From Chaetoderma sp. LZ-2023a (taxonomy: Eukaryota > Mollusca > Caudofoveata > Chaetodermatida > Chaetodermatidae), in the NCBI GenBank assembly GCA_034401795.1, contig CM067373.1, positions 90,354,996 to 90,418,995 on the forward strand: 64,000 nt of DNA, read 5' to 3'. Positions 1 through 64,000 of the stretch are shown in pieces; positions within the stretch are counted from its first letter, which is position 1; each line of letters begins with the position of its first letter. The notes under the pieces are model-generated. The model had not been told where the DNA came from. It saw nothing but the letters and a program-made list of their open reading frames with translations, and made no database searches. The position numbers and the translations under genes were made by a program.

Positions 1-300
1 GAGTTGATGCTTACCACCCTGATATGATCACGGCCTCTCCGCCCACAGTCGCTTGGTCTTTCAGTGTTAAATGTTGTAATTTGTCAGCCAATAATTTGGA
101 ATAGGAAGTGACAGCCCCACGCATGCGTGAGTTTGGGCGGTGCATCCGCCGGACTCGGTTGCCTAACCTGCCCAGTTGGGGCGGTTTTCTTTAAATTCTG
201 AGTCTTATTGAAGTTAGGTCGATATTTTGGAAATATCATAGAGTATCAGGGTGGTAAGTATCAACTCTCTCATGAAAAAAGAAATCCTTGATTTTGTTTA
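1..300 (+). mobile_element. DIRS retrotransposon, right end (truncated by window edge)
   Basis: The segment is a diverged copy of 11004-11302, the right end of the complete DIRS element in this window: it starts inside the internal complementary region (GAGTTGATGCTTACC) and runs through the right inverted repeat to a terminus ending GTTTA at 300. The rest of the copy lies upstream of the window. No coding sequence is present. Confidence 0.85.
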
Positions 301-872
301 TTCTTGTATATAAACGCCATACATATTCTACTCGCTACCTAATGAAGCACATTTATGTGAGAAAGCTTGTCAAAGTAAATATAGTTAGTCTACAGAGGGT
401 ACTTATCTTTTTTATCATACCAAGACTAACATGACTCCTTTGTCCAGCATAGTCAGTAATAAACAATCACTTATACAGCTGATTGAACTGCTTCTTAATC
501 AATTATTCAGCTACCCACAAAATAGAGTTAAGTAATGGTAAATGGAACACATATCAGTTTAATTGTAAGTATCTTAAAGCTTATTGACGTCATCTGAAAA
601 GAATATTTTTTGCAGAATTTGAAATCAAATTGATCTTATGCTTACTGAGACATGTATGAGCCTCTATGTGTGGGTAGGTAGGATGATGGAAGTGTGAAAA
701 TTATGATCATGTGTGATTATCTTCACCCACCTGTCTCTGCCCCCCCCCCTCCCCCCAATTAATAGCCGAGTCAACGTTGTTTCAATATTTCTGATTTAAA
801 TACTAATCTTTCTGTTAAGCCATATTGGCTCCTTGTGTTTCTTGTTACATAATATGTTTCTTGCTTTTGTAG
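301..872. other. AT-rich intronic DNA, nothing recognised
   Basis: No open frame of note, no recognised repeat end. Contains a short C run near 740-757. Ends in a pyrimidine-rich tract and AG acceptor for the exon at 873. Confidence 0.6.
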
Positions 873-999
873 ATACTCGCATTGGGGCCAAGGACTAATA
901 TCTCTGAGGCATTTGAAGCAATTGAAGCTTTCTGTACTGCTGCACCTTATAGAAGTTTGACACGTACTTTAATTCGTGGAAACGAGGATGAGGATCATG
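873..999 (+). CDS. host gene, candidate exon a (127 bp)
   Basis: The exon is bounded by TTTTGTAG before 873 and GTATGTT after 999. Only one of three frames is open (phase 0 at the start, one base left over at the end). It encodes about 42 residues including ISEAFEAIEAFCTAAPYRS and an acidic end. The leftover G pairs with the AT at the start of the exon at 14664, and all later candidate exons also keep phase, which is the main reason for treating the five as one gene. I do not recognise the protein; two or more N-glycosylation sequons in later exons suggest an extracellular or lumenal domain. Confidence 0.7.
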
Positions 1000-1705
1000 G
1001 TATGTTACCAACAATATTACTATGTTCTAATTCTAACACTAGATGAGTATTCTTGGTAAAGATAAATCTTAAGAAAATGTGTTCATCCCTGCACATTTCT
1101 CTCCATCAATAACTGATTTTTATCCAGACTAGTTCTAGTACTTTTTTTACATGCACAGTCACACGCATGCGCGCTCGCACGGAGCTGGGATGCATCATGC
1201 ACACATTCACACACACTCATCAAATTTGGCATATAATGGTTGTATCTTATGGGTTTGTAAATACAAAACCTTTTTCCCGTTTTTAATTCAGCTGACTTGT
1301 CAGTTGAGTTATAGCTATCACTCCCATCTGGCATCTATCTGTGTCTGTCTGTCTGTGTCATCAACAATGGTGGCACATTTTATTATTTCTAGACAGATTT
1401 AGATCAACCGTGGCCAAAATATTCATATACTCATCTATTATAAAAATGAGACTGATTCGATGTCAAACAGCAGATTTATCACCTCCCCCCCCCCCTTGCA
1501 AATTTTGTTCAGTATTGGACCCAATGGGGAAAGATATTATTTCATTGTTTTGTTTCATAATTTTTAGAGCTTAGTTGGTGGCTACCTAGAGGCATAAGCT
1601 ACCACCCTTATGAGAACTAGATCAGTCTGACGTTTATTAATAATATAGGTGTCAAAGGTTAGTTTTCCTATTGGAACCAGTACTAAAACATTTGGGCTGT
1701 AGTTA
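1000..1705. other. intron segment with simple repeats only
   Basis: Begins with the exon donor. Contains short CA-rich and poly-C stretches (about 1200-1220, 1485-1496) and a TCTGTCTG run. Short open frames here have no protein-like composition. Confidence 0.5.
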
Positions 1706-2789
1706 TTAGCTCACCTGGCCTTAAAGGCCATGTGAGCTTATGCCATGGCGGCTGTCCGTCGTCCATCTGTCCATCCATCATCCATCCATCCATCCATCTG
1801 TCTGTCTGTCAAATCACTTCTTCTTCTTCTTCTTCTTCTTCTTAACGGTTTGACCGATTTCAACCAAATGTGGCTGAAAGGATCCTATGGTGGTACCCTC
1901 CAGGCCCTTTTTTTCAGAATTTTGATTGATAAATTTTGTGGGTGAGACTCTTAGATTTTATGAAAAATACCGGAAATGGTCAAAATGCTACTCCTTAGCT
2001 GCTTGACATATTTCAACAAAATTTGGCTAGATGGATTCGATGGTTGTAAACTCTGGAACTTCTATTCAGAATTTTCATTGTTCAATTTTTTGGGTGAAAA
2101 TCTTAGATTTTATGAAAAATGTACCGGAAATTGTCAAATTGTTTCTTTTCCTTACCATTCTGAGCGATTTCAACCAAATTTGGCTGAAAGGACCCTATTA
2201 TGGTAGGCTCCAGAACTTTTCAGAATTTTGATTCATTAATTTTTGGGGTGAAAATCTTGGATTTTATGAAAAATGTATCGGAAATTGTCCAAATGCTTCT
2301 TCTCCTTACCATTCTGAGCGACTTCTACCAAATTTGGCTGAAAGGATCCTGTGGTGATGGGCTTCAGAATTTCCATTCAGACTTGATTCATAAATGTTTT
2401 GGGTGAAAATCTGAGATTTTGTGAAAAATTTCTCGGAAATGGTTAAAATGCTAATCCTCCATAGCTGCTGGACATATTTCAACCAAATTTGGCTAGATGG
2501 ATTTGATGGTGGTAAGCTCTGGAACCTCTCTTCAGAATTTTCATTGATCAATTTTTTGGGTTAAAATCTTAGATTTTATGAAAAAAATACCAGAAATGGT
2601 CAAAATGCTACTCCTCAGCTGCTTGACGTATTTCAACCATATTTGTCTAGATGGATTCTATGGTGGTAAGCTCTAGAATTTCTATTGAGAATTTTGATTG
2701 ATCAATTTTTGGGGTCAAAATCTTAGATTTTATGAAAAATGTACCGGAAATTGTCAAATTGTTTCTTTTCCTTACCATTCTGAGCGATT

Positions 2790-2790
<1 letters not shown>
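1706..2790 (+). repeat. dispersed repeat, 5' end plus ~153-bp tandem units
   Basis: Starts with the family's 5' hairpin (TTAGCTCACCTGGCC ... AGGCCATGTGAGCTTATG), followed by a CCATC/CTGT microsatellite, a (CTT) run and about six degenerate units. Each unit carries GATTTCAACCAAATTTGGCT, a GGACCCTATGGTGGTA-like block and TTTTTGGGTGAAAATCTTAG. Successive units are spaced near 152-155 bp. The 3' end of the family is missing; the array abuts a Penelope-like fragment. Confidence 0.75.
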
Positions 2791-4005
<1,215 letters not shown>

Positions 4006-4249
4006 GTGGAGCATTCCATGGTTAATTTTATGAACATATGTGATGAATTCATATGCGACACAAAGTCGTCCATGGCATGTTTCTATAGCATGTAGTTGTG
4101 GTTACAGTGAAAACGCTTTCTTGCCTATAATCTCTCTGCGTATCACTTTCTGTATGCAAGCATAGAAAATGATGCCTATTACCTTTGCATGTGTGTCAAA
4201 AAAGTTAACAAATGTGATGAACTATACATGTAGTGGCGACATATGTAGT

Positions 4250-4440
4250 TTCACTTCAAGAGTATACTTACCTCCCTAATACTTTTGATATTGCTAAATA
4301 TTGGCTTTCACTCAATAAACACTCAGATTTAAAACAGTTAGGTGCCCCTACTGGGCAGGGAGTCAGAGCGTAGTCTGGCGGATGCCAGCCCCACCACCGC
4401 GCATGCGCAGACTAGCACTTCCTCTTTGCTAGATTATTGG
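4250..4440 (+). repeat. DIRS left inverted terminal repeat
   Basis: From TTTCACTTCAAGAG to about CTAGATTATTGGC. It is the reverse complement of 11090-11235 over GTTAGGTGCCCCTACTGGGC, the GCATGCGC block and TAGATTATTGGC. The outermost ~45 bp (GAGTATACTTACCTCCC) is not in the right repeat but is present in reverse in the internal complementary region. Confidence 0.9.
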
Positions 4441-4535
4441 CAAAGAGATCACACATGTTTTTTTGTTCAATAGCTTTTTCGCTCTCTTAAACTGTATTAA
4501 GTGGTGTTTGTTTGGAGTGTTAGTCACTTTTTTGG

Positions 4536-4586
4536 ATGGCGGATAGGAATACGTCGCCACAGGAGGACGGAGGACCTTTAAATCAG
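4536..4586 (+). CDS. DIRS gag-like gene, exon 1 (51 bp)
   Basis: Short ATG exon of 17 codons, beginning MADRNTSPQEDGG and followed by a GT donor (CAG/GTGACTT). The same 51-bp exon with the same donor occurs at 59248-59298 and 60765-60815 in the two other copies, although introns and flanks have diverged. It ends in phase 0, matching exon 2. The copy at 60765 carries an internal TGA. Confidence 0.6.
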
Positions 4587-5348
4587 GTGACTTCTAGTAA
4601 AATTAGCGAGTTTTCTTCCCGGTGTATTGTGTTTCCGGGACTCGCGTTTACCGTGATAAGCGCCTTGGTTGGTTGGGTTATATCAACTCGGTGCTACCTA
4701 GGACTAATTTCTCTTTCTGTTTATGTCCACAGGTCTGTATGACGCTAGGTGGTGACGTCACAGTACCAGAGAATTAGTATTCTCTCCACCATGGTTCCAT
4801 TTCCTACTAACACTGTTAGGTTATCTAACCAAATGAAAAATTATGTCCAGTGAGTTGGAGGCCTGGTATAAAGGTCTTCTCACTTTGCCCTCTTGATCCA
4901 ATTCCTTCCCCATGAGGTGGAGAGAGTTAAGAGGCGTGCAGATGGTGGAGTTTCCGGTTCGTCACGTTGGATGGTTTGTCTATACAAAGTGTCAGGTATC
5001 TAGTTATTGATAATGTGGTGATGTTAATTATTGTAAACAATCAAAGGGAGATAATTAACATTTTTGCCAGAAAAGAGTTATCTATATGTATCTGATGGTT
5101 GTGTAGTCAACTTATCCATTCAGCATACAATTCGTCTTTGCACTTGGATGTTTTGTTGGGATCGAATTTTTCCTGTCACGGGATTAATGACGTCATAATC
5201 AGCTGGCTATGTATTTATTAGCAATTCAAGCGCTATGCTGGTTTTTGATGTATATTGATCTTTATGATCGTTTTCCTTCTCCTTGAGTTGGATTGAGTTT
5301 CTAAGCTTAACTAGTTGCTCATACTCCTTGTCCTTTGCCCTGTTTCAG

Positions 5349-5462
5349 GGACCGGGTTGCGCGTCCTGTGGACGTTTTATGCATGTAAAGTTCTGGCCGC
5401 ATCTGTGTTATCGATGTAGCCCTTGTGGTCCATTGATTAATTGTGACATATGTAAGCACTGG
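5349..5462 (+). CDS. DIRS gag-like gene, exon 2 (Cys-rich, 114 bp)
   Basis: Follows an acceptor (TGTTTCAG) and is open in phase 0. It encodes a zinc-binding-like motif C-x2-C-x12-C-x2-C-x2-C-x5-C-x2-C (CASC ... CYRCSPCG ... CDIC). Orthologous exons at 60043-60156 (114 bp, GT donor) and 61600-61710 (111 bp, GT donor) support the borders. In this copy the expected donor after the final Trp codon reads GG, so splicing may be lost or shifted. Function is likely nucleic-acid binding, by analogy only. Confidence 0.6.
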
Positions 5463-5502
5463 GGGGGGCGAGTTAATGTCCGAATTCTTGTGCTGCTTAC
5501 AG

Positions 5503-7414
5503 GCGACGGACAAGGTGGTAGAGGAGGAGAAGAAGAAGAAGCGGAAACGAGAGGTTGTAAGTAGGAAGGGTAAGGGGAAGGTCTCGTCCGCGGTGGATAT
5601 GGAGACCTTCCGGACCGAGATGTTGGGAGAGATGAAGAGGACAATAAAAGATTTGGTTCCAGGGTTGCTTCGTGGCATGCTTCCTGGACCAGATCCTTTA
5701 TTGTCCTCATCATCGGCTTCGGAGCAGGTAATCCCCGCCTCTGGATCGATTTTCCTTAGTCCGCTTCCGTTGTCCGACGATTCAGAGGTGGCCCCATTAG
5801 AGGGGGGCGTTCCACGGCCCTGGCAGCAGGCTTATTGCCGCGCCGATAGGGGACCGTGGACGGTTGTCGCTGGAACCCGCTGGCTGCTTATCAGTCCAGG
5901 GGTATCCGCACGCCGCGGTGGCCAGTACCTCCTATGGCACCGTTCCTGGTCAGCCCGGGTTAGCTCTCTTTGCTGACCCGGGGTCTAATCTTTCTGACCA
6001 GGGTGATGAGGATTACCTGCTAGGGTCGCCGTCTGACGACGTGGACATGGATGAAGACGTTTGTGCACCCCTCGCGGGGAATACAGGCGCTTTTTTCCAC
6101 GGTATTACTCACCCTGGAGTAAGGTCCGCGGTTCAGGTGGTGGCCCAGGGCGCTGCTGATGGCCAGCGGTACCGCATACCTCGGCTTGCCGAGAGTGTAG
6201 CTGGTGCTGGCCGGGCCCGTGGTAGGGCTATATATACCCCGCGCTCTACCGCGGTGCCTGCTCCTGGTCAAACCAGTGATATTCTCATGCCGGTGCTGTC
6301 AGGCCCGCATGTTTTCCCTGGCTTGCCAGGTGTATCAGCGTACCCGCCGTCAAGCTCTACTGCTTGCGCTCAGGAGGAAGACGAAGGACCCCGTCTTGTA
6401 GAGCGCTCGCAGTTAGCCACGGAGGAGGATTGGTATGACGCTTGCCAGTGGTTGGTGAGCGTTAGGCCTGATCTGCCCGTGGAGCAGTCGGCTAGCCACC
6501 GTGTTCACATGCCGTGGTTAGCTGGGAAACCAACTGCTAACGCTATGCCTTCTCTGCCGCTGGCGGAGCATGTCGTTGACATGTTCAAGGCGGCGGAGTC
6601 GTCCATTAACACGAGTGGACGTCTCGCGAAGGCCCCTCGCGAGGTGGCCAGGCGTTGTCGCATCGTGCCCCTGGACTACCAGCGGTACGGTGTGGTACCC
6701 AAGCCCAGCGTGGATGACCGCGCGGCTTTGGGTGAGGATACGCGGCCAGGCTCCCGTTCTGACGCGGGGGTCTTGTGCGCGAACGCGTTGCGTTCGGCGA
6801 ATACCGCGTTGCGTGATGCGGAGGAGAGTGGGAGGGCTTCGATTGCCGCTCTGTCCCACGTCTCCCAGCTGTTACAGGGGGTAGTAACGGCATCCGCATC
6901 GCGCCAGCCAGGCCCGCTCGCGGTCCAGCGAACCATCCAGGATGGTATTAACCTGGCGCTGGACTGTATGACGCGGGCGGTGACCAGGAGTGTCCGGGCA
7001 AGATGCACATTTGCCCTGGACAATCTGTGCCCGTCTCAGGACCTGTATAATAGGCTACTCCGTACGCCTATTACGGGTCCTGGTCTTTTTGGAGGTGAGG
7101 GATGTCGCCACCTCCAGGAGACGGTCACCCTGGTGAATAACCAGAGGGCGCTGCGCGAACAGTTTGAGGTGCTGCGTCGTGCTAACGTTCGCGCCGCGGC
7201 CCCTGCGTATCGTCCCCTGCAGGCTCGAGGTGGTGCTGGCCAAGTCAGAGGCCAGCCGCCGTCGCAGCGCCGGCCTCGGCCGCGTGCGATTCGGCCAGCA
7301 GTGAGGGGGGCGCAGGCTCCTCAGCCGCCGTCCGCCAGGCAGCCGCCCGTGCACCGAGGTGCGCGCGGGGCGGGGCGGGTCGCGCGAGGATCTGGGCGTG
7401 GTTATCGTTCCTGA
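5503..7414 (+). pseudogene. DIRS gag-like gene, exon 3 (one frameshift)
   Basis: Begins after the acceptor TTACAG, in phase 0, with a Lys/Glu-rich stretch (EEEKKKKRKRE) and METFRTEMLGEMKR. The frame is lost at about 5798-5804, where this copy has six G and the copy at 62050 has five; a second frame open from 5864 then continues to a stop at 7414. The body has acidic, Gly/Pro-rich and Arg/Gly-rich parts; the C-terminus (RGARGAGRVARGSGRGY) resembles an RNA-binding tail. Conserved positions shared with the copy at 62-63 kb include LAEHVVDMF and APREVARRCRIVP. Role as structural protein is inferred from position ahead of RT. Confidence 0.75.
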
Positions 7415-7451
7415 CAGGGCGCTTACCGCGGTAAGGACCACGCCGGTGTGT

Positions 7452-9545
7452 ATGGCGACGGAGACAGTGCCGCTCTTGCATGCCTTGTGTCCACCGCGGT
7501 CCCTAGGTGGACCGGTGGGAGGCCGGCTAGCCGACCACATGCAAGAGTGGGAACGGTTAACTCAGGACCGTTTAGTCTTGCGATGGCTTTCCGTGGGGTA
7601 TCATCCAGAGTGGATGACAGGCCCGCCGTCGCGACTGTCTCTGGTGCCAGTCTGGACTCCCATTCCGAGAGATCCAGGTCAAAGGTTGTGTATCGAGGAG
7701 GAGATAAATTCCCTCGTACAGAAAGGAGCTATTCAGCCGGCACAAAGGTGTCCGGGCTTCTATTCAACCCTGTTCTTGGTAACAAAACGCACCGGTGGGT
7801 GGAGACCGATTCTCAACCTCAAGCCATTGAACAAGTTCATCGAGACGCCCAGTTTCAAGATGGAAACGGTGCGCTCGGTGTTGGCGGGGTTGGAGAGGGG
7901 GATGTGGACGGCGTCGATAGATTTGAAGGACGCTTATTTCCACATCCCCATCCACAGGAGTTTCTGTCGCTTCCTGAGATTTGCATTCCAGGGCAGACAG
8001 TGGGAATTCAGGGTGTTGCCCTTCGGAATTTCCACGGCTCCTCGGGTTTTCACCCGTGTGGTTCTTGCGATCACAGCATACCTCCGCAGGAGAAGCATAG
8101 CAGTCCACACGTACATAGACGACTGGCTGTTGAAAGCGCACACCCGGGAAAGTTTGTCCGCCAATCTGGAGATTGTTTTGAAAATTCTCACAGACTTGGG
8201 CTGGATGATCAATTTCCCAAAATCAGAGCTGACTCCATCCCAGAAGTTTGTTTACCTGGGGATGTTCTTCGATCTGGAGACAGGATATGTTTATCCTACT
8301 CAGGAGAGAGTTCAAATACTCATCTCGTTGATTCAGTCAGTGTGCGACAGTCGTCATGTCCTGGCACGGGTTTACTTGAGAATGCTGGGGTTGATGGTTT
8401 CGTTGGAACCAGTCATTCCTCAGGCCGCCTTACGCAGGCGGCCGATCCAGTTGTTTCTCATGACACAATGGACCCAGAGTACAGGTTCGCTGGACTCGAA
8501 TGTGTCAGTGTTGGCGCCTCTGATTCACCACCTGCAATGGTGGTTGAATACAGAGAATCTCTTGCTGGGGGTTTTGCTAACCCCTCCCCACCCTCAGGTG
8601 ACTGTGTATACAGATGCATCGATGGAGGGCTGGGGAGCTTGCCTGGAAGAATCCACGATATCAGGGCTTTGGAATCTGGAACAGTCACAGGAACATATAA
8701 ATCTACTGGAGCTAAGAGCAGTAGTCCTGGGCCTGGAACATTTCTTACAGAAAGTTCAGGGCAAGATTGTTCTTATTCGTTCAGACAACTCAACAGTTGT
8801 GACTTACATAAACCGCCAGGGCGGAACGAAGTCGCCCAGTCTCTGTATGATGACATGGAAACTGCTTTGTTGGTGTCTGGATCACCAGATTACCTTGAAA
8901 GCAGTTCATATTCCGGGAAGGTTAAACCTGCTAGCAGACTCATTGAGCCGAAGGATGAGTGTTTTACCCACGGAATGGCAACTAAATCAATGTGTGGCGG
9001 ATCGTCTGTTCGACCATTGGGGGAAACCCAACATCGATTTGTTCGCAACGAAGAAGAATGCGAAGATGACGACGTACGTCTCTCCGATTCCGGATCCAAG
9101 CGCTTTCGCAACAGATGCGTTAGCTATCAGCTGGGGGAGAATGTATGCATACGCATTCCCTCCGGCAATCCTGATTCCAAAAATTCTTCAGAAAATCAGA
9201 CAAGAGGAATGCCAAGTGCTTCTGATCGCCCCGGATTGGCCAAGCCGATCATGGTATACGGATCTGCTGGACCTTCTGGTCTGCAATCCGGTTCCTCTGC
9301 CTCTGATGGACGATATTATCTTCCAGGGCAAGGCCCTTCACAACAATCCGTCAATGTTCAGATTGACTGCGTGGATGTTGTCAAGGAATCTAGAATTAAG
9401 GAGGGCTTTTCTGAGCAAGCAGCCATGTTTATGGCCAAAGCCAGGAGGGGGTCAACCTCCAGAGCATATAATTATAAAATCAACAGATTTGCAGAATGGT
9501 GCTCAAAAAGATGTATTGATCCAATGGATTCATCTATTCAAGTAG
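7452..9545 (+). CDS. DIRS reverse transcriptase / RNase H, with putative methyltransferase-like tail
   Basis: The ATG at 7452 lies just beyond the gag stop. Order of domains: RT fingers (GAIQPAQRCPGFYS, LVTKRTGGWRPILNLKPLN), palm motif A (ASIDLKDAYFHIPI), LPFGISTAPRVFT, catalytic YIDDW, then RNase H with VTVYTDAS, the glutamate in NLLELRAV, IRSDNSTVV and the late HIPGRLNLLADSLSR. After RNase H comes PNIDLFATKKN ... YVSPIPDP, a block that in DIRS elements is annotated as an adenine-methyltransferase-like domain. The frame is uninterrupted for 698 codons, so the enzyme could be functional. It overlaps the recombinase frame at its 3' end. Confidence 0.93.
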   Translation: MATETVPLLHALCPPRSLGGPVGGRLADHMQEWERLTQDRLVLRWLSVGYHPEWMTGPPSRLSLVPVWTPIPRDPGQRLCIEEEINSLVQKGAIQPAQRCPGFYSTLFLVTKRTGGWRPILNLKPLNKFIETPSFKMETVRSVLAGLERGMWTASIDLKDAYFHIPIHRSFCRFLRFAFQGRQWEFRVLPFGISTAPRVFTRVVLAITAYLRRRSIAVHTYIDDWLLKAHTRESLSANLEIVLKILTDLGWMINFPKSELTPSQKFVYLGMFFDLETGYVYPTQERVQILISLIQSVCDSRHVLARVYLRMLGLMVSLEPVIPQAALRRRPIQLFLMTQWTQSTGSLDSNVSVLAPLIHHLQWWLNTENLLLGVLLTPPHPQVTVYTDASMEGWGACLEESTISGLWNLEQSQEHINLLELRAVVLGLEHFLQKVQGKIVLIRSDNSTVVTYINRQGGTKSPSLCMMTWKLLCWCLDHQITLKAVHIPGRLNLLADSLSRRMSVLPTEWQLNQCVADRLFDHWGKPNIDLFATKKNAKMTTYVSPIPDPSAFATDALAISWGRMYAYAFPPAILIPKILQKIRQEECQVLLIAPDWPSRSWYTDLLDLLVCNPVPLPLMDDIIFQGKALHNNPSMFRLTAWMLSRNLELRRAFLSKQPCLWPKPGGGQPPEHIIIKSTDLQNGAQKDVLIQWIHLFK

Positions 9546-10384
9546 TAGCTGATTTCCTCTGTCACCTCTATGATGCCTATAGCCTCAAGCCTAACTCTAT
9601 TGCTGGTTATAAGTCAGCATTAATGTCTGTTATTCCTTGCTTGGCTAAGAGGGGAAGTGATGAAGTAAATACATTGAATGTATTAGTTAAAGGCATGGGC
9701 AATCTAAGACCAAGGAATCCTCCTGTGATTCCGTCTTGGAGTTTATCGCTAGTGCTTCAAGTACTAGGTGATAAGCCTTTTGAACCACTTAGTTCCATTT
9801 CTATGAAACTATTAACACTGAAGACTGTGTTTTTAATTGCTGCGGCCTCGGCTAGGCGTAGGAGTGAGCTTCATGCCTTATCAGCCGAGGATGACCGTTT
9901 TGTGGTTTCAGGGGAAGGCCTTAAGCTGCTACCTAGGATTAATTTCTTGGCTAAAAATCAGTCGTTGAAATATCCAGGTCAACCTATTATTTTGCCTGCT
10001 TTAACTAGATATGATCCTAATTCTAAAGCATGGTGTCCCGTCCGGGCGCTGCGCCGGTACAAACAACGTACGGCGGCATGGCGCACCGACCAGTCAGCGT
10101 TATGGTTGTCATATATTGAACCCCATGGGAGGGCTTCTAAGGACACCATTTCCAGGTGGATTGTGGAATGCATTCAGTTTTGCCATAAATCCGCCACCGG
10201 GAAGCAGGTTGACGTGGCCAAGGCTCACAGTGTCCGCGGCGTAGTGACATCCACGGCCCTATTTAATGGGGTCCCTGTGGATGATATTATGTCGGTGGCT
10301 CAGTGGCACTGTGAGTCAAGTTTTACAGACCATTATCTCCGTGACACCTCTAATCCTCTCGCCTTGTCGGTTTTGAAAAAATAA
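9425..10384 (+). CDS. DIRS tyrosine recombinase
   Basis: The protein joins the retrotransposon cDNA circle to target DNA. N-terminal core-binding part: GSTSRAYNYKINRFAEWC. Catalytic part: ASARRRSEL (first Arg), AHSVRG (His-x-x-Arg), QWHCESSFTDHYLRD (His/Trp and the nucleophile Tyr). All residues expected of the family are present. I chose the first ATG upstream of the domain; the same frame is open back to 7448, so the true start may be earlier or reached by frameshifting. It overlaps the RT frame by 121 bp, as in other DIRS elements. Confidence 0.9.
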   Translation: MFMAKARRGSTSRAYNYKINRFAEWCSKRCIDPMDSSIQVVADFLCHLYDAYSLKPNSIAGYKSALMSVIPCLAKRGSDEVNTLNVLVKGMGNLRPRNPPVIPSWSLSLVLQVLGDKPFEPLSSISMKLLTLKTVFLIAAASARRRSELHALSAEDDRFVVSGEGLKLLPRINFLAKNQSLKYPGQPIILPALTRYDPNSKAWCPVRALRRYKQRTAAWRTDQSALWLSYIEPHGRASKDTISRWIVECIQFCHKSATGKQVDVAKAHSVRGVVTSTALFNGVPVDDIMSVAQWHCESSFTDHYLRDTSNPLALSVLKK

Positions 10385-10917
10385 ATCGGTTTATATTTTT
10401 TGAGGTGATTTCCTCATTACTTATATATATCACAATTAATTTATGGAAACACCCACTTTTTTGGGCCTGCATCAGTCTTTACCGATGGGAAGATGATGTC
10501 AGCAGCCATTTTCAACAAGGTCAGTCTTGTTCATGTGTTGTCCGTTGTTGATTGTATTGTCACGATTACCCGTTATTAATATGGTGATGGTTTTGTGTAT
10601 TTGTGTGGTTCATTGTTGAGAGTTACGAAAATGGAGCTTTTTCGTCTCTGTCCTGTAGTACATGGCACTTGTACGTAGAGAGCGTATAGGACATTGAGGT
10701 CAGTCGACTCTTCCTCCCAGGAAGGAGGGGGGGGGGAGCGCATATGACATTCGGTCATCTCTCATACATCGGTGGTGTTATCCGATGGTTAGTCAAATCC
10801 TGACTGTTTTTTCTTACAGTTTCAGAAGTTTAAGTGCCTTAAACGCAGAAAAGCGTATAGGGATGAGCTGGTCTTTTGACCTCGCCTCCCTCCCGCCAGA
10901 TTCACTTTCGAATTCTG
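10385..10917 (+). other. DIRS 3' untranslated segment
   Basis: Between the recombinase stop and the internal complementary region. AT-rich with a G run near 10728-10737. No open frame of interest. Confidence 0.6.
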
Positions 10918-11035
10918 GCAATATCAAAAGTATTAGGGAGGTAAGTATACTCTTGAAGTGAAATAAACGAAATCTAGGATTTCTTTTTTCACGAGAGAGT
11001 TGATACTTACCTCCCTAGATACGGACCCGGCCTCT
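10918..11035 (+). repeat. DIRS internal complementary region
   Basis: 10918-10965 is the reverse complement of the left outer end (4250-4297). Immediately after it, 10966-11030 is the reverse complement of the right outer end (about 11236-11302). The two ends are therefore represented head to tail, as needed to template completion of both termini in the DIRS replication model. Confidence 0.92.
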
Positions 11036-11089
11036 CCACCCCACAGAGGCTCGGTCTTCAGGCTCTTAATAGTTGCATGTGTGTCAGCC

Positions 11090-11302
11090 AATAATCTAGT
11101 CAGAGGAAGTGCTAGTCTGCGCATGCGCGGTGGTGGGGCTGGCATCCGCCAGACTACGCTCTGACTCCCTGCCCAGTAGGGGCACCTAACTGTTTTAAAT
11201 CTGAGTGTTTATTGAGTGAAAGCCAATATTTAGCAATATCAAAAGTATTAGGGAGGTAAGTATCAACTCTCTCGTGAAAAAAGAAATCCTAGATTTCGTT
11301 TA
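11090..11302 (+). repeat. DIRS right inverted terminal repeat
   Basis: Reverse complement of 4290-4440 followed by the right-specific outer segment (GGTAAGTATCAACTCTCTCG ... CTAGATTTCGTTTA). The same outer segment closes the copy at 1-300. Confidence 0.9.
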
Positions 11303-11520
11303 CTTTGTCAGAATTCCAGATTTTACCGACCGACCAACTTATATTCGTTAAGAGTTGGAGTTAAAAATGGCATGGAGCTACATTAACTCCCATGGTTCAA
11401 ACTATCATTAATCATTAAACCACTAAAATTGCAGATTCCTTATTGTTTCCATTTCCATTCATGGAAGCGAGGTTACTTTAAACAGTTGGTGTCTAAGACA
11501 GCAACAGCTTTCCTCAGCAT

Positions 11521-13973
11521 TGTTAGCTCACCTGGCCAGAATGACCAAGTGAGCTTATGTCATGGTGACTGTCCGTTGTCTGTCCATCATCCGTCTGTCC
11601 ATCAACTTTTGCTTTGAAACGCTACTCATTAACTGCTCAGCAGATTTCAACCTAATGTGGCAGGAAGGACCCTAAGGAGGTAGGCTTCAGAAATCATATA
11701 CATAATTTTGATTGGTCAATTTTTCCACTGGCCATCTTGAATTTTCAGAAAAATGGTGGGAAATCGATTAAAAGCCTACTCATTAACCACTTGGCCGATT
11801 TCAAGGAAACTTGGTTGGAAGGACCCTAAAGTCGTATTTTTCAGAAACTGTATACAGAATTTTGATTAGAATTTTTTCGGTGCCCATCTTTAATTTTCCT
11901 GGTAAATGGTGGGAAATCGTTTAATACACTACTCTTCATTAACTGCATGGGCAATTTCAACCAGATTTGGCGGGAAGAATACTAGCCTGGTAGGGTTCAG
12001 AAAATGTATAGAGAATTTTGATTGGTCAATTATTCTGTCAGCCATCTTGGATTTTCTGAAAATTTCTGGAAATCAGTTAAAAGCCTACTCCTCATTAACC
12101 GCTTGGTCAATTTCAAACAAACTTGGTTGGAAGGACCCTAAAGTGTATGCTTCTGAACTTGTATACAAAATTTTGATTAGTCAATTTCTTTGGTGGCCAT
12201 CTTGAATTTTCTGAAAAATTGCAGGAAATCGGTTAAAACGCCGACTCCTCATTAGCTAACTGGCTCATTTCAAGCAAACTCGACTGGAAGGACCCTAGAG
12301 TCGTATGCTTCAGAATCTGTATACAGAATTTTGAGTAGTCAATTTTTTTAGTGACCATCTTGAATTCTCTGAAAATTTGTGGTAAATTGTTTAAAACGCT
12401 ACTCCTCATTAACTGCTTGGGTCAGACTTGAATGGAAGGATACTAGGGTGGGAGGTTTCAGAGCATGAATACCAAATTTTGATTGGTCAATTTTTTGGGT
12501 GCCCATCTGGGATTTTCTGCAGATTTCTGGAAATCAGTTACAAGCCTACTCCTCATTAACCACTTGGTCAATTTCAATCAAACTCAGTGGGAAGGACCCT
12601 AGCTTAGCATGCTTCAAATGTGTATACAGAATTTTGATTGGACAATTCTTTCAGCGGCCATCTTCAATTTTTGGAAAATTTGTGGGAAATTGTTTGAAAC
12701 GCTACTCATCATTAACTGCTTGGGCAATTTCAGCCAGACTTGGCTGGAAGGATACTAGGTTGGGAGGTTTCAGAATGTGTATACAGAATTTTGATTGGTC
12801 AATTTTTCTGGCGCTCATCTTGAACTTTTTGAAAATCAGTTTAAAGCCTACTCCTCATTAGCCACTTGGCCGATTTCAAGCAAACTCGGTTGGAAGGACC
12901 CTAGAGTAGTATGCTTTGGAACTTATATACAGAATTTTGAAGGGTCAATATTTTTGGTAGCCATCTTGAATTTCTCAAAAAATGTGGGAAATAGTTTAAA
13001 ATGCTAGTCCTCATCAACTGCTTGGACAGTTTGAACCAGACTTGGCTGGAAGGATACTAGGCGGGTAGGTTTCAGAACATGTATACAAAATTTTGAATGG
13101 TCAATTTTTCCGGTGGCCATCTTGAATTTTTTTTTAATTTTGGGAAATCAGTTAAAAGGCTACTTACCACTCATTAACTGCTTGAATGATTTCAAGCAAA
13201 CATTCCTGGAAGGACCCTAGGGGTGTGTGCTTCAGAGCTTGTATGCAGAATTTTGATTTGTCAATTTGTTCTGTGCCATCTTAAATTTTCTGAGCAATGG
13301 CTGGAAATCATTTAAAAGGCTACTCATTAACTGCTTAGGCGATTTCAATCAGACTTGGTTGGAAGGACCCTATGGTGGTAGGATTCAGAACATTTATACA
13401 GAATTTTGATTGGTTAATTTTTCCACTGGCCATCTTGGATTTTCTGAAATCTTTTGGAAATCATTTAAAAGGCTACTCATTAACCGCTTGACTGATTTCA
13501 ACCAAACTCATCTTGACAGACCCTAGTCTGGTACACTTCAGAACTTATGCATAATTTTGACTGCTTGATTTTTTTGGGTGGCCATCTTGGATTTTCCGGA
13601 AAATGGGAATTTGTTTAAGACGGTGTACCTCATTAACCTCTTGGGCAATTTAAACTAAATTTAGCTGGACAGATCCTATAGTGGTAGCCTCTAGAAATTC
13701 TATTCCAAATTTTGATAGGTCAATGTTTTGGTGGGCATCTGATTTTCTGAAAACTATCTGGAACAAATTAAAAATGGTACTCCTTAATCAGTAGTCTGAT
13801 TTCAACAATTCTATGTTGTAGGCTTCAAAATGTCAAATGAGAATCTGGATTGCTCTATTTTTTTTAGTGGCCATCTTAGATTTTCCAAAAATTATCCACG
13901 TCTATTTAAATGCAAATGGGTCCAATGTTAATGGTCCAGGTCAGCGTCACAGGCCCTTGGGCCTCTTGTTTCT
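11521..13973 (+). repeat. full-length dispersed repeat with ~154-bp internal array
   Basis: Starts TTAGCTCACCTGGCC with a hairpin to GACCAAGTGAGCTTATG, then a CCATCATCCGTCTGT microsatellite, then about fourteen degenerate units, and ends GGTCCAGG ... GGCCCTTGGGCCTCTTG. Each unit contains GATTTCAACCAAACTTGG, GAAGGACCCTA, TTCAGAA, ATTTTGATTGGTCAATTTTT and GGCCATCTTGAATTTTC. The spacing of GGACCCTA blocks from about 11667 to 13364 averages near 154 bp. No transposase. Other copies: 35783-36963 (inverted) and 48738-50095. Confidence 0.8.
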
Positions 13974-14239
13974 AAAATGTATTAATACCAGCCTTTTGTC
14001 CATTTCCTCCCATAACAGATAAGCATTTGTCATGAGTATTATATAAGTTAAGCTACTCTTAGAGTCTGATGTTGCATTAATCATACTTTCCAGTTTATCC
14101 ATCCACCATATGACATCATAATCAAGTATGTGACATCTAGGATGATGTCATAATCAATGACATCATGAATGACATAAATAAGCACATCACGAACCCATAA
14201 TTGATGATGGACTAAGCATCTACTATTTAATAATAAAAA

Positions 14240-14322
14240 TGCTGTTGAATATTTTGAAACTAATTTGACTTGGAGCTGTTGCAACAGTGTCCAGTAAAAT
14301 TAGTTTCAAAATATTCCACAGC
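14240..14322. repeat. short hairpin repeat (TTGAATATTTTGAAAC family)
   Basis: Left arm TGTTGAATATTTTGAAACTAA and right arm TTAGTTTCAAAATATTCC flank a loop containing TTGCAACAG. Similar hairpins recur near 33352-33440, 39215-39270, 39745-39808, 40597-40672 and 42165-42260. Confidence 0.7.
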
Positions 14323-14351
14323 CTTCCTGTATCATTGTCTTGAAATTGGGA

Positions 14352-14600
14352 TGTTAACCCATTAACACTCATTTCAGCCAAACGCCGCTTCTGTCGTGGT
14401 CTTGCAAAATGCCCATTTGCAGACCAAGAGAAGACTATTTTTGAAAATTGATCACTGGTGTGACTGGCTCAATAACCGAGCCAGTCATTCCAGTGGTAAA
14501 TTTTTAAAGATAGTCTTCTTAGTCTGCAAATGGACATTTTCTATGAGAAAATTTAAACTCTAACAAATTCGAGGGGCTGTAGGGTTAAAGGGTTAGACGT
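14352..14600. repeat. TTAA-bounded foldback element
   Basis: Begins TTAACCCATTAACACTC and ends GGGTTAAAGGGTTA. A near-perfect palindrome is centred on ACTGGCTCAATAACCGAGCCAGT, with arms CATTTGCAGACCAAGAGAAG and its complement. It is a MITE-like element; the TTAA/CCCTTT termini resemble piggyBac-type MITEs (inference). Confidence 0.7.
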
Positions 14601-14663
14601 TCAATCTCTGAGAAATGCCATTATAACTGTGCATAATCTTACGTTCTTTGCCTTTATTTCCAG

Positions 14664-14875
14664 ATCCAATTATTTTGTATCGCCAAGATGATTTCATGAT
14701 ATATAAAACATTGAACATGTCGGACACCGATATCATCATATTCTGGAATAAAACAAATATAGTGGGTCAGAAGCGTGATGAATATATGTTGCAATGGGGA
14801 AATGTAGATGACATGGATAGAAGCAATAACCAGTCTGTTAGACTCCGGTGGGATGGTGAAAGATCTGTATCAAAG
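14664..14875 (+). CDS. host gene, candidate exon b (212 bp)
   Basis: Acceptor TTTATTTCCAG, donor GTAACG. The exon completes a codon begun by exon a (two bases) and then is open for 70 codons, ending in phase 0. The translation includes LYRQDDFMIYKTLNMSD, FWNKTNIVG and SNNQSVRLRWDGE; NMS, NKT and NQS are N-glycosylation sequons, which points to a lumenal or extracellular segment. Family not recognised. Confidence 0.75.
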
Positions 14876-14929
14876 GTAACGTTGACTAGCTCAAACTTTG
14901 GTATCCCTGTTATGTGTAGATGCCAACCT

Positions 14930-15413
14930 TCTTAGCTCTTTAACCATTAAATTTGTTCAGGAAAATTTCAAATTTCTTGAGGAAAATATCGATTTGCTGA
15001 CTGAAAGAAGACTGTTTTTTAAAATTTACCTAAGAAAAATGAAAAGCTGGAATTACTGGCTCGGTTATTGATGGGAAATTTTCAAAAATAGTCTTCTCTT
15101 GATCTGCAAATGGACCTTTTCAAGTGTTAAAGGATTATGCAGACTCACCTACCTGTTAACTATAGTCACCAAATTAAGTAAAGGAGGATTAGGCCCGAGG
15201 GTGCTGTTTCATCTCATGGCCCCAAAAATCATTTTATCCATTAACTATGCTGTAGTAAGTGACCACCTCTCTTTACTGACCACCCTTAGCTTGTCAGTAG
15301 ATGCTACTTTAACCCTTAGCACACAAGTTGGCCAAAAACCACCTCTGTAGTGCTCTTGCGAAAAGTCCATTTGCAGACCAAAAGAAGAATATATTTTTGT
15401 AAAATTGTCATTA
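14930..15413. repeat. two TTAA-type foldback elements, the second split by the Polinton
   Basis: The first (about 14930-15135) shows GAAAGAAGACTG ... GGCTCGGTTATTG ... ATAGTCTTCTC ... CTGCAAATGG. The second starts near 15311 (TTAACCCTTAGCACAC); its left arm CATTTGCAGACCAAAAGAAG runs to 15413, and the rest of the palindrome resumes at 31938 after the Polinton. Confidence 0.75.
15409..15413. repeat. Polinton target duplication, left (CATTA)
   Basis: CATTA at 15409-15413 and again at 31938-31942 directly flank the element. Joining the flanks with one CATTA restores the foldback repeat (compare CACTGGAATGACTGGC in intact copies). A 6-bp duplication TCATTA is possible if the right border is one base inward; Polintons normally make 6 bp. 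Confidence 0.85.
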
Positions 15414-15530
15414 AGTAGTAGGGCCGGAGTCAAAATGATACCACCTCTCTCAACTGGCAGCCATTCGGCGATCCGTGGCCCCCACCGCCCTCTCAATCCC
15501 TGGGGGGCATAGGGTTGTTGAGACATGTGA
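15414..15530 (+). repeat. Polinton left terminal inverted repeat
   Basis: About 100-115 bp matching the reverse complement of 31830-31937: GGAGTCAAAATGATACCACC, GGCAGCCATTCGGCGATC, CCCTCTCAATCCCTGG, GGCATAGG and GAGACAT. Differences are mostly single transitions. Confidence 0.92.
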
Positions 15531-15574
15531 TTTTCGTGGTTGGTGTATGCTTCTAGATGGAGATGGGAGCTGCT

Positions 15575-15643
15575 GTTCTCCCGGACATGGAAGGCCATAG
15601 CGAATATAAAACTCCCGTGCAGACCCCACATGTCCGGGAGAAC
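15575..15643. repeat. 15-bp inverted repeat inside Polinton left end
   Basis: GTTCTCCCGGACATG (15575-15589) and its exact complement (15629-15643) with a 39-bp loop. No match to it in the right end was seen. Confidence 0.85.
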
Positions 15644-15671
15644 CTCCTCAGGATATTGGCCAGTGGCTGGC

Positions 15672-15692
15672 CTCTCTCTCTCTCGTTCTCTC

Positions 15693-15745
<53 letters not shown>
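15672..15745. repeat. (CT)n microsatellite
   Basis: CT dinucleotide run with two CGTT interruptions near its left side, inside the left end of the Polinton. Confidence 0.95.
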
Positions 15746-15748
<3 letters not shown>

Positions 15749-15894
15749 CTGACTGGTATCCAGAAGTGACATCAAGATCTAGAGTGAGTCGAGCCTGATA
15801 GCGCAGCAACGCAGCAACGTGTGAACACATAACCTATCAGCTATATTTATTAATGCATACATGGCTGAGATAGTTAATGCGTTGTATTATACAC

Positions 15895-16045
15895 TTTTAA
15901 AATCACAGGTTCAAATCTCGTTATGTGTTATTAGCAAATGGTAAACTTTAAAACCACAGGTTCAAATATCGTTATGTGTTATTAGCAAATGGTAAACTTT
16001 AAAACCACAGGTTCAAATATCGTTATGTGTTATTAGCAAATGGGA
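15895..16045. repeat. 51-bp tandem repeat, about 2.9 copies
   Basis: Unit includes CACAGGTTCAAATATCGTTA and GTTATTAGCAAATGG; copies begin 51 bp apart (GGTTCAAAT at about 15908, 15959, 16010). Lies in the non-coding left end of the Polinton; 16046-16528 between it and the first gene shows nothing else I can support. Confidence 0.85.
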
Positions 16046-16528
16046 AACATGTCTACAATTACTCCTTACCCATTACCCGAGAAGCGTGACACCACATCAA
16101 GACCAACTCGCACAGTCACATAAAACCCATGATTGCAGACCACAGACCCTCGACTGAGCCAAAGTCAAGAATAGTAGTTTTTTTAGCCCATCATGCTTTT
16201 CCGTAACACCCAATTAGACATAGCATCCATAATGGTATACCGGTGGTCATAAGTTACGTGTGAACGCACAACCATACATTACTCAAACACTCAACTACGT
16301 GTAGACGCTCATCTACAAACAATATTACACACAATTGGCTGGCCTGAAGAGCTATGGTCATGCATGCATGATGTAGGCTGTGCAGCGCGATGAGAAAAAG
16401 TACCCAGGCCATTGCGTGATATGGGCAACTATGCAGATCAAAATCTTGAGAAATGGAGAAGCTCAGGGATCCCAACATTCCGCTCATCAGTTCTACTAAC
16501 ATGATGATATCCGATGATTGTGATAGCG

Positions 16529-16786
16529 ATGGACAACCTCTTCAAGTATATGAATTATTTAGAGACGGTTTGCAGTTTTGGTGTGGATGCTGCTATCGAG
16601 TTGGAACAAGAGTGGGAACAAGAAATGCAGTGATCCCTCGCCAACCAACCTCTCAAGGTGCGCACTACTCCCACGTATCACATCAGACACGACGGACCAC
16701 CCACAGGTTTTTCCAGGTACTGATCTCCTTGTGATCAACCACACATAATAGGGTCTGAATGCCCATTTAGAGACAAGCATCCACAG
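16529..16786 (+). pseudogene. Polinton small gene of unknown function (two stops)
   Basis: From the ATG at 16529 a single frame runs 86 codons to a stop at 16784-16786, with TGA at 16631 and 16721. The N-terminus reads MDNLFKYMNYLETV and is followed by an acidic helix-like EQEWEQEMQ. It ends 11 bp before the polymerase start. I do not recognise it; the shared frame across both stops is the main support. No TTTAA-N8-TATAG signal precedes it. Confidence 0.35.
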
Positions 16787-16797
16787 TGATATACACC

Positions 16798-19700
16798 ATG
16801 ATTACTGTTGCACAGCTTCGCGATGGTGCAAAGCAATTCAGTCTTAGAGGCTACTCTAAGGTCAAGAAAGCCGACCTGCTCCAGATGATCGGACAGGCCC
16901 GTGCCGAGGCATTGTAGAAGCGACTCTCCCAGGCAATGAAGACGGAAAGGTTTCCAGCGCTTACCAAAGATGATCCTTTGAATCCCCACAAGAAAGCGCA
17001 GCAGATCCGTGAGCTTTGTCAGTTGGACGAGGAGGTGACAGCTAGCTTGCGAGCCAAGACTGTAGTGAGGCGGATGGTGGACCATCCACTGGAGCGCTTA
17101 CCTCCCCTATGCAGGATCACTAAGCGAGTGATGAGGGGCCCGAGGTCTGAACCCTTAGCCCGGAGCATGAGGCGAGAAGGCGACCACATTCTCGACCAGC
17201 GTCTCGGCGAAAGGGAGACAGAGGATAGAGGACGCTGGTCAGTACGCTGGACATTCTTCAGAGGTCTAGAAGGAGACCTCACAGGCTAGATCATGCAAAA
17301 GATCCAGCAGACTGTCCAGAATGACTTCTACCTCCACTACACCCATAGCTATCGCATCCGTCACATCGAAGACGGTAGGGTGATGCTCTTCCACAAGAAT
17401 ACTCCAGGGAGCCCGTGGCTGAACATGATAGGAGCAGCTCAGGACTGGGTGGCAGCAAGAGAGCAAGCCCGCCTCGACACAGACAATATCGATCGATCCA
17501 ACACCAAGTGGGCTTTCGTTCAATCAATCAACGTTGATGTCAGAGCTCTCATCGACCACCAACCTCTGCTTGGGACAGGCCCCCTCCCAGACTGGCTACG
17601 ACAGAAGAAGAGTATGACTGCCCTCGACGCCTACAGGGACAACATCTGTCGCTGGAGATGTCTAGCAGTCCACCGAGGAGCGAGAGCTGATAGAAGTACA
17701 GCTCCTGCATGAGAGCTTGCCACACAGTTTTACGGCAAGACAGTGACAGTAACTGATGTCCGCAAGACCTTGCTGGATCAGCTGGACAAGGTAGAATTCT
17801 TCGCCAAGATCAGGATTCGCGTGTATGAACCAACCGGGAGAGGACACCTGGCACTTGATCAGGCAAGTGGCTCACTACAGTGACACCATGACCATCGGCG
17901 TGTGGGACCACCACACCTACATCAAGAACATCTCCAAGCTGGCACATGCACTAGTCTGCAGTCACTGCCAGCAGAGGTTTACAAAGGCATGCAATCTTCA
18001 ACGCCATGCTGATCACTGTACAGGCAGCAAAACAACAATCGTGTGTCCTGGTGAGAAGATTGAGGCGCCACAGTCTGTGTATGAGAAATACTTCTATCCG
18101 CCCCAACCATCCAGTTCAGTGGCTACTCATTGGATCAAGTATGAGTTGAGACACAGAGGGTACACATACTCCATGTAGAGTATGGGCACGGTGGCGAGCG
18201 TTGGATTGAGGGTGCTCCCGTAGATGGTTATGACCCGACCACCAACACCGTTTACCAGTTCCATGGCTGTTACTGGCACGGGTGGCCACAACACCAGCGA
18301 GGTGAGGATGCCAAACAAAGATACTGCAAGACAGTCCTGAGAGAGGAGAAGGTGAGAGCATCTGGATGCACGCTTGTGGTACAGTGGGAGTGCTGTATAA
18401 AATGCTGTTTAAGCATCACTAAACGAGTGTGGACTGTCCCATACCCACACTTCATAGTTTATGACTTCGAAGCACTCCTAGATGGTAGCAAGACTCATCC
18501 TATGGAGACTCTCACGATCGAGAGTCCTCACATACCTATCTCTGTGTCAGTTGGCTGCTCCCTAGATGGTGCCACGAGTGAGCCCACTTACCTCTGCAAT
18601 CCTGACCCCAAAGAACTGATCAGAGAGTTCATGCTGGTGATCCAACTGCGAGCATATCTAATCTGGACAAGGGTTAGGGCACCGTACATACCGACAGACC
18701 TGGACAAGCTCCCAAAGCGACAGCAGCGACTGATCAACGGGTGGTATGACCAAGTGCCTGTACTGGGGTTCAACTCTGTGTAGTATGACCTGAACCTCAT
18801 CAAGAAGTACTTTGTCGATGAGCTGACTGACAGTACAGGTACAATGAAAGTCACCAAGAAGGCTAATCAGATCATGTTCCTCATAACACCTGAACTCCGG
18901 TTTCTTGATGTGCTGAACTACCTCGGCCCAGGAGTCTCGTACGAGGTATGGGTCAAAGCTTACGGGTGTACACAGCAGAAGAGCTGGTTCCCATATGAAT
19001 GGTTTGACACACATGAGAAGCTCAACTATCCAGGGCTTCCTGACTACTCAGTATTGACATCTAAGTTCAGGGGTGGCTACCTCTTGACACGATCAGAGTT
19101 GGAACAGTGTAACCAGACATTCAGCGAGCATGGAATGCGGCCATTCGCTGACTGGCTTTGATACTACAACAACCTGGACGTCAGTCCATTCATCGAAGCC
19201 CTAGAGCAGATGCGGGAGTTCTACACAGAACGAGAAATAGACATCCTCAAAGACGCGGTGTCTCTCCCAGGTGTGTCACTGCAGTACCTCCTATGTGGAA
19301 CCACTCAGCACATGCCGGATGTTAGCCTCTATTCACCAGGCAAGGAAGCCTATGAGATGCTGAAGGGTGCTGTTGTTGGTGGTCCCAGCATCGTGTTCAC
19401 CAGATACCACAAGGCTGGTGTGACTCGAATCCGCCAGAGTGAGCGTGTCTGCCAACATCTACTCGGCTACGATGCAAATACTCTGTACCTGTCAATGATG
19501 GCCAAAGAGATGCCATGTGGTAAGGAGACAGTGCACCATTGGTCCGGTGCTAGTGGTGCTTTAAGAAAGATCTTCTAGCAGACAGCTGGTTTGGGTTTGC
19601 TGAGGTGGATATAGAGGTCCCCAAGGCTCTGTAGGCAAAGTTTGAGGAAATGCCTCCTCTCTTCTATAACCGCGAGATCCCGGTAGAGGCAATCTCTTCT

Positions 19701-20689
19701 GAGATGCTGGCATATCTAGGGTGAACAGGGAGGAAGCATCCCACCACCCAGAAGCTGGTTGGTGCCCTCTCTGGCAAGAAGCAGCTGCTGTGCGCACAGC
19801 CACTCAAGTGGTTAATAACCCATGGCCTGGAGATCACTTCTGTATACCACACCATAGACTATGAGGCCAAGTGGCCATTCGAGTGGTTCGTGGAGAAGAT
19901 TACGGAGCCCCGCCGCTCACGAGATGTAGATAAGAGCAAAGCGCTCTTGGCAGATCTCTTCAAACTCCTCGGCAACAGTGGCTACAGGATGCTCATCGAG
20001 GCCCTAGAACGTCATAGCAACACCAGCTTCATGAAGGATGAATGCGTGGTAGACAAGGCCCTGCGTAGTGCATGGTTCGAAGATCTCGAGGAGATCGGTG
20101 AGTCATACGAGCTCCAGAGTCGCAAGCCGAGAATCACTATTCGAAGGCCCTTCCAGGTCGGAATAGCCGTTTATGAGCTCGCGAAGCTGCGAATTATGGA
20201 GTTCTACTACGACTTCCTCGATCGCTACATAGCTCGGGATAGCTTTGAGTACCTGCAGATGGACACTGACTCCACGTATATCGCTATAGCAGGCTCCAAC
20301 CTCGACGACATCATTCGCCCTGAGATACAAGCAAAGTACCAGGCTCATAAGCGTGGGACAAATGGTCTGGATGGACTCTGGGACTGTTCAAGCTCGAGTT
20401 CGAAGGCTCTCGTGGTATCGCTCTCTGCTCCAAATGCTACTATGTGGAGAGCACAGCTGCAGGTAAGTGCTCGGCTAAGGGAATGTCAAAGCGACAGAAT
20501 GAGGTCTCTTGGCAGAGGTTCTACAGCGCCATACATAGCGGGGTGGACAGAGCTAAAAACCAAGGACTACGCATGCGCAACCAGGGTATGGTGACGTATG
20601 AGCAGGAAAAACTTGGCCTCTCCGCTTACTATGATAAGCGCCATGTGCTGCCAGATGGTGTCCATACCGAGCCCGCAGGGACTAGCTGA
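16798..20689 (+). pseudogene. protein-primed family B DNA polymerase with N-terminal SAP domain (decayed)
   Basis: Replicative polymerase of the element. About the first 35 residues form a SAP DNA-binding motif (TVAQLRDGAK ... LRGYSKVKKADLLQM). A C2H2-type finger (CSHCQQRF ... LQRHADHC) lies near 17958. FHGCYWHG near 18259 matches an endonuclease-like segment seen in Polinton polymerases. Exonuclease I is YDFEALL (about 18460) and II is GFNS...YDLNLIK (about 18769). Polymerase motif A is GYDANTLYLS (about 19465), B is KLLGNSGYR (about 19970), C is MDTDSTY (about 20260). Breaks: TAG at 16915, 17287, 18781, 19632; TGA at 17710, 19159, 19722; frame changes near 17825-17870, 18172, 19560 and 20380. 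The full length (~1,295 codons) fits the family. No TTTAA-N8-TATAG signal precedes it. Confidence 0.92.
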
Positions 20690-20713
20690 AGCTCTTCTAT
20701 GACAAATGGTCAC

Positions 20714-21611
20714 CTAGGCACTCCATGCCAGGTAGTACAGTGTAGGCTGCCCCTCCGCCTCCACATACCTGTCAAGCGTGTGAACATCTATTGACCAGTT
20801 AGGATCTGTTGCACACTGTCGACTACTTTCCAGCTCACCAGGCTCATACAGGTACCGAACCAGTGCATCAGGTGGTAGGCACTCCTCTCCCTTGTTCGCT
20901 CCTCTAGAGCTGTGACTGGCAACAGCAGAGTATCTGATAGCCTCTACCCTTCTTCCCGATTAGCCTGGTAACCTCGGCATTGGATCTCTCCACCACAGCA
21001 GGGAGCCCTTTCACCCATACTCTAGAATGTTCACTCGGCGCAGCCATTTCCTGGGCGTATTGGTGTGGGAACAGTCTCTCTGCCAGTGTCCGATTCCACT
21101 GCTCAACGATAGCCTGGGCACGGTGATGTCCTACCTCGCCTCGCCTAACTACCACACTGTCTTTCCGCATGTGGGCTGCAGTCTCACCTCTGAACTCCTT
21201 ACCCTTATCCACCTGCAACAATTCTGGTCACTGGAGGGGATTTTCCGAAGTCTCGTAGACACCTTAGAATGCCTGGGCCACCTGGCCAGCTGACTTATCT
21301 GTGAGCAGTACTGCAGCCTTGTACCTGCTGGCGACATCGACGATGGTGAGGGTGTACTTGTAGGTCTTATGACCAACCGAGTCATGTGGAAGGAATAGAA
21401 CATCTGCCTGGTGAACTCTGTTCGGGACAGTTTCCTCGAAATGAGCATGCCTGATGTGCCGTGAACGAGGTCTGTATATCTGCCACATCGCCTGGCAGCT
21501 AAGCCACTGGCTAACTGTCTCCAATGTGAAGTTGTGGCCCTTGCGACGTGCAGCCTCGAGTAGTTGAGCGGGCTCAATGATATCCACCAGGCTGATAGTA
21601 GAGTTCTTCAA
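20714..21611 (-). pseudogene. rve-family (retroviral-type) integrase (decayed)
   Basis: Catalyses insertion of the element. The N-terminal helical part is followed by the catalytic core: first Asp in NRVHQADVLF (about 21404) with YTLTIVDVASRYKAA after it, second Asp in QVDKGKEF (about 21209), and Glu in AIVEQWNRTLAERLF (about 21104), 34 residues apart. The C-terminal block reads ALVRYLYEPGELESS ... DPNWSI and ends with a stop at 20714-20716. Frame changes lie near 21225-21265 and near 20945. The gene converges on the polymerase, 24 bp away. The first codon in the open frame is TTG at 21611, overlapping the end of the 81-residue gene upstream, so the true start is unclear. Confidence 0.88.
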
Positions 21612-21853
21612 GAAAGATGGTTGATAAACTCCCGGATTTCATCACTGATGTCCACTCCCGTCCTGTCATGCACAGCCTGGGTGAACTCTAAACAGATGAA
21701 TAGATGGCCGTCATTCATTCGACCATCACTGAAGACCTCCTCAAACACCTCCGTACACTGGTGTCTAATCTCTGCTGGATCCTCACTGAACGGTAGTTTA
21801 TCGATCAACCCTCGGAAGTTAGGTGTCTTGACCAGGTCATACAGAGACGTCAT
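21608..21853 (-). CDS. Polinton small protein, 81 aa, unknown
   Basis: Intact ATG frame beginning MTSLYDLVKTPNFRG, ending a few bases into the integrase frame. Acidic, soluble composition, no recognised motif. Preceded by TTTAAGCC...TATAAGG directly before the ATG (21855-21872), which supports the start. Co-directional with the integrase, so the two may share a transcript. Confidence 0.55.
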   Translation of the reverse strand: MTSLYDLVKTPNFRGLIDKLPFSEDPAEIRHQCTEVFEEVFSDGRMNDGHLFICLEFTQAVHDRTGVDISDEIREFINHLS

Positions 21854-21854
21854 C

Positions 21855-21872
21855 CTTATAGCATGGCTTAAA
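21855..21872 (-). promoter_or_regulatory. TTTAA-N7-TATAAG promoter-like site
   Basis: Minus-strand TTTAAGCCATGCTATAAG, 1 bp from the ATG at 21853. One base shorter spacing than the consensus. Confidence 0.6.
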
Positions 21873-21875
21873 TGT

Positions 21876-22274
21876 TCAGCGGCCCAGATGGTCGCGAGTA
21901 ACGTACAGTAGCCAAGGGCCTGCGACTCCGAAGAACATACCTATTCCTGAGGCGATGGCTGGTATGGCTTCAGAAATCTTCTCCACACCATGGAGAGCAT
22001 TGTTGGCGATCTTGCGGACCGTCTCGTCAGCCTTCATTGTGAATGGAGCGATCAGAGCCCCAACTGCTGCCAGTGAACCAATAGAACCTTTTACGTAAGT
22101 GCGATAGATTCCTTTCGCTCTGTGTACTAGTTTGCGGGATTCAGGCTCTACATCATCATAGTCACCACCGACATCGTAGTCTGCATCATAATCCTCCTCA
22201 TCATAGTCCTCCTCATAATCCTCGGCATCTATATCCTCGACTGGATCTTCATAAGCCTCTGGTTCATACATCAC
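21876..22274 (-). CDS. Polinton membrane-type protein with acidic head, 132 aa
   Basis: Intact frame. Residues 1-47 are extremely acidic and Tyr-rich (DAEDYEEDYDEEDYDADYD); residues about 62-78 and 102-123 are hydrophobic (SIGSLAAVGALIAPF and AIASGIGMFFGVAGPWLLY), suggesting membrane segments or an amphipathic structural role. Family not recognised. Divergent from the 126-residue gene at 22340, with both promoter-like sites in the 65-bp gap. Confidence 0.65.
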   Translation of the reverse strand: MMYEPEAYEDPVEDIDAEDYEEDYDEEDYDADYDVGGDYDDVEPESRKLVHRAKGIYRTYVKGSIGSLAAVGALIAPFTMKADETVRKIANNALHGVEKISEAIPAIASGIGMFFGVAGPWLLYVTRDHLGR

Positions 22275-22300
22275 TCTGGTGATCCGTCGCTGGGGGACAG

Positions 22301-22318
22301 CTATATAGTAGCTTTAAA
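22301..22318 (-). promoter_or_regulatory. TTTAA-N8-TATAG promoter-like site
   Basis: Minus-strand TTTAAAGCTACTATATAG, 26 bp upstream of the ATG at 22274. Its TTTAA overlaps that of the plus-strand site. Confidence 0.65.
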
Positions 22319-22331
22319 CTGTAGTCTATAG
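22313..22331 (+). promoter_or_regulatory. TTTAA-N9-TATAG promoter-like site
   Basis: Plus-strand TTTAAACTGTAGTCTATAG, 8 bp before the ATG at 22340. Together with the minus-strand site it forms a divergent pair around one TTTAAA. Confidence 0.65.
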
Positions 22332-22339
22332 ACTACAGC

Positions 22340-22720
22340 ATGGCATCCGCAATCTTGAATGCGGGCGTGTTTGCCTTAGCGAACTGGGGATTCAGCTTCG
22401 CCGACAAGAAGGCGGCAGAGGTCGAGCGTATGCGTCATAACCAGGCGATGGAGAAGCTGTCTAAGGAGAAGTTTGAGTACAGCAAAGCACTCGAGCATAT
22501 GCACCAGAGGGAAGCACCCCGACGACAACTCCGAGCTCAGGCCAACCAGAGCATCAAAGAGGCAGATGAGAGTCTCGATGAGTACTACGAGGCTGTAAAA
22601 ATATCTGAGCCAACACTCGACTATGAAGCATCGACAGATCAGAAGACACCAGAGCTTATAGTAGTGGTGGCAGCTTCAGTGGTGACGACAGGAGTCGTGC
22701 TCTATGCACGCTCAAGCTGA
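22340..22720 (+). CDS. Polinton coiled-coil protein with C-terminal membrane segment, 126 aa
   Basis: Intact frame. A short hydrophobic N-terminus (MASAILNAGVFALANWG) is followed by a long charged, heptad-like region (about residues 24-90, ADKKAAEVERMRHNQAMEKL) and a single C-terminal hydrophobic helix (LIVVVAASVVTTGVVLYA, about 105-123). Layout suggests a membrane-anchored or virion-associated protein; family not recognised. Its end overlaps by 19 bp the convergent gene at 22702-23725. Confidence 0.65.
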   Translation: MASAILNAGVFALANWGFSFADKKAAEVERMRHNQAMEKLSKEKFEYSKALEHMHQREAPRRQLRAQANQSIKEADESLDEYYEAVKISEPTLDYEASTDQKTPELIVVVAASVVTTGVVLYARSS

Positions 22721-23725
22721 ATACCTGATGTGTTCGACACGCATACCTTAGCATAGCCAAAGTAAAGTACCGTCACACCTAATGAGCGAGTCCTAGCTAT
22801 GAGGTTTCCGATGTTGAAGCTGAGCCGGTTGCCATGATTAGGTGGGATGTCCCTGCCCCCGAGGTGGTGACAGCCCTCGAGTCGGCCTCTGTCTGTAGAG
22901 ATGGCAGTCAGCCAGCTCGCATACCTCACCAAGAACATTGGTCCCAGCAACCACAAGCTTGAAGTCGTCTAGCTTATCCACCTGCTGGATGACTCCTCCC
23001 TTCTTAACCCTGACCGCAACAGCAACACAGTCCGATACACCATGATGCAATGTCAGCTCTACCCGTTAGTTAGCTGTGGCTTGGACCTGCTGGTATTCTC
23101 GCTCCACATGCATGATCCGCTGTTTGGGACCCGTTTGCTTCAGCTTCTGGCCATTCTCTTCATGCCAGATATGAAGTGTTGGAGCATTCATCGTCACATC
23201 TGCGAGCTGCTCAGTGTACACCCGGAGGAACAACCTATCCTGCATGGCAGGCGGATTCATGTGTGTGTTCTCGAGGAGGGTTAAGAGTGGAACTGCCACG
23301 GACATCTTGACACATACCTGTAGTTCAAATTCTGTGAACCCCTCATTGCACCCCACAGCATAGTACCCCTTTCCCTTCGCATAGAAGGTTGGTCCACGAG
23401 CCAGCAGACCTAGGACTCAGTACTCATCGTTCACATAGGTGGTGTCCACGGTGCTGTTGCTCTGCATGATCTCCCACCTGTTCAGAACATGCGGGAGCTC
23501 TACCATCTGTTCTGTTGTGCTGTGAAGCTTGAACTCGAATGTCATGTTCTTGATCTCGTGGATCTGTGCCGAGATTGCAAAATCGATGTACTTCCCAGTA
23601 GCAGACAATGGGTTCTCATCATGTATACTGGGTCGAATGACCATCGGGCAGTCCTTCCGAGGATCAGTGCGGTACGATGTCGCGGGTTCAATGGCCCCAT
23701 CTGGATGTTGCACATACTGTAGCAT
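22702..23725 (-). pseudogene. Polinton mid-sized protein, ~340 codons, capsid candidate (broken)
   Basis: The ATG at 23725 follows CTTAAAC. One frame runs to about 22880, broken by TGA at 23417-23419 and TAA at 23066-23068, then a frame change near 22870-22900 leads to a stop at 22702. Translated parts alternate short hydrophobic and polar stretches (DFAISAQIHEIKNMTFEF, KMSVAVPLLTLLEN, FKLVVAGTNVLGE), compatible with a beta-rich fold. Polintons encode double and single jelly-roll capsid proteins, so this is one of three candidates; I see no diagnostic motif. Confidence 0.55.
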
Positions 23726-23726
23726 G

Positions 23727-23746
23727 TTTAAGGTCTGGGTATATAG
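23727..23746 (+). promoter_or_regulatory. TTTAA-N8-TATATAG promoter-like site
   Basis: Plus-strand TTTAAGGTCTGGGTATATAG, 18 bp before the ATG at 23765. It shares its central TATATA with the opposing site. Confidence 0.7.
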
Positions 23747-23756
23747 AGGTTTTAAA
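23739..23756 (-). promoter_or_regulatory. TTTAA-N8-TATAC promoter-like site
   Basis: Minus-strand TTTAAAACCTCTATATAC, 13 bp upstream of the ATG at 23725. Confidence 0.7.
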
Positions 23757-23764
23757 GGGCTGCC

Positions 23765-24628
23765 ATGTTTGGTAAAGTTCTCCAGCAGATTGTCTATAGG
23801 CAGCAGGACAGCAGCCAGTAGGCACGACAGTCATGGCCACGACGTACACTGTCCCACTATGACAGGGTCCAAGGACAGCTTCGTGACATCAACATTATCC
23901 ACGAGCGAGCCAAGGTTACAGCTCTCCATCTGATGCGGAGATACTGGCCGCCATAGAGGAAGGAGCGCCAGCTCATAGTACAAAAGATCTCCTGACTCGG
24001 ATACTCTACCGGAAGTTTGACAGCACCCATGGCAGGGCACTCAACCTACCTGTGGCCCAAACCAACAGTCCTGTTATTCTAGCTCTCCAAAGGGCGAGGG
24101 TTGAACCCAAAGATCTACTAATGGTCTGGAGTCGGGCTGACATATTTAGCCTCCATAGCCAGAAAGAGCGAGATATGCTGGATAGCCTCCAGTCTGGAGC
24201 AAATAACTACCTCAGGGAGGAGGTCAGTGCCGCTGTAGCAGAGAACCATGACACAGGTCATGCAGAAGGTACTCAGGAGGGGCTCACTGTTGGCCGCAAG
24301 GAGGCTGTTGAGCACATCTTCAATGAAAGAGGGTGAAGGGGATTGGCCAGTAATCTGCCAGCATTTCTGAAATTCCCAGATCACTACCAGGACTACCTCA
24401 TCAAATCCGCTTGCATGGACAAAGTGGATCTTCCGTGAGAAGTTCCAGAAGAAGAGCGTCCTAGAATCTGACCCTCAGTGGATAGAGTTTCAGAAACAGG
24501 CTTCTGATGAAACTGACGAAGTTCCTCAAGCTTCTCACAAAGTTCCTCAAGCTTCTGACGAAGGTCCTCAAACATCTGACGAAGTAGTGGAGACCTCGGA
24601 CGAAGTTCCTCAGCCTTCTGATGAATGA
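23765..24628 (+). pseudogene. Polinton protein with DEVPQAS tail repeats (broken)
   Basis: Starts at the ATG following a promoter-like site (MFGKVLQQIVYRQQD). Breaks: TAG at 23819, frame change near 23928, TGA at 24334, frame change near 24421; stop at 24626-24628. The middle part is helical and charged (VEPKDLLMVWSRADIF, EEVSAAVAENHDTGH). The last ~35 residues are five 7-residue repeats. Total about 288 codons. Function not recognised. It meets the convergent ATPase gene at a run of A. Confidence 0.6.
24515..24619 (+). repeat. five 21-bp coding repeats
   Basis: Units begin at 24515, 24536, 24557, 24578 and 24599; consensus GACGAAGTTCCTCAAGCTTCT, encoding DEVPQAS. Unit 4 is the most diverged. 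The repeated Leu-Arg-Asn-Phe pattern in the minus-strand frame is just the mirror of this. Confidence 0.9.
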
Positions 24629-24629
24629 A

Positions 24630-25232
24630 AAAAAAAGTTGCGGCAGCTGCGACAGTCTATGACACATAGAGCAGGCTAGTTTCCTGGCTGGATTCAGCTT
24701 GTAGGTGAAGGTCTGCACCTTTTCCAGAGATGGCTTGAAGTGTGACAGCTGACCTGTCTCCTTGTTGCTGAAGATGAAGCAGTACAGATCAACTGCCCTC
24801 TGTACACCTGCGATAAAGTCCCCTTTGGTCTCCTTGATGGTTAGGCTGTCGTATATGGTCTCGAGCAGGGCAGGTCCACACTTGGAGCTGAAGTATAGCA
24901 ACCGGGCATTGTGGCGGATGTCCGGTGAGATCTCGTGGGTGTACTTCTGAAAGAGGATGAAGACAGTTATCTTTGTGTGCCGGATGCGCATGGTTCAGCA
25001 GCTTCTCCATCAGTGCTTGCAGGTTCTGCATCTTGGTGATTGGGCCATTGTACCATTGATCATTACTGTCAACCGCCTCAGCGGAGAAGTCAGACACCAG
25101 AAGGATGTATTGAGAGTGTAGATGTTCGGCCAGGAGAGCCCGCAGCAAGATGTTTTTCCTGTGTCCTGATGGGGCAATGATCAGCACCACCTGGCCAGCA
25201 TCGGCCGGCCTACTATCGAATGGTACAGACAT
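24630..25232 (-). pseudogene. A32/FtsK-HerA-type packaging ATPase (broken)
   Basis: Probable genome-packaging ATPase. Starts MSVPFDSRPADAGQVVLIIA; the P-loop region reads APSGHRKN, where the expected GK[ST] is degraded. A strand like ILLVSDFSAEA follows. A frame change near 24990 leads to VFILFQKYTHEISPDIRHNA, matching the family's sensor segment with Gln and an Arg-x-x-Asn, then a Cys-x2-Cys near the end. About 200 codons, normal for Polinton ATPases. The stop region falls in a poly-A run near 24628-24636. Confidence 0.7.
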
Positions 25233-25271
25233 GCGTGCGGAGGATGGTTAGCACTTGGTCGGCGGTAGCCT

Positions 25272-25549
25272 AGTCTATATTTGGGAGACTAAAGGGCAGT
25301 ACTTCCTGCACCAGCTCTTTCGCCTGCAGAGCGGGGAATCCTGCACCTCCGGCGGATATGATCATGTCGATAGTCACTTACAGGACTGGCGGTATGATCA
25401 GCGAACGAAAAGAAGAAGAAGAAGGATGCGATGGAGGCATCAAGCATGAAATCCCAGCAGCAGCTGAGACGATAGCGTAGTGGGCGTGTGTCAGCACCCA
25501 CAGTGTCTAGTACATTCAGTATCTGTATGATACATGGACGGGAGGCCAT
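25272..25549 (-). pseudogene. Polinton small protein, unknown (frameshifted)
   Basis: ATG at 25549 placed 2 bp after a TTTAA-N8-GATAG site. Begins MASRPCIIQILNVLDTVGA; a CTT run gives a string of Phe, after which a neighbouring frame reads more protein-like (ISAGGAGFPALQAKELVQEV) to a stop near 25270. No family recognised. Confidence 0.4.
25275..25293 (-). promoter_or_regulatory. TTTAG-N9-TATAG, variant promoter-like site
   Basis: Minus-strand TTTAGTCTCCCAAATATAG, 42 bp upstream of the ATPase ATG at 25232. Differs from the consensus at the fifth base, so weaker. Confidence 0.35.
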
Positions 25550-25551
25550 GA

Positions 25552-25569
25552 CTATCCTGCGGTCTTAAA
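25552..25569 (-). promoter_or_regulatory. TTTAA-N8-GATAG promoter-like site
   Basis: Minus-strand TTTAAGACCGCAGGATAG, 2 bp before the ATG at 25549. It overlaps the last codons of the upstream gene. Confidence 0.6.
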
Positions 25570-26056
25570 CGGCAAACCAAAGAACCCTGACTTCTTCACC
25601 TCTGGGAGCTGGAGGCTGGTGGTAGCACCTTTTTTGCCATCGACAGTGATATTGCTCAGGCCGCTGGTGCCTACCTTGAGATTCTCTCCATCCTGTTGGA
25701 ATGAGCTCCGCAATTTCAGGAGATCCTTAACCAGATCCTGTGTAAAGGACACAGCCATAACCTTGATGGCTCCAGCCTCATCGACTCCGAGCATACCTCG
25801 CATCGTCTCCCTCTCCTTGATGCCCATCCCCTTGTATACAGTCTTGGCCTTGTTAATGGCCGATTGTACTACCGTATCAGTGTTCCCGATGAGATCTCGG
25901 ACTGGGATGGTACCTCGGATCTCCCGTGGGTCTCCCTTCTCATCGAAGTCTAGGAAGGAGATAGGGGCAACAGTGTCCTCTGAACCGAGGCGTGCCTCAC
26001 CCAAGTGAGCAATTGTAAAGTTCTTTGCTTTCTAGGTCTGTGAGTGACAGAGTCAT
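25552..26056 (-). pseudogene. Polinton soluble protein, ~168 codons, unknown
   Basis: The long open frame starts only at a TTG (26004), but a promoter-like site at 26061-26080 and the ATG at 26056 (MTLSLTDLESKELYNC) put the true start upstream, with one frame change near 26000. The body is intact: ISFLDFDEKGDPREIRG, NTDTVVQSAINKAKTVYKG, LGVDEAGAIKVMAVSF, ending KKSGFFGLPFKTAG. Mixed alpha/beta composition without membrane segments. Family not recognised. Confidence 0.6.
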
Positions 26057-26060
26057 AGTG

Positions 26061-26080
26061 CTATATACAGACGGCTTAAA
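26061..26080 (-). promoter_or_regulatory. TTTAA-N8-TATATAG promoter-like site
   Basis: Minus-strand TTTAAGCCGTCTGTATATAG, 4 bp before the ATG at 26056. Confidence 0.7.
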
Positions 26081-26084
26081 CCTA

Positions 26085-26309
26085 CTAGTCATACCCCCAG
26101 TGAAATAGTTGGGCATAGCAGAACCACGCAGTCGGCCAAGGGAATAGGTAGCAGTGCTCAGGGTACTGGCCCTCTCTGCAGGGTCATGCCTTGTGGGCGG
26201 TCCACCATTCCCTGGCATTGGCAATCCTCAGTCCGCATGCTCGACTATGGGCTACACACTGCGCTCCAGCACACCATGCCTCATATGCTGTAGTGGTCTC
26301 GTGATCCAT
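26085..26309 (-). pseudogene. Polinton small gene, 75 codons, one internal TGA
   Basis: The ATG at 26309 follows a promoter-like site by 6 bp (MDHETTTAYEAWCAGAQC). One frame runs to TAG at 26085-26087 with a single TGA near 26186. An alternative overlapping frame (25997-26224, MPMPGNGGPPTRHD) lacks such a signal and I regard it as a shadow or frameshifted part. Unknown function. Confidence 0.4.
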
Positions 26310-26731
26310 CTCTCACTATTCAGAGGTTTTAAAACGTAGGCGACGATGATCTCAGCCATTGCGCTCATTGCTAGCCCTAGAACCGCGGCCTCCATTAGTG
26401 TAACACGTTCACCCATGATCTTGGTGGCGGCAGTGTAGGAGGCACCACTGATGGTGATCTTTGGGATGGGGTGAGTTATTCCGAGACAGTGCTCAGCCAC
26501 CCCACTCACCACTGTAGCGAGGACAGCCGCAGTGGCGGCAGGAAGAACCTCATTTCCACCTGTCATCTTCACCATGGCCACATTCGCTGCCACGTTACTG
26601 GCGACATGGACTGCCAGAGGTTTTGCTTTGGTCAGTAACTTCTGTGTCTTGGTTCGCAGCAGGTTCTCCATCTTCTGAAGACTCGCCTGGCTCTCGGGCA
26701 GTTGCTTCATGATCTGTACCATTGACGTCAT
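26252..26731 (-). CDS. Polinton hydrophobic protein, 159 aa
   Basis: Intact frame. N-terminal helical segment (MTSMVQIMKQLPESQASLQK), then Ala/Val-rich stretches (AVHVASNVAANVAMV, AATAAVLATVVSGVA, EAAVLGLAMSAMAEIIVAY) that could be membrane-active. Similar in style to the 132-residue and 28753-29327 proteins. Family not recognised. Promoter-like site 14 bp upstream. Confidence 0.6.
   Translation of the reverse strand: MTSMVQIMKQLPESQASLQKMENLLRTKTQKLLTKAKPLAVHVASNVAANVAMVKMTGGNEVLPAATAAVLATVVSGVAEHCLGITHPIPKITISGASYTAATKIMGERVTLMEAAVLGLAMSAMAEIIVAYVLKPLNSERWITRPLQHMRHGVLERSV
26316..26333 (-). promoter_or_regulatory. TTTAA-N8-AATAG promoter-like site
   Basis: Minus-strand TTTAAAACCTCTGAATAG, 6 bp before the ATG at 26309. 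The first 13 bases are nearly the same as those at 23739-23756. Confidence 0.6.
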
Positions 26732-26849
26732 TGTTTAAGCACTGAGTATACAATGCGGTTAAACATCTGCATCCCCTGTCGAGAGAGTTAATAAGATCTT
26801 CCCAGTCTGCATCTGCCAGGTGTCTGGGTTGGTACTCAGGAATATTCAT
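26595..26849 (-). CDS. Polinton small protein start, unknown
   Basis: ATG at 26849, 6 bp after a promoter-like site; MNIPEYQPRHLADADWEDL then a Cys pair. The frame overlaps the next gene by 137 bp, and only its first ~40 residues look convincing, so a frameshift or early stop may have been lost. Confidence 0.35.
   Translation of the reverse strand: MNIPEYQPRHLADADWEDLINSLDRGCRCLTALYTQCLNNDVNGTDHEATAREPGESSEDGEPAANQDTEVTDQSKTSGSPCRQ
26746..26763 (-). promoter_or_regulatory. TTTAA-N8-TATAC promoter-like site
   Basis: Minus-strand TTTAACCGCATTGTATAC. The same GTATAC is also 8 bp after a plus-strand TTTAA (26734), making a symmetrical box. Confidence 0.65.
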
Positions 26850-26855
26850 CTCTCT

Positions 26856-26873
26856 CTATTGAGACATCTTAAA
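26856..26873 (-). promoter_or_regulatory. TTTAA-N8-AATAG promoter-like site
   Basis: Minus-strand TTTAAGATGTCTCAATAG, 6 bp before the ATG at 26849. Confidence 0.6.
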
Positions 26874-26874
26874 C

Positions 26875-27369
26875 ATGTCCGGGCTCACGCTATGCGAGAA
26901 GTACTATGATGTCTTCCGGAGGGACATAAAGGACTACAAGAAGAAGACACCAGATGAGCTCGCTCAGCTGTCCGGTGCTGAGCTGACAGAGGAGCTGACA
27001 GCTGTGAATCTCTATCTAGGATTTGGTAAGGGACAGATCTGCTTCCTCGACTAACTTATCATGGGCAGGATTATTGTTGAGCATCTGTGAGCTAAAGGTT
27101 TCTACAAGGATCGGGAGTATCTGTCGGATGTGTTCCAGCAGTTGCAGATCGCCATGGCCTCACCTGACTCAGAGGTGAACAAGGCTCTGCGATACTACAA
27201 GCTGGAAAAAGGATGCACTGCGGAACCATCCAACCCTTGGATGTGCATGTCGGCTGCGTGTATAGGGGCTGTAGGGCATGCCAAGCTAGTTCAGTGTCTC
27301 ACCGTGGTCGCCACTGCTACTGTAGAGAGTCAGGATAGTCTTATAGCTGATTTGCTAGCGGCGGAGTAG
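26875..27369 (+). pseudogene. Polinton protein, 165 codons, two in-frame stops
   Basis: Starts at the ATG after CTTAAAC (MSGLTLCEKYYDVFRRD) and stays in one frame to TAG at 27367-27369, interrupted by TAA at about 27053 and TGA at about 27092. Helical and charged; later CTAEPSNPWMCMSAACIGAV contains a Cys cluster. Family not recognised. Its end overlaps the convergent gene by 15 bp. No TTTAA-N8-TATAG site on its own strand. Confidence 0.55.
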
Positions 27370-28671
27370 GCTGATCCTGAGCACCATGATAGCTAGGCCT
27401 GACACCACTCGTAGAGCTGCCACAGGAAGCGGTGTCATGTCGACTGTCTGCAGTGTCAGGTTCAGAACACCTTTATGTGGAGCTGCCATGGGGAGCGTTG
27501 TGTCGACTGGCTGCAGTGTCAGGGTTGGAACGACTGTATGTGCTGCCATGCCCATACTACGCGTAGGTGCGTTGATATCAGTGTTGAAGCCGAAGTGGAC
27601 ACTGGGGGAACTCCCCTCGACTATCATGTTATAGCCCCTGACTTGGAGGTCCTCGATGTTCACGATCATATTGCTCGGAATCAACCATAGGTGTGGTGAA
27701 ATAGCAAAGTCAAGTTTGCGACTGGCCTTCTGCAACCCCTGCTGGAACTTAGCAATAAGACTACTGGGGTCTGCCACGATGATCATATCCTCAACGAGAC
27801 TGATGAACATGGCCTGGACCTCTGCTCCGCTGACACCATCTATGGAATGACACAGCATCGTCTGTGCTGTAAGGAGGCAGTAGCACAGTGCTTCCAGGGA
27901 CTGGTTGATCCGAAGGATATCTGCTGATGTGAGGCCTGAGGTGGTGTGTGGGACAAAGTACTTCCACACATCTGGATAGTCCTGCCACAAGCCAGTGATG
28001 TGCATATTTTGCACCATCGCTCCAGGGTCGGACTCTGGATCGAATGTCGCTGTCTTCCGACGACCTACTCGTCGGGGTGTTCGATAGGGGAATCCTGAGT
28101 AGTACCGTCTCGGGTCACCGTACATAACCCCTGGACCGCTGTTGTCGCCGCCATGCCACCGATAGTCTGGGTGAGCGCTGAACTCTCTCTGTAGTCTGCT
28201 GGCCGCTGAGACGCTATGACTGTTGAGCTGTGGGTCAAAGTCGTTTGTATCAGGGAGGCTTGCACCCAGCTCATGGCGGATTCGTCGCACCGTGTAGTAC
28301 ACATGGAATCTGAGACAGCTGGCGATGAGCACAGCTTCAGGAGTACCAGAATAGGAGCGAAGCAAGGTGGAACTTACTCCACATCCTGCCGTGGCACACC
28401 ACATGGCAAGGTTCAGCTGCTGATTCCAGTATGAGAGGCTTGGAGCAGCCATCCAAGTATGAGGTTGCTTCGCATCCTTGATGGTGATAGGGTGGTTGGT
28501 CAGCGGTCATGGGTTGACGGAGAAGCTGTTTCGGGACCGTCCATCCACTGTGATGGAGAATGGTGTTAGCTCTGGTATATCAGATAACAGACCTCTCAGG
28601 CCAGTCAAGGGTGTACCCAGGAGGGGCGGTTGGCTCTGGATGACTGTCGTGAAGTTCAGTGGTAAGGCCAT
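27355..28671 (-). pseudogene. Polinton large protein, 439 codons, capsid candidate (one stop)
   Basis: The ATG at 28671 lies directly after a promoter-like site. The frame is continuous to 27355 except for TGA at 28507-28509. N-terminus MALPLNFTTVIQSQPPLLG, later SYWNQQLNLAMWCATAGCG, RFHVYYTVRRIRHELGA, YFVPHTTSGLTSADILRINQ and LWLIPSNMIVNIEDLQVRG. The C-terminal 50 residues contain a duplicated segment (TLTLQPVDTTLPMAAP / NLTLQTVDMTPLPVAA). Largest nearly intact structural-looking protein. I cannot name its family; major capsid protein is one possibility. Confidence 0.6.
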
Positions 28672-28690
28672 CTATACTGGTGTTCTTAAA
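28672..28690 (-). promoter_or_regulatory. TTTAA-N9-TATAG promoter-like site
   Basis: Minus-strand TTTAAGAACACCAGTATAG, abutting the ATG at 28671. Confidence 0.7.
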
Positions 28691-28752
28691 GCTACTGTAC
28701 AGGCAGCACACTATTTGTAGTCGTCTCGACTCCAGAGACGAGCAAGGTGACC

Positions 28753-29327
28753 TCACCGTAACATCTCGTTTTTTAGCTCCTCCATATCAACCCGTCCGCT
28801 GAAGCCTTTGAGGTATTGCTGTCGCACTTTAGGTGTCTCCGTGTGGTACAGGGCATGCAGCTTCAATATATGGTGGTACTCTTCATCGGTGACCTGTCCA
28901 TCCTCGAGAGCTTTGCTGACAGACTCGTCGAAAGTCCATAGCATACTCTGTGCCAGTGTCACATACTTAGCATGCTTCTCCTGCATCCTTGTAATCTGCC
29001 GCTGCCCCACCACCAAGCCTGTGGCCAAGACAGTTGCAGCTAGTGTCACGCCACCCAGCGGGATGGCACCCACCCTGTAGCGAGTGTGGCCACAGCTGCC
29101 ACACCAGCACTGGCTCCAATCACACCCACAGCAGTGGTTGTATGTGCGAGGACGTTGTAGGCTGTCTTATATAAACCTGCGTGTTCTGCTGTAGTTTTCT
29201 GCCTCATGGACGAGATTCCGCTTGATGGCATCTATCTGCGGGAGTCGCCAGCCATGGATGGTACCGCCCTTATCAGCAGTCAGGGAGGGGTATAGTTCTG
29301 GTTCCTTCCGCCACTCTGATTTTGCAT
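28753..29327 (-). pseudogene. Polinton protein with glycine/alanine hydrophobic core, ~190 codons (broken)
   Basis: Start at the ATG 29327 is set by the promoter-like site 1 bp upstream. That frame is broken by TGA (about 29280) and TAG (about 29233) and a frame change near 29060. Two hydrophobic stretches (VGVIGASAGVAAVATLATG, LGGVTLAATVLATGLVV) are followed by a charged helical tail (DGQVTDEEYHHILKLHALY). Reminiscent of membrane-active virion proteins in general layout only; family not recognised. Confidence 0.5.
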
Positions 29328-29328
29328 A

Positions 29329-29346
29329 GTATACCTGGAGATTAAA
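29329..29346 (-). promoter_or_regulatory. TTTAA-N8-TATAC promoter-like site
   Basis: Minus-strand TTTAATCTCCAGGTATAC, 1 bp before the ATG at 29327; overlaps the end of the upstream gene. Confidence 0.65.
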
Positions 29347-29881
29347 CCTGCATCGCCTGCAGAATCTGCTCATGAGTCATTTTGGAGAGCCTGGCAAACC
29401 GTGCCAGCTTTTTAGTGTCGAGACAGACGTGTCTTAGAAAGTGGTCATCCAGCACTATGTCGGGTGCCAGTAGCTTTCTGAGATGCCGCTGGATGGCTTT
29501 CTTGTTCTTACACTTCTGCACCATCTCCTCTTCCCACTGTATGACATCTGGCTTATCCTCATTTGTGAAGACACCTGGCTCATCATCGTATGTGAAGACA
29601 TCTGGCTCATCGTCATCTGTCAAGATTCCTGTGTCCCGCTTACTCTCCTCCAGGAGGGCCTGCCAGTATCGCGACCCTTCACTGTTCCTTCGCCTCCTTG
29701 CCTTGCTGGCAGCCTGTTGATACCAGCTCTCCCGCTGTAGTCGCTCTCCTTGTTGACAGATCTGTTGCTGTGCGAGCATCTGTTCGTTTAAGGCCTTTGT
29801 CTGTGCAGGGGTCATGATGGGGCAACCCTCTATCAGGTTCATCATCTCGGCAAAGGTCAGATATTCCAGGTATGATATCAT
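29342..29881 (-). CDS. Polinton protein with acidic repeats, 179 aa
   Basis: Intact frame from ATG 29881. Gln/Arg-rich first half (NEQMLAQQQICQQGERLQ), then three acidic near-repeats (DDEPDVF, DDEPGVF, EDKPDV at about residues 95-120), then a basic helical end (KKAIQRHLRKLLAPDIV). The ATG overlaps the stop of the gene upstream by 4 bp, so translation may be coupled; no promoter-like site of its own. Family not recognised. Confidence 0.6.
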   Translation of the reverse strand: MISYLEYLTFAEMMNLIEGCPIMTPAQTKALNEQMLAQQQICQQGERLQRESWYQQAASKARRRRNSEGSRYWQALLEESKRDTGILTDDDEPDVFTYDDEPGVFTNEDKPDVIQWEEEMVQKCKNKKAIQRHLRKLLAPDIVLDDHFLRHVCLDTKKLARFARLSKMTHEQILQAMQV

Positions 29882-30208
29882 GTTGTCGTCAGGTCAATGA
29901 GTAATAAGAGTGTAAACTCTAAAGGGGCGTCCGATATCCCATCTTTGCTGGCATATATGTTAATGGAGGGGCTGTCAAACAGGTGATTTACAGGTGTGAA
30001 CAGGCTAGGACTGATAGCTTTCCATAGGTTGCTGTCGGCACCTGGGAGACACTCTATCACATCCCGGCCGACTTCTACCAGTGAGCTGCTGTGTGCACTG
30101 CCCGGAGAAGAGGACCCATTCTACATGGTACTGTACCACCTGTCTCCCCTCTAGAGTGGGTGAGATTACATTCTCACCACCGGAGAGCAGCAGTCGGACA
30201 ATCGTCAT
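29878..30208 (-). pseudogene. Polinton small protein, ~110 codons (frameshifted)
   Basis: The ATG at 30208 lies 2 bp after a promoter-like site (MTIVRLLLSGGENVI). A frame change near 30050-30100 is needed to reach the second half (MIECLPGADSNLWKAI ... LLLLIDLTTT) ending at 29878. Unknown function. Confidence 0.5.
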
Positions 30209-30210
30209 GG

Positions 30211-30228
30211 TTATATCTCCTGTTTAAA
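30211..30228 (-). promoter_or_regulatory. TTTAA-N8-TATAA promoter-like site
   Basis: Minus-strand TTTAAACAGGAGATATAA, 2 bp before the ATG at 30208. Shares GTTTAAAC with the opposite-strand site. Confidence 0.65.
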
Positions 30229-30240
30229 CCCCTCCTATAG
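30223..30240 (+). promoter_or_regulatory. TTTAA-N8-TATAG promoter-like site
   Basis: Plus-strand TTTAAACCCCTCCTATAG, 6 bp before the ATG at 30247. Confidence 0.7.
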
Positions 30241-30246
30241 CATGCT

Positions 30247-31224
30247 ATGGAACCCATATTTGCTCACTCGACTGGTCTTGCTGACCTGGCAGATGTGTAT
30301 GCAGTTGATGCTGCCAAGGTAGAAGAGACTGATGGCAAGTCATTTGCCCTACAGTACGAAGCAAACTCAAAGACATTCTCCCTCCACCCCATTGGTGGTG
30401 ATGGGGTGGAGCTGCTCACAGACCTCAAGGATGTGTCGAAGGAGCGCCTGGGTCGCAACATAGATGGCCACAAGATCGTGTTTCGGTACAATTTCCCGAA
30501 GACGAAGTACATCCTCGAGCCGTTGATTGAGGTCTCAGATACAGAGGTGGCAGACATCAACACCCTAAATGACGACCTCAGCTTTCATCTGGTCAAACCC
30601 AATTCGAGCAATGCCCCGCCAATGACACATGATGGTCTGCTATTGACCCTGGCAAAAAACCTGCAGTTCATGTTTGAGAAGAATGAAGTGTGGTACCGCG
30701 CTGGACCTGGTGGTGACTGGCAAACATGCTTGCCACTATATAGGCCTCCCGCAGTCATTGACATAGAGGTTACTCCCCTCTCCACTGTTGTGAAAAGGGA
30801 TGGGAAGGTTCGAAAGCTCTACAATCGGGGATCATCCTTCCTCACCTACATAGGTGAAGGTGTCTCCCTGGCGAGGGTGGGTCAACGGATCGGAGTTACA
30901 GGTGGAAAGCTCCTGCTGTGTCGTCCAATCGATGGACCAGAAGGAGCTGTTAACCTTCAGGAGGGCATCCTATGGATAGATGGTGTGTCACATGTCTCCA
31001 AAGCCAAGGGTGCTGTTAAACTGCTTCAGCGAGTCGGACTCACTAGCCTGCAAACGACTCGTATAGTCCTAGAGCTACGTTTCTTAGCTTGCGGCAGAAT
31101 GAAGCAGCTAGCCCCTGCCCCTGAGGGGATGAAGATCACTATCGATCCGGATGGAACAGCTCGATCTGGCACAGATATTTCTCGAGGGGTTCACTCTGTT
31201 CAGTTTAACTCTTCATATATAGCC
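30247..31224 (+). CDS. Polinton protein, ~320 aa, capsid candidate
   Basis: Longest intact frame of the element outside the broken genes. Begins MEPIFAHSTGLADLADVYA; includes DGHKIVFRYNFPKTKYILE, NEVWYRAGPGGDWQTC, VIDIEVTPLSTVVKRDGK and TTRIVLELRFLACGRMKQ, with a strand-rich pattern. The frame continues to 31434, but a promoter-like site at 31204-31222 and an ATG at 31225 suggest that two genes have been fused by loss of the original stop (a neighbouring frame has TAA inside that site). Family not recognised; one of three capsid candidates. Confidence 0.6.
31204..31222 (+). promoter_or_regulatory. TTTAA-N9-TATAG promoter-like site
   Basis: Plus-strand TTTAACTCTTCATATATAG, 2 bp before the ATG at 31225, inside the apparent long frame. 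Confidence 0.55.
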
Positions 31225-31600
31225 ATGATTCCCATCATACTGCCCGTGCTGGCGTCTACAGCAGTGGCACAGGGCACTGAGACTGCCATGATATTGGATG
31301 CCAAGTGGGCCCACTTCTGGGATGACCCCAGTACAATCCTTGGGTCAACCCCTTGCGGAGAAACATTTGCGACCACTTTCACCCACGTGAAGAGATCGAG
31401 TCTGTCTGCCACTTCTATGGTGTGGAGAGGGTAGGACATGGTTGTCTGTTGGAGACACCTGCTCATGTCTGCCATGGTGCAAATGCTAAGCATTTTAGCA
31501 TCCTACCAGGTGAGCATTGTCAAGGTAGATGGAAGACACTATGGGTGGTCCCATCATGCCGATGCGACGCTGGCAGAGACTACGTGTTTGTCTGAGCCTA
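31225..31600 (+). pseudogene. Polinton small protein with hydrophobic N-terminus (frameshifted)
   Basis: MIPIILPVLASTAVAQGTET looks like a signal or membrane segment. DAKWAHFWDDPSTILG follows, then a frame change near 31353 leads to VCHFYGVERVGHGCLLETPA, and a second near 31480. A Cys/His-containing middle part is visible, but I cannot assign a protease or other fold. The end lies in the degraded right arm of the element. Confidence 0.45.
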
Positions 31601-31698
31601 CACAGAGTGCAATGCCCATCCCGTATGGGTGGGGGCCCCGCCGGGGGTGGGGGGGGCCTAATGCATTTTAAACGGTGTTTAAACTTTGTTTACACTGG

Positions 31699-31730
31699 AG
31701 AGAGGGTGGTGGGAGCCGCGGATCGCAGCG
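31699..31730 (+). repeat. internal TIR-like segment in Polinton right arm
   Basis: GAGAGGGTGGTGGGAGCC and GGATCGC resemble GAGAGGGTGGTGGGGGCC and AGATCGC of the right terminal repeat at 31858-31885, in the same orientation. Confidence 0.6.
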
Positions 31731-31829
31731 GGGAAAAGGCCAGCATTTAGACTGAGTTTAGATACCACCTTTTTCTGTGAGCCGTCCCATTTAGAGACAT
31801 AGGGCATTGTATGTATTTGTGTGGCCGAT

Positions 31830-31937
31830 GTCTCAAATTCCTATGCCCCAGGGATTGAGAGGGTGGTGGGGGCCACAGATCGCCGAATGGCTGCCAGTTG
31901 AGGGAGGTGGTATCATTTTAACTCCGGTCCTACTACT
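31830..31937 (+). repeat. Polinton right terminal inverted repeat
   Basis: Complement of 15414-15530; ends CCGGTCCTACTACT at 31937, followed by CATTA (31938-31942). Confidence 0.92.
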
Positions 31938-32075
31938 CATTAGAATGTCTGCCTCTATAACTGAGCCAGTCATTTTAGTGATACATTTTCAAAAAAAATC
32001 CTATATTGGTCTGGAATTGGACATTTTCTATGAGAAAATGTATAATTTTTTAAAACAAATTTGAGGATTAAAAGG
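31938..32075. repeat. right half of the foldback element split by the Polinton
   Basis: Resumes the palindrome after CATTA: GAATGTCTGCCTCTATAACT, GAGCCAGTCATTTTAGTG and GACATTTTCTATGAGAAAAT, ending with AAAAGGTCAAA. Confidence 0.8.
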
Positions 32076-33713
32076 TCAAACAGATTTAAGTGTGTCATAT
32101 GTATACCATCATATAAATATGTTGGTGGTTGGGGTTATATATATCATTTGTCTATCCGGGGTGATACAATCATTTTTCGACATTTCTGGATCTTCGCAAA
32201 ACCTGGGTGCTGAGCACTCTTAAGAGCATGAAAATGTTGATTGACTTTGGTGTCGAAAGGTCAAAGGTCAAGATGTTGGTCACCCAATGTGACCTGATTA
32301 AGGATAAGGACATTGTGTTGCATCTCCGGAGTTTCATCAGACTTTGGTGGGAGATTTCCCTCAGTGTCTGAAGGACTTTATTGAATTTTGGGTGAAAATG
32401 TCAACAGTTACGGTCATGCTGCCCCAATTATGGAAATTGTGTTGCATTTCCTGATGATAACTCTGATTCAATTGAATGATCTTGAGAAATCGTGGAGGTT
32501 GCCCTCAGCTGACAGAAGATCAAAGTCATGGTGATCCAATTGACAAAATTGTGTTGGATTTCCGGACAATAACACAAGTTCTCCGAAATGAAACTGCGTC
32601 CACCTTGGGTTGGAGTTTGCCTTTGAGGCTCTGAAGAGATCAGTCAGTTTTTGCGTCAAAAGGTCATGATGACACAATTACAGAAATTGTGTTACTGCGA
32701 ATGGGTGCCATAGATTTAAGAAATCTCTGATTGTCATTTTTTGTCTTTATTAGCTTCCAAATGTGAAGTAGATAACTCTCCATGGCAACAGTGTGTCACA
32801 GTCTGCTGCCTGCACATCTTCATCAAAATTCTTAAATGTAATCATGTCAATAAAGTCGGATTTGTATTTAAATCCGTTTTCATTTGTATTTATTTCATTA
32901 ATTTTTCTGTAATATTCATTTGCATTTTCATCACTGATCAGTGCAAAGCAGGCTGCAGACAGGTGACACACCCACACACCATGGAGATTGGCCAGGCATT
33001 TTTATTTTGTAAAATGTACAGTTTTAGATGTATGGTCAAACCTGTCTATAATGGACACATTACTGGGCTATTCATAGGTGATCACTAATATCAGGTGCCA
33101 TCTGTTGGCCACATGATCAGGTGTCCACTATGCACAGGTTTGACTGCATTACTCATAAGGGTGAAATCTTATATGCATGTGCTGTTGTACTGATCAGTGA
33201 AGAAAGTGATTAACAGAGGAATCCATATTTAGCTATGCTCCATCGATTATTAGGTAAGCTCCGCCTACTTTGTGCATATTGGAATCGATTTTAGCACTTT
33301 GTATACTAAATTCCCAGAATCTCAATTTTAAGGTAACTATGCAGGTAGCCTGTTGAATATTTTGACTTATTTGACTTGAGGCTTCTACCTATGGCAGCAA
33401 CAGTTCCCAGTCAAATTAGGTTCAAAATATTCAACAGAATGTGTATTAAATTGTGAATTGATCAAAAGCAAACAATTTGTACACTAGTGACAGACTTTTA
33501 GACTTTTGAAACAGAGCTATGTGACAATATGAGTGTGATATAATCGATTATGATGTCAGATACTTGAGTAACAGATCAGATCTGTCAATTGTGATGAGTA
33601 ACATAGCTTATCACTTGACACGCACACCCTACCCACAAACCCTTTCCCTTACCATTCTCTAACCCCATGGTTTTCAGAAGCTCAGAAACAGATAATGGTG
33701 TATTACCTTAGCA
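32076..33713. other. intronic DNA with diffuse repeats
   Basis: 32200-32700 has several degenerate ~100-bp units (TTGTGTTGCATTTCCGGA, AAAGGTCAAAGTCATGGTGA). 33352-33440 is a copy of the TTGAATATTTTG hairpin. No exon or gene supported. Confidence 0.5.
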
Positions 33714-34060
33714 GCTCACCTGTTCTGAACAGCCAAGTGAGCTTATGTGATGGCTCCTGTCAATCTCCCATCCATCATCTGTCCATCAGCTTTTCGTTAA
33801 AGACTTACTCCTCATTAACCACTTGGCCAAATTCAATGTAATGTGGCTGGAAGGATCATAAGGCTATAGGCATCTGAACTCATATACAAAAATTTGATTG
33901 ACTAATTTTTCCACTGAGCATCATGGATTTTCTGAAAAATTGAAAAAAATCTCTAAATGTATCTTCTTAACAAATAACCTGATTTTAATCAGACTTTGCT
34001 TGAACGACCCTAACATGGTTGGCTTAATTATGATGTCAGAATGGGTACATGAGCGACAAA
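33714..34060 (+). repeat. dispersed repeat, 5' fragment
   Basis: CAGCTCACCTGTTCTGAACAGCCAAGTGAGCTTATG hairpin region followed by two internal ~153-bp units, then lost. Confidence 0.7.
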
Positions 34061-34099
34061 CATGTCAGAACCCTACATTGAGTAACCAGATTACGGAAA

Positions 34100-35165
34100 T
34101 GGATAAAGTATGGGAACAAATGGATCGGGTCATAAAGAAGTAATACTAACTAGAGAACATTTACTAAAGTAACTGTAAAGCTGTGATGTCTGGCCATGAA
34201 GAAATAATATAAAGCCTCTTCTAAGGCCAATGAACACGTCTGATCATGATTTAATACAAACTCTATGTGTAGTCAAAGCTCAAAGATCCATGCTGGAAAT
34301 GCCCATAGGTTTAAAGTAAAAGGTCACCTTGACCATAAAGATAAAATAAAGTGTGTCTTCTCACATGACCTTTGATCTTGCATGATGAAAGGCAGCTATG
34401 TTATGCCAAACATGAAAACTGGAAAGCTTTACCCATGAATGACCTTGACCCCATGGGAGATATTAAAATTTTCATTGGAAATTCTTTTAGATCTCTAAAT
34501 GTTCTAGAATCTGGCCAGGTTTGAAGAGAATCGGAAGAAAACTATAGGAGATAAAACTGTTCCAATATTGCTCCCATAGGGTTACTATGGGGGATATGTG
34601 GCACCCAAAAGCTGATTTTCTCCAAAACTATTTGTCGGATCATCTTGCAATTAGAAACCAAATCAAGTCAATAGAAGACCTAGAAGTTCACCAAATTTCA
34701 AGTCGATCGAAGCTAAAAAAATTTTTGGTCATTTTAAGCCCAAAAGGTGTGCCTGGTCGTCATTTAAAAAAAATAAAAATAAATAAATAAAATTTCATCC
34801 TGAGTTCATTTGTACAAAAAAACAATGACTGGTATTTTTGCCCAAAGTTTTTCATGGCAGCCATTTTGAAAAATAGAATTTTTCTAAAATAATCATCAGT
34901 GGCAACATTCTACCCAAGTATGGGAGTGCTCCGATCAAAACTCTAGGTGTAGTAGCACTTCAAACATTCATTTGAAATCCCCATACATTGCCATGTATTG
35001 TGGGGTCAAAGGTCAGACAGCCAAGTTTGGAGTTGATCGGATAAAAACTCTAGGAGGAGATGCGGTCTAAACTTTTGAAGGAAGAAAAATAATAATAAGT
35101 TTAATAAAAAGAAAGATTCTGAGTAAAAACAAAAATCTGCGATTGCATCGCAGATTAATTAATCA
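34100..35165. repeat. unclassified dispersed repeat with 3' hairpin
   Basis: Low-complexity prose-like repeat (CATGGGAGATATTAAA, AAAACTCTAGGAGGAGATGC) ending in a perfect stem AATCTGCGATTGCATCGCAGATT at about 35136-35158. Termini not resolved; the terminal stem recalls Helitron-type ends but no CTRR end was established. Confidence 0.45.
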
Positions 35166-35782
35166 TTTTGTGTGCTTATGTTGATGGTATAGATGAAGGG
35201 AATGTCAGCTTTTGTCATGTTATTCATGGTCTTCAAGATCTTTTATCGCAATGGAAGCAGTTAGATAGGCACAGTTGAAGGAAATGAAACAATTGTTAGG
35301 TTAGATGGGGCTATTTTTTTGGATTAGTTTATCATAGGTGACCAAAAATCTCATTGTGGCACCAGCCAGTATTTTGATGTTTAAAAATACAGAATATGTT
35401 CTAATCATCAGCGTTACGGGTAGACATGTTTTGTTTAGAATTCAGCAATATTAGAAGAGGTATGAGTTTCCATCTGTTCTACATGTTTTACAGGAAGCTT
35501 GTCCTGGAATCACAGAAATGTTATCAGACTACAGATAAGAATAACATGTGCCTGACCCATTTACTCTTCCATAATCTAGGTGCTTTTGTCTGCAGAGGTC
35601 ATTAAACTGTGTATAAGAATTTAAGGGTTCATGTGTGTGCGTGACTGTGTGCATGCGCAGGTTAATTTCCAAAGTTTTTAGCTTTAGAATTTCAAATTTG
35701 CGTCATCAATACTTTGCTGATAGGCCTCTTTCTTCACCAGAATTTACCGTAAAAGACCCTAGTCCCTACATTCTGTAAAGAA
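35166..35782. other. intronic DNA
   Basis: No gene or repeat recognised, apart from a short segment at 35439-35460 resembling the start of the exon at 41177. Confidence 0.5.
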
Positions 35783-36963
35783 CAAGAGGCTCAAGGGCCC
35801 TGTATCGCTCACCATGAATATAGGCATTTCAACTAGAAAGGCCATCATCTATAAGTAGGACCCTAAGGTTTTTGCCAGAATTGCAACAAGAACAAGGATG
35901 CATCCTACCAAATTTGGGTACCATTGGTCCAGTCGTTCTCGAGAAGACGTTAAAAACTTTCCATTAATTTATGATGAGAGTTTTTTGCAGGAAAAAAATC
36001 CAACTCGCCCACCAAATCGTTTATCCGACAGGTTTGAAAGTGGAAAATTTGAAAGATCATGTCCAAAAACATTAAAAAATTGATTTCGCGAAAAGTCGTT
36101 TTCATGAAAATTATGTCATCCAAAATGGCTGTTGAAGCACTTGACCAATCAGGTTCCATAAAATAAACTTGATTTAGCTGTTGCCCTAGATGATGTTTCC
36201 TGAGATTTGATTCAGTCCCCTAAGCAGTTTCAGAGAAGATTTTTAAGACATTTCTAAAAATCAGGCAAAGTCCAAGATGGCCACTAGGCAAATGGGCTTC
36301 CATTGAACAAACTTGGATTGTTATCCCTAAGGATGCAGCCTACCAAATATAAGTGAAACTGGCCCAGTGGTTCTCAAGAAAACATTTTAAATTTCCTATT
36401 GCTATATACGGTAGTATGGGAGCTTTTGGCAGGAAGATGATCAAAGATCTCCGCCAACACATTTATCCAACAGTTTTGAAAGTGGCAAATTTGAAATCAG
36501 CATACCCAAAAATATATATAAAACAAAATTTTGGATTCAAAATGCATTAAATAAAAAAAAATCCAATATAGTCGCCAAACAAGCTACATTTTGTTTGGTC
36601 CATGGCAGCCAGCAAAAAATTTGGCCAGTGAAGTTTGAACCTAGCTAGATGATGTTTCGTGAGTTCAATCGATCCCCCAAGCGGTTTCGGAGAACACTTT
36701 TAAAGGCATTTCTAAAAATCAGCCAAAATCCAAGATGGCCAATTAGGCCGATCAGCTTCCTTTGAGCAAATTTGGATCTCTATGCCTTAGTGCTGCTTCC
36801 TGCCAAATATAGTTGAAATTGGCCCAGTGGCTCTGGAGAAGAAGTCATTTAAAGAAAAGGTTAGCTGATGGACAATAGTTGCATGACACAGGACGATGTG
36901 TGGGCAGATGACGGATGGTCGCTATCGCATAAGCTCACTTGGCCTTTCAGACCAGGTGAGCTA
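35783..36963 (-). repeat. dispersed repeat, inverted copy
   Basis: Starts AACAAGAGGCTCAAGGGCCC and ends CATAAGCTCACTTGGCCTTTCAGACCAGGTGAGCTAA, i.e. both family ends in reverse. Interior units contain AAAATCCAAGATGGCC and TTGAAATTGGCCCAGTGG. Confidence 0.75.
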
Positions 36964-37875
36964 AAAGTAGTTTGCACAGGGTAGATTTCTACCTTTAGTT
37001 GTCAAGCTGGGGAAAAGATCATCATCTGTCTGTCAGCTTTTGCTTTAAAAGATTACTTCTCATTCACTGTTTGGCCGATTTCAACCAAACTTGGCTGGAA
37101 TCACCCTATGGTTGTAGACTTCCAACCTTTGATACATAAATTTTATTGGTAGATTTTTCAAGTGGCCATCTTGAGTTTTCCAAAAATCCTTTAAGATGCC
37201 CCTCTTCCTCAACCAATAACCCCTAGCTGAACGAAACTTTGATGGTGGTACACTTCCGCATTTCTAGCAAGAAATGTCTCTGGTCAATTTTTCTGGTGAC
37301 CATCTTGGATTTTCTTTAAATATGCTGGAAATCGATAAAAGACTACTCTGCATTAACCACTGGACAATTTCAACCAAACGTTGTGGAAATTACCCTATTA
37401 ACCTGTTAACAGAAATTTGATTGCTCAATTTTTTCAGCCCAGCCATATTGGATGTTACGAAAATTTCTGGAAAACAGTTAAAAGATTACTCCTCATTGGT
37501 ACCATTGGCATGATTTCAAACAAACTTGTCTGAATTGCCCTTATGGTCATAGGCTTCTGAACTTGCCTACAGAAATCTGATTAGTCCAGTTTTCCAGTGA
37601 TCATCTTTCATTTTACCACACATCAACTTTCACTTTAAGTAACTACTCCTCATTAATCCATGGCCGATTTCAAGAAAACTTTATCCGAATGACCCTATGG
37701 TTGTACCTCAAACTTTCATACAGCAATTCTATGGTTCAATATTACCAGAAAATCAGTTAAAAGTTTAGGGGTCAAGTCGGCCAAAACTGGCCTCTGGCAG
37801 TGGTCCTCAGGAATGTCCATTTGCAGGACAAGAGAATAATACTTTTGAAAATTTACGACTGGAATTCCTAGCTGG
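36964..37875. repeat. further ~153-bp units and a partial foldback
   Basis: About five degenerate units (GATTTCAACCAAACTTGGCTGG, GCCATCTTGGATTTTC), then 37770-37875 with CATTTGCAGGACAAGAGAATA, half of a TTAA-type foldback, followed by a TG-rich stretch to 37945. Confidence 0.6.
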
Positions 37876-38208
37876 CATGTGTGTGTGTGTATGGGGGGGT
37901 GCACGCATATGTGCATGTGTGTGTGCATGCATGCATGTGTGTTTTCAAGGTGAAGAATGTTAATGGTAATGATAAGATCTGTGTTATGTGTCTATTATTC
38001 TGAGAAATGGTGCCAAAGATTATCACAGTTGATTACGTCTTACAGGACAACCGTAAATGTTATGAATACACTCACCTAAATCTATAAACATACCATTATC
38101 ATTATTAGCCCACATTCTCAAATGAGAAGGATTATGCCACCATGCACATCTGTCCTTATGTCTATCAATTTGCCCATTGAATTTGCCCATTAAAAAAAGA
38201 AGTTCTGC

Positions 38209-38284
38209 GAGTGAGTGAGTGAGTGAGTGAGTGAGTGAGTGAGTGAGTGAGTGAGTGAGTGAGTGAGTGAGTGAGTGAGAGAGA
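38209..38284. repeat. (GAGT)n microsatellite
   Basis: About 18 tetranucleotide copies. Confidence 0.95.
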
Positions 38285-38930
38285 GCATCTGTGCATGTGC
38301 TGTCTGTCTGTCTGTCTCGTAATAACTAAAGTTCTGCTTGAGTATTCTTAACCAAACATTGGTGGGAGGTTGCGCACAAGGCCACTTAAGGGGATTCTTC
38401 ATTATTGGAGTTAATGGTCGAGGTCATCTAAAATGGTTGGAAAGGTGAGTCTCAGAATTTTCTAGAGTACTTGTTTCATGAGGGTAAACATGGAAAAAAT
38501 ATTCACTTAACCTCCCAATCATTGCTTTGAAAAAATTAAGTATGTTATTTTGTTCTTAAGCACCAATGTTCTTGCCAATGAAAATTGTCTGCTGTATTGG
38601 ATCCAATTTAGAAAGTTACATGTTTTTTATTTGCCTTGTCATATTTAGTGCTATTGACATCTATCTTGAGCTAAGTTCAGATATGTTATCGAGGTACCCC
38701 GATTGGTTATTGGAATGCTGAGAGTATAATCAGATAACGGTATCACGTGGTACAAATTCCACACGATTACTCCTGCTTCAGGCGAGAGTAAAAGTGTTCA
38801 CATGCATAGACAGGTAAATCAACCACACGATACCTTTAATCGGAGTTAACCCTAATAGCGTATCCGATCTTAGCCTTATTGTGCCGCCAGATTTGCCCAT
38901 AAACTACCGCTGAGCTATGAACTTAACCCT
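38285..38930. other. intronic DNA, nothing recognised
   Basis: Short CTGT run, then unremarkable AT-rich sequence. Confidence 0.5.
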
Positions 38931-39405
38931 TTGACCCTCAAATTTATTTAAGAAGATTTCAATTTTCTCAGAAAATGTCCATTTGCAGAATAAGAGACTA
39001 TTTTTGAAAATTTACCACTGTGATCGAGCCTGTCATTCCAGTGGTAAATTTTCAAAGATAGTCTTCTTTTGGTATGCAAATGTACATTTCTCAAGACTAC
39101 TGCAGAAGGGTTAATGTCAGTCTGAACTAGTTTGTTGTGCATGCCAATGTCAAAAGTTAACCATATAAATATTTAAGACCAGAAAAGGCTAATTTGTTTT
39201 GATGTAAGAAAAAATGGGTTGAATATGTTGAAATTAATTCGACTGCAAGCAAGTTCTAGTCAAATTAGTTTAACCCAATCAAAACTGGCCTATACATTGG
39301 TCTTGATGAGTGTACATTTGCAAGCCAAAAGAAGACGATTTTTGAAAATGTACCACTGGAATGACTGGCTCGATATTTTGACCAAATTTAGTCATTAAAG
39401 GGTTA
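38931..39405. repeat. two foldback elements and a hairpin
   Basis: 38931-39118 starts TTAACCCTTTGACCC and ends GAAGGGTTAA with a long palindrome between. 39215-39270 is a TTGAATAT hairpin copy. 39295-39405 is a second, half-length foldback ending AAAGGGTTAA. Confidence 0.7.
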
Positions 39406-40744
39406 AAATAGTCAACATCTTACCTGTATAGTTGTCTTGTAATTGAGGCACTGACATTTCAAGGGTTATGTTGTGAAGTTTCCCATTATAACCAATAACA
39501 AAGATTCAGTCAGCGTATGTATTTATGTTTTGAGGAATTTACACCAGATTCAATGATGGTGATCCTATCAGTATTTAATATGTGTATTCTAAAAATTATG
39601 TTTATTCAATGTTGAGAATCAGACCTATGGCATTAATAGTGTGACCCATTTCTAGATAATTAGCGCCTACTTTGCGCGCGTTGGGATCAATTTATATACT
39701 TTGAACCCTGAATTCTCAGAATCTTTATTTCAAGGTAACTTTACAGATAAGCTGTTGAATATTTTGAAAATAATTTAATTAAATTAGTTTCAAAATATTC
39801 AACATAATGTTTATTAAATAGTAAATCCATCAAAGACCTACAATTCGTACAATTGATGGACTATTTCAACTTCATGGCGGTGTATTATTTGTCAATTATG
39901 GCTATGACGACAGTCTACATGTGATGTAATTGATTATGATGTGATATAATTGAGTGACAGATCAAATCCATCCGTTGAATTTTGTTAATGAATGATAAAT
40001 ATGGTGGCAACTTTCCTCAACAAAAGCTCCTTATTGACCTCTAACTTTGTGGCTGGAAACCTGTAGGCATATGATACAGATCATATATAAGCGCTATGCA
40101 TTGCCAGGGAATCAAATCCACAACCGACGAAAGCGTCAAGCATCATAGCCCACAAAGGCTTCCAGCACACCAATGCTGCAAGACAACTTGTATATAAGCA
40201 CTATATACTATATAGTCAGTCTAACCTAGTCCTCGTAGAATATAGTCCAACTTCCACTTTTACTATTAATTCCAATAATAAAATATTCAGGCAGGACAAT
40301 ATATCAAATCTGGTCAGTTAATATCCGTATAGCTAGCCAAATAATATCAACATTATGAAAATGAGATTTGATCAATGTAAAATGCCAGAACGATTAAATT
40401 ATTGAAATTTAACAAAGAAGCGGAGAAAATAGGTGTGTGTAATATTATCATATCATCATATTTAGAGCTGGTGATATGTAACTTTGTGAATGATCACCTT
40501 TTGGTATTGACCATAAACCGTTATTTCACTTTTCTTAGCCCTTTAAGCCTCACAGACAAGAAACGAAAAATTCTCTATAAATTGGAAATATCCTGATGAA
40601 TGTTTTGAACCTAATTTTACCTATGGCAGCAAAAGGTTTCAGTCAAATTGGTTTCAAAATAGTCAACTGGTTCTGTGTACAGCTCTGGTGAAATTGAGAC
40701 ACTGGAATTTCAATGGTTAATGAGTTAATACTGCATGCTATTGT
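39406..40744. other. intronic DNA with two short hairpins
   Basis: Hairpins near 39745-39808 and 40597-40672. No exon or gene supported. Confidence 0.5.
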
Positions 40745-41130
40745 GAGACATTGTTTCTAGAGTGGACAAATAGACATTTTTCAAGACCACTGCAGAAGTC
40801 ATTTTTGGGCCCCTTGAGTGTTAAAGGGTTAATTTTATGATTTGATATTCATAAGCTATGCAGCATGAAGTTTCCATAGCCGATGTTTTAACTCCATAAT
40901 GGTCAAATTTGGTCAAGAAAATCAAAATATTTACTCATTGAATGTCCATTTGCAAACCAAGAGAGGACTATTTTTTTTAATTTGCGACTGGAATGATAGG
41001 TTCGATTATCGAGCCAGTCATTCCAGTGGTCAATTGACAAGAATAATCTTCTCTAGTCCTGCAAATGGACATTCTTCAAGACCACTGTAGAGGCCAGTTT
41101 TGGCCACCTTTACCATGAAAGGGCTAAGCA
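40745..41130. repeat. two adjacent TTAA-type foldback elements
   Basis: The full palindrome at about 40930-41090 carries GATTATCGAGCCAGTCATTCC; a partial one precedes it, ending TTAAAGGGTTAA near 40832. Confidence 0.7.
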
Positions 41131-41176
41131 GATGCGTTTCATGTCCCATGGGCCTTTTGTTTATTTTTGATTTCAG

Positions 41177-41230
41177 AATCCAGCAATATTGAACATATCA
41201 TTTCAAATTGACGCTCCTTTCTTTATTAAG
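41177..41230 (+). CDS. host gene, candidate exon c (54 bp)
   Basis: Acceptor TTGATTTCAG, donor GTGAGA. Phase 0 to phase 0, 18 codons: NPAILNISFQIDAPFFIK, with an N-glycosylation sequon (NIS). Fits directly after exon b at 14875. Confidence 0.65.
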
Positions 41231-41348
41231 GTGAGATTTGTATTTTGTATCATTGACCAATTTGTGTGGTTAGATTTCATTTTCTGTCATTGATGTATTT
41301 CACTGTGAAGATGTCTTCAAGATGTGTAGAATGAATTATGAAAGCACT

Positions 41349-41432
41349 TATCTGCCTGTATGGTGAGGGAGTGTGTGCGCGTGTGTGTGCGTGTGCGTGT
41401 GCGTGCGTGTGCGTGTGCGTGTGCGTGTGCGT

Positions 41433-41466
<34 letters not shown>

Positions 41467-41467
41467 T
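41349..41467. repeat. GTGTGC/GT microsatellite
   Basis: Imperfect GTGTGC hexanucleotide repeats passing into pure GT. Confidence 0.95.
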
Positions 41468-41663
41468 TGTTGCTTGTGTGTCCAGAAATGAAGCACAGAT
41501 AAGTACATTTCTCTATGATTAACTGTCTGACTGCTGCAAGCCATCGGACAATAATAATTTCAATTGGCAATGACTCTAGATAAGCTGAGTATTTTGAAAA
41601 TGATTTGACTGAAAGTTGATTAGCAACCAGCAACTTTTGGTCAAATTGTTTTAGAGATGCTCA

Positions 41664-43697
41664 CAGGCCTGGGGTCAGTTACATTTAAATGTAACTAGTT
41701 ACAGTTACAGTTACATTGGACTATGTCAGTTACAGTTACAGTTACATTGGCTGAGCAATGTAACTAGTTACATTTCAGTTACTTTACATAATGTAACTAA
41801 AGTTACATTTCAGTTACATTAGTTACTTTGTCTGATAATTATTATAAAGGACTATGTGAACATCAATGTCATCATAAAAACTGTAATGCAGTCAACCAAA
41901 TTGAAATATATAGTAGAAACAAAATACCACTATAACCACTGATATAATGTACTGGCAGAACTGAATCCATATGAAATATAAAACCTATAATAAATTTGAC
42001 TGAATTTTGTTGCTGCCATATGCAATAACAAATTTCAATCAACTTATTTCCAAAATAATAAGACACTAATCATATTTAATTATATATATATATATATATC
42101 TTCCTCTAACCCTTTCAACCCAGGCATGCCATATAACAAACATTAATCTTATCGTAAGAAATAATTGGCTGCATGTATTGAAACTGATTTAACTGAAAGC
42201 TTTGCTACAATAGGTATCAATATTTTTCAGTAAAATTAGTTTCAAAGTGTTCAACAGATTTCTTTAGAGCATTGACTTTCTATGATAAGATAATCCGCCA
42301 TCTATATGGGGCAATATAAGTTTCCAGTGAAATTAGCTTCAAAATGTCCATCAACTTTGATGTTTCCTTAATTTCAAATAACAATTTAAATATTTTGAAA
42401 ATAATTTCTTACTTTCATTAGTTGCAGTGGCAAATTCGTTCCGATGAGATAATCTTCTGAGTACTTTATACTTATTACATTTGTAATTTTACTTTCAAAA
42501 GCTGTTGCTTCTTATGGCAGCAACAGTTTTTTCCAGGTCAGATTAGTTTCAAAATGTTCAACACCTTTCCAGTACACTAGTTTAATTCCACAGTCTTTAT
42601 AAATTTTGTCTGCTATACCAAAATGGTTGATGGCTTGACTTTTCTCAGTGGCATTGTCCTTTGATCCTTATCACCCCACCCATGTGAATTGAATTTAGTG
42701 TGAGTATAATTGCTGAGCAATGATGTCCTAATCAATAGCATATAAAGAAAAGAACAGGACATGCTGTTAACACATACTGTGGCAGATTTTAACTTTCTTT
42801 GCAATTCAACATTTGGAGTTTTTAATCCTTTTAACCATTTAACACTAAAGCTGGACAAATCAGCTTTTGCAGTGGTTTTGAGAAATGTCTATTTTCAGAC
42901 AAATATGAGATAATTTTTGAAAATTTACCACTGGAATGACTGGCTCAATAACCAAGCCAGCCATTTCAGTGGCAAATTTTCTAAAATAATCTCATAGTCT
43001 GCAAATGGCCATTTTCTATGAGAAACTAGTTTCTTCAACAAATTTAATCTCTAAAAGGTAACAGTTAATTCTATATGATTTAGTAAACAACCTGTTTCTA
43101 CGCTACATTGTAGATTAATGTAAAAGCTGTATAAGATTTTGATTAAAGGTTGTTGTTGCCTGATGTAGCAATAACATTCAGATTATCATTGTTAAAATAT
43201 CACATATAACAGATATAGAGTGGGTTAACCCTTTAATGGTTAAGATTGGTCAAGAAATGTCTATTTTGTAGGCTACAAGATTCATATTTGAAAATTAACC
43301 ACTGAAATGACTGCCCTGACAATCAAGCCAGTCATTCCAATGGCAAATTTCTAAAATAAATATCACTGACGCTTGGAAATAAAGTTGTTGCCCATGGCAT
43401 CAACATCTTCCAGTAACATTCCCTTCAGTATATTCAACAGCTTACCTGAATGATTACATTGAAATTAGAATAGAGTGTCACGTGTATAAGAATAACTATG
43501 CTGCAAATTAAGAAAATTGTAATAAATTTGGTAAAAAGGTTTGAAATGTAACTGAAAAGTAACTGAAATTTCAGTTACTTTTGCAATGTAACTGGTTACA
43601 TTTCAGTTACTGTAACTGAAAAAACTCGTTAGTTACAAGTTACTTCAGTTACATGAATAATGTAACTAAGTTACAAGTTACAGTTAGCCCAGCCCTG
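41664..43697. mobile_element. non-autonomous hAT-type element (2.03 kb)
   Basis: Ends CAGGCCTGGG (41664) and CCCAGCCCTG (43697) are inverted, and both are followed inward by many GTAACT/AGTTAC motifs. An identical 8-bp duplication GATGCTCA flanks it (41656-41663, 43698-43705), the hallmark of hAT transposition. No transposase frame is present; the interior contains foldback copies (42832-43075, 43230-43375) and TTGAATATTTTG hairpins. Confidence 0.88.
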
Positions 43698-43705
43698 GAT
43701 GCTCA

Positions 43706-44896
43706 GCATATAGAGAATCAAACCCCATGGAAAATGTAGCCAGCCTGCAGAAAGTCAGCAGCGAGACAATTAATAACCATGGACAGATACTCATGGCGCG
43801 AAGCTGCTACTATGAACGATAAAGTTCATGGAAGCAACTGACTTCTGTCAGTAACTCAGGTTAGAGGTCAATGCCTGGGAAACCAATGGCAGAATAAGTA
43901 GAAGGAGAAGAAGAAGAAGAGGAATTGCTGTGTTCACTGAAGTGCTTGTCCATACTGGACACTGATCACACTACGTTTACTGTAAACATGCAAGCAAGAT
44001 GTACTGTTTAGCTCACCTAGGTGACCTTGTTTTGCATCAACTGTACACTTCCCATCGAGATATAAAATTTTCAGCAGTTTCGTCTGCATATAACCTAGAA
44101 TTTATAAGCGCATCTGTCTATGACGAGCAGCTTATCAATCGAGTGGGTCTCGGGTGTCAAACACCCAAGTGGTGTATTCCATCCTACCTACCATGTAGAG
44201 CCCTGCTAGTTTCAAATTTCCACTCAAATTTAATATCAAACCGAATATTACAAAAAAGTTGGGATGAATCAATATTTGAATCTCGAATGATGAAAATGTA
44301 GACCTATTTATCGAGTACCCAACCAAAAAGTATAATAAGAATGAACAATCACAGCTCAGATCATTCAGACTTTTGGATCTGGCACATACAGACCAAGCAT
44401 CAGGCAATTAAATTTCAGTAAAACAGATCATATCATTATTACCGTTATGAATAATGCTAAGTCCATAATCCCTGCTTCAGAAACAGAGCTGATTACACTA
44501 CTGTCAGTTTCGGCACCCACTCTGGTTTTTTTGGACGCTAAGCCCTTTTGTGAACTTTCGAACATGAGCCTACAGACCACCAAGGGCCATCAAATGGCCC
44601 CTGAACCATCCACACCAGTGGATTCCAGCCCTAGGCACCTCCCCGACCATGCAAACAATCACCACCAGGTAGAGAATTAGACTACCACCAAGATACACAG
44701 TTAAGTTACTGTCGTAAAGGCACCACAGTATTATGTCAAGCCACGAATCCCAGATGAACACCACATTGCTTATAGAATGTGGTGCAAGACAGCTTGCAGA
44801 GAAACTAGGTTCGAATACCAAGTCGAGAATCCTCACAAGTTTACAGAGACCAAATCTACACTGCCAATGCTGAGAGCAAGTACCGATTACAAACTA
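43706..44896. other. intronic DNA, nothing recognised
   Basis: A GAAGAAGAAGAA run near 43905. Short open frames (for example 43999-44301, 44447-44680) show no recognisable domain. Confidence 0.5.
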
Positions 44897-46557
44897 TACA
44901 CCTGTGCAAAAGTTAAGCACCACCCTATTTTTACGCACATGCGAGGGTATATTCATGTGCTATGAAGAAAGCAATAGCATAAACATTTATGTACCCATCC
45001 ATCTTAGTGCAAGAGGTAATAATGCAACTAGAGGAATGCTGATTATGATGGTGGGGAAACACTGTATGTTTTTGTTTGAACTTGAAAACGAGGCCTGAAT
45101 ATGGTTACGTTGACACAACTGACAACTATTGCCCTACAGTTGACACACATGGCTAGATTGTCATTAATGGTGTCTGAAAACGAAGTTTAACATCTGTGCA
45201 CGAGTTTGAGACTGTCATTATTAATACCGGGTATATCCACCTTGTGCCTGGATGACGGCCTGGACACGACGTCTCATGCTGGTCACCAACCGACTGATAC
45301 GCCATTGTGGTATTCGTTGCCATTCAAGATGGAGTGCGTCTGTTAATTCCTGTAGGTTCTGCACAGGAGGATCCCTCCTTCTCACCATGTTTCCCAGAAT
45401 GTCACAGATATGCTCAATAGGGTTCATGTCAGGGCTCCTTGCTGGCCATGGTAGGGTTTCGATGGCATTCTGGCGGAGGTATTCATGCACAGCTCTAGCA
45501 CGATGTGGTCGGGCGTTGTCATCCATGAATATAGGGTGGGTTCCAGATGCATGATTTACAAAATGAGGGACCACAACTCTATCCAGTATGGAATCTTGAT
45601 ATCTTTGTCCATTTAGTGTTCCAGGTACAGTCAACAGATCCAGCTTACAATCAAATGAGATGCACCCCCATATCATAACAGAACCTCCACCAAATGGAAC
45701 TTCTTCCATGATGTAACGTTGGTCGTACGCCGTGCGTCTGGACCTCCATACACGAGTTCGACCATCTGTGGCATGAAGCAGGAACCGACTTTCATCGGAC
45801 CAGTGTACCCGTCTCCAGGATCTCATGTTCCAGTGTCTTCTTTCGTTGCACCACCTCAGACGCTCCTCTTTGTGGTGTGCAGTGAGGAGAGGACGTCTGA
45901 CAGGTCTCCTAGCTTTCATGCCAGCAGCATACAGTCTCCTTTTGACGGTAGACATTGACACTCTATTGCGCGTTTCCCATTGCTGGCTGAGCACTCTGCT
46001 GTTGGTGAATGGAGATCTCCTAACAAGGCGTACTAGGGCTCGATCATCACGGGCAGTAGTCTTCTTCGGTCTTCCAGATCTAGGCCTGTCCTTCACCTCG
46101 TTAGTTTGCCCATGTTTTGCAATCAAACGACTGATTACAGTATGGTTAATGTTCAGCTGTCTGCCAATCTCTCTGCATGACATACCAGTGGTATGCATGC
46201 CTATGATTTGCCATTTCACACGATCACTTAACCTTCGTCTTGCCATAGCGGTTCACAATCAAGAGCTAATTCTCTCTGTACAAATAAACCACGGTCATGA
46301 ACACAAAATTCCTAATCTTGTCGCATAAATCTGTATGTAATGTTCTACACCTCAAACTGGACTTTTACATAACTGAACACGTGTGCTGTTTCCCGCCACG
46401 CACGGACATCAAGCGGCGTGAAGTCATGCATGCATGTGCATTTCGTACTTGGAATTATGTCAGCTAACGCGGGGACAAAAAGTATGGCAGCCTAGTTGTA
46501 CCATCATGTTTCTACGTTCTATTGTTTTTGCTGGTGCTTAACTTTTGCACAGGTGTA
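44897..46557 (-). mobile_element. Tc1/mariner element, complete (1.66 kb)
   Basis: 26-bp inverted ends TACACCTGTGCAAAAGTTAA... at 44897 and its complement ending at 46557, each flanked by TA. It contains a single intact transposase on the minus strand. The right end lies immediately next to a Penelope-like fragment. Confidence 0.93.
45221..46246 (-). CDS. Tc1-family transposase (DD34E), intact
   Basis: 341 residues, the usual length. The N-terminal paired-type helix-turn-helix comprises SDRVKWQIIGMHTTGMSCRE and IGRQLNINHTVISRLI, with a GRPKKTT linker motif. Catalytic residues: Asp in VHWSDESRFLL, Asp in IFMDDNARPH, Glu in PDMNPIEHICDILG; 34 residues separate the last two. GGGSVMIWGCIS, typical of the family, is present. 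No stop or frameshift, so the copy may be young or active. The ATG at 46246 is the natural start. Confidence 0.96.
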   Translation of the reverse strand: MARRRLSDRVKWQIIGMHTTGMSCREIGRQLNINHTVISRLIAKHGQTNEVKDRPRSGRPKKTTARDDRALVRLVRRSPFTNSRVLSQQWETRNRVSMSTVKRRLYAAGMKARRPVRRPLLTAHHKEERLRWCNERRHWNMRSWRRVHWSDESRFLLHATDGRTRVWRSRRTAYDQRYIMEEVPFGGGSVMIWGCISFDCKLDLLTVPGTLNGQRYQDSILDRVVVPHFVNHASGTHPIFMDDNARPHRARAVHEYLRQNAIETLPWPARSPDMNPIEHICDILGNMVRRRDPPVQNLQELTDALHLEWQRIPQWRISRLVTSMRRRVQAVIQAQGGYTRY

Positions 46558-46599
46558 TAGATTCAGAATTCATGGCAAGTCACTACAACCTTTTCCAGG

Positions 46600-46890
46600 A
46601 ACAATTGGTGGTCTTCAAAATATCTTTGGACAACAATGCGCAGGAGAAACACAAGAGCATTAAAATCATGGTCCAAGAGCACTTGCGCTCCATCACCAAC
46701 CTCTACAAGTACAAAAGATATGATATCCTAGTATCCCATCATTTCAATAAATCCACGCTCAACAGAAACGACATGCAGCATAGGATTATTCAAGTTCTCT
46801 CTTCGGATGCAGCAGATCCAAATTCAACCATTTGGAGATGAAAGCCTACCATTGGATACACCAACTCCACACAATGGAGCCCATATGAAT
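46600..46890 (+). pseudogene. Penelope-like GIY-YIG fragment
   Basis: EHLRSITNLYKYKRYDILVS and NRNDMQHRIIQVLSSD parallel the minus-strand fragment at 2.9 kb (EHLLSFTNLYRSERYDTLVS, RNDMHFRII), including the later GYT.STQW block. Only the last part of the endonuclease remains. Confidence 0.65.
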
Positions 46891-46994
46891 AAATTTAGCA
46901 GTGTAGGCTACATCCTTTCGAATATCTGAAGTGCCACTTCAGATACTATATGTTCTTATTACCACCTATTTATCGGGTGTTTCAGCCCTGAAAA

Positions 46995-48480
46995 AATGGA
47001 CGTTCATCTGGACCTGATGGCATGAGCAATGACCTATTCAAATATGCAAGTGAGATTATCTCAAAACCGATCACACACTCAAAACCGATCACGCATCTTT
47101 TATGCACCACCTTGCCATCGACGCTGTACACACTACCCAAGGCTAAGAAGCCACCTGGCCCCCAGCCAATCTGCAGCCCATTGTGCTCCTCAACAGCATA
47201 TGGAAAATCCTATCATTTACTCTATGCCACATCTGAGACACGATCGATGACTTCACCGGATCATGTCAAAGTGGCTTTAAATGTGGACGCAGCTGCACAG
47301 ACATTGTATGTGTATGGGTTCAACGCATGCTTGTGTCAGTAGTCATGTCCTAACACTGGGATTTCCACAAAATGGGCATTGACATGTCATGAGCCTTCGA
47401 CACAATTAAATGCTCAAAGATCCTAGATGTACTATGCCAGGTCAGTTGCAATGAAGATGAGCTACAACTAGTGAGACTACTGCTTGCAGGCACCAAGCTG
47501 AGAGTGCGAGTCGAGTCAGTGAAGTCTGTAGAGTTTGAGACATCAATCAACTCTCCACAGGGAGATGGTCTATCTCTGGTCCTTTTCATCTGTTACCTGG
47601 CTGCTGCATTGAAATCCATGCGGGAAAGTTCCACAAGACCAAACCCCCCCCCCCCCCCAGTGTCAATACTGGGCATGCTGCTAGAGATGGAATATGCCGA
47701 TGATGTGGACTTCATAGACGAGGAAAAGAAACCCCTTGATGAACTTCTCCCAATAGCTGCAAGCAAACTAAAAACTGAGAATCTGTTTATGAAACACATA
47801 TATGTTCACCCACATATACCTATAAACAAAGCAGGAAACTATAGAAAATGACGACCCACTTCGTGGCGGCAAACCATGGAGGAAAAATAAAATCTTGGGC
47901 TCACTGCTTTGCAGTACTGCTGACATTTCTGCACACTGCATCATGGGGAACATAGCTTTCCAGTCCTGGAAGCTATGGATTTGTAGATCAAAGATGCCCT
48001 TGATAAAGAGGCTACATTTATATAATGCAACCTGCGTATCCTTGATGCTGTATAACTGTATAACTGTAACAGCTCCAAAGGCAGCTCTAGACAAACTCGA
48101 TGCCTGCCACCGCAAACACCTATGCACCCTCACTGGACACCGATGGCCAGACAGCATAATTTCCAACGATGCACTATACAAGATGTGTAATACGTCGCCG
48201 CTGTCTGTAAAAGTCGGCCAGCAAAGATGGTCCATGTTTGGCCATGTGCTAAGGATGCCAGAAGAGACACCAGCACAGAGAGCCTTGGAATTCGCCCTAC
48301 TCGGAGCCAGCAAATACAAAGCCGGGATAGGACGTCATTGCATAAATATGCTAAGCATACTATGAGGTGACCTCAAGAAAGCAGGACTTGGTACACTCAA
48401 GTCAAGAATGGACCTGAGGAAGCTAAGTATTTTGGCTGAGGACAAGATATAGTGGGCAAAAGCAAAAAAGGACTGATTGT
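46995..48480 (+). pseudogene. LINE (non-LTR) reverse transcriptase relic
   Basis: RT blocks in order: SGPDGMSNDLFKYASEI (about 47010), LPKAKKPPGP (about 47130), SINSPQGDGLSLVLFICYL (about 47550), catalytic EYADDVDFI (about 47690), then after a gap the C-terminal region LDACHRKHLCTLTGHRWPD and WSMFGHVLRMPEETPAQRA (about 48090-48280). Several frame changes and a missing segment after 47760 show it is dead. No endonuclease seen upstream. Confidence 0.8.
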
Positions 48481-48737
48481 AGCTGTAGGATGTTTCTACT
48501 ACTACAGCCACAGAATACAGTAATCATGCATATCGGCTGTTTTAATTAGGCAACTTTCTGTTTATTTTTAAGACCATGTAATGGGACTACGTCTAGGGTT
48601 CTTTACCGTGTGTATATTTTAACGAAAACACTCAGTTTTTGCTTTGAAATCGGTTGTTAAAGACTTGTTTCATTTCACCAATACCATAAAAATATGATGT
48701 TTCTGCATTGTAATTCATAGAACGTGCTAGACATTAT

Positions 48738-50095
48738 TAGCTCACTTGGCCAGAAGGGCCAATTGAGCTTATGCCATGGTGGCCGTCCGTCTGTCATCAG
48801 TCAAATCGCATCTCCTAATTTATGCTTTGTCCAATTTCAACCAAATTTGGCTGGAAGGATCCTATGGTGCTAATCATCCATACAGAATTTGGATTGGTCA
48901 ATTTTTCTGGTGGCCATTTTGGATTTTTTGACCTCAATGAAACCTAAGTGGACTAATTCTATCCTGATAGGCGTCAACACTTTTAACAAGAATTCTGATT
49001 GGTCAATATTTCTCATGGCCTTCTTGGATTTTGTGAACATTTCTGGAAATCAATTAAAAGCCTACACCTCATTAACCACTTGGCCGATTTCATGCAAACT
49101 CGGTTGAAAGGGTCCTAGACTGATATGCTCTGAAATTTTATACAGAATTTTTATTGGTCTATTTTTTTGGCAACCATCTTAAATTTTCCGAAAAATGGCA
49201 GGAAATTGTTTAAAATGCTGCTCATTAACTACTTGGGCAATTTTAAGCAGACTTGGCTGAAAGGATACCATGCTGGTATGTTTCAGACCATTCATACAGA
49301 ATTTTGATTAGTTAATTTTTCTGGCAGCCATCTTGTATTTTTTTTTAATTTCTGCAAATCACTTAAAGGCCTACCCCACATTAACCACTTGACTGATTTC
49401 AAGCAAACTCATTTGGAAGGACCCTGAGTGGTATGCTTCAGAATGTGTATACATAATTTTTATTGATCAATTTGTTCAGTGGGCACTGTGAGTTTTCTGA
49501 AAAATGACTGGAAATTTAAAATATTCACTTCAGAACATGTATACAGAATTCTGACTGCTTGCTTTTTTTGGGTGGCCATCTTGGATCTTCCGAAAAATGG
49601 AAATTCATTTAAAACACTACTCCTCATTAACCGTTTTGGGCAATTTCAACCAACTTTGGCTTGAAGGATCGTATCATGGTAGCCTCTTGGTCCAGTGGCC
49701 ATCTTGCTCTCAAAAATGACATCTCAGGAACTGCTGTACAGATCAGGCTGAAACTCATGAGATTTAATTTCAAAGATAACTAATGGTGGTTAATGTGTGT
49801 TCAAGAGAGCTTGATCCTTGATATAACATGGTTGTCATGGACCAATCAAAATTTTGGGTTTGGTGGGCATATTAGATTATTTTATTGGGTGGATGGAACC
49901 TAAGGTTGACTCTGATTGTGTGATCCGTGTTCATCATTAATTTTCCATTAAATATTGTTTGTTCTGAATTCCAATTTTGTATTTTATGTCTTGTTACTGC
50001 TGAATTTGAAGTATTATGTCTGTTCAATTGCTAATGGTTCAAATGCTAATGTTCCAGGTGTAGTGGTAAGGCCCTTAGGCCTCGTGTTGACAAAT
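48738..50095 (+). repeat. dispersed repeat, full-length copy
   Basis: Starts TTAGCTCACTTGGCCAGAAGGGCCAATTGAGCTTATG and ends GGCCCTTAGGCCTCGTGTT. About seven internal units with AATTTTGATTGGTCAATTTT and GGCCATCTTGG. Confidence 0.78.
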
Positions 50096-51081
50096 TTTAG
50101 AAACTTTCACTGGCGGACAGCCATTGCAGAAAATTGATGATGTAGTACACAATTTTCCGACTTGAGAATCACGCAGACTTCGCCAACCCCCACACACCCT
50201 AAGCATTTTCGACCCACCAGACAATTTACTTTGAAAATTGAACTGGAACGACAAGGATGGAACAAGATCATGTCCATTTTGTTGTTTAAGTAAGATATTC
50301 AATTAATTATATATTCTGCATTTATTAGTCTAGTCTCACTTTACATTACATTCAGTTGGAGAGTGGCAGTGAGTTAGTCAGTCTAACTTGGTTGGTAGGT
50401 CGGTTGGCCAGTCAGTGTGGGTTGGTGCATCTGTGGGTGGGTGAGTTGGTCAGCTGTGTCACTTTATATATTTTTGAATCCTGACTACCAAGAATCCCAA
50501 GTTCAAGGTAACTATACATGTCCAGGTAAGCTGTTGTATATTTTGAGCTAATTTGACTGGGTGCTGTTGCTGCCTATAATGTTTATTAAATAGTAAAGAA
50601 ATACAATTCATACACTTGTCAGAGTTTTCAGTGTTCATGACGGAGCTAGATACGTCACTATGTATTGTGATGTCAGTCTACAAATGGCATAATTGAGTAT
50701 GATGTCAGATACTTGCATGACAGATTGTATCCATCCATTGAGCCCATCACTGGACATGTTAGATAGATGCAAATCGCTTGATAAAAGATGATTACCACTT
50801 TGATGGTCACGCCAGCCAAAACCCGCCTCTGCAGTGATCTTAGCGAATGTCCATTTGTACCTCTGAAGGTAAGACGATTTTTAAATATTTTCCACGGAAA
50901 TACCTCGCTAGAGAACAGAGTGTATTCTTCCAGTGGTAAATTTTCAAAAATAGTCTTATCTTCACTTGCAAATGGACAGTTAATGAATAAATATTTGTAT
51001 TTTCTTTTAGCACCATAGGACCAAATTTGGCCAATAAAGGAGTATTGATGTAATATTTATGTTTTACTCTCACACAAACAG
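50096..51081. other. intronic DNA with one foldback element
   Basis: 50785-51045 is a TTAA-type foldback (CATTTGTACCTCTGAAGG ... CACTTGCAAATGGACA). A TTGGTTGGTAGGTCGGTTGG stretch lies near 50390-50460. Confidence 0.5.
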
Positions 51082-51154
51082 GTGAAGAAATTGCGCTCCA
51101 GTCATGACATAACTTGGGATGATGTGAAACCACATTTCTTCTACATGCCTAAAG
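51082..51154 (+). CDS. host gene, candidate exon d (73 bp)
   Basis: Acceptor CACAAACAG, donor GTAGAT. Phase 0 start, one base left at the end. VKKLRSSHDITWDDVKPHFF followed by YMPK. Fits after exon c. Confidence 0.65.
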
Positions 51155-51435
51155 GTAGATATAGGCAAAGACCTCTGTTCTGTTTAGGAATAATTGTGCA
51201 TTTGTACTCGGTGCTATTTGTATGTGTGACTACGAGAGATTTTCACATCAAATACATTTCCTATTAAGATTTTTATGAATAACAACGCTATTTTCACCAA
51301 TCACAAACAACAGGAATGTGTTTTAAAAGTTAAAGATTTTCTGTAATCAAGAATGTTTTTTAAAACCAATCCCTGTTCAGTCAATATTTAATATGTTAAA
51401 CAAAATTGTCATATTTTATCATTATCTTATCTTTT

Positions 51436-51830
51436 GGAGCTCACCTAGGTGGTAGGTTATTATACAATGGCGATTTGTCTGCCTGTTGTCTGTCAACAAT
51501 TGTGACACGCTTTGCCATTTGTTGATGGATTAAAACCAAATATGGCAGATATGTTCTATTAGGCATTATCTATTTGGTCTATGAAGATGAAGTGGCCATG
51601 CTGACAAATAGCAGTGTTATGGCCCTTGCTATATTTTCAAAGCATTGACGCCTATAGGGAAAATACATTTGTGGCACATTTCGTCATTTACCAATGGATT
51701 AAAACTAAATTTAGCAGTTATGTTTCTTAATGCACCTGCTATTTGAGCTATGAATATGAAGTGGCCACACCTTTAAACAATGGCCATAACTCTGGTTAAT
51801 TAAATTTTTATACTCCGCCGTATTATGTAA
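51436..51830. repeat. unclassified dispersed repeat
   Basis: GAGCTCACCTAGGTGGTAGG start, then two units containing GGATTAAAACCAAATATGGC and CTATGAAGATGAAGTGGCCA. The same units recur at 56780-57200. Confidence 0.6.
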
Positions 51831-51837
51831 TGGCGCC

Positions 51838-51912
51838 GTCCGTCCGGGCGGGTGGGCGGGCAGGCAGGCAGGCGGGCGGTCGGGCAGGCGGGCGGTCGGG
51901 CGTGCGTGCGGC
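51838..51912. repeat. GGCGGGCA-type minisatellite
   Basis: Short GC-rich run of GGCAGGCGGGCGGTCGG units at the head of the array. Confidence 0.85.
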
Positions 51913-53384
51913 AGAGTGGTTTCCGGATGATAACTCCGTTACCATTTGTCGGATCGCATTGAAACTTCATAGGGTGGTTGGACTAGGTCTTGTGAAGAAA
52001 TCTATGGAAATCGACGAGGATCCAAAATCTAAGATGGCCGCCAGCCACCGGCGGCCATCTTGAAAATTGGTTTCCGTATGATAACTCCGTTACCGTTTAT
52101 CGGATTGCTTTGAAACTTCATAGAGTGGATGGACTAGGTCTGGGGAAAAAGCCTCTTGAAATTGGCAATGATCCAAAATCCAAGATGTCCACCAGCCACC
52201 AGTAGCCATTTTGAAAATTGGTTTCTGTATGATAACTCCGTTACCGTTTATCGGATCCATTTGAAAATTCATGTAGTGGTTGGACTATGTCTGCAGAAGA
52301 AACCTATCGAAATCGATGATAACCCGAAATCCACAATCCAAGATGGCCACCAGCCACAGGCGGCCATCTTGAAAATTGGTTTCCGGATGATAACTTCGTT
52401 ACTGTTTATCGGATCGCTTTAAAACTTCATAGAGTGGATGGACTAGGTCTGGGGAAAAAGCCTCTTGAAATTGGCAATGATCCAAAATCCAAGTGTCCAC
52501 CAGCCACTGGTAGCCATCTTGAAAATTGGTTTCCGGATGATAACTCCGTTACTGTTTATCGGATCGCTTTAAAACTTCATAGAGTGGATGGACTAGGTCT
52601 GGGGAAAAAGCCTCTTGAAATTGGCAATGATCCAAAATCCAAGATGTTCACCAGCCACTGATAGCCATCTTGAAAATTGGTTTCTGTATGATAACTCCGT
52701 TACCGTTTATCGGATCCCTTTGAAAATTCATAGAGTGGTTGGACTATGTCTGAGGAAGAAAGCTATTGAAATCGACAATGATCCGAATTCCAAGATGGCC
52801 ACCTGATAACTGTTGTCGTTTATCGGATTGCTATGAAACTTCATAGGGTGGTTGGACTACCTCTTTGGAAGAAACCTCTCAAAATCGACAATGATCCAAA
52901 ATCCAAGATGGCCGCCAGTCACCGGTGGCCATCTTTAAAATTGGTTTCCAGATGATAACTCTGTTATCATTTATCGGATCGCTATGAAATTTCATAGGAT
53001 GGTTCGACTACCTCTGGGGAAGAAATCTATCGAGATTGATAATGATACGGACTCCAAGATGGCTGCCAGCCACCGGTGGCCATCTTGAAAATTGGTTTCC
53101 AAATGATAATTCCATTACCGTTTATCGGATCCCTTTGAAACTTCATCGGGTGGTTGGACGAGGTGTGGAGAAGAAACCTATCGAAATTAACGATGAATCA
53201 AACTCCAAGATGGCTGCCAGCCATGGGCTGCCATCTTGAAAGTTGGTTTCTGGATTTCATTTATTGGATCACTTCCTACGGTCATTGGAATGTGTCTGGT
53301 GAAGAAACTTATCAAAATTTATGATAATCCAAAATTTACTATGGCCGCCAGTCAGTGGCAGCCATCTTGAAAATTGGTTTCCAG

Positions 53385-54192
53385 TATCAGTCTTCTCGGA
53401 TGGGACTTTAAATTGAGGTCCCGTCATACAGTGCCCATCCCTGTGTGAACGTGAGCTAGGGTTAGGTAGGCAAGAAATTTCGGCATAATCAAAGTAAACC
53501 GGATGCTGAATGGATTCGTCCTCGGATGGAACCACGCAACATACGGATTACAAAATAAAAACAAAATTGCTAGAATTAGAATCTTTCGGACTTTTCGATG
53601 GGACTATGGAGGGATGCAACCCGGATGACTGATCGAGTTCGTCCTCGGATGAACACAGTCACCATACGGGCTACCTAATCAATCAAAATCAAACAAGTGC
53701 ACGCTGGTGCCTGCTCAGATGATGGCCAGAAGAGCAAATGGGTCCCAGGACCCGAAAGACCCCACACCCCAACCTTCCCACTCCCCCCAAAGGGGCCAGG
53801 AGGTCTCTGACCTAAAGCCCCTCCCCCCCCCCCCCCCACTTGGGTACATCAGGTCATAAGACCGTACGCACCTACTTCCCCCCCCCCCCCCCCGACCCAG
53901 CACCTACCCCATCCCTTCCCCACCCCCGTTAGGTCCAGGTTAGGCCATCCCCATCACCCACGCCCAAGCATGAGGAGCAACAGAAAAGCCATGGACAAGA
54001 ACAGCAACATGAGACAAAATCGAGAGACAACGATCAACACACACACACAGAGACACAAGCTAATGCACAAACCGACGTCACAAGAACTCACAAGAATTCA
54101 ACAGAAACCATAAAGGCCAGGCGTGAGTCTAGACCCTAGCATTGGGAACTAGCAAATAAACGCCTTAAATATTACAACACACACACACACAC
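53385..54192 (+). mobile_element. retroposon-like insert with (AC)n tail, copy 1
   Basis: Begins TATCAGTCTTCTCGGATGGG, ends CTTAAATATTACAACACACAC. Flanked by AAAATTGGTTTCCAG and AAAATTGATTTCAGG, a ~14-bp target duplication. Units without the insert (56600) show the empty site. The CTTCTCGGATGGGAC start recalls LINE 3' regions. Contains two poly-C tracts. Confidence 0.7.
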
Positions 54193-54942
54193 AAAATTGA
54201 TTTCAGGACGATACCTCCTTAACTGTTTAACAGATCACTTTGACACTTCATAGAGTGGGTGGACTATGTCTGAGGAAGAAAGCTATTGAAATCGACAATG
54301 ATCCAAATTCCAAGATGGCCACCAGCCACTGGTGGCCATCTTGAAAATTGGTTTCCAGATGATAACTCTGTTGTCGTTTATCGGATCGCTATGAAACTTC
54401 ATAGGGTGTTTGGACTACCTCTAGGGAAGAAACCTATCAAAATCGACAATGATCCAAAATCCAAGATGGCCGCCAGTCACCGGTGGCCATCTTTAAAATT
54501 TGTTTCCAGATGATAACTCCGTTATCGTTTGTCGGATGGCTATGAAATTTCATTGGATGGTTCGACTACCTCTGGGGAAGAAACCTATCAAGATTGACAA
54601 TGATACGAACTGCAAGATGGCTGCCAGCCACCGGTGGCCATCTTGAAAATTGGTTTCCAAATGATAATTCCATTACCGTTTATCGGATCCCTTTGAAACT
54701 TCATCGGGTGGTTGGACTAGGTGTGGAGAAGAAACCTATCGAAATTAACGATGAATCAAACTCCAAGATGGCTGCCAGCCATGGGCTGCCATCTTGAAAG
54801 TTGGTTTCTGGACTTCATTTATTGGATCACTTCCTACGGTCATTGAAATGTGTCTGGTGAAGAAACTTATCAAAATTTATGATAATCCAAAATTTACTAT
54901 GGCCGCCAGTCAGTGGCAGCCATCTTGAAAATTGGTTTCCAG

Positions 54943-55740
54943 TATCAGTCTTCTCGGATGGGACTTTAAATTGAGGTCCCGTCATACAGTGCCCATCCCT
55001 GTGTGAACGTGAGCTAGGGTTAGGTAGGCAAGAAATTTTGGCATAATCAAAGTAAACCGGATGCTGAATGGATTCGTCCTCGGATGGAACCACGCAACAT
55101 ACGGATTACAAAATAAAAACAAAATTGCTAGAATTAGAATCTTTCAGACTTTTCGATGGGACTATGGAGGGATGCAACCCGGATGACTGATCGAGTTCGT
55201 CCTCGGACGGACACAGTCACCATACGGGCTACCTAATCAATCAAAATCAAACAAGTGCACGCTGGTGCCTGCTCGGATGATGGCCAGAAGAGCAAATGGG
55301 TCCCAGGACCCGAAAGACCCCACACCCCAACCTCCCCACTCCCCCCAAAGTGGCCGGGAGGTCTCTGACCTAAAGCCCCCCCCCCCCCACTTGGGTACAT
55401 CAGGTCATAAGACCGTACGCACCTACTCCCCCCCCCCCCCTGACCCAGCACCTACCCCATCCCTTCCCCACCCCCATTAGGTCCAGGTTAGGCCATCCCC
55501 ATCACCCACGCCCAAGCATGAGGAGCAACAGAAAAGCCATGGACAAGAACAGCAACATGAGACAAAATCGAGAGACAACGATCAACACACACACACAGAG
55601 ACACAAGCTAATGCACAAACCGACGTCACAAGAACTCACAAGAATTCAACAGAAACCATAAAGGCCAGGCGTGAGTCTAGACCCTAGCATTGGGAACTAG
55701 CAAATAAACGCCTTAAATATTACAACACACACACACACAC
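54943..55740 (+). mobile_element. retroposon-like insert with (AC)n tail, copy 2
   Basis: Nearly identical to copy 1, including flanks (second duplication AAAATTGGTTTCCGG); shorter poly-C tracts account for most of the 10-bp length difference. Confidence 0.7.
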
Positions 55741-56700
55741 AAAATTGGTTTCCGGACGATACCTCCTTAACCGTTTAACAGATCACTTTGACACTTCATA
55801 GAGTGGGTGGACTATGTCTGAGGAAGAAAGCTATTGAAATCGACAATGATCCAAATTCCAAGATGGCCGCCAGCCACTGGTGGCCATCTTGAAAATTGGT
55901 TTCCAGATGATAACTCTGTTGTCGTTTATCGGATCGCTATGAAACTTCATAGGGTGTTTGGACTACCTCTGGGGAAGAAACCTATCAAAATCGACAATGA
56001 TCCGAAATCCAAGATGGCCGCCAGTCACCGGTGGCCATCTTTAAAATTTGTTTCCAGATGATAACTCCGTTATCGTTTGTCGGATGGCTATGAAATTTCA
56101 TTGGATGGTTCGACTACCTCTGGGGAAGAAACCTATCGAGATTGACAATGATACGAACTCCAAGATGGCTACCAGCCACCGGTGGCCATCTTGAAAATTT
56201 GTTTCCAATTGATAACTCCATTACCGTTTATCGGATCCCTTTGAAACTTCATAGGGTGGGTGGACTAGGTGTGGAGAAGAAACCTATCGAAATTAACGAT
56301 GATCCAAACTCCAAGATGACCGCCAGCCATGGGCTGCCATCTTGAAAGTTGGTTTCTAGATTTCATTTATTGGATCACTTCCTACGGTCATTGGAATATG
56401 TCTGGTAAAGAAACTTATCAAAATTTACAATAATCCAAAATTTACTATGGCTGTCAGTCAGCGGCAGCCATCTTGAAAATTAGTTTCCAGATTTCATTTA
56501 TTGGATCACTTCCTACGGTCATTGGAATATGTCTGGTAAAGAAACCTATCAAAATTTACAATAATCCAAAATTTACTATGGCTGTCAGTCAGCGGCAGCC
56601 ATCTTGAAAATTGGTTTCCAGACGATACTGCCTTAACCGTTTAATGGATCGCTGTGACACTTCATAAGGATGACAGGTCTAATGGGGCCGAGGAAGAAAT

Positions 56701-57465
56701 AAATATTTTCTGATAGCTCTCATTCATTGGTTTGTCATCATGGCGGGGTATTATGCACCATTTGCAGAGCTCTTGTTATGTATTGAACACTATTGGGGAA
56801 AATACATGTGTTTCATCAATTGTCGATGGATTAAAATTTAATAGCTATGTTCTTTCAGTCAAATATCTATTTTAACTATGAATATAAAGAGTCTTCACCT
56901 TTAAACAATGGCCATAGTTCTGTTTCATTCAGATTTAAGACAACTACTCAACCCTACGGTTCAAGTACATTTGTTTCGTAAATTTTTGGCGGATTAAACC
57001 CAAATTTAGCAGATATGTTCCTTCACGCAATATCTATTTGCTCTATGAATATGAAGAGGTCCCGACTTGAAATAAGGGCCATAACTCTAAGTTGTTTTTA
57101 AGTATTAAATCCTATTGTGAAAATTGTGTCACCTTTTGTAAATTGTTAATGGATTAAAACCAGATTAGGCAGAAATATTCCTTTAGTACACTTTAATCAT
57201 TTGACAATTTGTGTCAGGGATGGCTGCCCCATTGATCAATGGTACTTTTCCCATTGGTCAATCATGCCATTATTCTTGCATTTCCGTATCCAATTTTTTG
57301 TACTGTGATCTGACCATCGCCTCTTTGGTAAATGGCAGTGTCGTGCCACTTGAACCATTGGTCAATAGTGTCAGTGATGGCTACCCCATTGATCAATGGT
57401 ACCTTTCCTATTGGTCAATAATGTCAATGACACTAATATTCTTGCATTTCCGCATTCAATCTTTT
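56701..57465. repeat. diffuse repeat related to 51436-51830
   Basis: Units with GGATTAAAACCAGATTAGGC and CTATGAATATGAAGAGG; also a duplicated CCATTGATCAATGGTAC block (57228 and 57382). Confidence 0.55.
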
Positions 57466-58000
57466 TCCAGATAATAACTCCGTTGCCCTTTATCGGATGA
57501 CTTTGAAACCTTATATGGTGGTTTGACTAGGTCTGGCGAAGAAACTCATAGAACTCGATGATAAGCCAAAATCTAAGATGGCTGCCAGCCAAGTGTGGCT
57601 ATCTTCAAAATTGGTTTGTGGGCGATAACTCCATTACATTTTATCGGATTGCTTTGAACCTTCATAGGGTGGTTGGACTAGCTCTGGAGAAGAAATCTAT
57701 CAAAATCGGCAATGATCCTAAATCCAAGATGGCTATCAGCCACTGGTGACCATCTTGAAAATTTAATTCTGAACGATAACTCAATTTCTGTTTAGCGGAT
57801 CGTTTCGAAACCTCATGGGATGACTGGACTAGGTCTGAGAAAGACACATATTAAAATTGTAGATGATCCAAAATCCAATATGGCCTCCAGATGATAACTT
57901 CATGACTGTTTAGAAGATCTCGTTGAAACTTCATAGGATGGCTGGTCTACGTCTGAGGAAGAGGTCACTATTTTCTGATAGCTCTCATTCATTGATTTGT
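57466..58000 (+). repeat. ~153-bp array, distal units
   Basis: Three or four more diverged units of the array (AACTCCGTTGCCCTTTATCGG, ATCTAAGATGGCTGCCAGCC). Confidence 0.75.
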
Positions 58001-58322
58001 CATCATGCTACGGTATTAGGCACTGTTTGCGGAGATCTTATATTAGTGCTAAGGATGATTGCCTTGTTGGTCAATAATGATAGGAAACATTGCTCAATTG
58101 GTCTATGGCAAATGTTAATTATGCTTGGCTGATTGACCAATGGTGCTTGTTGTGCATTAATTAATGTAAAAATGTTTAAAGTTCCTCATCAACTTAGGTG
58201 AGTACTATGTCCCTTGTGCCATTTATTATAGTTCATCACATCAAACTAATAATGACTACTACATATTGCTGGACAATTGGCATTTTATCTCATAATAAAT
58301 ATTACATTTTCTTCACTTTCAG

Positions 58323-58418
58323 TTTATACAAATGAGACCGTTATAATTATTAATATCACCCAACATCTAAATGAGACTAGCAGTATAAGTGAAGAGTCCA
58401 ATCCTGAGACAAGTAACG
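58323..58418 (+). CDS. host gene, candidate exon e (96 bp)
   Basis: Acceptor CTTCACTTTCAG, donor GTACGT. Starts by completing the codon left by exon d, ends with one base over. Contains NETVIIINITQHLNETSS: three N-glycosylation sequons within about 15 residues. Confidence 0.7.
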
Positions 58419-58499
58419 GTACGTATACAAGGTTTCTCACCATGATTTTTGTCTCGAGAAAGTGAGACATAGGTATAAATTTTCAGACGCCGGCATTCT

Positions 58500-59008
58500 G
58501 CGTTTAGCAAAACTTCCCTGCTTATATTTCAGGATTGGTTAAGCCTATTGCAACTAAACTTGGACATAGGGTTACCTATACTGAAAGGAAGCAGCATGAT
58601 GATGTTGGGGTCACAAGGTCAAAGGTCAACATCACTGTGACCGTGATACAGAACTGCTTTTTCGATATTAAGTTTTAGTTTTTAGCAAAACTTTTCAGCT
58701 TATATTTCAGGATTGGTTAAGCCTATTGCAACTAAACTTGGATACATGGTTACTTTAATGATAGAAAGCAGCATGATGATGTTGGGGTCACAAGGTCAAA
58801 GGTCAAGGTCACCTTGATACAGAACTCTGTTGTTTCAACATTAAGTTTTTGCATTTAGCAAAACTTCTCAGCTTAGATTTCAGGATTGGTTAAACCTATT
58901 GCAACGGAACTTGGATACATGGTTAACTATAATGTTAGGAAGCAGTATGCTGACACTGAAGTCACAACATCGAAGGTCAAGGTCATTCTGACCTTGACAA
59001 AACATTGT
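58500..59008 (+). repeat. three tandem units of ~175 bp
   Basis: Anchors CTTATATTTCAGGATTGGTT at about 58519, 58699 and 58870, each followed by GTCACAAGGTCAAAGGTCAA. Confidence 0.85.
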
Positions 59009-60489
59009 TTAACTTCAAGAGTATACTTACCTCCCTAACACTCTGATATTCCCAAATAAACAAAGTACGGTCCCCCCTACTGGGCAGGTAGTCAGGTGAC
59101 AATCCGACGGGTCAGCCCCAACCTCAGCATGCGCTGACTAGCATTTTTTGTCTTCCAAATTATTGGCTAAAGAGACATGCTAAATTTTCTATGCTAAAGT
59201 TTTCTGCTGTTTCTCACTCATTTTGAAAGAAATCCCCTAGAATAATCATGTCTGATCACGCGAAATCACCAGAGGATGGTCAGGGACCGTGTTATCAGGT
59301 GATTTCAATTACATTTTTGTCTAATTTGCGTCTTAATCCTGTGTGTATTGTGTTTTCGGGATTCGCGATTGGACGAGATAAGCACCATTAGAATGAAATA
59401 CTAACCTCTCTTTGTGTTTGTGTCCACAGGTACATATCTATATTTGACAAGGGTACCACAGCTTCAGAGGGTTTGTTCTTCCCATAAAAAATGTTAGGGA
59501 AACAAAATCTATGCCCAGTGAATTGGAGGTCTCATAAGAAGATCTCACTTTGCCCTCTTGGTCCATTTCCCTTCCCCTTATGGTGGAGAGATTTAAGAGG
59601 TCATAGAGTATGGTGGAGTATCCAGTTCATGAGATCGGGTAGTATGTCTATGTTAAAGATACAAGTATTCTAGTGTTATTATATTAGGCACTTCAAACTA
59701 TTTAGAAATATTTGTGAAATCTGCTGCCAATTTATCATTGTTTATCTGATGTTTTACATACCTTGTATCTCTATCCTTTCTAGTTTTATGTTCTGAATTA
59801 TGAATACAATTCATCCTTACACCTGGATGTTGTTTTCTAATCGGATTGCCTTCTTATTTTTGAAGATATGATGTCATAATCAGCCTTGCACTTATTTTTA
59901 ACTAATTATGTTTTGTCCAACAGGGGTTTATTTGTTAATGTAGTGGTCTTTATGGCCACTAGTCCTGTCTTGTTTTATTTTGGTTTGAGTTTACTAATTC
60001 ATTAACTAAAATGGTCATTGTCTTTGTCTTATGGCCTTTCAGAAGCCTGGTTGTCCCAACAGTGGTTGTTTTATCAAGCCTAGATTAATCCGTCACCTGT
60101 GCTTTAATTGCAGTCCCTGTGGGCCACTGTTAAACTGTGATATATGTAAACAGTGGGTGTGGGGGGATCTAATGTCTCACTTTGTCTCTGCAGGCCAAAA
60201 ATAAGGCGTCTGAGGATGAGAAGCGCTCTAAGAAAGAGCGAGAGAGTGAGTAAAAAGAGTAAGAAGAAGGCTTTCACACCCATGGATATGGAAGCCTTCC
60301 GTCTTGAGATGATGGGAGAGATGAAGAAGACTATAAAGGATTTGGTACCAGAGATGCTTCGCAGCATGCTCCCTGGGCCAAGTTCTTTGTTGTCTCCTTC
60401 ATCTGTTCCGGAGCAAATAATCCCCACCTCTGAATCGGTTTTCTTTAATTATTTATCAGTTTTTGCCCAAGATTCAGAGGTAGCCCCAT
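59009..60489 (+). mobile_element. DIRS copy A, 5' part, interrupted by copy B
   Basis: Left inverted repeat (AACTTCAAGAGTATACTTACC), gag exon 1 (59248-59298), Cys-rich exon 2 (60043-60156) and the start of exon 3. Cut at AGCCCCATT, where copy B begins; the uninterrupted sequence is seen at 5795 and 62045. The remainder, if present, lies past the window end. Confidence 0.85.
59248..60489 (+). pseudogene. DIRS copy A gag-like gene (three exons, truncated)
   Basis: Exon 1 is MSDHAKSPEDGQG..., 51 bp. Exon 2 has one Cys of the motif replaced by Ser (CPNSG). Exon 3 from 60194 has KKSKKKAFTPMDMEAFRLEM and stops being gag at 60489 because of the insertion. Confidence 0.65.
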
Positions 60490-60764
60490 TTCACATCAAG
60501 AGTATACTTACCTCCCTAATACTCTTTGATATTGCTAAATATCGGCTTTCACTCAATAAATACTCAGATTAAAAAAGTTAGGTGCCCCTATTAGGCAGGT
60601 AGTCAGATGACAGTCCGGCGGATGTCAGCCCCAACCTGGCGCTGTGCGCAGACTAGTACTTCCTCTTTGCTAATTTATTGGCTGAAAGTGCACATGCAAA
60701 CCTTTTGCTTAGAGTTTCTGCAGTGTTTTTTCCAAATTTCTGACTCAATTTTCACCTGAAGATA

Positions 60765-63410
60765 ATGTCTGAACGTGTCAAGACTCCAGAGGAGGGCCCA
60801 TGACCTAGTCATCAGGTGATTTCTATTTAAATGTTTGTCTAATTTAGGGTTTTAGTTCCAGATGTAATGTGTTTCCAGGACTCGCAATTAGACGTGAAAA
60901 GCGCATAAAAAACTGGTTTATTTCAAATGTCGCTATGAAATGCTAATCTCTCTTTGTGTTTATGTCCACATGTATCTACCTATGATTAAAAAGGACAGCA
61001 CATCATCAGAGGGATTGTTTTTCTCTCCACCAAGGTTCCATTTCCTACTAACATTGTTAGAAAATTTAACCAAAAGTCTATGTACGGTGAGTTGGAGGCC
61101 TTGTAAGAAGGTCTTCTCACTTTGCCCTCTTGGTCCACTTCCTTCCCCTTATAGGTGGAGAGAGTTAAGAGGTCATAGAAATTGGTGAAGGTTCCAGTGC
61201 ATCAGATCGGACAGTTTGTCTATGCTAAAGATGCAGGTATTCTAGTTATGATATTAGGCACTTCATTTATTTTTGAAAATATTCCGGAAATCTGCTGCCA
61301 TTGTATCATTGTTTATCTGATGTTTGCATAGTCTGTCTAACTGTCCATTTCCAGTAAAATTTTCTGGATATGAATACAATTCGTCCTTACACCATGGAGA
61401 TTGTCTTCGGTCGGATTAACTTAAGTTGTGACGTCATAATCCGCCTTGCACATTATTAATTTTTTTAAAGTTTTGTCCAACGCTGGTTTTCTTATCTGTT
61501 AGTGGTCTTTATAGCCACCCTCTCTCTTTTATTTTGGTTTTGAATTACTAATTCATTATCTAAAATTACTCATTGTCTTCTTCTTCTAACCTGTTTCAGA
61601 AACCTGGTTGTCCTTCCTGTGGAAGGTTTCTTAAAGAACAGTTTGCCCCACACTTATGTTTTCAATGCAGTCCTTGTGGACCGCTGCTTAATTGTGATGT
61701 ATGTGAAAAGGTGGTGGGGGGGGGGGGTAGAGCTAATGACTGAATTTTTGTCATTGCAGGCGAGAGAGAGGGTGTGTGAGGAGGAGAGATGAACCAAGAA
61801 AGCGGTTCCGAGTAAGAAGGGTAAGAGGAAGGCCTCGTCCACCATGGATATGGAGGCCTTCCGAGTTGAAAGGATGGGAGAGATGAAGAGGACAATTAAA
61901 GATTTGGTACCAGAGTTGCTTCGTGTCATGCTTCCTGGACCAAATCCTTCATTGTCATCTTCCTCTGCTCCAGAGCAGATAATCCCCACCTCTGAATCAT
62001 TATTCTGTAGGGACCTACCAGTTATCGATCAGGATTCAGAGGTGGCCCCATTAGAGGGGGCGTTCCACGATGAGAACACTGGCAGCAGGCTTGCCGCGCC
62101 GGTTGTTCGTGGACAGATGTCGCTGGAGCCTGGTGCCTGCTTATCAGGCCAGGAGTATCCGCACCCCGCAGGTACCACTTCCTCCTATGGTACCTTTCGT
62201 GGCCAGTCCGGCTTAGCATTCTTCACTGACCTGGAGTTTAATCTTCCTGGCCAGGAAGAAGAGGGTTATCTGTTGGGTTCTCCTTATGGCGCCGTGGCCA
62301 TGGATATTGATGTACGTGCACCCATAGCGGGGAATACGGGTGACATTGTCCATGGTCTAGGACACAGAAGGTGGTCCGGGTTGGATCTGATGGCCAGTTT
62401 TACTGCACACCTCGGCTTGCCGAGGGTGTAGCAGGTTCTGGCCAGGGCCGTGGTGTGGCGAATATTTCCCCACGCAATACCACGGCGCCTGCTCCTGCTC
62501 CTGGTCAAGCCAGCCAGTTTAGCATGCCTGTTCTTTCAGGCCCACATGTTTTCTCTGGCTTGCCAGGCGTATCAGTTCCTCCAGCCACATACATGCCTGA
62601 GATTGCTCAGGATGATGACGAAGGCCCTGGATCTTACTGTGGAGCAGTCCGCTAGCCAACAGGATCAGCGCCCGTGCCTAGCAGGTAAGCCGACTATTAA
62701 CGTTATACCATCTCTGCCGCTGGCGGAACATATTGTAGATATGTTTGCAGCAGCAGGGACATCCATCAAGGCGCATGGACATCTCGCGAAGGCCCCTCGC
62801 GAGGTGGCTAAATGTTGCCGCATTGTACCTGATCAATATCAGAAGTACGGTGTCGTGCCTAAGCCTAGCACAGATGACCGTGCTGCGCTAGGTGAAGACA
62901 TGTGGCCAGGCTCCCGGTCTGACACAGAAGTGCTGTGCTTGAGCGCTTTGTACTCAGCAAACACCCGGTGACTGTCCAGAGAGCCATCAAGGTTAGAATC
63001 AACCTGGCTCTGGACTGTTTAACCCGGTCTATGACCAGGAGTGTCCGGGCGCGGCACACGTTTGCCCTAGACAACTTGTGCCCATCCCAGGACCTGTATA
63101 ATAGGCTGCTGCGTATGCCTATGACAGGTCCTCATCTGTTTGGAGGTGAGGGATGTAAGCACCTCCAGGAGACGGTCACCCTGGTCAATAACCAGAGGGC
63201 GTTGCGCAAGCAATTTGAAGTGCCCCGTTTGCGCAGCTCCCCCTGCATATCATGCCCTGCAGGCTCGAGGCGCCATGGCCAGGTCAGAGGCCAGCCAGCA
63301 GCGCAGCGCCAGCCATGGCTGCGTGTGCTTCGACCAGCAGTGAAGGGGGATGCAGGCTCTTCCGGCGCAGCCAGCCAGACGGCCGCCCGCGCACTCAGGT
63401 GCGCGTGAGG
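60765..63410 (+). pseudogene. DIRS copy B gag-like gene (broken)
   Basis: Exon 1 60765-60815 (51 bp, internal TGA), exon 2 61600-61710 (CPSCGRF ... CFQCSPCG ... CDVC, GT donor intact), exon 3 from 61760 with an early TGA. The body (MDMEAFRVERMGEMKRT ... LAEHIVDMFAAAG ... CRIVPDQYQKYGVVPKPS) is spread over several frames (breaks near 62395, 62650 and 62965), and a segment is missing near 62965. Confidence 0.75.
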
Positions 63411-63479
63411 ATCTGGTCAGGGTAATCGTACCTGAAGGGTCGGTTATCATGGTGAGATCCACTCCAATACTTCTGGCCC

Positions 63480-64000
63480 AGAAGACAGTGCCACTCTTGC
63501 ACTTCTTATGTCCACCTCTCTCCCTAGGTGGTCCAGTGGAAAGGCTGTCTGGCCCTCCACAAGCAAGAGTGGGAACGGTTGGCTCAGGACCATTTAGTCT
63601 TGCGATGGCCTTCAGTCGGGTATAATCCTGATTGGATAACAGGCCCACCATCGCGGCTGTCTCAGGTGCCAGTCTGGACTCAAATACCAAGAGATCCAGA
63701 TCAATGGTTATGTATGGAGGAGGAAATAAATTCCCTCATACAAAAAAGAGCAATTCAACCGGCACAAAGTTGCGTGGGCTTCTTTCTATTCAACTGTGTC
63801 CCTAGTAACAAAGAGCACTGGAGGGTGGAGACCAATTCTCAACCTCAAGCCATTGAACAAGTTCATAGTCACACCCAGTTTCAAAATGGAGACAGTGAAA
63901 ATGATGTTGGCAGGGTTGGAGAAGGGAATGTGGACGGTGTTAATAGACTTAAGGGATGCTTATTTCCACATTCCAATGGCGAGGAGGTTTCGTCGGTTCC
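63480..64000 (+). pseudogene. DIRS copy B reverse transcriptase, 5' part
   Basis: Matches the RT start of the complete element. A ~4-bp insertion near 63780 (GCTTCTTTCTATTC) shifts the frame, after which GGWRPILNLKPLNKFIVTP and LIDLRDAYFHIPM are readable up to the window edge. Confidence 0.8.

Follow-up and report, generated by a model that had tools for sequence, protein, structure and literature searches.

Results

A Polinton with few recognisable genes

The window, a 64,000-nucleotide stretch of Chaetoderma sp. LZ-2023a DNA (contig CM067373.1), carries a Polinton whose terminal inverted repeats were detected as 92-nt arms with 95% complementarity. The (AGT)2 typical of Polinton/Maverick elements is present at both ends. 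The flanks read TCATTA before AGTAGT on the left and CATTAG after ACTACT on the right; they have CATTA in common and form no clean 6-bp target site duplication. These (AGT)2 // (ACT)2 ends and the size of ~17 kb resemble those of vertebrate Maverick/Polinton elements in the available text of PMC8097293, which gives no element promoter motif for them. A search for MHC class I, for which there was no working control, gave no match, so the host here is perhaps not a jawed vertebrate.

15414..31937, no strand: Polinton element; repeat arms 15414-15505 and 31846-31937; ends AGTAGT/ACTACT
16453..20690 (start and end uncertain), plus strand: putative DNA polymerase B gene, broken; no strict motif upstream
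20714..21853, minus strand: integrase gene, broken; start ATG at 21853

The putative polymerase was assigned from a weak, sub-threshold match to PF03175 (E 0.074) and from DTDS and NSGY motifs spotted by eye, which we take to be those of a DNA polymerase B. The integrase is of the retroviral type, as indicated by a weak rve match (E 2.7e-4, below Pfam's curated score). A homologous single ORF in another copy (L048:7515-8324) has its start ATG aligned with 21853 and a weak rve match at residues 145-242 (E 0.016, again below the curated score), and the ORF starting at 21853 is the N-terminus of the integrase.

No capsid, packaging ATPase or protease family was found above threshold among the ORFs scanned. 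The beta-rich product of the 22.8-23.7 kb gene was tried as a capsid protein, and its model reached a pLDDT of 35 from the single sequence and 43 from 16 rows, with only weak structure matches. No RNA polymerase family was matched among the window ORFs scanned, the majority of which had no family match at all. Above threshold, none of the element's proteins matched a transcription factor; the sub-threshold matches were a CII-like activator (E 0.021, ORF 28753-29166) and zf-C2H2 (E 0.012, polymerase region). Relatives outside the Chaetoderma genome were found neither in viral contigs nor, at E 0.001, among 5.8 billion proteins.

A two-box motif stands before most genes

The strict motif was defined as TTTAA-N7-10-[TAG]ATA[GCA], in which TTTAA is box 1 and the TATAG-like sequence is box 2. 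Counting both strands, it occurs 16 times in the right half (21641-31937, the right 10.3 kb of the element) and once in the left half (15414-21640). In 1000 dinucleotide shuffles of the right half the mean was 0.134 matches and the maximum 2, and the reversed pattern gave no match. An ATG follows within 30 nt at all 16 strict matches, compared with 0.505 of draws at random places. Enumeration without a prior motif (5-mer, 4-nt spacer bin, 4-mer) also ranked TTTAA-N6-9-TATA first, with 13 occurrences; in 10 shuffles the leading pair reached 6-10. The shuffled controls that had been proposed as a check thus favoured the motif. All fifteen sites listed in the first-pass annotation are present at their positions and strands, each just upstream of a same-strand ATG; one start needs correction, since 22274 is a GTG and the conserved ATG lies at 22271. 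The sites are given below, where B denotes a second Polinton family in the same genome.

21856..21872, minus strand: integrase motif (start 21853); strict form kept in B copies L046, L048 and L050, absent in L037
22301..22318, minus strand: motif of the gene with ATG 22271; TTTAAA shared with the opposite site
22313..22331, plus strand: motif of the gene starting 22340; TTTAAA shared with 22301..22318
23739..23756, minus strand: motif of the gene starting 23725; has TATATA in common with 23727..23746
23727..23746, plus strand: motif of the gene starting 23765; TATATA shared with 23739..23756
25552..25569, minus strand: motif of the gene starting 25549; overlaps the preceding frame's stop codon; strict form absent in the 2 other copies seen
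26061..26080, minus strand: motif of the gene starting 26056
26316..26333, minus strand: motif of the gene starting 26309; within the end of the preceding reading frame
26746..26763, minus strand: motif of the gene starting 26731; its GTATAC is also part of the plus-strand match at 26734
26734..26751, plus strand: extra strict match, doubtful; ~120 nt upstream of the 26875 gene
26856..26873, minus strand: motif of the gene starting 26849
28672..28690, minus strand: motif of the gene starting 28671; directly abuts the ATG
29329..29346, minus strand: motif of the gene starting 29327; TTTAA contains the preceding frame's stop codon
30211..30228, minus strand: motif of the gene starting 30208; has TTTAAA in common with 30223..30240
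30223..30240, plus strand: motif of the gene starting 30247; TTTAAA shared with 30211..30228
31204..31222, plus strand: motif of the gene starting 31225

As the first reading had noted, opposing sites share TTTAAA or TATATA in three divergent gaps. Its list of genes without the motif stood for the putative polymerase, which among the genes checked is the only one clearly without it, and did not stand for the integrase, which has the motif because the gene starting at 21853 is the start of the integrase gene. For the 26875 gene, also on that list, there is the doubtful match at 26734-26751, whose first box is not clearly retained in the single B copy seen.

Boxes are conserved between two families while spacers change

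Family B, covered here by seven loci, has ~75% DNA identity to family A (74.7% in the right half outside the sites). It was found with the divergent pattern, which guarantees the motif at its sites 22274, 22340, 30208 and 30247; these four were left out of the main figure. At the seven remaining aligned sites, which come from one genome and a few B loci and for which gapped alignment may favour matching boxes, the boxes were identical between A and B at 111 of 116 letters and the spacers at 73 of 103. None of 300 shifted placements reached the box value, and 1 of 300 reached the difference between boxes and spacers. With the ascertained sites included, 5-nt bins in B gave 0.99 for TTTAA and 0.62-0.76 for the bins from -15 to +19 around box 1; two farther bins were also high (0.85 at -30..-26 and 0.88 at 25..29). 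Within family A the difference was small (boxes 1660/1726, spacers 1628/1800; reached by 9 of 300 shifts), and at sites 22274, 26849 and 28671 the spacers were kept as well as or better than the boxes. L036, which lies inside L048, and L053-L057 were excluded from these box and spacer counts, and L034 (C1:3139090), a pattern match of 33% GC in which blastn found nothing of the element, was left out.

The strict motif itself lay near its expected place in 208 of 249 site-copies in other copies, families A and B pooled, a tally in which L036 is counted beside L048. By hand count it was present at 10 of 14 aligned non-ascertained B sites, deleted or unaligned sites not being counted; the misses were L037 at 21853, L048 at 23725 and 23765, and L052 at 29327. 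The missing cases count against the motif, its retention being weakest at 25549 (0/2) and 26056 (1/2).

Counted in codons from the motif-adjacent ATG, A-B mismatches fell at the three positions as 76, 72 and 159, each of 399, in 21 gene-copy comparisons (the 21 of 84 site-copy tries that passed a cut of 40/60 identical bases). This pattern in the aligned sequences shows that the reading frame begins at the ATG adjoining the motif, as expected of true start codons. The start at 31225 lies in frame inside ORF 30247-31434 of the window copy. The frame of 30247 ends near residue 304-313 in several other copies; therefore, 31225 is plausibly a separate gene.

Discussion

A candidate core promoter and its proposed reader

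The boxes are probably the switch that turns on Polinton genes, because they stand before most start codons and stay fixed between two families while the surrounding DNA changes. On balance, we consider it likely that most genes in this lineage of Polintons, though not the polymerase gene, have the motif as their core promoter, one of a viral style with a very short leader. The promoter-like character proposed at first reading is well supported by a motif that is strand-specific, adjoins real start codons, has palindromic boxes common to divergent genes, and keeps its boxes while its spacers change. The late-type class proposed with it is weaker, given that the integrase also carries the motif, that structural genes were identified neither by family nor by fold, and that the putative polymerase alone is clearly without it.

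In the model that we prefer, TTTAA would serve as an upstream recognition element and the TATAG-like box ~8 nt downstream as an initiator, with transcription starting at or near box 2. The resulting mRNAs would have 5' leaders of ~0-30 nt; leaders near 0 nt are unusual in eukaryotic translation, which counts against this part of the model. The palindromic boxes would let two divergent genes use one common box. We infer a dedicated reader because the geometry misfits a TATA box that places host Pol II ~30 nt downstream; this reader would most likely be host Pol II that an element-specific factor redirects once the polymerase gene, itself without the motif, has been expressed.

Similar arrangements are known from other systems. 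Mavirus and type 4 EMALEs have a late promoter motif, TCTA, that is shared with CroV, and in the available part of PMC8547959 it likewise appears as a short motif with AT-rich flanks that precedes the ORFs in a relative of the Polintons. However, theirs is a single TCTA core in a protist host with a known helper virus, whereas here two boxes at near-fixed spacing are found in an animal host with no known helper. The promoters of yeast virus-like elements, which combine a UCS with an initiator, and those of poxviruses also place two elements close to the start codon; in the yeast elements, according to the part of PMC6211774 consulted, the upstream element usually lies 20-40 nt before the start codon and transcription starts a median of 11 nt after it. 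In contrast to TTTAA and TATAG, the yeast UCS has the sequence ATNTGA, and the yeast elements carry a gene for an RNA polymerase, whereas none was recognised here.

Nudiviruses and baculoviruses are large viruses with their own RNA polymerase. The late motifs sought upstream of their ORFs, TTATAGTAT in the nudivirus HzNV-1 and [ATG]TAAG in baculoviruses, include a TATAG core that resembles box 2, although the accessible text of PMC6626001 mentions no paired TTTAA box. For Polintons, we found no such motif described in the open-licence literature, as far as its accessible text goes, in agreement with the first-pass annotation.

Other readings of the motif

One alternative is that TTTAA(A) or TATATAG is the TATA box of an ordinary core promoter for host Pol II. 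TTTAAA and TATATA can bind TBP, and simple TATA promoters are common in compact viral genomes. A TATA box sets the start ~30 nt downstream of its first base. Box 1 begins 19-47 nt before the ATG; the 4 of 15 genes with 31-47 nt would fit, but in 11 of 15 it begins less than 30 nt before an ATG at which the conserved frame starts, and box 2 is nearer still, so that in most genes neither box is placed as an ordinary Pol II TATA box would be. A TATA-type box ~30 nt upstream and outside the gene likewise appears to be lacking, as TATAW was found 16-45 nt upstream of box 1 at none of 15 sites (chance 0.034 per site), and a lone TATA box would not require that both boxes be conserved at 7-10 nt separation. 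This explanation is therefore improbable. Still less probable, and in our view very unlikely, is an RNA or translation signal, such as a leader element or reinitiation after the preceding gene. The position just upstream of start codons would suit it, as would the motifs at 25549 and 29327, within which a long upstream frame has its stop codon. However, genes that come first on their strand after a divergent gap also have the motif, and divergent genes in the window share a palindromic box read from both strands, which fits recognition of double-stranded DNA; at 23725/23765 the sharing also occurs in L046, independently of how B was found.

The boxes might instead imitate the late promoter used by a large DNA virus that infects the host. 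The RNA polymerase of that virus would then transcribe the Polinton, much as giant viruses are believed to transcribe virophages; the available part of PMC10945749 lends this some support. A viral polymerase would go well with very short leaders, and also with the failure to match an RNA polymerase family among the scanned window ORFs, most of them without any family match. On the other hand, no helper is known, and scans of viral contigs gave at least 120 stretches with the divergent pattern and at least 120 with its reverse. The 15 densest in motif plus ATG among the viral stretches listed all have 21-35% GC, where chance matches are common, although a few exceed the density of the window. 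Nuclear Polintons are, moreover, generally taken to use host Pol II. We regard this origin as unlikely, if less so than an ordinary TATA box. A broader proposal is similarly doubtful: the ordinary host promoter system would not transcribe the animal Polintons of this lineage, which would use a dedicated two-box viral promoter with a foreign or element-encoded reader, and their way of life would be that of virophages, or of satellites to some large DNA virus in this animal.

The core-promoter reading that we favour bears on gene expression in animal Polintons, and on whether these elements still form virus particles or need a helper. A promoter signature at gene starts, conserved in two families, predicts start sites, finds further copies and corrects gene starts, and it may be used for comparison with candidate helper-virus promoters or as bait for its binding factor.

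A bipartite motif in excess in one half of the Polinton

The genome searched comprises 2.44 Gb in 2753 contigs, and the window corresponds to C15:90354996-90418995 (C15 being a contig handle). It carries the following elements:

7452-10384, DIRS-like retroelement whose two overlapping frames have a reverse transcriptase match along with weaker ones of RNase H, Dam-like and tyrosine-recombinase-like type
15414-31937, Polinton element with AGTAGT at either end and terminal inverted repeat arms of 92 nt

AGTAGT-type ends are known from vertebrate Mavericks (PMC8097293). The GC content of the Polinton is ~50-52%, compared with 33-47% in most flanking 2-kb bins, and its genes are partly broken. Integrase was recognised weakly by an rve family match and the polymerase by a sub-threshold family match only; the family scan placed none of the remaining scanned ORFs above threshold.

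The strict pattern, TTTAA-N7-10-[TAG]ATA[GCA] (box 1, spacer and the TATAG-like box 2), matched 17 times in the element. The 16 matches in its right 10.3 kb (21641-31937) compare with a mean of 0.134 and a maximum of 2 in 1000 dinucleotide shuffles and 0 for the reversed pattern, which bears out the motif proposed in the first-pass annotation; the 15 sites reported there do precede their 15 starts. An ATG lay within 30 nt downstream of 16/16 strict matches, about half being expected by chance. A motif-blind search ranked TTTAA-N6-9-TATA first with 13 occurrences (6-10 for the top pair per shuffle), and its top 6-mers include GTTTAA, TTTAAA and TATATA. Over the entire window, 33 strict matches were found against 6.7 expected, 16 of them outside the element, and genome-wide the single motif showed no excess (287,787 forward matches versus 733,208 for the reversed control). 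We found no description of a TTTAA/TATAG motif for Polintons in the open-licence literature, in line with its supposed novelty.

Conservation of the boxes between two families

Across 42 loci of the window's own family (A), 1660/1726 box letters and 1628/1800 spacer letters were identical, a difference matched by 9/300 shifted placements; these copies are too alike for much inference on conservation. A second Polinton family (B) of the same genome is ~75% identical to A in the right half outside the motifs and their near flanks (9776/13087 letters). Between A and B, the boxes are kept while the spacers change: the site of the 22340 gene (genes are named by start-codon coordinate) reads TTTAAACTGTAGTCTATAG in A and TTTAAACTCGCTATATATAG or TTTAAATCACCTGTATAG in B copies. 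Because B was found with a divergent pair of the motif, conservation at sites 22274, 22340, 30208 and 30247 is built into the selection. At the non-ascertained sites, 111/116 box letters and 73/103 spacer letters were identical; when these sites were shifted along the element in 300 trials, box identity averaged 0.750 and reached at most 0.919, and the box-minus-spacer difference was equalled once. By hand count, the strict pattern was intact at 10/14 aligned non-ascertained B sites. The per-position profile in B, which takes in the ascertained sites, was 0.99 at TTTAA and 0.62-0.76 in the surrounding bins (-15 to +19), with further bins also high (0.85 at -30..-26, 0.88 at 25..29). The comparison covers one genome, two related families and seven B loci; protein searches of viral contigs and of 5.8 billion proteins (E 0.001) returned no relatives outside this genome.

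The divergent pair CTATA-N6-9-TTTAAA-N6-9-TATAG occurred at 1950 places genome-wide versus 75 for its reverse. This figure counts copies and does not amount to independent evidence, since copy number inflates it; among the matches listed (50 of 1950, one contig), the majority carried the window family's own spacers. Nineteen listed places were read as sequence, comprising 11 of family A (by protein matches), 7 of family B and locus L034, which was rejected as a Polinton for want of blastn support. The shared-box layout in B is free of ascertainment only at 23725/23765 in locus L046. The 1950 places and B's shared boxes are taken as weaker evidence, and our assessment rests on comparing A with B at non-ascertained sites and on the shuffles.

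Genes with and without the motif

In 21 A-B gene copies, mismatches in the first codons after the ATG numbered 76, 72 and 159 (each of 399) at the three codon positions; this concentration at the third position indicates that the reading frame starts at the motif-adjacent ATG. Integrase had been counted among the genes lacking the motif, but the 21853 gene, with a site in front, is integrase itself, because the homologous frame L048:7515-8324 starts at an ATG aligned to window 21853 and has an rve match at residues 145-242. At this locus, a ~2-kb insertion (L048:5473-7515) at a TATATAA stretch splits the integrase motif from its ATG; the two are still together in L046 and L050.

The polymerase gene indeed has no strict site before it in the window, the strict match on its side (15901) being in opposite orientation. 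Ahead of this sole clearly motif-less gene lie ~51-bp repeats with TTTAAAACCACAGGTTCAAAT (15888-16050), possibly a separate control region. The 29881 gene, likewise without the motif, overlaps the preceding frame by ATGA at its start, and therefore may share a transcript with the upstream 30208 gene. The 26875 gene may use a plus-strand match at 26734 or have no motif at all. Two of the sites, 25552-25569 and 29329-29346, also serve as coding sequence: a long preceding frame ends within each, with its stop codon in the TATAG-type box or in TTTAA.

Possible reading of the motif

Box 1 starts 19-47 nt upstream of the ATG (<30 nt in 11/15 genes), and 0-29 nt separate box 2 from it. A TATA box positions the Pol II start ~30 nt downstream. 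Were one of the boxes an ordinary TATA box, such a start would fall inside most of these genes; a TATAW 16-45 nt upstream of box 1 was seen at 0/15 sites (chance 0.034 per site). The geometry is instead similar to that of yeast virus-like elements, whose promoters pair a recognition element upstream with an initiator near the ATG (PMC6211774), and of the mavirus late promoter, with its TCTA motif at the start (PMC8547959). By this analogy, we infer that TTTAA would be the upstream recognition element and TATAG the initiator close to the ATG. Alternatively, the roles may be reversed, with transcription starting at TTTAA; the resulting leaders of up to 19-47 nt would better suit scanning ribosomes.

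The putative reader of the motif is, in our preferred view, Pol II that an element-specific factor has redirected; a bolder alternative would be a helper virus. The product of 28753-29166, in the 29327 gene region, resembled a CII-like phage transcriptional activator below threshold (E 0.021). Other families match it equally weakly, and the resemblance is probably due to chance, yet it offers a lead for the missing factor.

Near L048, L054 (C1:5913000-5916500) holds a polymerase-like frame, assigned by eye only, which has no strict site in front, no Pfam or PHROGs match and no significant tblastx similarity to the window's polymerase. Among the matches listed, three places whose spacers are of the B type have L054-matching sequence at a distance of 4.0-7.9 kb. 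A and B may be mosaics, with common capsid and integrase genes and different polymerases.
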